NCBI RefSeq assembly: GCF_009866525.1
Contig: NZ_CM020866.1
Coordinates: 1,530,551 to 1,581,017 of the forward strand
Length of the DNA stretch: 50,467 bases
Origin: Spiroplasma poulsonii
GTDB lineage: Bacteria; Bacillota_I; Bacilli_A; Mycoplasmatales; Mycoplasmataceae
Reading direction: 5' to 3'
Shown: in pieces, positions 1-50,467 of the stretch
Position numbering within the stretch: position 1 is the stretch's first letter
Layout: every line of letters begins with the position of its first letter
Made by a program: the position numbers and the translations under genes
Notes under the pieces: generated by a model
Database searches by the model: none
The model's input: the letters and a program-made list of their open reading frames with translations, nothing else
What the model was told of the DNA's origin: nothing

Positions 1-1884
1 CACCAAATATAGCACCAACTTTGTCGTTCCCTTGTTCTCTAAATATTTCAAATGGTAAATAACCCTTACCTTTTGATTTTCAGACCAAAAAGGCATCATT
101 ATAAAAACTATAAATATTAGCACTCATAAAACCATTAAAGTCATTGAAAATTAGGTCATGATTTTCGTCTTGGTTAATTACTCAACCTCATGGAATACCA
201 AATGAAATAAAGTTTAAGAACTTACCAACTCCGCCCGGTATCGTAAAAGGATTAAATACTAATTTTTGAGTATAGTTTAAAGGTAATACGGTAACTTGGC
301 GATTAATAAAATTATTCATATTTAAAATATCTCAAACATTACATGAACCCATTTTGCTATATTCAATTTGAACTTGACCTACTGTATTACCAAATTCATC
401 TTTTCTTCTAAAATATGATGATGCTTGAGTACTAATAATATTATAACATTACCGCCATTTACTTTTATTTTGTTTGGTGGTGTTATTTTTCAATCTTTAG
501 ATCAATAAAATTTAGAGTTTTTATCTTCTTTATGAATATTTCTACCAACACTAGAATTAGTTGCTGATGTAGTAGTGGGGTCGGTTATAACAATGCCCTC
601 ACTATTTTTCTGTTTTCAAAAATCATATCTACTTTCCATATCTTTTTTTCAATCTTCATAACCAGTTATCATTGTTGGTTGAATACCTTGAATGTTATAT
701 CAGCTTACTTCTGGTGATGCATAATTATTAACTTTGTCGGGTGGACAAGGATACATGTTATACATTAATAAATCTCTTGAATTCATAACTTTTTTATTAA
801 ATTGACCTTTAATAATTGGCCGACCAATTACAGGCATATCAAAAAAGATAGGATTACCATAAAATTTAACTGCCATTGCTCTAACCCCCGGGTCTTTTAA
901 TAAAACTTCATCTAATTCAACAATACCTTTATTTAGTTTTTCATCATAAGTTATTTTAGGAAAACAATAACCTTCACCTGGGGCACTTGTTTGTATAAAT
1001 TGTCTTACTGATAAACCACTATTACTAATTTTGTCATTAATACTTGAAAATGTAATTTCTTGTCATAAAAAACTACCATCATAAGGTGAATAATAATTAA
1101 TAACATTAGATGGATATAATCATTGTCTATCTTGTGGTGCAGAATTAATATTACCCCCACCAATATTTAAACCACGGTCATTAAATACAGTATAAAAATT
1201 ATAATAATCATTAATATTTAATTTATTGACATCTTCATCTAAAATTAATAAAGTATATTGTCTTTCAGTTGATTGTTGAGTAAATACTTGTTCAAATTTA
1301 GCTTCACCAAATTGAATTGAACTTCTATCATCAATCATATAAGCATCTCAATATTTCCCAACCTTAACTTCTTTAGTATAAAAATTATCTGCTTTATTAT
1401 CATTATTCATAAAATAACTTAATTTATATTGCTTTAAGTATTCTAGCATTCTATTAATATCATAAATATTTTCACCATCAATTAATTTTCAATAAACATT
1501 ATTATTTTCATCTTTTAATTTTATAGCAAAAGGTGTTTCATTATTGGCTCATATAGTTGAATTAATTGGCTGTTTATTAAAATCATCAATCGTTAATATA
1601 TTAATTTCTTCACCTTTATATTTTTGTACTATTTTTAAACTATTTTGTCATTGAGCAATAGTACTTTCCATATTATCAAATATGCGTGAATAACTACCAT
1701 AATCACTTGGTTTTGCATTATTAGGTTTTCATCCTGTTTCAGTATCAGGGATATATGAACTATAAACATTAAAAGGAAATACCATTCAATGACGATTGTC
1801 TTTTATGTTTTCTCTGATATCTATTAAAGTATCGTGGGCTTGTCTTCTTAATTCTTCGATAACTCCGGGATTAATTCTACTCAT
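1..1884 (-). CDS. Phage structural protein, 3' end outside window, with a frameshift
   Basis: The gene starts at ATG 1884, four bases after the portal stop, in the same dense late operon. About 480 residues read without interruption through many TGA-Trp codons. Near position 450 the frame changes: the first frame ends at a TAG at 379-381, while the neighbouring frame continues openly to the left edge with similar composition (Tyr, Asn and Gly rich, with many TGA-Trp). I therefore read it as one long protein with a single-base indel. I do not recognise the family. Its place directly after the portal suggests a head, connector or tail protein. Alternatives are a sequencing error or a prophage gene that is already decaying. 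Confidence 0.6.
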
Positions 1885-1887
1885 TTG

Positions 1888-3279
1888 TTAATTCTCCTTA
1901 ATTTCTGTTCTACCTTGTAAGGCATTTTGATTATTACCAGTTTCATCATATTCTAGTAATTTATTATTATGTTCAATTTCTTTGGTTTGCATTTTATCTT
2001 GTCATTTTTCTATTTTTTCAAAATATTTGTTTGCTTCTAATTCATCAATATTATCATATTCAGTAATTGCTCTTATTGGTTCCATTGTGCCATTATCTAA
2101 TCTAGCAGTAATTAATTCATTTTGTCGCATTTGGTCAACTAAACTAGCACTAACAAAATCAAAACCATAAGGTCGTTCACCAACACCATCTCATAAACCA
2201 TAATATTTTAAAACAGTATCAAATATTTTTGTATAATATTGTTTACGATATGCTTGTAAATATGCTTGTTTTTCTAAATCTTTGGTTTTAGTTAATAAAG
2301 ATTGTGTTTTATTTTGGTCATTATCTGATTTATCACCAAAAGGACTAGAAAAATGACATGCTAAATATACTTGTTCAATAATTGATTTTTCGTCTTCGGT
2401 ATATGTTTCTAAGGTTGGTGTACCTTGTACTACTTGTAAAGATTGTGATAATTGACCATCTACTGCTGATTGACCTGATTGAATAAAAATATCATCAAAA
2501 GCATCTTGTAATACTTTTTTATTGCCTTTGTTATAAGCAGTCATTAAATCATCATCTAATACCCCATATCAATGAGTACGATTTGCTCATCTTTCTTTTG
2601 ATTTAATATTAAAACTATCTTCTAAATCAAATTGTAATTTATAACAATTTGCCATAGTAGGCCATGGGTTTAATGTTGTTGAAGTTGATAAAAATAATGG
2701 ATTAGGTTCATTAATCATTTCTCAAAAAGGGACAATACCTAATTTGTTTTTAAATTCTTGTACTAAAACAGGTCTAACATCATCTTTAATTTGTGTTTTA
2801 CTTTGCCCAACAACTACTTCATTATTTTTTGGTCAACCTTTAATAATTATTTTATCTTTGGTACAAATTAAATTTAAAATAAAACCACTATCTGATTGAT
2901 GATAATTTAATCAAATATCAGCACCTTGTTCAATTTCATTTATTTTGCTTACTCTTGAAGTAAAGTTAAATGGGTTAATTCATAAATCAATATTGCCATC
3001 ACTAGTTTCTAATAAACCAAAGATAGTTTTACCCATTAAACTGGCTGTTAATTCATTTTTATCTAATTTTTCTTTTATTTTATAAGTTTCATATCATCAA
3101 TTTAATTTTTCTAAAATGTCTTTACGATGAGACTTAAATAAAATATCTTTACCATTTACTAGTCGCATTTGATGGCGAGCAATAATATTTGCTAAATTAA
3201 TAGTTCAATCATAATTATAAAATTTTAAAACACTATTAATATCATTTAAGTTTGGTAAACTAGGGAAAGTATTATTCAT
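1888..3279 (-). CDS. Phage portal protein (probable), 463 aa
   Basis: The ORF is open when TGA is Trp and starts at ATG 3279, inside the end of the preceding small gene. Length (463 aa), acidic composition and position right after the terminase genes match a dodecameric portal through which DNA is packaged. The central part has the Gln- and Asp-rich helical character common in portal stem and crown regions (around 1888-2544 and 2700-3100). No short diagnostic motif is visible, so the call rests mainly on gene order and size. It ends four bases before the next structural gene, which indicates translational coupling. Confidence 0.6.
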
Positions 3280-3550
3280 TGTTATTTTGCTCCTTTAATT
3301 TTAAAATAAGTGCATAATTAATAATATTTACTGTTAATAAATTTGGTTCATTTGATAAAACTTGTACACATACTTTAATTTTTTGATATTTCTTAATATA
3401 TTCGTTATATAAATTTAATTTACATATTGCTATATTATCTTTTTTTAATTCTTGACAAAGTCTTTTTTTAACTTGTCCACAAACAGACATATAAGGTCTT
3501 TTTGCATTTATTACACGTTCATCATGTATTACATAAATATCTTTTTTCAT
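3272..3550 (-). CDS. Small phage protein, 92 aa, unknown function
   Basis: The chosen start is ATG 3550. Its first base is the last base of the large-terminase stop (TAATG), and an AGGGAG ribosome site lies inside the terminase 3' end. The protein is Lys-rich and basic, with a Cys in the early MSVCGQ segment and further cysteines downstream. I see no signal peptide or membrane segment. The 3' end overlaps the portal start by eight bases. Its place between terminase and portal suggests a packaging or head-assembly accessory. I do not recognise the family. Confidence 0.6.
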   Translation of the reverse strand: MKKDIYVIHDERVINAKRPYMSVCGQVKKRLCQELKKDNIAICKLNLYNEYIKKYQKIKVCVQVLSNEPNLLTVNIINYALILKLKEQNNNE

Positions 3551-5010
3551 TAAGTTAATCACTCCCTTTGTTGTCATAATTTATAATCGGATGAACTATT
3601 ATGTTTAACCATTGGTATTAATTCAAAGTGTAAAGCATAAAAATCACTATCAAATGTATCATCATATAAATCTAACATTCGTTCTTCTCTTACATCGGGT
3701 TTATCTTCTCATTGAATTAATTCATATTGGGTTTTACTTACAGGACATTTTTCTCATAATCATTTTAATTGATTAGTATTTATTAACATTGTAAATGCTT
3801 CTACACGATGTTTTATTTTAAACTTCTGCTTTTGTGCTGGTTTAAAATTCATGTATTGACCAAAAGTATAATTATATTTTTCTCTATTTAAACTTTCTAA
3901 TGTTGCATAAGCACTATCATCAACATTAATTGATATTCCTTGTTGTATTAAATTAAAATATTGGTTTAATTGATTGTTGTAAAACTCTAAAATATCTTTT
4001 ACTTGTTCTAATGGTCCTTTAAATTGTTGCGTAGCATTTGAGTGTGTATATTCAGCAACTTTATAGGCTTTTTTATCAAATGAATTATATATTCAAAAGC
4101 TCGATGCTGTTGTATGTCCTTTGGGACTAGTAGAGTTTGCTAAGTCAACACCACCTAATAATTTAGTTGGTTGAATAATATCTGTTGCTTGCATAATATC
4201 AATATATCTTGCAAAGATTGAACCACTAGTATTACCGGGCAATCCTCAACTTCATACTCTTGCTCTTTCAATATCTAATTGTTCTAATCTTAATTGTTCA
4301 TTAACTTTATCTTGTGGTAATTCGTAATTAAGTCTTCAACTAGAATAATGAATAATAATCTTCATATTTCATTTTTCAATATATTTAATTTGTTCATATT
4401 TACTACGCATTATTTGTTCATCAAAAGGCATTAATTCATTACAATAACCAACAATATATCTTTTTAAACTCTCAGGATTACATGTATTAATTGTTATTTT
4501 ATTTTGATAACCACGAATAGCAAACTCTAAATCACTTAAATCTTTTTGTTGAAATTGGTCACATTCTTCTCTTCAATCAATAACTAATTTATATTTATTC
4601 AAATCAGCAAAAGCTTTTAATTTTTCTTTCCGACTTGGTGAATGTAAACCTTTACAATATATTTTGCTCCCATTTGATAAAGTAAAAGTAAAATTAGATA
4701 AATTAATAGTATAAGGAATATTATTTTCATCTAACATATTTCATATATTTTGAAATACACTATCTTTTAAATCTTTACTCCAATACATACTAGCAATGAT
4801 ACAAATTGGTTCTTTAATCAATAAACTAATTTTTAATAATTCACCAAACATTTTAATATTTGAAATAGTCTTACCACTATATCGTGTCCCAATTTGATTA
4901 ATTTCATTAACTAACTCATATTTCTTTGCAAAGGGATATTTATTACCAACATTACTATTTTGTAATAACCAATAAGGTGTTTCTAACAAATAAGTAAAAT
5001 GATTAAGCAT
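3550..5010 (-). CDS. Phage terminase large subunit, 486 aa
   Basis: This is the ATPase and nuclease motor that packages phage DNA into proheads. A Walker A-like motif GTRYSGKT lies at residues 41-48. It is followed by a segment typical of the Terminase_3 family (NGSKIYCKGL) and by a hydrophobic strand plus acidic cluster (KLVIDWREE) in the Walker B position. The C-terminal half carries a GGVDLANS segment compatible with the RNase H-like nuclease domain. The length is normal for the family. The start at ATG 5010 overlaps the small-subunit stop by eight bases. It is intact once TGA is read as Trp. Confidence 0.85.
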
Positions 5011-5401
5011 TATTATCACTTTCTTTTTTAATATCTCTAATATCCGTTTGTAAATTAACAATTATTGGCTGTTGATTATTTAAGTTTAATTCTTGTTCTA
5101 ACTGTTTTTCTTGCAGTGAATATTTATAATTAAATGCTCGTTGTCAATATAATTTAGCACCATCAGGTGATTTCATCATAAAATTAATTATTTCACTTTC
5201 AATTCTATCAACTTGTTTTTCAAGCAAAGGAACTATCTTTTCGCTCGCATAAGTATCATATCTTCACTTGCGAGAAAGATTGAATTCATTGGTTAAATCA
5301 TTCAAAGTATATGGTTTATTAGGTGATTTATTTTCTCAAAATTGCTCTATTTTACGATAAAAAGTCGCCAAACTTGCTGTTTTTGGATTAAATTCTTTCA
5401 T
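5003..5401 (-). CDS. Phage terminase small subunit (probable), 132 aa
   Basis: This is the first gene of the late operon. It starts at ATG 5401 with an AAAGGAG-type ribosome site just upstream. The N-terminal half has a helix-turn-helix look (residues about 35-50, NDLTNEFNLSRKWRYDTY). The middle is amphipathic and the C-terminus is acidic and Gln/Asn rich. Size and position immediately before the large terminase fit the DNA-recognition subunit that chooses the packaging site. The family is assigned from context more than from sequence. Confidence 0.65.
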
Positions 5402-5653
5402 TTTTACTCCTTTTATATGGTTAAATATAAGTAGAGAAAAACATGTACAGAAGAACTTAACAGGGTTCTTTTTTTTTATTATCTATATTTTACATCAAAA
5501 TAAAAAAAAGTAAATTACTTTACTTTTTTCAGTTAAATTAATTTGCTAATAATTAACACTTAAATTATAACATAATAAATAAAAAATAATATCTTTTTTT
5601 GCATTTTTATTATTTTTGTGTTAATGTGTAGAACTAAGGAAAGAGGGTAAAAA
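5402..5653. other. Intergenic region with two hairpins at the prophage edge
   Basis: This 250-bp gap between the phage late operon and the ISLre2-type transposase holds no gene. Two hairpins stand out. AAGAAC pairs with GTTCTT (5451-5470) and is followed by a run of Ts, giving a terminator shape on the plus strand. A second has an 11-bp stem with a TTAC loop (about 5501-5528), flanked by A and T runs, and could work in both directions. The late-operon promoter and the right-hand attachment end of the left prophage should lie here. I cannot place either exactly. Confidence 0.5.
5451..5479 (+). terminator. Terminator-like hairpin with U run
   Basis: AAGAAC and GTTCTT form a six-base-pair stem around an eight-base loop, followed by nine Ts on the plus strand. 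It points away from the terminase genes and could insulate the prophage from transcription coming from the left. Confidence 0.45.
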
Positions 5654-6997
5654 ATGATGAATGTTGATAACAATTTTATTAATAATTTTATTAATTTATT
5701 ATATATACAGAGTATTGAAATTATTCAACAAAGTTCAGAAGATTATGATGAATGAATTTTTAAAAATTACAAAATTGATAAAACTTTAAAAGAATTTAAA
5801 TATTATAAAGTAAAAGATAAAATTGAAAGAACATTAGTAATTTTAAATGGAAAAATAACTTTTAAAAGAAGAAGATATTATAAAATTAATCCAGAAACAG
5901 GTAAAGAAGAATATATTTTTCCTTTGGATAAACTTTTAGGAATTGAAAAATGACAAAGAATAGATAATTCTGTTAAAGAAAAAATATTATCATTTATTAC
6001 TGAGAACAAAAGATATAAAGATATTTTAGATACTATGGAGCATGTAAAAATTAGTTTAATGACAGTATCTAATATTATGAAAAATGCAAAAACTGACGAA
6101 GAATATTACTTTAATAAAAGTAATAAAAAAATAGATATTCCACACACTTTATATATTCAAATGGATGGTACTTATTTGAAAATGTTAGATTCAACAAAGC
6201 AAGGAAGAAAAAAGATAAAAAAACATACGATAGCATGTACTGTACATACTGGGTATGATGAAGAAAAATATACTGTAAAAAGACCTGTAATCGCAAATAA
6301 ATTAGGTGTTTTTGAAATGGATAATATTCCAGATTATCTTAAAAAAGAAGCAAATTTAAAACCAGTTCTTATAAAATTATTTACTTTAATTGAAACTCAT
6401 TTCAAATTGACACCTAATATTGAAATTATGATTTTAGGTGATGGTGCATTATGGATTAAAAATACTAAAAATTTTATGCGTCAATATTTTCCTAAAAATA
6501 AAATTCACTATACAATAGATAAATTTCATCTTACAAGTAGATTTAAAAAACTATATCCATATCAAAGTAAAAACAAAGAAAATAGAGAAATATATCATAA
6601 AGCAGTTGATAATTTTTATAATGGTAAATATGAGGGATTATTACAGTGTTTAGAAGATAGTAAATCTTTTATAAGCGATGCTAAATTAATTTTTTTGAAT
6701 AAAACTATTAGATTAATTAAAAATAATAAAGAAGGAATTGAAAACCAAACACTATGGAATAATATTGGTTGTGATATTGAAGGTGATATTTCTCATTATT
6801 GAAAAGGCACTATAATTAAAAAAGCTATTTATAGTGAAAAAACTATTAGAAATAAATTAAATGCTAGTATGATGGGATTAAAAAATAAAATTAATTTATT
6901 TAATACTAATGAACAATTGTTAGAAGAAAATAAATTTAATTATTCAGTTAATAATTTTGTAAATAATAATTTACAAAAAAACTTATATTTTTATTAG
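5654..6997 (+). CDS. ISLre2-family (UPF0236) transposase, intact, 447 aa
   Basis: The gene is open from ATG 5654 (a second ATG follows at 5657), with GGAAAGAGG as ribosome site. Family signs are MDGTYLKM near residue 175, ILGDGALWI near 265 and the IDKFHLT block about 25 residues later. These correspond to the conserved acidic and His positions of UPF0236/ISLre2 transposases. The length is normal, with no frameshift and no internal TAA or TAG. A related but damaged copy lies at 28827-30259. I could not define the terminal inverted repeats, so only the gene is given. It sits between the left prophage and rny. Confidence 0.8.
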
Positions 6998-7191
6998 TTT
7001 TATCTAAGAAATTAAATAACTTTAATAAAAATGTATTTTTTTTGTGGAAAAATTTAAAAAAATAGAAAAATATATTGACAATAAAATTAAAAGTAATACA
7101 ATCTAAATAAGTAAGTGGTATATTATTCCACAATTTCTAAGATATTAATTTAAGACCCCAAAATAATTTATACGACCAAAAAATTATTCTT

Positions 7192-8721
7192 TTAAATAAC
7201 AGTCTCTGTGATTCGTAATTCTCTAATTACCGTAATAACAATATCTCCTGGGATTGCCTTTGCTTTTTTAATTTTTTCTTTAATATCAATTGCAATTTTA
7301 TGGGTACGGTCATCATCGCTAATAACTGGATTAACAATAACACGGATTTGACGACCTGCTTGTAAAGCATAAACTGACTGAACGCCAACTACTGTTTGAC
7401 AGATTTTTTCTAATTCAGACATTCGGGCAATATAATTTTCAAGATTATTATTACGACTCCCTGGGCGTGCTGCTGATAATGTATCAGCTGCAGAAATTAA
7501 AACTGAATATGGATTATTAGCAGGAACCTCACTATGGTGTGAAGCAATTGCATTAATAACAATTGAATTTTCACCACATTTTGTTGCTAATTTAACTCCT
7601 AAGGTAACATGGCTTCCTTCGTTGTCAAAATCAACTGCTTTTCCAATATCATGTAATAAACCAGCTCGCATTGCAATCGTTGCATCTAAACCTAATTCAC
7701 TAGCCATTGTTGCTGCTAATTTAGCAACTTCGATTGAATGCAATAAAACATTTTGGCCATAACTAGTTCGATATTTTAAGATTCCTAAATGACGAATCAA
7801 TTCAATGTCCATATTATCTAATTCTAATTCCGCAACAACTTCTTTTCCTGTTTCTAAAATTGTCATTTCAATTTCATCTTGTTCTAATTTGATTGTTTCT
7901 TCAATCCGATTTGGCTGAATCCGCCCATCAATTAATAATTTTTCTAATGTTTTTTTGGCAATTTCACGACGAATAGGATTAAAAGATGAAATTTGAACAA
8001 CATTTGGAGTATCATCAATGATTAGATCAACTCCAGCAGCAACTTCAAAAGTTCGAATATTACGACCATCTTTCCCAATAATTCGGCCTTTCATATTATC
8101 ATCTTCTAAATAAACAGAAGTGGTTGTTTTCTCTACCACAATATTAACAGCATACCGTTCAATTGCACTAGTAACAATACTAATCGCTGTTTCTTTAGCA
8201 TTAATTTTTGCTGTATTCTCAGCATTTTTTAAAAATTCACCAATTTCTTTTTGGTAATGGTCACTTATTTCTTTAAAAAGTACATCTTTCGCTTCTTCAA
8301 GAGAATAACCTGCAACTTTTTCAAGTTGTTGAAGATTATGTTCAACTAGTTCTTGGTAATAATTAATCTTTCCCTGTAATTCTTCTTTTTTACGAAACGT
8401 TTCTTGTTCTTTACTATGTAATACTTCTTCACGTTCAATAATTAAACGCTCTCTATTTGTTAAGAACTTTTCTGTTTCTAAAAATTCTTCTCGTTTACGA
8501 GCTAATTCATTATTCATTTCTTGTCGAATTTGTGCTGCTTCAACTTTTCCATCAGCTTTTGCAACATTAATAATTTTTTTTGCCTTTTCTTCAGCTTGTT
8601 TTATTTTTAACTTCGTTTTTTTAATTAATTTAAATCTTAGATATTTTTCACATAAAAACCCAAGAAAGTAAAAACCAATTGCAACAGCAATAATGGTTAT
8701 TACTCATATAGATATTTCCAT
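7192..8721 (-). CDS. rny: Ribonuclease Y
   Basis: This is a membrane-anchored endoribonuclease that starts bulk mRNA decay. With TGA as Trp the gene extends upstream to ATG 8721, preceded by AGAGGAG, giving 509 aa, the usual length. In order it has an N-terminal membrane helix (about residues 3-22), a long charged coiled coil to about residue 170, a KH domain with GRIIGKDGRN near 212-221, and an HD domain with LLHDIGK near residue 360. It stands alone between mobile elements and has its own promoter region. All expected motifs are present. Confidence 0.95.
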
Positions 8722-8745
8722 AATTATGTCTCCTCTACTTAAAGT

Positions 8746-8783
8746 ATTATATATTATACTCTTTTTTAAGGAAAAAATGTAAA
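8746..8783 (-). promoter_or_regulatory. Probable promoter of rny
   Basis: Two overlapping TATAAT boxes lie at 8746-8751 and 8753-8758 (minus strand). A TTTACA at 8778-8783 lies 19 bases upstream of the farther one, which is slightly longer than ideal. The boxes are 25-37 bases upstream of the rny ATG. Confidence 0.4.
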
Positions 8784-9566
8784 TAGCACCTATTTTACAA
8801 GATAATTATGATTTGATGAAACATCAAACTTTTTATTTTGATAAGTGATTATAATTAATTTTTCGTTAAGTTTAAACTTTAAGTCGTATTGTGCTGGTAA
8901 TGTTCCATAAAGATTTAATTTCAATGAAACAGTATCTAATTGTTCAAAATGATAATTATCTTCTTTAATAGTTGGAATAATATTGTTTCCTTTTACAAAA
9001 ATTAGCATTTCATCAACCGGACAAACCAATAAATAAGATTGCTTTCCAAGATATTTTTTTTCTTTTTGCCCGAACAAAAACCATTCTCCAGCTGGCAAGT
9101 AAACTTCTCGCTTTGTTGTTTGTGGTGTTAAAACAGGTGCCACTAATAAATTACTTCCTAAATAAAACTGATCATAAATTAATTGTGCAATTGAATCATC
9201 TTCATTTTCCAACACCATTGCTCGCAAAATTGGAACCCCTGTTGTTGCTGCCTCTAATTCACACATTTTAAAATATGGTAATAGTTTTCGTTTTAATTTT
9301 GCATATTTTATTGCGTTATCTAACACCCTTGCTGAAAAGTTTTATGGTTCACGCGGGCCAATTCCATGAAAACGTGATAAAGGACATAACATTCCCACTT
9401 GTGTTCAACGCATATAAAGGTATTCATCAAATGGTTCTTCACTAGACTTCTTGCGATACCCTTTTTTATTAAAATATTATTATAAAATATAATTTATGAG
9501 GACATAAAAATATGAACAATAATAAATTTAATACTCTTGGAATGGCAAGGGTTTTTTGGACAAATT

Positions 9567-10403
9567 TTATGTAGAGTAAAGATTTTTATATTCAATTGGT
9601 GTTAAATAATTTAATTTGCTGTGAATTCGTACATTATTGTATCAATTAACATAGTCAAATAATTCTAATTTAAATTGTTCAATATTTTTAAATTTTCTGT
9701 TTTTAATTAATTCTGTTTTTAAAATTTTATAGGTTGATTCAGAAACAGCATTATCATAAGGACAGCCTGGTTTACTATAAGATTTTGCAACATTGTTTTT
9801 AGCTAAAAGATTGTAAATGATATTGTTATTAAATTCGCTGCCTTGATCAGTATGAAATATTTTAATATTATCTAAAGAAAAACTAAGCTTTTTAAAAGTA
9901 TTTTCAACTAATTTGGCATCTTTATGAGAACTAACATCATAACCAATAACTTCACGATTAAATAAATCAATTAGAAAGCACACATAATATCATTTGCTAT
10001 TGATAGCAACTTGTGTTAAATCACTGACAACAACTTCATGTAGTTTATAATTATTAAATTCTTGATTTAACAAATTATGATATTTGTATATAGCGTTTTT
10101 GTTACTTTGATGTTTATATTTAAGTTTTGTATAATTGGAAATTAAGTTATATCTTTGCATTATTTTACTAATTTTTATTCGTGATAATAAAATATTTTGT
10201 TGTGCTAACATAACTTTAATTTTTCTTGTGCCATAATTTTTACGACTTTTTAAGAAAATAATGATAACAGCATTATCAATAGTATGGTTTGATTTAGGAT
10301 TATTTGATTTCAATTGATAATAAAACGTTGATCTAGGAACTTTTAGTGTTTTGCATAAATTAGTAATTGCATATTTTTCTTTGTTGTTTTTAATAATTAC
10401 TAT
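9567..10403 (-). CDS. IS3-family transposase OrfB, copy 1
   Basis: This is the catalytic part of an IS150-type transposase, in the -1 frame relative to OrfA. The DDE motif is visible: SDLTQV (D), FHTDQGSEF (D) and the final E in [11 protein letters not shown]. The rve integrase fold is preceded by an HTH_21-like region. The frame opens within the OrfA 3' end at an A6 run, so OrfAB is probably made by -1 frameshifting. An internal TTG at 10313 could start a shorter form. It reads through TGA twice. It differs from copy 2 by LELFDYV versus LELFYYV. Confidence 0.88.
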
Positions 10404-10675
10404 TTTTTGCCTATTATCAGTGTGGCTTGCTTTAAAATATCATTTTCCATTCGTAATTGTTTAATTTCTTTTCTTAGATGAATTAGTTCATTTTCTTCTG
10501 GGCTTCGATTATCTTTTGCTTTAAATGAACCAGAATTATTGAATTCATGAATTCATTTTCAAACTGTTGATTTACCGACCTGATAGTCACTGGACAATTG
10601 TTTTGCTGTTTTACCTGTTTTATAAAGACTAACAATTTGTTGTTTAAATTCATCGGTATAATGATTCTTTGCCAT
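10400..10675 (-). CDS. IS3-family transposase OrfA, copy 1
   Basis: This 91-aa protein starts at ATG 10675 with GGAGG eleven bases upstream. An N-terminal helix-turn-helix (about residues 5-45, [19 protein letters not shown]) binds the element ends. A leucine-zipper-like coiled coil follows (about 60-85, [16 protein letters not shown]). It ends with GKK-stop right after the A6 slippery run that leads into OrfB. It matches copy 2. Confidence 0.88.
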
Positions 10676-11950
10676 AATTACACCTCCATTTATTAATTTA
10701 ATTATAATCCTTACTCCACATTATTGTTGTCCAATTTATCTTAACCCATCCATCTTAATGATAGAGAATGGTTAAGATTAACAGGAATAAAAAAATCCAC
10801 TTTTAATAAAATGTTAGATATTTTAAAAGTTGCTGAAATAGAAAAATTTAAAAAAGGTGGTAAAACTAATAAATTATCATTAGAAAATAGATTATTGATG
10901 ACTTTATTATATTGACGAGAATATCAGACTTATTTTCATCTTGGTAAAAGTTTTGATATTAGTGAGGCTAATTGTTATCGTAATATTAAGTGAATTGAAG
11001 ATATTTTAATTAAAAACTCTGATTTTCAACAACTTGCTGGTAAAAAAGCACTAATAAATGATTATTTTAATGATAAAATTATTATTATTGATGCTACCGA
11101 AACTCCAATCCAACGCCCAAAAAAAGACAAAAACAATCTTATTCTGGTAAAAAGAAAAAACACACGATAAAAACACAAGTAATTATCGAACAAGAAACCA
11201 AAAAAATTATTGCAACAAGTTTTTCGCTCGGAAAAAAACATGATTATGCTTTATTTAAAGAATCAAAAAGCCCAATTTTAAAAAATACCAAATTAATAGT
11301 TGATAGTGGTTATCAAGGAATACAAAAAAATCACAATAATGTTCTAATACCTACAAAGAAAACAAAGAAAAACCCTTTAAACAAAGAACAAAAGCAATAT
11401 AATAGACTAGTTTCAAAAATGAGAATTATTATTGAAAATATTTTTGCTATTCTTAAAAAATTTAAAATTATTACAGAAAAATATCGTAATCGAAGAAAAA
11501 GATTTGGTTTAAGATTTAATTTAATTGCCTCAATTTATAATTTACAATTATTATATTTAACATAAAATATTTATTTAAATTTAAATAATTTAAATAATAA
11601 ATTAATTTTTCGTTGTGGAAAAATATTAAATTTTTAAATAAAAAACATAATTAATTAAAATTATATTTTTCTATTAGTATCTTTTTTACAAATATTTGCA
11701 ATTTTTTAACAAGTAATGCAAGAAGTCTACTATAAAAACCACCAATGTCAGTTCCTTATGCCATTTCCCCACTCATTCCTAACGATAACCCCGCATTTAA
11801 ATGAATCTTTAATTCTGTAAAATTTGAATAACTATCACCAGATCATTTTTCTGAGAAGCGTTGTGTGCCAATATATCCTGGCCGGCAAAAAGATAATGTT
11901 TTGTTTGGCCCAAAATACTTAACACTAGCATCATATGCTGTTTTACAATA

Positions 11951-13016
11951 GACTTCTTGCATTACTTGTTAAAAAATTGCAAATATTTGTAAAAAAGATA
12001 CTAATAGAAAAATATAATTTTAATTAATTATGTTTTTTATTTAAAAATTTAATATTTTTCCACAACGAAAAATTAATTTATTATTTAAATTATTTAATTT
12101 TAAATAAATATTTTATGTTAAATATAATAATTGTAAATTATAAATTGAGGCAATTAAATTAAATCTTAAACCAAATCTTTTTCTTCGATTACGATATTTT
12201 TCTGTAATAATTTTAAATTTTTTAAGAATAGCAAAAATATTTTCAATAATAATTCTCATTTTTGAAACTAGTCTATTATATTGCTTTTGTTCTTTGTTTA
12301 AAGGGTTTTTATTTGTTTTCTTTGTAGGTATTAGAACATTATTGTGATTTTTTTGTATTCCTTGATAACCACTATCAACTATTAATTTGGTATTTTTTAA
12401 AATTGGGATTTTTGATTTTTTAAATAAAGCATAATCATGTTTTTTTCCGAGCGAAAAACTTGTTGCAATAATTTTTTTGGTTTCTTGTTCGATAATTACT
12501 TGTGTTTTGATCGTGTGTTTTTTCTTTTTACCAGAATAAGATTGTTTTTGTCTTTTTTATGGGCGTTGGATTGAAGTTTCGGTAGCATCAATAATAATAG
12601 TTTTATCATTAAAATAATCATTTATTAGTGCTTTTTTACCAGCAAGTTGTTGAAAATCAGAGTTTTTAATTAAAATATCTTCAATTCACTTAATATTACG
12701 ATAAAAATTAGCCTCACTAATATCAAAACTTTTACCAAGATGAAAATAAGTCTGATATTCTCGTCAATATAATAAAGTCATCAATAATCTATTTTCTAAT
12801 GATAATTTATTAGTTTTACCACCTTTTTTAAATTTTTCTATTTCAGCAACTTTTAAAATATCTAACATTTTATTAAAAGTGGATTTTTTTATTCCTGTTA
12901 ATCTTAACCATTCTCTATCATTAAGAGTATTAAATTTATTATTGTTCATATTTTTATGTCCTCATAAATTATATTTTATAATAATATTTTAATAAAAAAG
13001 GGTATCGCAAGAAGTC
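11951..13016 (-). mobile_element. IS5-like element copy 1, 1066 bp
   Basis: GACTTCTTGC inverted ends flanked by TA (11949-11950 and 13017-13018). It is one base longer than the sister copies because the slippery A7 run has become an ATA6 sequence. It is inserted in the GH31 gene: the flanking bases join to restore the hydrolase reading frame (EFRQYYHFLYCKTAYDAS). Confidence 0.92.
12113..12949 (-). pseudogene. IS5-like transposase with a destroyed frameshift site
   Basis: ATG 12949 opens the same ORFA as in the other copies. The slippery site reads CGC CCA TAA AAA AGA, so ORFA stops at TAA 12557-12559. The one-base length change places ORFB in the same frame after that stop. No slip can now join the halves, and only readthrough would give full-length protein. 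I consider this copy inactive in cis. The amino acids otherwise follow the sister copies closely. Confidence 0.85.
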
Positions 13017-13080
13017 TAATATAAAAAATGATAATATTGGCGAAATTCTTCTCCCGTTAAACCGTTATTAAAATAAGCAT

Positions 13081-13100
13081 TGGGTGGGATTGGGTGGGAT
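13081..13100. repeat. 10-bp tandem duplication in the GH31 gene
   Basis: Two perfect copies of TGGGTGGGAT lie back to back. Removing one restores the frame from DGIPPN into AYFNNGLTGEEFRQY, so the duplication is a loss-of-function mutation rather than an ancestral feature. Confidence 0.9.
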
Positions 13101-14416
13101 ACCATCCCCATAATCTGGTTTAACAAATCGTAATCCTAATTTAAATAATTTTTGCAATTCATCTTGATATCACTTAACAGCAGCTGGATTAGTAAAATCA
13201 ACAATACCACAATTTGTTTGATAAGTTTCGGTTCCTGTTAGCGGATTGGCATATGAATTATCATTTGTTATTTTTACTAAATAATTATTTTTCAAAGCAA
13301 TTTGTCAATTCACACTATTATCAGCTTATAAATAATGGTTAATTCAAAAACAAACGGCAATGTTTTTTGTTTTTAATTGAGCAAATAATTCTTGAAAAGA
13401 ACCAAAAGCATTTTCGTTATACTCAAAGTTACAACTTTTTGTATAGCGGTTTTCTAATCATTTTGGGTCCAAACAAATAACATCTAATGGGAAATTAACT
13501 TTGTTGCTTTTTTCAATTTCTGCTCACAATTCAGCTTTATTATGATAATACAAGCGATTACATCATATCCCATAACTCAAATCAAGGATTTCTGTTGGTT
13601 TACCAGTTAAGTCGGTATACTGACTAATCAGTTCCTTCATTGTTGACCCCGTAAAAAAATAAAGGTCTAAACAGGATTCAAAACTAAGGAAACTAATAGC
13701 ATCAGTTACTGGCGAACCAATTTCAAAACTAGTTTGTTCACCAGTATTAACTAATACTCCTCATTTTTTTGTTGAATAAAATAACGGCAATCCGTTATAT
13801 GCTAAATCATGATTTGCAACACAAGAATTATCACTATTTCAAATCGTTGTCTCAATTCCATTTTTAACTAAAAAACGAAATTTTTCCCCCAACCCATATA
13901 TTTTTTCATCATTCATTAACCAAAACGACATAAATGGTTGTCATTCATTACTTTTACCAATTTTTCAACCTAATGGGGGCGTACGATAATTTTCAAACAT
14001 TTCATATCCTTTACGAGTATTGGTTTTAAATTTAACAACAGCATTGCAATCAAGTAATGTTATTTGAAAGGGTTCCTTTTGAATTACCAACTTTTCATTC
14101 TTTAATAATTTTATTTCAAAATAATTAGGATGATTAATTAAATCAATTTTCTTAAGATTTAATGAGTTTAAATGCTCAGCAAATCGACTATTATTTATCT
14201 TTTTTTGATAATACTGTAAGTTAATGATTCCATTAGAATATAATGTTATTTTTAAAGTTGATTTTTGTAAATTACTTAATGTAACTTCAAGATATAAACT
14301 ATCATCTTGCCATCAAAAATCACTAATTTTTCTAACAACAGCATAATCATAGTTAAGATCAAAAAATGGTTTCTTTTGGGGAAATGAATATGCTAATAAA
14401 TTCTTATCTTTAATCA

Positions 14417-16335
14417 TTAATATTTCTCCTCCCCTTCTGCAATTTGATCACTTAAGTATTCATCAATTTTTTCTTTATAAATGCTTACTTTTGGTCCATA
14501 AACAATTTGATAATACTTTCCTTGCTTAATAACCCCAATCGCACCTGTTTCTTCTTTAAATTTATCAACCACTTTTTTATCATCTTTAACAACAACTCGT
14601 AATCTAGTCATACAACAATCAACTTCTTCAATATTTTCTGCCGTTCCAAGTAAACTAACAATTTTATGAATTATTTTGTCATTACCCCCCCCCGTTTCTT
14701 TTTGATTAGGGGTCAAGGAAAAAACAATATTAACTTCTTCACCAACACCAGGAATATTTGGTTTTAATCTTTTTGTTAACCCATAAAAGATTCCAAAGTA
14801 AATTGCGAGAAAAAGAGCACTAACTAAAATAAATCAACAACCATCTAATCATAAATTAGTTTTAATATTGTCTGTAATTAATGTTGTTGGTCCTAATACT
14901 AAAAAGTATTTCATAATAATTTCAATTGCTCCAAAAGCATGAATTCGCATCGGAACTAAATCAGCCATCCTAAAAGCCATTCCTGTCATTACCGCGTGTG
15001 CTAAATATAATAATGGTGCTGTATACATAAAAATAAATTCAATTGGTTCTGTCACACCGGTTAATAAGCAAGCTAATCCCCCAGAAATATAAATTGATTT
15101 ATATTTAACGCGATTAGTTTTACTAATTGCATACATCATTCCAATTCCAGCACCAATTAATGACCCTGTTGAAGTAACCATTTGTCCAACTTTAAAACGC
15201 ACTGGTTCAAAAGCGTTCATTACAATTTGATAAACATCATTAACCCCCGTTGAATTTGGAACAATATTATTTGCATATTCCGTTCAATTATTTTTAACTA
15301 AATTTAACGCTGTAATTCAGGTATATAACATTTGTTCTTGTCCTTCTGAAACTAAACTCTTTTTATCAACTAAATGCTCAGCAACAGTATAATCAAAAAA
15401 AGCTACCAGTTCTTATTTTGTAAGCGGATAATTTTCAAATAAAGTATCTGAGAAAGTATTAACACTAGTATAATCTAAAACCCCACCTAATGAAGTATAA
15501 TTCATTGGAATGGTAATCATGTGATGTAATCCAAATGGTAATAGTAAACGTTCTAAAAAACCATAACCAAAGGGGATAATAAACGGAATTTTATTATTTA
15601 AAGCAATACTCTTTCCAATAACATTTATTCCCGTTTGAATTAATGGTCAAAATAAAGACAAAGTAATTGCGATTGGTAAAGAAATTACAATTACCATTAA
15701 TGGTACAAAACGTGGGCCATTAAAAAAGATAATGCGTTAGGTAACCGATTAAAAGCAAAAAATTTATTGTAAACCCCAGCTCCAATAAAACCAGTAATAA
15801 TTCCTCCTAATGCGTCGAAGCGAAGCGAATAAACGCCTTCTTGATTACTAAAATAATCTTTTTGGTTGGTTCATTTTCCCCCTAAAATATAATTCATAAA
15901 CTCAGTTCCATCAGTTCCTGTTCTTGTTACAAAAAATGTTGCTCCAACACTTAATAATGTTAAATAAGCAATTGCTCCAGCAAAACAACCCCCTGCTCTG
16001 TTTTTAGCTCATAATCCACCAATGGCAATGGCAAACAACAATCCAATATGACGAAATGGCATCCAACCAATTGTCTCAATAATTGTTCCAATATGGTTGG
16101 CTACTTTGGTAATACTCGTAATTTGGCCAAAACCTAATGGTCCAATAATCTTACCAACAACAATAAACAATCCGGCAACTGGCAAAATTGCAATCATTGT
16201 TAAAATTGCTTTAGCAAATTTATTAATTCCAATTTTAAATTGTGAATTCTTTCCCCCTTCAAATGTCGCTTTAATTTTGTTTTTTAATTTCATAAAATAG
16301 TTTTCTTTTTTCCTTAAATTTTCTGATTTTGCCAT
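14417..16335 (-). pseudogene. Broken PTS EIICB sugar transporter gene (glucose/alpha-glucoside superfamily)
   Basis: The gene starts at ATG 16335 with GGGAG upstream. The EIIC domain has about ten hydrophobic segments and the family block LTGVTEPIEFIFMY near 15030-15070. The C-terminal EIIB domain carries the phospho-cysteine motif CMTRLRV near 14600. Two lesions break it: an A6 run at 15722-15727 is one base short (restoring a base gives SFFNGPRFVP), and an in-frame TAA lies at 15413-15415 (PLTK*ELVAFF). A G9 run occurs in the C-EIIB linker without shifting the frame. The substrate would be a glucoside, judged from the GH31 partner. No EIIA domain is present, so one would be supplied in trans. 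Confidence 0.85.
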
Positions 16336-16380
16336 TTTTGATTTCTCCCTTCAATTTTAATTTTATTTGCCAAAATAAAA

Positions 16381-16408
16381 ATAAGAACTTGTCGTAACAA
16401 GTTCTTAT
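16381..16408. promoter_or_regulatory. 12-bp perfect inverted repeat: operator and/or terminator
   Basis: The arms ATAAGAACTTGT and ACAAGTTCTTAT surround CGTA. The core TTGT-N4-ACAA has the layout of known GntR/HutC-type operators such as the TreR site. It overlaps the gntR stop codon and lies about 45 bases upstream of the PTS gene, where an operator for the local regulator would be expected. On the minus strand it is followed by a T-rich stretch, so it could also act as a terminator after gntR. Confidence 0.55.
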
Positions 16409-17070
16409 TAAAAATAATTTACTTTATAAAATTCAAATTTTTCAGGTTGATATGTTTCTTTACTACATTCAACAACTTCATGATATTCAGAAAAAGTAAT
16501 TGAATATTTTTTCGGGATATATGTTTTAAAATTTAACTGCAAAAACTTTTTGTCATAGATATTAGGTAATTCTAAGCCTAAATATTTCAGGTTATTAACT
16601 AGCGTAATATTACGAGAGTTAATATAAGATAATAAACTATCTTCACAATCTTTAAAATTAAGATTTTTTAAAATTGTTTTATTAACTCAAATAATAGAAT
16701 ATTTTTTAATCTGATCATTTTGATAACGAACTTTAATTAAACTCATAAAATCATTATCCGAACATTGATATGTATCAATAAAATATGAATCAAACGGAAT
16801 ATTAACAACATATAATTTATTAACTGCACTGTCATATTTTTTTGAAAACGATATTTCTGTGCTTCAAAAGGCTTGATTTAAAGTAAAATAACCTTTCCCC
16901 TGCAGACTATAAATCATATTTTCCCCAATTAACTTTTTAAATGCATCACGAACAGTCGTTCGACTAACCTGATATTGTTTCATCAGCATTGCTTCTGATG
17001 GCAATTTTAAACCTGGCTTGCCCTTAATTATCATTGTTTTTAAATTGTCTTCTAATGCTTTACTTCTCAT
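16408..17070 (-). CDS. GntR-family (HutC/TreR-like) transcription regulator, 220 aa
   Basis: An N-terminal winged helix-turn-helix lies at about residues 5-65 (LPSEAMLMKQYQVSRTTVRDA, then LQGKGYF). It is followed by a UTRA-like effector domain (SFSKKYDSA through SITFSEYHEVVEC). The gene reads through TGA-Trp and is intact, although the operon it presumably controlled (PTS EIICB and GH31) is broken. It would repress sugar uptake in the absence of the phospho-sugar. The candidate operator lies at its own 3' end, upstream of the PTS gene. Confidence 0.8.
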
Positions 17071-17101
17071 AATATTAATTTTAAATTGGAAATCAATAAA
17101 A

Positions 17102-17147
17102 AATACTTTTTCTTTTAAAATTAAAAATTTTTAAAAGAAAAAGTATT
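17102..17147 (-). terminator. Terminator after the ferritin-like gene
   Basis: Perfect 19-bp arms (17102-17120 and 17129-17147) with an eight-base loop begin two bases after the ferritin stop. T-rich sequence follows on the minus strand. It separates the ferritin transcript from gntR. Confidence 0.75.
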
Positions 17148-17148
17148 A

Positions 17149-17673
17149 TTATGCATGTGGACTAAATGGATCAATAACTGCTAAAGTATCTGGTTCTTCT
17201 TTTGCTCCCATTTTATCATCAATATTATAATAGCTATTATCTGACATTTTAATTCAATCAATAATATCTTTTATTTCCGCTAATTCTTCATAAAAATCAA
17301 TTATAAATCAATCATAAAATTTATAAGTTACTAAATCACCAACTTCTTGCGCATGATGTGCTAATTTATTGGTTAAATCAGCAAAATATGCCCGTTTTGT
17401 TTGATAGGTTTCCATTAGTTCAGTAATATTTTTAACATTATGATATTCTTCAGTAATATTTTTTACTTCATAATGACCATCACGATCTAATACAAAGTTC
17501 ATAATTCGACGTTGATGTAAAATTTCGTCTTGGGCTTGAACTTGAAAATAATGACTAAAACCAGGAAAACCTAATTTTTCAGCGGCTGAACTTAAATTAT
17601 AACAAAAAAATTGCATTTTAAGATGTTCATTAATATATTGTTGTAAGTCTTTTTCCATCTCTTTTGTTAACAT
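17149..17673 (-). CDS. Ferritin-like protein, 174 aa
   Basis: This is a four-helix ferritin-like protein, probably for iron storage or detoxification in the cytoplasm. The start ATG 17673 is chosen because AGGGGGAG lies eight bases upstream; an upstream GTG would add 11 unlikely residues. The QAQDEILHQRR block (E50, H53) matches the helix B iron ligands. The helix A and helix C glutamates of the ferroxidase centre are not obvious: the nearest positions carry Gln (KMQFF; ETYQTK), and the helix D EQ.EE motif reads YEELAE. Oxidation activity may therefore be weak or absent. The C-terminus (EEPDTLAVIDPFSPHA) is an extension. A single gene with its own terminator. Confidence 0.75.
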
Positions 17674-17715
17674 AACTCTCCCCCTCTTTCTACTTCCATT
17701 GTACACTTTTTATTG

Positions 17716-19578
17716 TCAGTTTAATTTAAAACAAACTTTTTTATTAAAATAATAAAATTGGTTTTCTTTAAATTTGAATTTTGATACTTCAATTTTTTTA
17801 GCATCTGGGCTAATTTTTAATTCATCAAAATTAATTAATTCATTAAGATTAAGGTTAAAAATAGTTGTTTTCTTCTCATTAATATTTGGATAAAACTTAT
17901 TCCAAATTACTTTAATTTGCGTTGCTGTTTCATTATGATGAGCAAGATCATTTAATAATGTTCCAAATTGTTGATTTGATAATGTTAAATATTGATTATT
18001 ATTTGGTTTAGTTAATTTTAACGTTGCATGTTTTAAAACTTTGCTTAAATCAACTTTATATGTTTGATTAACAACTAAATCATCAATAAACTTATTGTTT
18101 TTGGTTGGTAACGCGACAATTTTAAAGCTATAATTAGTAATTTCATTATTAGTTAAAGTTTGATCATTGGCTTTAAAATATTTTAATTCAAAATATTTAT
18201 CAAAAGTTTCATCTTGATAACCTAGGAATTCCATTACTTTTATTTTAATAATCGTTGGTAATTTATCAACATAGTTGTCTTCTCCAATAACGATATTATT
18301 AGTTAAATATTTATCAAATTTTCAAGTTTGTAAACTTTCAAAATCAACATATTCTTTTTCATAAATAAAACCATTTTTACGGAATTTTCTTGGAGCTCCT
18401 AATTGCGCATAAACTGCTAATACTAATCCCAATACTGCAATTAAAATTAAAACAGCATAATCTAATTTCCGATAATTTTTAATAAATAATGTTGAGACAT
18501 CATCACGTTGTGTTTCAAGAACAAAACGAATTAAATTTCATAAAAAGAAATAAAAACCAGTTTGCACTCCACTACGTGTTATTGAATAACGACCAGGATT
18601 ATTTAATTTTGTTAATTGGGCACTATCATTGTGTCACCATCTTTTAAAAGTATTACCTAGTTCTGATTTCGATTTAGTAATTGATACTTTTGGCATTTCA
18701 TCTAATTGTTTTTGCGTTGGCACATAATTAAAATACGCTTTATCCCAAACTTCTTTTCATGTCATTTTATCTTTTTTAATATATTTCCGATTAAAGAAAT
18801 GAATAAAATTATATTTTAAATCAAAAGGATATTCTTTTGAATCTTTTTTCCATGGTTTTTTACTAAATAATTGACCAGCAAACGGAATAAAGAAAGTAAT
18901 GAATAATCACGCTAAAAAGTTGAAGAACGATTCATATAAGAAGATTGGTTGACGAAAGACAATTTGTCCGCCAACTGTTTCTGGTGATAAACCATCTCAT
19001 TGTCATAAGTTATCACGAATAAATGCTGGTAATCAACGTAATGAATCATAAGAAGCAACACTCCCCAATAATTCGTGATTAAAGAAATTACCTCAACGCC
19101 CTAATACTTGTCCCAATAAAATATTTGGAATAATCGCATCAGTGTAAACTCAAAGAGAAACTTTTGCTTTTCGTCCAACAATCCCAAAGACAATTAAACC
19201 AGCAATAGTTCCAAACAGAACACCACCATGAATACTCATTCCTGCTTTTCAAAAGGCAAATAATGATCAAAATGGTACGGCTCCTGGTTCTGTTACTCAT
19301 AGATTATGAATATCATTATTAACTTTTCCAAAAAAACTAGCACCAAATAATGAAAAAGGAATAATAACAAAAATTGACCAAATTAAAGGTTCAATTGGAA
19401 TCTTCTTAATTTTTAACCGAATAAAACAGACTAAAACAGATAAAATCATTCCCGTTGTAATAAATACAGCATACATATGAACTCAACCACCATATGTTGC
19501 TAAAATATCATACGGCGTATTCGTTGGGGTAATTCAATTCGGAGAAGGTGGACCACTTGTTAATAAGATGTTACTCAT
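17716..19578 (-). CDS. lgt: Prolipoprotein diacylglyceryl transferase with long C-terminal extension, 620 aa
   Basis: Lgt transfers diacylglycerol from phosphatidylglycerol to the lipobox cysteine of lipoproteins, the main surface proteins of wall-less bacteria. Seven hydrophobic segments are present. The family signature GRWGNFFNHE lies at residues 160-169 and the HGG motif near 117-119. The protein is about twice the usual length. Between the membrane segments it has a charged insert (QLFSKKPWKKDSKEYP onward, about 100 aa). After the last membrane segment it has some 200 soluble residues (KNGFIYEKEYVDFESL to the end). ATG 19578 follows AAGGAG. The frame is unbroken with TGA as Trp. Confidence 0.88.
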
Positions 19579-19682
19579 TTAATTTTTCACTCCTTTTATT
19601 AATAATTAATTACTAAATAATCAATGCATAATAATTATATACCAAGTTCTAATAAAAAAGTACACTTATTTTTACAACATAT

Positions 19683-19711
19683 TTGTAATTCTCTTCTTTT
19701 TAAATTATAAT
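19683..19711 (+). promoter_or_regulatory. Promoter of the DUF3137 gene
   Basis: TTGTAA (19683-19688) and TATAAT (19706-19711) are separated by 17 bases, 34 bases before the GTG start. The space is shared with the divergent lgt promoter region, where a minus-strand TATAAT is also visible. Confidence 0.6.
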
Positions 19712-19744
19712 TTACCCAAATTAATATAAACATTAGAAAGCGAA

Positions 19745-20947
19745 GTGAAATTAGAAATGAACAATACTGCGTTATCAGGAGCAGCAGTTAATAAAATTAA
19801 AACTCTTCATCAAGAACATCTTCAACAACACTATAAAAAAATTACTAGTTTTTCACGAAAATCAATTATAATCGACATTATTTTTTGTATCTTAATTACA
19901 ATTTTAGCAACATCTTTGCTAGTAGGAATTATCCTTAAAATTGTCAATACTAATAATAATCAATTACAATTTTATCTTATCTATCTTACCTTACCACTAT
20001 TGGTGGTAACAATTATTATTTATATTTTAATCAAAGCTGGCGCTGTTAGCATTAGTCTCTTTCTTAACCGCTTAGATTATAATGCATATTACCGAATTGC
20101 AATTGAAGATCTTTGAAAAGATGAAATTACCCTTGATGAAGTAAGCAACAACTTTAAAATTATCCCCGAACCAAATTTTACTAGTTTTAGTAAAGACCCA
20201 AAAAAAAATAATCTTTTACAACAAAGTTTAATTCGAGTAAGTAGTTTAGAAGAAAAACTAGATAATAAAATTATTAACGGAACAACAAAAAATAACACAT
20301 TTTCATTGGGTGTTATTACTGTTCGAAAAACAATGGTTTTTTTAAAAACATTAATTTTTTGTCTTCTTATTGGTCTAATTATTTTGGCTAGTCTTTCTAA
20401 TAGTAAAGGCAAAGATGCAAAAACATCAAATAGCATTGCTAATGGTATTAATATGACTTACTTACTATTATGAATTGAAATTAAGCGATCAGAAAACTAC
20501 TTTTTCTTTACTGCAACATTACCAAAAAACTTTGAAATTGAAGCAAATATTGTTCCTCATCAAAACAAATTTAAAAAGTTTATTTTAAATAACAAAGAAA
20601 TTCAACTAGAAGGAACAGAATTTTCGAACTTATTTGATACTAATACAACTGATCCAGTTGAATTACGAAAGATTTTAACACCAAAAGTAATGGCTAATTT
20701 AATTGATAATAGTAATAAATATCAAGAAGTTTTATCAATGTCTTTTGTTAATAATAAGTTTACTTTACTGCTTGATAAATATTATTATAGTAAAAAAGCA
20801 CATCATCAAGATCAAATTTGAAAACCAATTATTGCAAGGAACAAAAATATTCAAGACTGTATTGATGATTTAATTGCTAAAATTGAATTAGATTTAAGTC
20901 ATTTAAAAAAGGGATTAGATTATTTAACTGGGTTTGACATTAAATAA
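19745..20947 (+). CDS. DUF3137-like membrane protein, 400 aa
   Basis: Two hydrophobic helices (about residues 40-70 and 78-98), then a soluble linker, a third hydrophobic segment (about 203-223), and a C-terminal domain. The C-terminal domain has the pattern EGTEFSNLFDTNTTDPVELR followed by KILTPKVM, resembling DUF3137, a family of unknown function common in Mollicutes. GTG 19745 is used as start; ATG 19757 is an alternative, and neither has a strong ribosome site. The 3' end overlaps the convergent treA-like remnant by about 28 bases. Confidence 0.65.
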
Positions 20948-21545
20948 TCAAAAATTATTACTTGATATGGTTTAATTTTTTTATCAAAAGTTTGATAATT
21001 GTTATAAACAATTTTAAAATTAGGTGCCTTATCATCAAGCATAATTTCTTGGTTTGACAAATTAATAATTACTAAAAATTTTTGATCCTGATAAGAACGA
21101 TAAAAACTTAGTACAACAGGATTAAGCTCAATAAAATCAATTTGGCCATAACTAAAGGCTAATTTTTTTTGCGGAACTGAATTAAAAATTGATATGCTTT
21201 AAAAATTGATTGGGAACTATGATAATCTTTTTCCCAGTTAACTTTTAAATAATTTGTATTTACATTAATTCATGGTTGATGAGAACTAAATCCACTAAAC
21301 TGCTGATCATTTCATTGCATTGGTGTTCGATCATTATCCCGTGAACGTGCACTAAGAACCTTTAAAATTGCAGATCTTTCATAACCCTTTTGTTGCAAAA
21401 TTTGATAATAATTGATTGATTCAATATCTTTCAGTTGATTAATATTTTGATAATCATTATTTTCCATCCCAAATTCTTCCCCTTGATAAAGATATGGTGT
21501 TTCCCCTGGGAGTGTTGCAAAGATACGGGTTTTAGTTAAAAACAA
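20920..21545 (-). pseudogene. 3' remnant of a GH13 glucosidase (trehalose-6-phosphate hydrolase-like)
   Basis: The visible block ETPYLYQGEEFGMEN and the downstream SARSRDNDRTPMQW segment are typical of TreA and oligo-1,6-glucosidase (GH13_29/31). The N-terminal two thirds are missing: homology stops at about 21545, next to a hairpin and the plectrovirus remnant. An A8 run at 21163-21170 is one base short of the frame that continues as LAFSYGQIDFIELN, so a frameshift adds to the truncation. If the original gene was treA, it hydrolysed trehalose-6-phosphate delivered by a PTS. It converges on the DUF3137 gene. Confidence 0.8.
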
Positions 21546-21562
21546 GATATAATCTTGTTTTT
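21538..21562 (+). terminator. Hairpin at the treA/phage junction
   Basis: Eleven-base arms AAAAACAAGAT and ATCTTGTTTTT enclose a three-base loop, followed by more Ts on the plus strand. It sits exactly where homology to the GH13 gene ends, so it may mark the phage integration edge. Confidence 0.5.
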
Positions 21563-21629
21563 TCTTTTATATATAGAAATTATTAATATTAAAGTTATTA
21601 TTTTTTAAAAATTTTAAGGAGTTGGAATT

Positions 21630-21719
21630 ATGCAAACAAAGCAATATTTTATTTTGCGGTCGTTAGTAAAAAAGTATGGTAAAGATAATGTTATTAATAT
21701 TGTCAATAAGATTGCATAA
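21630..21719 (+). CDS. Plectrovirus small ORF, 29 aa
   Basis: ATG 21630 is preceded by AAGGAG. It encodes a short basic peptide (MQTKQYFILRSLVKKYGKD start) with no membrane segment. A strong hairpin follows directly. Small ORFs of this type lie upstream of the coat gene in SpV1-like phages. The function is unknown. Confidence 0.5.
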   Translation: MQTKQYFILRSLVKKYGKDNVINIVNKIA

Positions 21720-21741
21720 TGATATTGAAATTAAAAAGTAA

Positions 21742-21784
21742 AGAATAAATTATCCGCGTAATTTATTAGCGGGTAATTTATTCA
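21742..21784 (+). other. Strong hairpin in the plectrovirus intergenic region
   Basis: A 15-bp stem (GAATAAATTATCCGC against GCGGGTAATTTATTC, one G-U pair) encloses an eleven-base loop. A GC-rich patch with GCAAA/TTTGC ends follows at about 21803-21834. In a single-stranded phage such hairpins can serve as replication origin, packaging signal or terminator. The sequence alone does not decide. Confidence 0.55.
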
Positions 21785-21871
21785 ATAATGTTTTTTAAGT
21801 GGAGCAAAGCGACAACGAGCGGAGCGAGTTTGCAAATTTCAATTTTTTAATTTATTGAAAGGAGATATATT

Positions 21872-22021
21872 ATGCCAGTTTGATTAACGACAATTTTTAG
21901 TGTTGTTATTATATTAGGTATTTTTGCGTGAATTGGTTTATCAATTTATCAAAAAATTAGACAAATTAAAGGTAAGAAAAAAGATAAGAAAGAAATTGAA
22001 AATAAGGAGGATAAAAAATAA
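21872..22021 (+). CDS. Plectrovirus small membrane protein, 49 aa
   Basis: ATG 21872 follows AAAGGAG. One hydrophobic helix (about residues 4-26) is followed by a very basic Lys-rich tail (about residues 27-49). The stop overlaps the coat ATG (TAATG), so it is translationally coupled to the coat gene. This layout suits a minor coat or assembly protein of a filamentous phage. Confidence 0.65.
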
Positions 22022-22272
22022 TGTTAGGTATGTATTTAACAACAGTGGTTAATTTTTTAGCAGTTGGTGATAAACCTACTATTTCAGATGGAATGGGTTC
22101 TATTTGAAGTGGTTTAGGGCAAGCAATGATGAAAGTTAAAGAAGCAATTTATGCTGTATTACCACAATTAATGACTTTTTTAGGTGATGCATGAATTATT
22201 TTAATTCCATTTGGTATTTTTGTAATTATTAAGATTTTAAACTTTTTCCGTGTTATGGTTAAAGGATTTTAA
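22021..22272 (+). CDS. Plectrovirus major coat protein-like, 83 aa
   Basis: The protein has two hydrophobic stretches, at about residues 1-18 and 52-76, joined by an amphipathic segment (GLGQAMMKVKEAIYAVLP), and ends in a basic RVMVKGF tail. Size, layout and position resemble the membrane-inserted capsid B protein of SpV1-type phages. It is intact under table 4 (two TGA-Trp codons). Its ribosome site AAGGAGG is inside the preceding gene. Confidence 0.75.
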
Positions 22273-22485
22273 TATTTATTATAATTGATCATATATCTTA
22301 GCTGTGGCACACTAGTTTTTATATGTGATTTTATTAAATAATTTTATTGTTTATTTTTACACTATACACTGTTTACAAATTTATTTTTTAATAAATTTTA
22401 TTATTATTTGGATGGGTTAAGATAAATTGGACAACAATAATGTGGAGTAAGGATTATAATTAAATTAATAAATGGAGGTGTAATT

Positions 22486-22761
22486 ATGGCAAAGAATCAT
22501 TATACCGATGAATTTAAACAACAAATTGTTAGTCTTTATAAAACAGGTAAAACAGCAAAACAATTGTCCAGTGACTATCAGGTCGGTAAATCAACAGTTT
22601 GAAAATGAATTCATGAATTCAATAATTCTGGTTCATTTAAAGCAAAAGATAATCGAAGCCCAGAAGAAAATGAACTAATTCATCTAAGAAAAGAAATTAA
22701 ACAATTACGAATGGAAAATGATATTTTAAAGCAAGCCACACTGATAATAGGCAAAAAATAG
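22486..22761 (+). CDS. IS3-family transposase OrfA, copy 2
   Basis: 91 aa from ATG 22486 with GGAGG upstream. A helix-turn-helix is followed by a coiled coil. Near the end the reading frame runs GGC AAA AAA TAG. The A6 run (22753-22758) permits a -1 slip into OrfB, as in IS150. Confidence 0.9.
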
Positions 22762-23594
22762 TAATTATTAAAAACAACAAAGAAAAATATGCAATTACTA
22801 ATTTATGCAAAACACTAAAAGTTCCTAGATCAACGTTTTATTATCAATTGAAATCAAATAATCCTAAATCAAACCATACTATTGATAATGCTGTTATCAT
22901 TATTTTCTTAAAAAGTCGTAAAAATTATGGCACAAGAAAAATTAAAGTTATGTTAGCACAACAAAATATTTTATTATCACGAATAAAAATTAGTAAAATA
23001 ATGCAAAGATATAACTTAATTTCCAATTATACAAAACTTAAATATAAACATCAAAGTAACAAAAACGCTATATACAAATATCATAATTTGTTAAATCAAG
23101 AATTTAATAATTATAAACTACATGAAGTTGTTGTCAGTGATTTAACACAAGTTGCTATCAATAGCAAATGATATTATGTGTGCTTTCTAATTGATTTATT
23201 TAATCGTGAAGTTATTGGTTATGATGTTAGTTCTCATAAAGATGCCAAATTAGTTGAAAATACTTTTAAAAAGCTTAGTTTTTCTTTAGATAATATTAAA
23301 ATATTTCATACTGATCAAGGCAGCGAATTTAATAACAATATCATTTACAATCTTTTAGCTAAAAACAATGTTGCAAAATCTTATAGTAAACCAGGCTGTC
23401 CTTATGATAATGCTGTTTCTGAATCAACCTATAAAATTTTAAAAACAGAATTAATTAAAAACAGAAAATTTAAAAATATTGAACAATTTAAATTAGAATT
23501 ATTTTACTATGTTAATTGATACAATAATGTACGAATTCACAGCAAATTAAATTATTTAACACCAATTGAATATAAAAATCTTTACTCTACATAA
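22758..23594 (+). CDS. IS3-family transposase OrfB, copy 2
   Basis: About 278 codons in the -1 frame relative to OrfA. Its start is not a normal codon, so it is probably made as an OrfAB fusion; TTG 22848 is a possible internal start. The DDE integrase residues are in [16 protein letters not shown] and NAVSESTYK. It ends at TAA 23592-23594, 29 bases before the element end. Apparently complete and potentially active. Confidence 0.9.
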
Positions 23595-23710
23595 AATTTG
23601 TCCAAAAAACCCTTGCCATTCCAATTATGAAAAATATTTTTTTAGTAGGATTTATTTGTAAACAGTGTATAGTGTAAAAATATCAATTTAATTATATTTA
23701 AGGTATTATT

Positions 23711-23881
23711 ATGGTTTTCTCTCTGTATAAAAATATTTATAAATTTGTTAATTTATTAAAAATTCAAATAATAAATTTAAAAGTTATTATTAAAACTATT
23801 CTTATTGAAATAATTGTTTTAATTGGTGATACCATTCATGATAATCAAAAAATAGATGGTATCACATTTGTAAAAAATTAA
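23711..23881 (+). CDS. Plectrovirus hypothetical ORF, 56 aa
   Basis: ATG 23711 (MVFSLYKNIYKF start) with a central Ile-rich hydrophobic stretch (about residues 25-40) and a hydrophilic tail ending TFVKN. Possibly a small membrane protein of the phage. It ends 11 bases before the IS5-like copy 2. I do not recognise it. Confidence 0.45.
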   Translation: MVFSLYKNIYKFVNLLKIQIINLKVIIKTILIEIIVLIGDTIHDNQKIDGITFVKN

Positions 23882-23892
23882 TTTATTAAATA

Positions 23893-24957
23893 GACTTCTT
23901 GCATTACTTGTTAAAAAATTGCAAATATTTGTAAAAAAGATACTAATAGAAAAATATAATTTTAATTAATTATGTTTTTTATTTAAAAATTTAATATTTT
24001 TCCACAACGAAAAATTAATTTATTATTTAAATTATTTAATTTTAAATAAATATTTTATGTTAAATATAATAATTGTAAATTATAAATTGAGGCAATTAAA
24101 TTAAATCTTAAACCAAATCTTTTTCTTCGATTACGATATTTTTCTGTAATAATTTTAAATTTTTTAAGAATAGCAAAAATATTTTCAATAATAATTCTCA
24201 TTTTTGAAACTAGTCTATTATATTGCTTTTGTTCTTTGTTTAAAGGGTTTTTCTTTGTTTTCTTTGTAGGTATTAGAACATTATTGTGATTTTTTTGTAT
24301 TCCTTGATAACCACTATCAACTATTAATTTGGTATTTTTTAAAATTGGGATTTTTGATTCTTTAAATAAAGCATAATCATGTTTTTTTCCGAGCGAAAAA
24401 CTTGTTGCAATAATTTTTTTGGTTTCTTGTTCGATAATTACTTGTGTTTTGATCGTGTGTTTTTTCTTTTTACCAGAATAAGATTGTTTTTGTCTTTTTT
24501 TGGGCGTTGGATTGGAGTTTCGGTAGCATCAATAATAATAGTTTTATCATTAAAATAATCATTTATTAGTGCTTTTTTACCAGCAAGTTGTTGAAAATCA
24601 GAGTTTTTAATTAAAATATCTTCAATTCACTTAATATTACGATAACAATTAGCCTCACTAATATCAAAACTTTTACCAAGATGAAAATAAGTCTGATATT
24701 CTCGTCAATATAATAAAGTCATCAATAATCTATTTTCTAATGATAATTTATTAGTTTTACCACCTTTTTTAAATTTTTCTATTTCAGCAACTTTTAAAAT
24801 ATCTAACATTTTATTAAAAGTGGATTTTTTTATTCCTGTTAATCTTAACCATTCTCTATCATTAAGAGTATTAAATTTATTATTGTTCATATTTTTATGT
24901 CCTCATAAATTATATTTTATAATAATATTTTAATAAAAAAGGGTATCGCAAGAAGTC
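23893..24957 (-). mobile_element. IS5-like element copy 2, 1065 bp
   Basis: GACTTCTTGC inverted ends and flanking TA (23891-23892 and 24958-24959). Near-identical to copy 3 at 27335-28399, in the same orientation. It separates the 56-aa ORF from ORF1. Confidence 0.93.
24055..24890 (-). CDS. IS5-family transposase, OrfA/OrfB joined by a -1 frameshift
   Basis: OrfA runs from ATG 24890 to TAA 24438-24440 (150 aa). OrfB occupies the -1 frame down to TAA 24055-24057. The A7 run at 24495-24501 (CCA AAA AAA GAC) is the likely slip site. The fusion would be 278 aa. OrfA contains a DUF4096-like N-terminus and the first Asp (IIIIDATETP). OrfB carries the second Asp (LIVDSGYQGI) and the terminal Glu (IIENIFAILK), giving a DDE set. 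Family and group (IS427/IS1031-like) are inferred from the motifs and the TA target. Confidence 0.85.
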
Positions 24958-24959
24958 TA

Positions 24960-27204
24960 ATGAAATTAACTTTGTTTCAAATTACTCTGGAAGTTTAATT
25001 GACCAACGTAATATTCATGATCCAACCGGAAAAAATAACGATTTAACATCATTATTAAATGCTAAATTTCAAATGTACTAGGGAATGAATATAATGATTG
25101 AAAACAATATATTCAACCTTATGCTTTTAGTGACTTAACACGAAAAGCTACAACAACAATTAAATTTAAAAATCCTACTAATAACCGGCAAGAAGTTTGA
25201 ACATTTGAAACCCCAATAAAGATTATGTTATCAAAAGATTATTGAAGTAATGAGTTAAATGAGAGATTGCATATTCTACCTGGTAAAGTAGTCAATCCAG
25301 ATGATTCAACAAAAGTAATGGTAACAGATGAACCTGAACAATTGACCCCACCTGATACTTCAAAAAATTATGGGGGTAAGTGAAGATACCATACAACAGT
25401 TGGATTAGAATTTGATGCTTTAAAACAAGCAGAAGATGGAACAGTTAATCCTGAATGAGTTGAAATAAATGGCGTTAAAATTGATGTTTTAGATAATAAA
25501 TTTATTGCTAAACTAGAAGATAATCGTATTAAGGGAGAAGAGAAAAATGATTATTCTATTGTAATTCGTCATAAAGATAGTAAATATGATATTACTTATT
25601 CAATTGATATTGTTATTGAAACGTTAGTACCAAATTTAAAGTTAAAATGACATGCATGAGATCCAGAACACAATCCACAACAAAAAGAATTAATTACTCC
25701 AAATTTGGAAAATGGTCAGCCTAATTCTAAATATGATAAAGAAATCAATCCAAAAACCGGTACTAAAACTCAAATTATTTGAGTTAAACAAAAATCAACT
25801 GTGCCTTTTCCGTTAGACCCATTAAGCAAAAATGGTGAAGTTATAAACCCAGAAAAGAATCCAGAAGAATATGATTTGGGCTTTATTGTTGAAGGTTCGG
25901 TTGTGGGGAAAGGTGTAAATCAAACTTTTTCAAGTGAGGCAATAAAAAATGTTTACCGGGAAGGAATTGATGAAAAATCATTTAAAGCCTTTGAAAAACC
26001 AGATGATATACAAAGAAACACTAAAATAACTTCAAATACAGCAACGCAGTATTGATCAGACAGTGGAATTTGGCATTATACCGTAGAAATGTCAGATAAA
26101 ACTACGGCCCAAAAATATGCTATTATAGGTCCTGAATATCAAAATCAGTATCCCCGTTTTTTAGATATTGTTGAAAATAATCAAGCAGTTGAATTTTGAA
26201 CAACAATTCATGGTGTTCATTTAAAAAATTATTTAGCAACTTATAAAAATTTAGATTCTACCGGGATTGCCGGATTAAGTTATGAGCAGGTGTTAGCATA
26301 TTGAAAAGATTATACAAGTGATGTTATTGCTCAAAAAATTCCACCAAATCCAACGCCTGAAAATTACCAAGATATTAATGGCAATATAGATGTCTTAAAA
26401 TTAAATGAAGAAGAAGTTAACCCAATTAAGGATGCAATTATTGATAAGGTTAAAAGATATGTTGCTAAATTTAGTAATAAAGCTATTCTTGGCATTGATT
26501 ATCAGATTAAAACTCCTGATGGTAAAGATATTACAGTTGACGCATCCGGGTTAGAACCTTTACTAAATAATAAAGATAATCCACAATTTTTAACAGTTTC
26601 AGTTAGCACCTTGGTTACATCAACAATTTTAATTGGTAATGCGACTTTGTCAACCCGCAATTCATCAATTTATAATCCAGAAACTAGCTATTATTTAAGC
26701 AAAATAAAATTTAAAGATTATACATATAATTTTGCTGGTCAAACTCCAGAGCAACTAAGAGATTGATTATTAAGAAATAATGATAATTATTTTAAACAAT
26801 ACGGATATAAATCATTAGTATTAAATACAGATTATGGAATTACTGGTAATAAAATACCAATATCTGATCCTAATACACATCATAATACACCGGGTGATTT
26901 ATCTGATGAATTATTAACTAATTTTCTAGATAATTCAGTAGAAATTAGAACCTTGACAATTATTGTATATGCTGATGATGCAACTGATTTGGCGGTTGGT
27001 CAATCACAATTTATTTTAACAAATGATTCAGGTTCAACGCTAGTTCCACCTGACCCGCCAGTTCCACCAAATCCACTTGACCCAGATATTAATTTTCAAC
27101 ATAAATATTTATTATGACTATTACCTGTTATTTTATGTCCAATGATAGGAATAGGCATTGGTGTTATATGGTTTATAATTAGAAAAAAGAAAAGAATTAA
27201 GTAA
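24960..27204 (+). pseudogene. Plectrovirus ORF1-like large membrane-anchored protein, truncated and frameshifted
   Basis: About 745 codons encode a long hydrophilic ectodomain, a Pro-rich stalk (PPDPPVPPNPLDPD) and a C-terminal membrane helix with a basic anchor (WLLPVILCPMIGIG, then RKKKRIK). This is the layout of a filamentous-phage minor coat or adsorption protein. The frame opens at once after the IS5-like element with no start codon or signal peptide, so the N-terminus is lost. Near 25078 a one-base deletion (QM-Y-stop instead of QM.LGNEYNDW) breaks the frame. The remainder is open to TAA 27202-27204. Confidence 0.75.
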
Positions 27205-27222
27205 GTTTGCTTAATTCTTTTT
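27191..27222. terminator. Bidirectional terminator between ORF1 and the alphaCTD-like gene
   Basis: AAAGAATTAAG and CTTAATTCTTT form an 11-bp stem with an eight-base loop. It overlaps the last codons and stops of both convergent genes, with Ts on each side. Confidence 0.7.
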
Positions 27223-27334
27223 ATGTCGTTTCATTTTTAATTGGGCATCAACCGTTAAAATTAATTGTCGTCAATTTTTATATGGTTTGAAATATTTTGT
27301 ATCTTCTTTGTTTTTAAAAAGAAATCATTTATTA

Positions 27335-28399
27335 GACTTCTTGCATTACTTGTTAAAAAATTGCAAATATTTGTAAAAAAGATACTAATAGAAAAATATA
27401 ATTTTAATTAATTATGTTTTTTATTTAAAAATTTAATATTTTTCCACAACGAAAAATTAATTTATTATTTAAATTATTTAATTTTAAATAAATATTTTAT
27501 GTTAAATATAATAATTGTAAATTATAAATTGAGGCAATTAAATTAAATCTTAAACCAAATCTTTTTCTTCGATTACGATATTTTTCTGTAATAATTTTAA
27601 ATTTTTTAAGAATAGCAAAAATATTTTCAATAATAATTCTCATTTTTGAAACTAGTCTATTATATTGCTTTTGTTCTTTGTTTAAAGGGTTTTTCTTTGT
27701 TTTCTTTGTAGGTATTAGAACATTATTGTGATTTTTTTGTATTCCTTGATAACCACTATCAACTATTAATTTGGTATTTTTTAAAATTGGGATTTTTGAT
27801 TCTTTAAATAAAGCATAATCATGTTTTTTTCCGGGCGAAAAACTTGTTGCAATAATTTTTTTGGTTTCTTGTTCGATAATTACTTGTGTTTTGATCGTGT
27901 GTTTTTTCTTTTTACCAGAATAAGATTGTTTTTGTCTTTTTTTGGGCGTTGGATTGGAGTTTCGGTAGCATCAATAATAATAGTTTTATCATTAAAATAA
28001 TCATTTATTAGTGCTTTTTTACCAGCAAGTTGTTGAAAATCAGAGTTTTTAATTAAAATATCTTCAATTCACTTAATATTACGATAACAATTAGCCTCAC
28101 TAATATCAAAACTTTTACCAAGATGAAAATAAGTCTGATATTCTCGTCAATATAATAAAGTCATCAATAATCTATTTTCTAATGATAATTTATTAGTTTT
28201 ACCACCTTTTTTAAATTTTTCTATTTCAGCAACTTTTAAAATATCTAACATTTTATTAAAAGTGGATTTTTTTATTCCTATTAATCTTAACCATTCTCTA
28301 TCATTAAGAGTATTAAATTTATTATTGTTCATATTTTTATGTCCTCATAAATTATATTTTATAATAATATTTTAATAAAAAAGGGTATCGCAAGAAGTC
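27335..28399 (-). mobile_element. IS5-like element copy 3, 1065 bp
   Basis: GACTTCTTGC ends with TA flanks (27333-27334 and 28400-28401). Almost identical to copy 2, with small differences such as one T-to-I change near the transposase N-terminus. Inserted in the alphaCTD-like gene. Confidence 0.93.
27497..28332 (-). CDS. IS5-family transposase, OrfA/OrfB joined by a -1 frameshift
   Basis: Same organisation as the copy at 24055-24890: OrfA from ATG 28332 to TAA near 27880, A7 slip site, OrfB in the -1 frame to TAA 27497-27499. The Asp, Asp and Glu candidates are all present. The early sequence reads RLIGIKKS instead of RLTGIKKS. Probably active if the frameshift works. Confidence 0.85.
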
Positions 28400-28826
28400 T
28401 ATTATTAGCGTATTCATAATTATAGATTTCAAGAATTTCTTCGGATGTGAATATTTTTAAATTATATTTTTTTAATATCTCCGTCAATTCTGCCATAGTT
28501 TTATTGCCAACATTTCGAACATTTTCAGTAAAGATATAAATCGATTGAATAATATGTCTAACTTCAACATTCTTAGATTCTAAGAAAGATATTCTTTCAA
28601 ATTTATTTTGAAAAATATTAAATACTCTTGCGGGAATATTTAAGATCGTAGCTGGAGAATTAAATAAATCATATAATTCATCATTAAAATATAAGTGTTT
28701 CATCTTAAATGTGAGTCTTTCTAGTAAAAAAGGGATATTTTTATGTTATAATTAAAAAATAGATTTAAAGTTAGACTGTATCAACAATTATTAATTAGTA
28801 AAAATTAAATTGAAGGGCAGTACCAA

Positions 28827-30259
28827 ATGGGGAATAATAAAAGTATTGATTTATTTAATTTTAATATGGTGGCATATGTAACAGACGAAAAGAAAAAAAT
28901 AATCAGTTTTTATTGCAAAATATTAAAAAACAATTAGAAGACTTGGATAAGCAAATTAATAATGAAAAGTGACGTTTAAAAAATGGATATATTCGAAATA
29001 CATTAGTACCACGCACAATTTTAACCCAAGAAGGACCAGTTACATTTCAACGGACAAAGTATAAATATATTGGTGAGGATGGGCGTTGGCATTACAAATA
29101 TTTATTAGATAATTATATTCAACTAAATAAATGGCAACGATTATCATTAGATTTTATTATTGCGATTTTAGAACATATTACATCGAAAAAAACTTATAAA
29201 AATATTTTATCAGTGTTTCCAAATATGGAAATTTCAGAGCGAACAATTTCAAATATTGTTAAAAAATATAATATTAAAGAATTAATCAATGAATCATTTA
29301 ATCTACAATATAAGATTCCAGATATTAGTAAATATAAATATATTTATATTTTAACCGATGATACCTGAGAAGACTTATTAGTTAATAAGCAATCTAATGA
29401 ATGTCGCTATCGCTTAGTAACTTTTCATATTGGGAAAGATGCAAGGGGACGATTATTAAATAAACGACAATTTTATTGATCTGTTCCAAAAGGTGCTAAA
29501 ATAAATACTAAGAAATTTGTCCGAGAAGTTGCTAGGCAATTACTTAAATTTTATGGAGCAACCTATAAAGAAAAAGAACTATTTTTATGTGGTGATGGAG
29601 CTGGGTGAATTAAAATTACGGCACAAGAATTAAAATCTAATTATGTCTTAGATTATTTTCATTTATCACAGTATATTCACAAGGCATTTAATAAAAAACG
29701 TCATTTGCATCCGAATTATAGAAATTTATTTGATATATTAACAACCAAAATTAAAACCGAAATTTTAAATGGCGATGTAGCTAAAGTTATTACTTTTTTA
29801 TCTGATTTTAAAAAAATTACAGAATATTCTGACGAATTTAAAATTGATTCTGAACATTATAATAAGCTTATTAGATATTTAAAAAACCAGCAAAAAGGGA
29901 TTGAAAGTTATCGTCATAAGGGTTATATTGGTTCTTGTTCTGAAGCAATGATTTCTCATTCAATTAAGGCATATATGGGGTATGGAGCTAAAATTTATAA
30001 ATATGAATCTTTTAATGTTATTTTAGATTTAGCAATGGCAAAAACAAATGGTTTAGATCCTTTAAAAGTGTTAAAAGATAATATTATTGCTTATCATGAA
30101 CAAGAAATTAAATATTATCGCCAAAATATTTGAAAATGATATAAACATTGGAAAAAAGATTATTAAAAGGTTTATGGACGAACAATTGATTTTCCAATTT
30201 TACGCTATAAACGAACAAAAATGCAAGATATCATTAAATTCTTTATCAATAAAAATTAG
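28827..30259 (+). pseudogene. ISLre2-family (UPF0236) transposase, frameshifted
   Basis: ATG 28827 (AAGGGCAG upstream) starts a frame that is lost at an A7 run (28893-28899). One more A would give KKNNQFLLQNIKKQLEDL, after which the frame is open for more than 400 codons with LCGDGAGWI and LDYFHLSQYIHKAF, the family blocks also seen at 5654-6997. An in-frame TAA at 30164-30166 precedes a plausible C-terminus (VYGRTIDFPILRYKRTK) ending at TAG 30257-30259. The repaired length is 477 aa. Only moderately similar to the first ISLre2-type copy, so a different subgroup. Confidence 0.75.
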
Positions 30260-30547
30260 ATTCAAGAAATTTACTTTAGGTAGTTAAAGAAATATTTTAA
30301 AAATATTTTTATTTTGTTGTTGCATAAAGTTATAAATTGGGTAAAATAAAAATAACTAAATAAGAAAAAAGACTTTTAGTCTTTTGTTTGAGGGATAATT
30401 GTTGTTATCCCAGATAAAATTTACTGTTAAAAGTTCCAATTATTTCTTTCCATCTTTTCTTAATAATTACTAATTTTATTTTGCTTATTTTTTTAAAACA
30501 ATTTATAATATATTAGGAATAAACAAGAAAAAGAAAGGAATGTTATA
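30260..30547. other. Intergenic region with two hairpins and the pyrH promoter
   Basis: It contains two hairpins and the pyrH promoter, but no gene. AAAAGAC/GTCTTTT at 30367-30385 is followed by Ts. GGGATAA/TTATCCC lies at 30392-30411. They probably terminate transcription from the mobile-element side. An ORF that crosses the transposase end in another frame is discounted. Confidence 0.5.
30481..30509 (+). promoter_or_regulatory. Promoter of the pyrH operon
   Basis: TTGCTT (30481-30486) and TATAAT (30504-30509), 17 bases apart, 38 bases upstream of the pyrH ATG, with AGAAAGGAA as ribosome site in between. Confidence 0.75.
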
Positions 30548-31273
30548 ATGGCATTACAATATAAGCGTGTTTTATTAAAATTGTCTGGTGAAGCATTAGG
30601 AAATCCTGCTGATTTGTATGATTCAAAGAGAATTCATGATATTGCTAGACAAATTGTTAAACTACAAAAAGAAGGACTGCAAATTGCAATTGTTGTTGGT
30701 GGTGGCAATATTTGGCGCGGTAATCGTGCTGATAGTATCAATATGAATCCGATTAGTGCGGATTATATGGGAATGTTAGCAACGATAATGAATGCATTAG
30801 CATTAGAAGCAGTTTTAAAATATGAGGGAAGTGAGAATGTTATTGTAACTTCAAAAATTCAGGTTCCAGAAGTAGCATCGCCATATTTATTTAAAAAAGC
30901 AAAAGCTGGTTTAGAAAAAGGAGCAATTGTTATTATGGCTGGTGGAACTGGTCAACCAAAATTTACAACTGATACTGCAGCAACAATTCGAGCAATTGAA
31001 ATTGATGCTGATGTTATGTTAATGGCAAAGAATGGTGTTGATGGCATTTATGACAAAGATCCGCGTGAAAATTCTGATGCAATTCGATTTGATAATATTA
31101 GTTTAAATGAACTACAAGAAAAACAATTAAAAGTGATGGATTTAACAGCATCAAGTTTAGCAATGGAAGATAATGTTAAAATTGTTGTTTTTGATATTAA
31201 TGAACCAGATAATATTTATAAAGCAGCACACGGAAGTGCTCGTTCAACAGTTGTTACAGGAGGGAAAAAATAA
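30548..31273 (+). CDS. pyrH: UMP kinase
   Basis: Phosphorylates UMP to UDP for RNA, lipid and sugar-nucleotide synthesis. 241 aa, full length. The N-terminal VLLKLSGEAL (residues 8-17), VVGGGNIWRG (49-58) and GGTGQPKFTTD blocks are diagnostic of the amino-acid-kinase-fold bacterial UMP kinase. It is the first gene of the conserved run and lies one codon boundary from frr. Confidence 0.97.
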   Translation: MALQYKRVLLKLSGEALGNPADLYDSKRIHDIARQIVKLQKEGLQIAIVVGGGNIWRGNRADSINMNPISADYMGMLATIMNALALEAVLKYEGSENVIVTSKIQVPEVASPYLFKKAKAGLEKGAIVIMAGGTGQPKFTTDTAATIRAIEIDADVMLMAKNGVDGIYDKDPRENSDAIRFDNISLNELQEKQLKVMDLTASSLAMEDNVKIVVFDINEPDNIYKAAHGSARSTVVTGGKK

Positions 31274-31822
31274 ATGTCACAAGAAATTATTAACCAAACA
31301 AAAGAGAAGATGACAAAAGTATTAGAGTCATTTGAAAATGAATTAGTAAAGATTCGGACAGGTCGTGCTAATCCAAATATGTTAGCTCATATTATGATTG
31401 ATTATTATGGAACACTAACTCCAATTCAACAATTGGCAAACATTATGGTTCCTGAGGCGCGCCAGTTAGTAATTAAACCTTATGATCGAGGAACAATTAG
31501 TTTAATTGTTACAGCAATTAATAAGTCGGATTTGGGATTATCACCAAATTCAGAAGCAGATTTAATTCGTTTAAATATCCCTGCTTTAACAGAAGAACGT
31601 CGTAAAATTTTAGTAAAAGATATGTGAAAAGAAGTTGAACATTTTAAAATTGCGGTTCGTAATGAACGTCGTGATAGTAATGAACAAATTAAAAAAGATG
31701 CTAATTTAACTGATGATGACAAAAAATATTACGAAGGTGAAATTCAAAAATTAACAGATAATTTTATTAAAAAGCTTTATGAAAAAGGGACATTAAAAGA
31801 AAAAGAACTAATGGAAGTATAA
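31274..31822 (+). CDS. frr: Ribosome recycling factor
   Basis: 182 aa. Splits post-termination ribosomes together with EF-G. Conserved features: the VRIKTGRANP-like stretch (LVKIRTGRANPNML), YYGTLTPIQQLANI and LNIPALTEERRKILVK. It starts immediately after the pyrH stop and ends at 31822. One TGA-Trp after KDM is needed for the full protein. Confidence 0.97.
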
Positions 31823-31824
31823 AC

Positions 31825-31852
31825 TTTCATTTTTTATTATGTTAGATATAAT
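31825..31852 (+). promoter_or_regulatory. Possible internal promoter before uppS
   Basis: TTTCAT (31825-31830) and TATAAT (31847-31852) with 16 bases between them, 31 bases before the uppS ATG. It might add transcription to the isoprenoid/phospholipid part of the run. Confidence 0.45.
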
Positions 31853-31882
31853 AAATAAGACAAGAAAGAAGGAACAAAGAAT

Positions 31883-32578
31883 ATGAATGTGCCACAACAT
31901 ATTGCAATTATTTTAGATGGAAATGGTCGTTGAGCAACAAAACAAGGTTTAAAGCGAACAGCTGGCCATGAAGAAGGAGCAAAACGAATTAAAGAAGTTG
32001 CTTTAAAAGCAAATATGTTAGGAGTTAAATATTTAACACTTTATTGTTTTTCAACAGAAAATTGAAAGCGTAGTAAAAGTGAGGTTGCGTATTTAATGGA
32101 AATGCCAGGGCGGTTATTAAATAATAAAGAAGTAAATAATTTTAAAAATGAAAATATTGTTTTAAACCATATTGGTCGTAAAACCAAAATGCCAGCAAAA
32201 ACGTTAGCAGCAATTAATGAAGCTATTAATCAGACAAAGCATAATAGCGGTTTAGTATTAACCTTTGCCTTTGATTATGGGGCGGTTGAAGAAATTGTTA
32301 CTGCTATTAACGAAATGTTAACAGCACAATTATCTGAAATTGATGAAAAAACTTTGTTTAATTATTTATATACCAAAGATTTACCAGCTGTTGATTTAAT
32401 GATTCGCTGTGGTGGTGAACAACGCTTAAGTAATTTTTTACTATTACAAAATCGTTATGCTGAATTATATTTTACTGATAAATTTTGATCAGAATTTGAT
32501 GAAAATGCTTTGTTAACAGCAATATTAGATTATAATAATAGAAATAGAAGATTTGGAGGGGTAAAAAGTGATGAATAA
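31883..32578 (+). CDS. uppS: Polyprenyl diphosphate synthase (undecaprenyl-type)
   Basis: 231 aa, cis-prenyltransferase that elongates farnesyl-PP with isopentenyl-PP. Signatures: ILDGNGRW near residue 12, RTAGHEEGAKR near 29 and IRCGGEQRLSNFLL near 175, followed by YAELYFTDKFW. ATG 31883 follows GAAGGAAC. Spiroplasma makes no peptidoglycan, so the product is probably a lipid carrier for other uses. It uses precursors from the pathway to which the nearby dxr belongs. Overlaps cdsA by eight bases. Confidence 0.96.
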
Positions 32579-33662
32579 TAAGCAAGATAATGTTCTTGTT
32601 GATGAAACAAACGTACCGTTGGATAAAAATGGTAATAATATTACCGAAACAAGCAAAACGGAACAAAAAAAAGGAATGTTTCAAAAAAAATATGTTGCAC
32701 GCCATATTACCTTTTATGTTTTATTAATTTTTTTGGTATTATATTTATTTACTGGTGCAATTGCTACAGAATGACAAGGCAAAGTTGCTCATATTGAAGT
32801 TGCCAATTATGTTTTTATTAGTATTAACGCTGTGATTTTGGGATTAGTTAACTACGAAATTCTGCGTTTAGTAGGGGGAACAAAGTGACCAATTTATACC
32901 CAAGTTATTACTTACTTATTTATGCTGTTTTTATTTTTATTTCCAGTTGAATCTGTTACGGACAATTATGGTGGGATTGGGGCCATTAATTATCCGTTTT
33001 ATACTTTATTAAATTGAAATTGATTAAAACCATGAATTATTTTTGTCATTTATTTATGTGCAATTTTAGTATATTATTGTTTAGTTTTTAGTTCAAAAGA
33101 AATTACTTTTGGTAAAATGACGTTAGTTTTAATTTTTACATTATATTTAATTTTTGCTTTTAAAGCAATGAATAAATTTATGTTAAATCCTAATTATGGT
33201 TGAAGTAGCGTTGTTTGATTAGTGTTAATTATTATTTTAACTGATACTTTTGCCTTTGTGGGTGGGGTTAGTTATGGAAAACACAAACTAGCACCAAATG
33301 TTTCGCCAAACAAAACTTGAGAAGGGGCTGCAACAGGAACAATTATGGCGGCTGGAATTGCGATTGCCTATGCTGTTTTAATGTTTAATTTTGGAAATGA
33401 AAAAAATTGAGTTTTTAATTTCTTTTCAAATGATAATGCCAAAAATGTAATGCGTTATGTTATTTATGTTTTATTAGCTTTTATGTTAAGTATTCTATCA
33501 CAATTAGGTGATTTATCATTTTCATGAATTAAACGGCGTTATGATATTAAAGATTTTAGTAATTTATTACCTGGTCATGGTGGTGTTCTTGATCGTTTGG
33601 ATTCATTTTCATTAGTCTTTTTTATAATGTTTATTATTTCAAATGTGGCATTACAACGTTAA
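32571..33662 (+). CDS. cdsA: Phosphatidate cytidylyltransferase
   Basis: 363 aa integral membrane enzyme making CDP-diacylglycerol from phosphatidic acid and CTP. Eight or more hydrophobic segments follow a charged cytoplasmic N-terminus of about 45 residues. The signature [20 protein letters not shown], then GVLDRLDS, lies near the C-terminus. ATG 32571 is used; GTG 32568 one codon earlier is equally placed for the GGAGGGG site inside uppS. The N-terminal extension is longer than in many bacteria. Confidence 0.95.
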
Positions 33663-33665
33663 TTA

Positions 33666-34814
33666 ATGATGCGAGAACTTATTATTTTTGGGGCTTCAGG
33701 AAGTATTGGCCAACAAGCCTTACAAATTATAAAAACTAATCCAAATGATTTTACCTTAAGAGTAGTTAGTGTTTATCACAATGTTGCTGTTCTTGATGAA
33801 ATGCTAGAAACATTTCCAACAATCACGATGGTTCATGTTGCTAATGCAACAGAACAAACAGTTTTTGCTGTTAATTATCCAACAATTACTTTTGTTATAG
33901 GAGAAGCAGGTTTTGACCAAATCTTAACAACCTTTCGAACAGCAATGGTTCTTAATGCCATTGGGGGGTTTGCTGGGTTATACCCAACTTTACAAACATT
34001 AGAAGGATATAATCGCACCTTATTATTGGCAAATAAAGAATCATTAGTTTTAGCGGGCGATTTAATTAATAAATTATTGGAAGAACATCAAAACCAATTG
34101 TTTCCAATTGATTCTGAACATTGTGCGATTTTTCAATGTTTAGAACAAAAGAATCCAGTGCAAGAAATTATTTTAACTGCTTCGGGAGGAATGTTTGCGG
34201 AAAAAACATTAACGGAATTAACAATGATTGATGAAAGCCAAGCGTTGTGTCATCCGAATTGGCAAATGGGTCAAAACATTACAATTGATTCTTCAACAAT
34301 GGTTAATAAAGCTTTTGAAATTATTGAAGTATATCATTTATTTAAAACAAAAAACATTACCGTTGTGATACACCCTCAATCAATCTTACATTCGGCTGTG
34401 CAATATGAAGATTATTCAATTCTAGCGCAATTATCACTGCCATCAATGATTCAAGTTTTAAATTATTTTTTTTATTATCCGCTACGGAAAAAAAATAATT
34501 TATTAAAACCACTGGATTTTAACGATCTAATTACTTTGACATTTCAAAAAGCAGATTTATCACGGTGAAAAGCTTTAACATTGGCTTATCGTTGTTTAAA
34601 TAAAAATAATGCTTTGGCTGTTGCTTTTCATACTGCAAATGAACAGTTGCGGTTGTTATTTTTAGCTGGAAAAATTAAATTTTATCAAATTGTTGATTAT
34701 ATTGAATTTTTTATGGATAAAATTAAGCCACAAAAACTATCTAATTATCAACAAATAAAACAATTAAATGATACTATTAAAAGAGAAATTATTAATTATT
34801 TTTCCAAAAAATAA
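33666..34814 (+). CDS. dxr: 1-deoxy-D-xylulose 5-phosphate reductoisomerase
   Basis: 382 aa. Converts DXP to MEP with NADPH in the non-mevalonate isoprenoid pathway. NADPH-binding GASGSIGQQAL at residues 9-19, LLANKESLVLAG, the metal-binding IDSEHCAIFQCL block and TASGGMF. Start ATG 33666 (33669 also possible), three bases after the cdsA stop. It feeds uppS three genes upstream. Full length when the TGA in DLSRW is read as Trp. Confidence 0.96.
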
Positions 34815-34850
34815 TGTTATGAAAAGGTACAGTTAGGAGTTAGTCAGTAA

Positions 34851-36203
34851 ATGTCGGCGGGAATGATAGTTTTAGGATTTGTAATTGGAATTATAATTTT
34901 ATTAATGCTAGTTACAGTTCATGAATTTGCTCATTTTGTTATTGCAAAATTATCAGGAGCATATGTTTATGAATTTGCAATTGGATTTGGTCCAAAGATT
35001 TTTTCTTGAGGGAAAAAAGAAACGCGTTATTCAATTCGAATTTTTCCTTTTGGTGGCTATGTGTATATTGCTAGTGAATTAGTTGATGCTCCGAAAGGGC
35101 GTGAAGAAGAGGAAGTTCCAAAAGAACGAAAAATGGAAAACATTGCGAAATGAAAACGGTTAATTTTTATTGTGGCGGGAGCTTTAATGAATTTTTTTAT
35201 TGCTGTTTTCATTTTTACAACAACTTTTGCCGCTTTAAATCTCAAACCATCAGATATGACATATTGGGGGGCAAAATATGATGTTGGAGGAGCAGCATAT
35301 AATGCGTTATCAACAAGAAAAGTTCCGATTAGCCAGGATATTGTTATTTTAAATTATTGATTAGGTCCAGACCAAGCTACTCTTAAAGTGGCCCATAAAA
35401 ATTATTATCGTGATGGTAAAGATGATGAAGGATATAATAAAACACATAAGATTTTAGTTAGTCATATTGGAACTGTTCATAATATTCCAAATTATCAAAC
35501 AACGGTTTATAATTTTATTAATAATTTAAAAAAACAATATGATCAAAGTGATGCCCAACAACGTACCAATTTTATTACGTTAGATTTTGTTTGGGTAAAT
35601 AATAAAAAAGAAGTGACAACTGATCAAAACAATCATTTGTTTCAAACTGAACCAGCTGAATTAAAAATAACGGGTAATACTTATACGGTTGGAATTCGGG
35701 CACCTGATCGTCAGTTTGTTTCAACAGCACAGGCTTATGGCTATGGTTGACGTGAAACGTTTACTGAATCAGTGACAATTTTAAAGTCATTTGGGTTATT
35801 ATTTACTGGTCAATGAGGGCAGTTATCAGGACCAGTTGGTATTGCTAAAACAGTTTCTTCAATTTTAACGGAAGGACCAGCATTATTTTTTATGTATGTT
35901 GCAATGTTATCAGCAAACTTATTTGTTTTAAATTTAATTCCAATTCCACCATTGGATGGATACAAATTCTTAGAAACCCTAGTTGAAAGAATTGTTGGTG
36001 GGGGAAAACGGCTTAAAGGGCGTTTTCAAATTTGAAAACATCGTCACAATCCAGAACAGCAAAAGTTATTATTAGAAGAATATCAAACAAAAGAACAAAA
36101 TTGACAACTCCCACATAAGGCAAAGATTATTATTAATGTCACGGGGGCAGTACTCTTTATTTTATTATTTATTGGAATAACAATTAAAGATGTCTTTTTT
36201 TAG
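34851..36203 (+). CDS. rseP: RIP zinc metalloprotease (site-2 protease)
   Basis: 450 aa membrane protease that cuts substrates within the bilayer. The zinc motif HEFAH lies at residues 25-29 in the first membrane helix, and [12 protein letters not shown] near the C-terminal third supplies the third ligand. A periplasmic-side region between helices 2 and 3 (about residues 130-290) takes the PDZ position but is divergent and Asn/Lys rich. A charged insert of about 35 residues ([14 protein letters not shown]) precedes the last helix. Start ATG 34851. Confidence 0.93.
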
Positions 36204-36230
36204 AAATGAAGAATAGATGAGGGATGGCAA

Positions 36231-39200
36231 ATGGATCAACAATTGATAAAACTATTTACAACTAATAATTTAGAATTTACGGATAATTATTTTGCTGATG
36301 CAAAAATCATTAAAAGTGAGTATAGTACAAGCGAGTCGTTTTTTCGTGTTATTATTGAAATCAATGATTTCTTACCAACTGATGTCTTATTAAAATTAGA
36401 AACAACTTTATTAGCAAATGCAACGTTGCCAACAAAAGTTTCATTTCGCGTACGAAATGAAAATTATCAATTAGAAACAATTTTTTCTTATTTAGAATAT
36501 ATTCGTTTTAATAAATCAGAATTAAAAAATAGTTTTTTTAGTAAATTACCACCATCTCGGTTTACTTTAGCAGATAATATTTTAAAAATTATTGTTCATT
36601 CCGATAGTGAAAAAAAACTTGTTAGTGAACATTATCATTATTATGAAAACAAATTATGTCGTTATGGTTTTAATAATTTACGATTAGATTTAATTGTTGA
36701 TTTACAAGAAAATAATATTTTAGAGCTTAATGAGCAAGAATTGATAAAATACCAAGAAAATCAACAAAAAAATGAAAGTTTAACATTAAAACCAGCAATT
36801 TCAACAAAACAATTGCGAAATGGGACTAGTAATTATGTTAAAGGGAAAATCGGGCAAGTAAGTTATGAACGAATCACCGATATTGACCAAGATGCTCCTA
36901 ATATAACAATTTATGGAAAAATTGTTAATAAAGATCGCCAATTCATTTCAACTAAAAAATTTATTTATACAATCACAGTAACTGATTATAGTGATACTAT
37001 TGCTGGGAAGTTTTTTACGCGAACTGAACAAGCAGATGATTTTTTTGAAGAATTAAAAATTGATGAATGAGTTAGTATTTTTGGGGACATTCGTTATGAT
37101 ACTTATGCTAATGAACAAATGCTTTTTATTAAAAAAATTGCCCGTTTAGATCGCGAAGACTTATATCGGGAAGACAATGCTGCTGAAAAGCGCGTTGAAT
37201 TACATTTACATACTAAAATGAGTACAATGGATGGGGTGATTGATCTTCCAGCGCTTTTTAAAACCTTACAACATTGGGATCATTCGGCAATTGCTTTTAC
37301 TGATCATTTAAATGTGCAAGCGTATCCTGAAATTTATAATCTTAATAAGAAATATCCAAATATTAAAGTTATTTATGGAGTCGAAGCAGATGTACTTGAT
37401 GACAAAGTTTGGTACGTTAAAAATCCTCATCATTATGATTTACGGACAGCAAAATATGTTATTTTTGACTTAGAGACAACTGGTCTAAGTAGTAGTTATG
37501 ATGAGATTATTGAGTTTGGAGCAGTTATTATGGATGGGATTAGTGGGGAACGTAAAATTATTAACCACTTATTTAAACCAACAATTAAGTTATCTTCTTT
37601 TATAACAGAGCTAACAGGAATTACGGATGAATTATTGGCGGATAAACCAACTTTTACGGAATCAATTGACCAAATTTTAGAGTATTTTAAAGATGCGATT
37701 TTAATTGCCCATAATGCTGAATTTGACTTAGGTTTTATTCAATCATGGTTAGAAAAAGCCGGACGTTCTAAGATCAATAATACTGTTATTGATACTTTAC
37801 AAATCTCAAGGATTTTAGAACCACATTTAAAAAACTATCGTTTGGGAACAATTGCTCTGTGCTATAATGTTATTTATAATGAAGAAGTAGCGCACCGTGG
37901 GGATTATGATGCTATTGTTTTAACCGATGTTTATGAACATCAATTACGAAAAATGATTAATGTTTATGGGGTTGAATTTGATGATGATATTGATCAAATT
38001 CATGATGCTGCTGTTTATAAAAAGCTCCGTCCAAAACATATGACAATTCTTACTAAAAATCAACTGGGATTATTGGATTTATTTAAATTAATTACCGCCG
38101 CACATACAACTTATTTCTATTCGTCACCAAAATTATTACGTAGTGTAATTAATGAACATCGTGCTAATTTATTAATTGGTTCATCATGTGTTAATGGTGA
38201 TGTTTTTGAAGTAGCTCGGAATAAAGATCTTAGTGAGTTAACCGAAGTGATTAGTTTTTATGATTATATTGAAATTCAACCACCAAGTGTTTATAAACAT
38301 TTAGTTCAAATGGGTGATTTATCAGAAGAACGATTATTAACAGTTATTAAGGACATTATTTATACCGCGAAAAAATTAAATAAACCAGTTGTTGCCACAG
38401 GTGATGTTCATTATCTTAATCCAGAAGATAAAATTTTTCGTGAGGTTTATATTAATGCAAAAGGAATTGGGGGGCGACCACATCCATTGTATGATTATAA
38501 ACAACGGGTAACTGATTATCCGGACCAATTTTTACGAACAACACCTGAAATGTTAAATGAATTTAAATTTTTAAATGATGACGAATTAATTCAAGAAATT
38601 GTTGTTACAAATCCAAGTCTTATTGCCAATCAAATTGAAAAAGTTGAAATTATTAAAGATAAATTATATACTCCCAAAATTGATGGTAGTGATGAACTTT
38701 TAGAAGCGTTGTGTTATCAGAATGCTTATAAGATTTATGGTAATCCATTACCCGAAATTGTGGCAAAACGATTAGAACGAGAATTAAGTGCGATTATTAA
38801 GCATGGTTTTGCTGTTATTTATTGAATTGCCCATAAATTAGTTGACAAGTCATTACAAGATGGTTATTTAGTTGGTTCACGAGGAAGTGTTGGAAGTAGT
38901 TTTGTTGCCACGATGAGTAATATTACAGAAGTTAATCCATTACAACCACATTATTTGTGTTCAAATTGTACTTATAGCGAGTTCATTGTTGATGGGTCTG
39001 TAAAATGTGGTTATGATTTGCCACCACGTAATTGCCCAAAATGTCAACACCCATTAAAAGGTGATGGTCATGATATTCCTTTTGAAACATTCTTAGGATT
39101 TGAAGCAGACAAAGTTCCGGACATTGATTTAAACTTTTCGGGTGAATATCAACCAAATGCCCATGATTTTACGAAAGAAATGTTTGGAGAGCGAAATGTT

Positions 39201-40589
39201 TATCGTGCCGGAACAATTTCAACGGTGGCAGAAAAGACTGCTTATGGATATGTGAAGGGTTATTTTGAAAATAAGAATACCTTACATTTAAAACGACGTG
39301 CTGAATTAGAACGAATTGCAAAAGGCTGTGAAGGTGTGAAACGAACAACGGGACAACACCCGGGAGGGATTGTTGTTATCCCAAAAGAATATCAAGTCGA
39401 AGAATTTACGCCGGTTAATTTTCCTGCTGATGATATTAAGTCAAATTGATTAACAACACACTTTGATTTCCATGCGATTCATGATAATGTTTTAAAATTA
39501 GATATTTTAGGACATGTTGATCCGACCGCTTTACGAATGTTAGAGGATTTAACGGGAATTGACCCAAAAACAATTCCAACTAATGATGAAAAAGTGTTAA
39601 GTCTTTTTCGTAGTTTAGATGTTTTAAACATTAAACCAGACGATATTAATGGTGAGAAAACGGGGGCTATTGGGATTCCAGAGTTTGGAACTTTTTTTGT
39701 TCGGAAAATGTTATTAGATACTAAACCAACATCTTTTGCTGATTTAGTCCAAATTTCAGGGTTATCACATGGAACTGATGTTTGAATTGGGAATGCCCAA
39801 GATTTAATTCGAAACCAGAATATTCGAATTTCTGATGTTATTGGGTGTCGTGATGATATTATGGTTAATTTAATTTATAAGGGCTTACCAGCACAAAGTG
39901 CTTTTAAAATTATGGAAGATGTCCGAAAAGGAAAGGGCTTAACCCCAGAACATGAACAATTAATGCGTGAAAATAATGTTGAACAATGATACATTGATTC
40001 ATGTAATAAGATTAAATATATGTTTCCAAAAGCGCATGCGACAGCGTATGTTTTAATGGCATGACGCGTGGCATGATTTAAAATAAATTATCCAGTTGAA
40101 TATTACGCAACATTCTTTTCAACGAGAACTGATGTTTTTGATATTAAAACAATTTTAAAAGGAGCAGAAACAATTAAACAAGTTTTACGTGATATTCAAG
40201 TTCGTTTAGATAATAAGGATTTTAATGCGCCAAATAAACCATCACAAAAAGAAAAGGATTTAATACCTGTTTATGAAATTGCTTTAGAAATGTATGCCCG
40301 CGGGATTAAAATGAGTAATATTGATTTAAAAACAAGTATGAATAAAAATTTTACCGTTGTTGAAAATGATAATCATGAAAAAATTATTCTACCACCATTT
40401 TCAGCGATTGATGGTTTGGGAGGCGCTGTTGGTGATAGCATTATTAATGCTCGGAAAGAAAAACCATTTTTATCAATTGCTGATTTACAAAAACGAACAA
40501 ATATTACAAAAGTACATTTAGAGTCTTTTGAAGAACTTGGAATTTTAAAAGGCTTATCATTAGATGATCAAATTGCATTTGAATTTTAA
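36231..40589 (+). CDS. polC: DNA polymerase III alpha subunit, PolC type
   Basis: 1452 aa, the Gram-positive-type replicative polymerase with built-in proofreading. Order: N-terminal domain and OB fold (about 1-320), PHP domain split around the exonuclease ([13 protein letters not shown] near 323), DnaQ-like 3'-5' exonuclease ([10 protein letters not shown] near 411), zinc knuckle (CSNC...CPKCQ near 905-945), catalytic core ([12 protein letters not shown] near 963) and C-terminal HhH/duplex-binding region. ATG 36231 with GAGGG upstream. Seven or more TGA-Trp codons are read through. No indels. Confidence 0.97.
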
Positions 40590-40647
40590 AATAATGAGCT
40601 TTTATCTTATTTTCCTTTATAATTAAGTTAATTACGAGGTGATAAAA

Positions 40648-41541
40648 ATGACAATTAAATCAGGGTTTGTGGCAATTATTGGCCGTCCAAATGTTGGAAA
40701 GTCAACATTATTAAACACAATTTTAAATAATAAAGTAGCAATTGTTACCGCCAAAGCCCAAACAACGCGTAATCGAATTCAAGGAATTTATAATGACAAT
40801 GAAGCGCAAATTGTGTTTATGGATACGCCAGGAATTCATAAAGCACATCATGAAATGGGTAAATTTATGAATAAAGTTGCTTTATCAACAACAAAAGCAG
40901 CTGATGTTATTTTATTTTTAGCGCCTGTAAATGAACATATTGGTGATAATGATCGTTATATTATTAAAGCACTCCAAGAACGAGGTGTTCCAATTGTTTT
41001 AGTTGTTACTAAGATTGATTTAGTTTCAAAAGGGGAATTAATGGTTAAAATTGCTGAATGAGAAAAAGTTCATAATTTTACTGCTGTAATCCCAATTTCA
41101 GCATTAAAACACGAAAATGTTCCGCAGTTATTAACATTATTAAAAGATCATCTAACAGAAGGACCACAATATTATCCTGATGATATGTTAACTGACCAAC
41201 CAGAAAAGTTCTTAATTCGTGAAATTATTCGCGAAAAAATTTTACTTTTAACAGAAGATGAAATTCCACATAGTGTGGCAATTTTAATTGACAAGATTGA
41301 AGAACAACCAACATTATTAAAAATTATGGCTTCAATTTGTGTTGAGCGCGATTCACAAAAAGGCATTGTGATTGGTAAAAATGGACGGTTAATCAAAGAA
41401 ATTGGGACGCAAGCTCGTTTAGAGTTAGAACAAATTTTAGGAACAAAAATATTTTTAGAGTTATTTGTTAAAGTGGTTGAAAAATGACGTGATAAACCAT
41501 CAATGATTGCTCGTTTAGGATATAACAAAGAAAGTTATTAA
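40648..41541 (+). CDS. era: GTPase Era
   Basis: 297 aa GTPase assisting 16S rRNA maturation and 30S assembly. P-loop GRPNVGKS at residues 12-19, switch region KAQTTRNRIQGI, DTPG, TKID for guanine recognition and a C-terminal KH domain (GIVIGKNGRLIKEIG). ATG 40648 is preferred to GTG 40639 because GAGGTG lies eight bases upstream. Confidence 0.97.
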
Positions 41542-41547
41542 GCAATA

Positions 41548-42153
41548 ATGACAACAAAAGTTACTGGAATTGTTATTAATAAGCAAAGTTACGATGATGA
41601 CAGTGAAATTATAACGGTTTTTACCAAAGAATTAGGTAAGTTAGCTTTTTTTGCTCCGGGTGTTTGAAAAATTACTTCGAAAAATCAATATGCGGTGCAA
41701 TGGTTAGCAACTAGTGCATTTGAAATATTTTTATCATATCAAGCAAATAAATTAAGTAAGTTAAAAACAGGAAATTTGTTAATAACACGAATTAAATTAA
41801 CACAAAATTATTATGATTATTTACTAGGGACATTGCTTTGTGAAATTACCGAACAAGCTGTTGAAGAACGTTCTGCTGATTTAAAACTATATGATTTATT
41901 AGCAACAGCATTAGATAATTTAGTTGCTTGAGAAGATAACTTAAGTGTTGTGATTGTTTTCATGTTACAAGTTTTAAAATGGTATGGATTACAATGAAAT
42001 CTAACGATGTGTAAACGTTGTGGGGGAAAACATAATATTAAAACAATTAGTTTTATTGAAGAAGGATATATTTGTAAAAATTGTTATTTACCAACAGGAT
42101 TAGGTCGTATAAAAAATATTGGGGTTTTGGAAAAAAACTCGGAAATTGAATAA
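41548..42153 (+). CDS. recO: DNA repair protein RecO, short C-terminus
   Basis: RecO loads RecA at gaps with RecR. The N-terminal OB fold (MTTKVTGIVINKQSYDD) is followed by helices and the four-cysteine zinc site (CKRCGG and CKNCY near residues 152-178). The protein is 201 aa. Usual family members continue for roughly 50 more residues after the zinc site, so this one may be truncated. It ends just before a terminator and the right prophage. ATG 41548 is six bases after the era stop. Confidence 0.88.
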
Positions 42154-42165
42154 GAATAATAAATT

Positions 42166-42191
42166 AAACCATTTACTAAAATGGTTTTTTT
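42166..42191 (+). terminator. Terminator after recO
   Basis: AAACCATTT and AAATGGTTT form a nine-base-pair stem with an ACTA loop, followed by seven Ts. It ends the pyrH-recO run. Confidence 0.85.
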
Positions 42192-42433
42192 ATTTGTAAA
42201 ACCAAAATTATTAATTGATTCAGAGAAAGGACAGCATCTTAAATTCTTAAAATAGAAACTTTTTACACAACTTTCTGATACCCTCTTTAAGTTGTTTACA
42301 CATTTATAAATATCTTAGAAATTTTTACAAAGTGTACCTGTTTTTTCTCCTAATTTAAGGTGTTGTCTTTTCTTTGTTTCAGTTAATTAGTTTGTTAATA
42401 AATAAAAAAACTTAATAAAAGAAGGAGTAAGTA
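42192..42433. other. Left edge of the right prophage, early regulatory region
   Basis: No gene is visible. T-rich sequence contains several TTTACA/TTGTTTACA-like boxes (about 42261-42330), a plausible place for the early promoter. The attachment end of the prophage should lie here. An exact att core cannot be identified without the other end. Confidence 0.4.
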
Positions 42434-42673
42434 ATGGAAATTAATAAACAACAAAAAATATGTGATGTTATTGATTGCTATAAATCAATATCATTCATTA
42501 CCAAAGAATTTTTATCAAATAAAGTTTTATGAACTTGTGAAAAACATAAAAATTTATTAAATCATACAAAAGATAAAAACCAAGAGTGGTTTTATAAACG
42601 TTTAGAAAATTCAAAAATTATCTTTGATTATAAAACTGGTTTTTTAAAACTTTGATTTTATAAAACAACTTAA
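42434..42673 (+). CDS. Phage early protein, 79 aa, unknown
   Basis: ATG 42434 with GAAGGAG upstream. Soluble and Lys-rich, with two cysteines in the first third (KICDVIDCY) and one later (LWTCEKH). Two TGA-Trp codons. First gene of the early block, directly before the structured non-coding region. I do not recognise the family. Confidence 0.55.
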
Positions 42674-43160
42674 TGCAGAGTGGAACGGTTATTTTAAATA
42701 ACTAAGTGTTTTTATTCCACAGGAGGCGGTCTAGCACAGCGGTAATCAGTCCGGAAATAATAGACGCTTTAACAAGCGATAGTGGTGATAAGTGCGCGGT
42801 CAACATCGAACCACAATAAACAAAAGAGATGGTCACTTTATAAATAAATTTGCGATAGATATTACTTCTTAGAAGTGACAGCGGTTTAAAAACCACAAAG
42901 TCAGCATTAGGCTCTTCAAGGTGCAAGTAGATTTATTTTAAAAACTGAACGCTTTGACCTGAAATGGTGCGGGTGAAGAGAGAGAAAACTCTCTGGCTAC
43001 AAAAACAAAAAACAACTGTCGATTATTTAACTAACAACATACCGCCACCTCTCACCCACAGCGAAGCGGATGGCGTAGTAAATAAAATAGATAAATACAA
43101 TACTTATATAACTAATTCTCGCTTTGGCACTTTCACTTGGTAGTGAGTGCCAGCGAGTTA
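42674..43160 (+). ncRNA. Candidate large structured phage RNA (about 480 nt)
   Basis: This block is coding-free and clearly richer in G and C than the DNA around it. Visible stems: GTGGAA/TTCCAC (42680-42685 with 42715-42720) enclosing GTTATT/AATAAC; GTCACTT/AAGTGAC (42832-42838 with 42873-42879); AGAGAG-AAAA-CTCTCT (42979-42994); a long-range GGGTGA/TCACCC (42971-42976 with 43052-43057) around it; and a three-part closing hairpin at 43118-43157. Size, phage context and strand resemble the ornate phage RNAs known as ROOL and GOLLD, but I cannot assign it to a class. It could instead be a multi-structured leader. Confidence 0.55.
43118..43157 (+). other. Long hairpin closing the structured region
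   Basis: CTCGCT pairs with AGCGAG, GGCACT with AGTGCC and CACT with AGTG, around a TGGT loop, with two TT bulges. No U run follows, so it is not a standard terminator. It ends 35 bases before the next gene. Confidence 0.8.
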
Positions 43161-43191
43161 AAAAATAGGAAAAATAATTTAGGAGGTAAAT

Positions 43192-43308
43192 ATGAAAAAG
43201 TTAAATAAAATTTGTCTTAAACAAAAATATTGAGGATATTGCTCAAAATGCAATCAAGAAAACAAATTACAAGAATTAATGTTTAAAAGTTATTCAGTAT
43301 CATTTTAA
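43192..43308 (+). CDS. Phage mini-protein with Cys pair, 38 aa
   Basis: ATG 43192 with a strong AGGAGG site. The sequence contains CLKQ...YCSKCNQ, with CSKC and a further Cys, suggesting a small zinc-ribbon-like fold. A 12-codon frame at 43312-43350 follows and may be debris or a leader. Function unknown. Confidence 0.5.
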
Positions 43309-43363
43309 GATATGACTGATGAACATTGAGCATTAGGGAAACAAAATTAGGAGGAATTAAATT

Positions 43364-43552
43364 ATGAATAAAAGATACGTATTAATAATGAAATATAATA
43401 ATTTGTTTGATAAAACAACTATTTTTAAAACAGATTTTTTTTATACATTAGAAGAAGCGAGGATTACTGCTAATGTTGAAAATGAAAATCATTGATTAAC
43501 AACTATTATTGATTTAGAAGATAGCAATATTAAATGACAAGGAGATAAATAA
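43364..43552 (+). CDS. Phage hypothetical protein, 62 aa
   Basis: ATG 43364 with GGAGG upstream. Hydrophilic, beginning MNKRYVLIMKYNN, with no motif recognised. Three bases separate its stop from the next ATG, so it belongs to the early operon. Confidence 0.6.
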
Positions 43553-43554
43553 TT

Positions 43555-43692
43555 ATGTGAAAAGATGAAAATGGTTATGTTTATACAGAAGAAGATTTAT
43601 TTAATTTAGCATTAGATGAATGTTATTCAGAAGAAAGTGCTTATGAATATATTGATAATTTAATTAATGAAATGGAATTAGAGGAAATTTAA
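43555..43692 (+). CDS. Phage acidic mini-protein, 45 aa
   Basis: ATG 43555, preceded by GGAGATAAATAATT. Very acidic (Glu/Asp rich) throughout, with TGA-Trp as second codon. Small acidic early phage proteins often act as decoys or inhibitors, but nothing here shows that. The next gene starts three bases later. Confidence 0.55.
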
Positions 43693-43694
43693 TT

Positions 43695-44396
43695 ATGGAA
43701 GATTTAAAATTAAATAATGAAGTTAAAAATATTACTTATCCGTTTTATTTAAAAGGAAATAATTTTAAAGAATTAAGCTTAAAAGCATTAACAATTAAAA
43801 AGTGAATTGATGAAAATGGACAAGAATTAGCAGAATTTATATATCGACAACAAGCTTGATTAATAAATGGAGAATATAAATCACAATCACTAAAAGATTT
43901 AAAATTAGTAGTTTCAAAAATTGATTATATTTTTAGAGAACCATTAGAAATAATAAAATCTTTTAAAGATGAATTAAATTTTATTAGAAAAGATATTTTA
44001 AATTTAGAAAATAATATTAAGAATAATCATGATTCTTTAAAAAATAGTGTCATTAATATTCAATTTCAAAAACAAAATAAAATTATTGAAACTCATAAAA
44101 AAGAGCAATTTTTAGAAATTAAAAGTATAGCAAAACAAGAACAAGAATTAAAAATTATTACTAGTAATTTTCGGAAAGAAAAATTATTAATTAAAGATAT
44201 TGAGGTTATTGGTATTAATGATGATTTTTTACAAAATGCTGATAAATTAGAACTTATTAATCTTATTAAAAATTATTTAACTGTTGATGAACAAATTGTT
44301 AAAAATGAAATTAAAGATCAATGAGATAGTAATAAAGATATTAATTTAATTGGGGTTAAAGGTATTAATTTTAAAATAAATAAAGGAGAAAAATAA
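43695..44396 (+). CDS. Phage coiled-coil protein before recT (DUF1351-like), 233 aa
   Basis: The N-terminal 90 residues are globular. A long Lys/Glu-rich coiled coil follows (about residues 95-170, KDILNLENNIKNNHDSLK). The C-terminus is a folded segment ending KGINFKINKGEK. Composition and position immediately upstream of recT resemble DUF1351 proteins, which accompany RecT in other phages; this is a tentative match. ATG 43695 with GAGG upstream, one base before the recT ATG. Confidence 0.6.
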
Positions 44397-44397
44397 C

Positions 44398-45327
44398 ATG
44401 ACAAATATTGTAGAATTTTTAAGAACAGATAAGGTAACTGATTGAATAAAAAGTAAATTTTCTAATGAAAATGAAATTGCAAGATTTAAAAGTAATATAA
44501 TTGCAATATCAAATAGTAATGAATTATTACAAAAAGCAGATCCAAAAACAATTATGACTGCTTGTTATCAAGGTGTTTTATTAAATTTACCAATGGAAAA
44601 ACAATTCGGTTATGCTTATGTAGTACCATATAATACAAAAATAACAAGAATTATTAATGGTCGTGAAATCCAAGAATGAATTAATCAAGCCCAATTTCAA
44701 ATGGGTTATAAAGGTTATATTCAATTAGCCCAAAGAAGTGGCCAATATTTAGATATGTCAGTATCAGATGTTAGAGCAAATGAATTAATAAATTATGATC
44801 GTTTAAAAGGTACTGCTTTTAATTGAAATCAAAATGAAGATGAACGAGAAAAATTATCAATTATAGGTTATGTAGCATATTTTAAAATGGTTAATGGTTT
44901 TGAAAAAACTTTATATATGACAAAAGAGCAAATGGAAAATCATTTTATGAAATATTCTAAAACTTATGCTAAAAATAAATCATTTTATATTGCTAGTTTT
45001 GATGAAATGGCCCTTAAAACAGTATTAACATCATTATTAAGAAAATGAGGTATTATGTCAGTTGAATTACAACAAGCATATAAATCAGATCAAGCAGTTA
45101 TTACAACTAATGATGAAAAGATTTATATTGATAATGATGCTACTTTCATCCAAAATAATGGGCATATTAACGATGAAACTTTATCAAATAATATAAATTT
45201 AAATTATAATACCCCACCTAATGATGAAATAGTGTACATAAACGATAATGTAGTTAAAGAAGAAGATATATCAAATGTAGTACCAGTAGTTAATAATAAC
45301 AATGATGAAGAATGAGCCAATTGATAA
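44398..45327 (+). CDS. recT: RecT-family single-strand annealing protein
   Basis: 309 aa. Anneals complementary single strands during phage recombination and repair. The conserved core includes IMTACYQGVLLNLPMEKQFG (about residues 49-68), VVPYNTK, MGYKGYIQLAQRSGQY and the terminal ALKTVLTSLLRKWG. The last 80 residues are acidic and low in complexity (Asn/Asp rich), as in many RecT tails, and probably bind partner proteins. ATG 44398 follows AAAGGAG. No RecE-type exonuclease is visible next to it. Confidence 0.88.
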
Positions 45328-45812
45328 AAATAGGTATTGACCCATCAGGAACTGGTACTACGGCTATTGTTGTTTATAAAAATAATAAATTAATAGATAA
45401 ACAAGAATTTACAAATAAAGGCTGAAAAGAACATTATGAATTTATTATAAATTATTTGAAAAATGAAAAACTATTTGGGAAAATATTATCAAATAATCAT
45501 AAACTAGAATATTTAATTTTTATAGAAAATTGTTTATATACAAATGCCAATGGCTCAAAAGATAGAGATGATTTATTGAAATTATTAGGTTCATTAGAAA
45601 CGCAAGGATATATTGCTACTATTTCACCAAAACATACAAAATCAGTTGTTAAAAATATGGAAAATTTAAGTAAATATAATGATGGTTATATATGAAAATA
45701 TGAAAAAGATGTTAATTTAACTTATCAATATGGTAAAAGTTGAAAATATAATAATGAAAAAATAAGTAATCATTTACGAGATGCAATTATTATTGCTAAT
45801 TATGAAAGTTAA
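45312..45812 (+). CDS. RuvC-like Holliday junction resolvase (phage), 166 aa
   Basis: RNase H-fold junction nuclease. Candidate catalytic acids: D10 in IGIDPSGTGTTA, E72 in IFIEN and D157 in NHLRDAI. It overlaps recT by 16 bases, so annealing and resolution are coupled. Size matches phage RuvC-like proteins. The start is within the recT frame. Confidence 0.8.
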
Positions 45813-45815
45813 TTT

Positions 45816-45992
45816 ATGAAACATTCATATAATCAAAAAACAGGAAAATATTATTCTTGTAAAATTCGGAATATAAATGTTTACTTAAATGAAAATGAAG
45901 AACAAGTTTGAAATGAATTAAATTTTAATACTTATTCGCAACGAATTGAATATCTTATAAACTTTTATATAACACACAATAAAGAAAAATAA
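45816..45992 (+). CDS. Phage hypothetical protein, 58 aa
   Basis: ATG 45816, last gene of the early operon. Basic N-terminus (MKHSYNQKTGKYYSCK) and a helical C-terminal part (QRIEYLINFYITHNK), which could be a small ribbon-helix-helix or HTH protein. No secure match. A terminator follows directly. Confidence 0.55.
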
Positions 45993-45994
45993 AA

Positions 45995-46019
45995 AATAAC
46001 CAATTAAGGTTATTTTTTT
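45995..46019. terminator. Bidirectional terminator between early and late phage operons
   Basis: AAATAACC and GGTTATTT form an eight-base-pair stem with an AATTAA loop, flanked by A and T runs. It lies between two convergent phage operons. Confidence 0.85.
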
Positions 46020-46305
46020 AAATATTATTTGTTAATTGTCTAATGGCATCTTTTTGTGCTTGTTTTTTATCATTAACTTTAACTTGTTTTTTAACATTTT
46101 TAATTTGACCTGTTTTTAATGCTAATTCTGTTGCATAATCAGGTCCTCGTAAATGTTTTTCGTGGGCAATAACAGCAGTTCTTAATTCTCTGATTTCTGC
46201 TTTATATTTTTTAATTTTTTTAGCAGATAATCCTAGAATACCAAGACTACCCATTCCACCCGCACCCGCTAACACAAGTAAAGCAATCATTAATGTTTCA
46301 TTCAT
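46018..46305 (-). CDS. Phage holin-like membrane protein, 95 aa
   Basis: One N-terminal hydrophobic helix with a Gly-rich end (residues about 5-27), then a strongly basic tail with a coiled-coil tendency (KKIKKYKAEIRELRTAVIAHEKH). It is the last gene of the late operon, a usual place for lysis or release functions. The wall-less host makes an endolysin partner unnecessary, and none is seen nearby. It could instead be a structural membrane protein. Confidence 0.55.
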   Translation of the reverse strand: MNETLMIALLVLAGAGGMGSLGILGLSAKKIKKYKAEIRELRTAVIAHEKHLRGPDYATELALKTGQIKNVKKQVKVNDKKQAQKDAIRQLTNNI

Positions 46306-46424
46306 TTTATTTAATTCCTTTCTTATTCTTACTCAAACAGTGGCCATCTATCCTTTCAGAACAAAATAATTTATAAATTAAACTATATAACCACCCAAAA
46401 ATATCAACCGCCCCTATATATAGT
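46306..46424. other. Short late-operon gap
   Basis: About 120 bases between the holin-like and membrane-protein genes. AGGAAAGAAT just upstream of 46305 serves the holin-like gene. Nothing else is apparent. Confidence 0.4.
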
Positions 46425-47057
46425 CTATTTTAAATTTAATTCTTTGTTATTTTCTTCTTGTTTTTGTTTTTTAATATTTTCATTTTGTATATTTTTAAAT
46501 ATTTCTTCTGTTATGCCATCTAAATTATTTCATTGTTTTGCTAATCTTGGTTGAATAACACGCGGATTAATCCGACAATCTAAACAATGTCTTAAATGGT
46601 CTTTTTTTCATTTTGATTTATCAATTCAAATGATAATTAAAGAAATTATTAAAGTAATTAAAGGTAATATTGTAAATACTAATCCCATTTTAGATATTTT
46701 TAATCTTGGTATATCAATTTTCATATCTACTTTTGGTTTACTACTAGCAACAAATATGCCCTGAATTCCATACGTAAATAAAGGTGTTAATAAAATAGCA
46801 ATGCCATTACCTCAATATTGACCATAATTATATCAATTAATATCATCTTTAATTGCATTAATCATTCCATATTCTAACCAACAATTTAATGCTAAAAATA
46901 TCAATGTATAAAAACTAACTACTCAACTACGAATTTTATATTTTCTTTCTCATTCTCTAATATCTTTATGAGTTCAATTATAAGTTGGAATAGGGTCTTT
47001 TTTAAATCAATTTCAAGGTAACGCCCCCTTTAATCAAGTTGTTTTATCTTGCTTCAT
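46425..47057 (-). CDS. Phage membrane protein, 210 aa, unknown
   Basis: ATG 47057, near the fibre stop. Tryptophan-rich N-terminus (several TGA-Trp), then two or three hydrophobic segments (residues about 45-65, 80-105, 130-155). A Cys pair (RHCLDCR) is followed by a charged Lys/Glu tail. Possibly a lysis, ejection or superinfection-exclusion protein. No family recognised. Confidence 0.6.
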
Positions 47058-47059
47058 AA

Positions 47060-48262
47060 TTAACTCACCAATTTTCTTTCAATTTTTAAATTAACTATAT
47101 TTACATTATCATAAGAACTAATAAGACCATTTGTGTCAATATACCAACCTGAAACACCTTTACTATATGATACAACAATTCCACAACCAATATCAAAATC
47201 TTTAAAAGTTTCTACAAACATATATGGTAAAATTGAAAATTGACATCATATTTTATATTTAAATTTAGAACTATCAAAATCTTTAATTTGATATTCAGTT
47301 GCTGGTTTAAAATCACTAGTATCTACAAATTCTCAATCATTACCAACACTAATAGAAATATCACCATTACCTAATAATGAATTACCATTAATAGTTTTAA
47401 TATTTTCCCCACTTACTAATTTATCTTGTTTAAGAATAATATCTTGTGATGTTTTTACAATATATTTATCATCTTGCTTATCAATATAATCTTTATTTAA
47501 ATCACTATCTTTAATACCATATGATGGAATATCACCACTTTGTTTTGCTTTTCAGACATTATCTTCATAATAAATCGTGTTATTATCAAATGGAACTATT
47601 AATTTAATATATTCATTATAATCAATTTTAGAAAAATCATTAATAATTGGATAAGTAATATTTATTGAACCATCTGTTTGCAATCGCTCTTTTAATCAAA
47701 ATAATAATGTTGGATAAAATGTTTTTTTAGTAATATATTTATATTCTTCTTCTCATGGATGAGAATAGTTTCCTAAATGATAATTATACGGTCTAGATAC
47801 CGTTTTACTAGATATAATATCAATTATTTCACCTGCTAATTTTAAAGCATTTTTAACATCACGAGTAATATTTTCATTTGCTTCTGGGTCATTAGTTTGT
47901 GAATATGCTACACCACCTTGTGAAAATGAAGCACTACCAGTTAAATCATTAACTCCTTTTGGTAAATATCAATTTATAACTGCTAATAAACAAGCCGATT
48001 GAATATAACTTAATCATTTATCATATTCAATTAAACCAGTATTATCTTTTTTTACTCAAGGAAACAAATCTTTTTTATTAATTTTATCTGAAATTGTCCC
48101 ACCTGATAATCTATCCATTCATAAACTAGTTTTTAAAATAGCATTATAAATTAAGTTATCATTACAAGCAGATTGCTTTCTATCATTAATAGGTTGTCAA
48201 AGTTTACTTTCTTTCACATCTTCAACTGTTATAAATAACAAATTACTTAAATTATTTTCCAT
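47060..48262 (-). CDS. Phage fibre protein, 400 aa
   Basis: N-terminal helical head (residues about 1-120, similar in character to a capsid-binding part), a linker, and near residues 287-303 the fibre motif TINGNSLLGNGDISI. This motif occurs in trimeric tail and head fibres where it forms a small beta knot. The C-terminus (GWYIDTNGLISS) looks like a receptor-binding tip. It would contact the Spiroplasma membrane surface. ATG 48262, with an AGAGGTG site inside the preceding gene. Confidence 0.75.
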
Positions 48263-49169
48263 ATAAAACACCTCTTAATTGATTACGATATTTATTTTTT
48301 AAATTACTTGGCTTATAACTATTAACTCTTGTTTTTGTTTTCTTAATTGTTTTGATAGTTTGATTAGTTTTGTAAAACATATTTTTAACTGGTGATTTAT
48401 ATAAATTCTTAATATTTTTAACATCACTTTTTCGTTCTCGATACCATTTTTTATTATTAATTTCACCAGCAAAATTAAAATTAAAATGGCCAATCTTTAA
48501 ATTATTAATAAACTTTTTAATTTGTTGTAATTTTTGAACTGTTGGTAATGTTAATTTAGTAGTTCCTTTGGGATATTTTTCTTTTAATCCTCTTGGCAGT
48601 CTTTTTTTAATATAATTTCTTAAATGACTAGGTAATCATTTTCTTAATCAATAACGTCAAAATAAAGTACCCGCATTAGAAACGGCATTACTTAATAATT
48701 TTCAAATTTCAACTGGAACACTAGGATAAACATAGGGACCATAAAACTTCGGGTGTTTTGCTGTTTTTGTATATATTAAAATAGTTAAATTACCTGTTAA
48801 AGTTAATTTATTTGTAATATTAAACATACCACTATCAAGTCAACTACTATTTAAAGGTTGTCAATTAGTATTTAGATAATTTTCTTTTTTAAATTGTTCT
48901 CTATTTTTAATATTATTATCTTTTTCTAATTGACTTAATATTTGTTGAATTTCTCTTTTATGACCCTTTTTAATTAAATCTAAATAAGTAAATGGATTTA
49001 ACCACTGATAAATATCTTCAATCTTATTTGTAATTTTTTGTAGCGGATTAGAATAATATGAAGCAAATTTGTTAACCTTATTAATTAAATTAACAAATTT
49101 ATTTATTATTGATTTATTACCTAAATTCTCTGCTAATAAAGTTAAAATTCGTAATATTAATAAGTTCAT
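48252..49169 (-). CDS. Phage structural protein, 305 aa, unknown
   Basis: ATG 49169. The N-terminal 30 residues are hydrophobic and leucine/isoleucine rich (MNLLILRILTLLAEN). The rest is strongly basic (Lys/Arg rich, for example KKRLPRGLKEKYPKG), suggesting DNA or membrane contact, such as an internal or ejection protein. It lies between the capsid and fibre genes and overlaps the fibre start by 11 bases. No family recognised. Confidence 0.6.
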
Positions 49170-49175
49170 TGTTTA

Positions 49176-50420
49176 TTAAGTATTTTTAATTACGACATCA
49201 ATTGGATTTGTTTGACCAGTAGCGTTGTTTTTACCCTCAATCTGAACTGAAATTGCTTTATCATTTGTAATATCAATTGGTCAATCTTCACCCTTACTTT
49301 CAATAAAGTAATCATAATCATTTTCAGTTAAAGAACTATCTACCGCTTTTACTGCTTTTAAAACGACAGCTTTAAATTGTGGTTTTAATTGTTCGATTGT
49401 TGCTTTTGTTGGGTCTGTGACATGAATAGTTGGTTTATCTAATTTATTAATTTTACTAATATCAATTTTATTTGTTGTTGGTTCATTAATTACATAATCA
49501 ACTGGTACTCTAAATGTTTTATTTAAATTATTGTAAGCTGCTGTTCTTTCTTCAATTGTTGGTTCTTTTTCTAAAATAATTTTACATGTTTTTGGATATA
49601 AAATTGTTGGTGTTGCATATTGTACTTTACCAATTCATTTAGGGTTAGCAGTATCATTATCTAAAACTTGTTGAATAGTATCCATATTAATTGGATATGC
49701 TCATACTTGTTTATTAATAATTAAACCACTTACATTAGTAAAATTATAACCTTTATCACGGTTAACTTGTCCTTTTGTATATGTTTTTTCTAAATGAAAA
49801 CTTTTTGATACAGGAATTCCCATTGCGGTATTTTCATATAATTCACCATTAACCATTGCTTTTAATTGAGCTTGTGAACCAATTACTTTTAAATAAGCCG
49901 GTGTTAATCCTAAATATGCTCTTCGTCCTAAAACCATAAACATTTTATCAGTTGGCAATCCAAAATATAAATTACTAATTTGATTAGTTAATTCAATCAA
50001 AGTTTCATTTAATGTAAAGAATGCCTTATTTGCATCATCAGCATTTTCTGCTGTATAACTACGAAATGGAATTACTTCATATTGACCATCTGCTAAACAA
50101 TAATCATAAATAGCCTGAATTAATTCACATTCTAAATTAACAAATTTATTCTGTACAACACTAGAAATAGCATCAGCAATAACACCATTTTTAATATTTT
50201 GTTCTATTAATGCTAAATCAAAAGCCTCATTCATTAATTTTAAATTAAATCTTTTATCAATAGGTACTGGAATTCTTGTTAATCCCATTGTTTGATTTGC
50301 TCCACCATTTGGTAATGAATAATCATTTTGTCATACCACACGATGAGTTAAATTATATAATGCTTGTCCTGCATTAGGTAATCAAGCAACTTGTTCGGCA
50401 GTTGCTGTTGCATACTGCAT
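49176..50420 (-). CDS. Major capsid protein (probable), 5' end unresolved
   Basis: The longest late protein here, with MGLTRIPVPIDKRFNLKLMNEA, long helical segments, FGLPTDKMFMVLGRRAYLGLTPAYL and a C-terminal KVQYATPTILYPKT region typical of HK97-like subunits. The C-terminal 100 residues (IHVTDPTKATIEQLK, then NDKAISVQIEG) may be a decoration or Ig-like domain. ATG 50420 (MQYATATAEQ) is the first ATG with an open frame. A TAA lies 15 codons upstream, yet the neighbouring frame reads VNALLRGPY. A TA insertion near 50440 may have shifted the frame, with the true start right of the window. Confidence 0.65.
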
Positions 50421-50467
50421 AATACTTGCATATTCATTATATAAGGTCCACGCAATAAAGCATTAAC

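Follow-up and report, generated by a model that had tools for sequence, protein, structure and literature searches.

What does a block of G+C-rich DNA encode when it stands between phage genes and offers no credible protein? We address this question for positions 42674-43160 of a stretch of Spiroplasma chromosome 50,467 nucleotides long (hereafter the window). A sequence-only reading had proposed that the block is a candidate large structured phage RNA inside an early operon, with a size and context like those of ROOL or GOLLD. Here we consider in turn where the block lies, how its product would fold, where it recurs and what it may do.

The block and its place in the prophage

The window enters a prophage at about 42100, and this prophage (42100-50467) matches positions 125-8488 of Spiroplasma phage MaM-2019a clone NSRO-P2 (OL689226) at 99.8% identity in blastn. 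The block is placed between an ORF stop at 42673 and an ATG at 43192, both on the + strand. The block has 38.8% G+C and the window 26.3%; of 1000 stretches of 487 nt that were sampled, not one is as rich. This bears out the compositional difference noted in the sequence-only reading. The features of the locus are:

42100-50467, + strand: left part of the block-carrying prophage, running off the window (blastn and annotation of the phage record)
42434-42673, + strand: 79-aa ORF 5' of the RNA, not found in several other copies
42964-43143, + strand: 59-aa ORF annotated in the phage record (UXX42146.1), judged spurious
43192-43308, + strand: first early gene, for a CxxC zinc-ribbon-like protein (by eye) of 38 aa, shorter than that of relatives
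43364-45992, + strand: early operon, with two small ORFs, a 233-aa ORF, RecT, a RuvC-like resolvase (the record's annotation) and a small ORF

The first early gene stops early in this copy, and the longer C-terminal part seen in relatives is still recognisable downstream. The 59-aa ORF, the only one of note within the block, runs uninterrupted at full length in just two loci (L021 and L022) out of 63 and is partial, gapped or stopped in the others; on this ground we reject it as a gene, and the earlier judgement that the block holds no credible ORF stands. Nor did the 63 loci reveal a protein with conservation in a single frame. Folding energy is unremarkable on the + strand (z -1.39, with 7 of 100 shuffles as good) and slightly better on the - strand (z -2.42, 3 of 100), so that energy by itself would not have revealed structure in the block.

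The window holds other mobile DNA as well. By eye, the prophage ends look like inverted repeats, and the phage record closes with a UPF0236 transposase gene. At 42100-42153 the left prophage end falls within the 3'-terminal part of a recO-like ORF (41548-42153; gene name by eye), so that the last codons of this ORF seem to be phage-derived. Positions 1-7178 come from the right-hand side of another copy of this phage: record 12218-19148 corresponds, with a gap, to window 1-7047, and record 1-123 matches window 7048-7178. Hence the window holds the ends of two prophages, and by the record offsets the UPF0236 transposase gene of this second copy would be expected at about 5657-6997. Between 9438 and 28405 there are several repeats of about 1 kb, in both orientations and at about 99% identity, which are probably other mobile elements.

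Fold of the RNA and its compensatory changes

The RNA consists of a core at about 42778-43000 with two pseudoknots, preceded by a 5' domain and followed by an optional 3' module. In the first pseudoknot, the loop of the second hairpin supplies bases to the first stem; in the second, the loop of a long hairpin is joined to downstream sequence. The elements in the window copy are:

42674-42777, + strand: 5' domain type I, with helices 42680-42685/42715-42720, 42688-42693/42697-42702, 42729-42733/42761-42765, 42740-42742/42751-42753 and 42766-42769/42774-42777
42778-42841, + strand: core pseudoknot 1, in which stem 42782-42786/42810-42814 (GUGGU/ACCAC) crosses the hairpin 42790-42794/42834-42838 and 42804-42807/42828-42831
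42815-42827, + strand: A-rich loop of pseudoknot 1
42842-42980, + strand: core pseudoknot 2, with hairpin 42842-42851/42929-42938 and apical stem 42904-42907/42921-42924
42912-42917 with 42975-42980, + strand: loop pairing of pseudoknot 2 (CUCUUC with GAAGAG)
42855-42903, + strand: optional hairpin insert inside the core, absent from many copies (alignment A1)
42957-42968, + strand: small core hairpin (42957-42959/42966-42968), the weakest counted helix, with 75.8% of cells paired
42981-42992, + strand: sequence-variable hairpin on the 3' margin of the core, identified by eye and outside the counts
43043-43157, + strand: optional 3' module, with hairpins 43043-43075 and 43118-43157, which occurs also behind the unrelated type B block described below

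To assess the core we used 53 copies (46 unique, thinned to 36 at 97%), of which alignment A1 uses 32; L054, L060, L061, L062, L083, L092, L093 and L097 were left out of the extraction, and L101 and L102 were skipped. In L060 and L061 a 1.3-kb insert, by eye an insertion sequence, interrupts the core. The structure, drawn by hand, comprises 38 pairs, and 94.7% of their cells are paired in the 32 cores, against 40.7-46.5% with slid partners; it was drawn from the very sequences on which it was scored, and this gives it an advantage over the slid versions. Double changes occur at 16 pairs compared with a shuffled mean of 7.6, and none of 500 shuffles reaches as high; further pair types are less exceptional, 36 of 500 shuffles being as high. 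Examples of covarying pairs are GUCGU/ACGAC with GUGGU/ACCAC, AAGUC/GACUU with AAGUG/CACUU and GUGUC/GACAC, and CUCUUC/GAAGAG with UCCUUC/GAAGGA and UCUCUC/GAGAGA. Counted by parsimony on a tree built from unpaired columns, the core shows 33 double changes (null mean 6.5, maximum 15 in 200 shuffles); the shuffles keep the relatedness of the copies, and recombination between copies may inflate such counts of independent change.

The 5' domain is exchangeable. Other copies have at this place an alternative, type II domain with different helices in front of the same core, as is seen in two copies from one genome: L095 (type I) and L096 (type II) share 188 of 190 core positions, and a forced alignment of the 75 nt upstream of the core matches at 47 of 65 positions. 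Both domains covary. Type I has nine pairs with double changes (shuffled 5.6; 2 of 500 as high, and 29 of 500 for further pair types) and 15 double changes by parsimony (null mean 3.2); its second helix is given six pairs and not seven, because the innermost counted pair leaves a one-base loop in the window copy. For type II, the corresponding values are 13 pairs (shuffled 4.3; 0 of 500) and 13 double changes (null mean 1.8), with two of its helices, one redrawn after only 3.6% had paired and one added, fitted to the data. Two false instances were removed from the instance set.

For the 3' module (alignment A6, 27 of 33 references used) the covariation evidence is mixed. Cells with double changes number 7 against 1.8 shuffled (1 of 500 as high), and none of 500 shuffles equals the covariation score; pairs with double changes number 4 against 1.7 (34 of 500 as high), and parsimony counts 3 double changes against 1.2 (23 of 200 shuffles as many). 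The module is absent from L085, L107 and L108, and occurs without the core in L093 and partly in L097. Its hairpin at 43117-43157 is strong and local (z -4.46). This is what the sequence-only reading had described as a 40-nt helix closing the block; it closes nothing.

Compensatory changes thus exceed the controls in the core and in both 5' domains, so the covariation expected among homologues from Spiroplasma prophages is present, as judged by pair counts and a parsimony count and not by R-scape. The block is structured, as proposed earlier, but the helices that covary, the two pseudoknots included, are mostly others than those named. A proposed long-range GGGTGA/TCACCC pairing is rejected as not conserved, GGGTGA occurring in 2 of the 32 aligned cores. 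Reading on the + strand is favoured because G-U cells (48) exceed A-C cells (14) in that sense; counted by pairs, the signal is weak (12 pairs with G-U, 10 with A-C). We conclude that the block almost certainly encodes a functional structured RNA.

Distribution and exchange at the operon head

A search with the DNA as query gave 21 matching pieces in the genome that contains the window and hits in 10 of 60 genomes of the family, although those in G004 and G016 are taken as chance because the covariance model does not confirm them. That core model (R1; 178 positions, from model alignment A2 of 16 sequences, with the pseudoknot stems left out) gives 108 matches, including two G025 copies that an insert splits into two matches each, in 8 of the 60 genomes, all of the window's genus Spiroplasma. 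Under stricter Infernal filters, which may miss weak distant relatives, the search across the order returned the identical eight among 298 genomes (nine candidates scored per genome), and that across the class matched 3 of 395 (six candidates scored per genome), one class-wide match (24.4 bits, E 0.0075) being judged chance. Within the samples searched, the RNA is confined to Spiroplasma, with no relative outside the genus. The DNA pattern of pseudoknot 1 occurs in one viral contig and at 33 loci of a species-genome collection, which all belong to two Spiroplasma phoeniceum genomes, in listings that may omit near kin of the window. Related pieces are also found on four S. citri plasmid records. 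One of these (NZ_CP047430.1, L281) is a 22.3-kb circular record with a terminase gene and a partial RNA match at about 5589-5974, possibly a circular phage genome. The prophages that carry the RNA are about 19 kb long.

The RNA keeps its position. The sequence-only reading had placed it between early phage genes, inside the early operon. In the genus at large, among 81 merged early RuvC-like loci, 69 have either the core described above (type A, 63 loci) or an unrelated block (type B, 6 loci) 1.6-5.5 kb upstream on the same strand. We fetched seven of the 12 loci that lack an RNA call: a truncated type B is present in one, another has immediately upstream what by eye is an insertion sequence, and a third is rearranged; in two more, little of the early operon could be recognised, and the last two belong to the short-leader prophages of genome G018 described below. 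A site resembling a ribosome-binding site (RBS) with an ATG lies within 750 nt of the core start in 61 of 66 RNA instances, and in 36 of the 66 the DNA within 900 nt codes for a zinc-ribbon-like motif, with types A and B alike. The spacer between the core and the first start codon varies among copies, and recognised phage genes are sparse around many of the copies. A simple scan, which may miss A+T-rich terminators, found no terminator-like site on the + strand in 42100-46100, and promoter scans did not rise above chance (22 found, 34 expected; in a second scan, 11 and 9.8).

Type B is a block of about 270 nt that replaces the core in some prophages (L093, L097). It stands behind the same upstream terminator as type A, a promoter-like stretch (by eye) precedes it too, and the tail downstream of it in L093 agrees with that of L080, a type A copy, at 63 of 64 aligned positions. 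There are at least 19 strong matches to type B in four genomes, with 12 candidates scored per genome; besides L093 and L097, the block is seen in L197-L214, and the truncated type B of L275 is not among the candidates scored. In alignment A5 (13 of 15 type B references used) the block is conserved; its folding energy is ordinary (z +0.96) and no Rfam family matches it. At most, type B is a candidate structured RNA. By eye, crossing complementarities can be read in L093 (CTTGTT/AACAAG and CGATTTT/AAAATCG).

A third arrangement is seen in L276 and L277, two near-identical G018 prophages whose early region looks intact and has only a short hairpin leader. At this place in L276 (3640-3900, reverse complement) and L277 (3480-3740), the short leader has a long closing hairpin (z -2.94). 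Because these two prophages have nothing more, the lineage can dispense with the large RNA. It is possible, though on balance improbable, that the phages hold a dedicated early-operon RNA slot with interchangeable, unrelated structured RNAs (type A with its two 5' domains, type B and the G018 hairpin), an exchange of whole cassettes that resembles phage immunity or specificity regions. If this were true, the slot would hold a phage RNA device of a new class. In any case, the alternative occupants of one slot amount to a natural swap experiment.

In a preprint on S. glossinidia (PMC12408004), 20 prophage regions are reported and assigned to other phage families, many prophage genes are without detectable expression, and only three non-coding RNAs are annotated. 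A literature search by title and abstract, with a coverage that lacks most subscription journals, returned no paper describing an RNA in these phages.

Possible functions and known phage RNAs

As no terminator-like site was found between the RNA and the early genes, the RNA is most simply read as an early-transcript leader that acts in cis. Transcription would run on the + strand from the left end of the phage, so that in this family of Spiroplasma dsDNA phages the RNA would lead the early (recombination) operon and be co-transcribed with its genes. The conserved two-pseudoknot core, with one of two exchangeable 5' domains and the optional 3' hairpin module, would fold on the nascent early transcript and, as an RNA-only leader, may set elongation, stability or translation. 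We regard this as the most likely mechanism, at somewhat less than an even chance. It is consistent with the 69 of 81 RuvC loci that have type A or B upstream on the same strand, with the 61 of 66 instances that stand ahead of an RBS-like site and an ATG, and with the way in which type B in L093 replaces the core between the same terminator and a tail all but identical to that of L080. Against it, the promoter scans gave nothing above chance, the variable distance from core to start argues against direct control of one RBS, two G018 prophages manage without the large RNA, and many copies lie amid few recognised phage genes. There is, moreover, no early-operon terminator found that an antiterminator would have to overcome. 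If the action is in cis, this would be RNA-only control of early phage genes.

Almost as likely is action in trans after processing: the RNA may be cut from the early transcript by host RNases and persist as a stable particle or as a binder of host or phage factors, in the manner of ROOL or GOLLD. Its size, pseudoknots and modular build would fit such a role, the replacement of the core by an unrelated block between the same flanks suits a self-contained product, and the spacing to the first gene is variable; moreover, the core is found where few reference phage genes are recognised (e.g. L166, L176 and L181). However, no terminator or separate gene boundary is seen, nearly all instances (61 of 66) precede an RBS-like site and ATG, and the RNA has neither an Rfam relative nor a tRNA in the window. 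A role in replication is unlikely, although RNA II of ColE1-type plasmids, a replication primer, offers an analogue. The transcript would then serve as a primer or form an R-loop at a phage origin near the left end, where the RNA indeed lies, with its exchangeable 5' domains. No initiator is annotated in the full OL689226 record (RecT, RuvC and transposase are named) or in the first 5955 bases of OL689227 (SSB, helicase/nuclease, ERF and RuvC), and the related DNA on the 22.3-kb circular S. citri record, which has a terminase gene, would also suit an origin, but the many phage genes of unassigned role could hide an initiator.

Three further explanations carry little weight. A packaging RNA tied to the terminase, as suggested by a place near the end of a phage genome of about 19 kb, is very unlikely and is set aside, as the distances of core and large terminase subunit (TerL) disagree: in L180, TerL is 46% identical to that of a window-like copy and yet the core at the same place (L098) is 76% identical, while in L184 TerL is 81% identical and yet the core (L100, same place) is only 63% identical. 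We give equally little credence to an element that works as DNA (a transposition end, a packaging site or a single-strand fold); the block does lie near the left end of an element that codes for a UPF0236 transposase at its right end, but the compensatory changes include crossing stems, G-U cells exceed A-C cells in the + sense, and copies differ, by eye, in how far the block lies from the phage end. Least probable of all is that the block is chance or a misread coding sequence; for all the unremarkable + strand folding energy and the annotated 59-aa ORF, the core and both 5' domains covary and only 2 of 63 loci have the ORF intact.

Returning to a leader that acts in cis, known parallels are RNA-only antitermination leaders such as HK022 put and EAR, which are about 70-125 nt long and act in cis. 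Leaders of this type act on the elongating polymerase, and downstream terminators must be read through; put stands at the head of phage early operons. The position of the Spiroplasma RNA would fit a cis-acting RNA leader of this kind, but no downstream terminator was found on the + strand in 42100-46100. Antitermination in particular is therefore disfavoured, with the proviso that A+T-rich terminators may escape the scan. The phi29 pRNA, the partner of a packaging ATPase, is encoded near the end of a phage genome of about 19 kb, as is the Spiroplasma RNA; the two differ in size, and in L180 and L184 the relatedness of the Spiroplasma RNA does not follow that of the terminase.

The nearest known RNAs in kind are ROOL and GOLLD. 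Membership in either is unsupported: Rfam matched no family in the window at gathering score, and permissive scans of the block and seven homologous loci gave nothing beyond chance and neither of these RNAs. Searched against the whole genome, the ROOL model (RF03087) had 0 matches at E<=10, in a search in which no positive control rang, and the GOLLD model (RF02032) had only an 8.7-bit match elsewhere (E 6.7); the latter also rings in 5 of 14 control genomes, in none over the cut-off. ARAGORN found no tRNA in the window. Hence the original proposal of a large structured phage RNA is supported, and membership in ROOL or GOLLD is not. What emerges is a family of pseudoknotted RNAs with more than 100 matches in eight Spiroplasma genomes and no match in Rfam. 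Sequence variation already fixes much of its secondary structure, and comparisons within the family offer a compact way to ask what large phage RNAs do.

ROOL forms a homo-oligomeric cage and is an abundant transcript. One account (PMC12286853) describes ROOL as large, pseudoknotted, carried by phages and prophages, and often, not always, near tRNA islands, and GOLLD as an RNA of phages and prophages with a conserved 3' part and a less conserved 5' part. Compared with ROOL as described there, the Spiroplasma RNA is likewise large, pseudoknotted and phage-borne, but has no model match and no tRNA in the window, and it precedes an early operon. It differs from GOLLD in length (about 300-480 nt versus more than 800 nt in many GOLLD members) and again in the lack of a tRNA in the window. 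In its architecture, a conserved core behind exchangeable 5' domains, it resembles GOLLD in part, but it adds an optional module at the 3' end as well.
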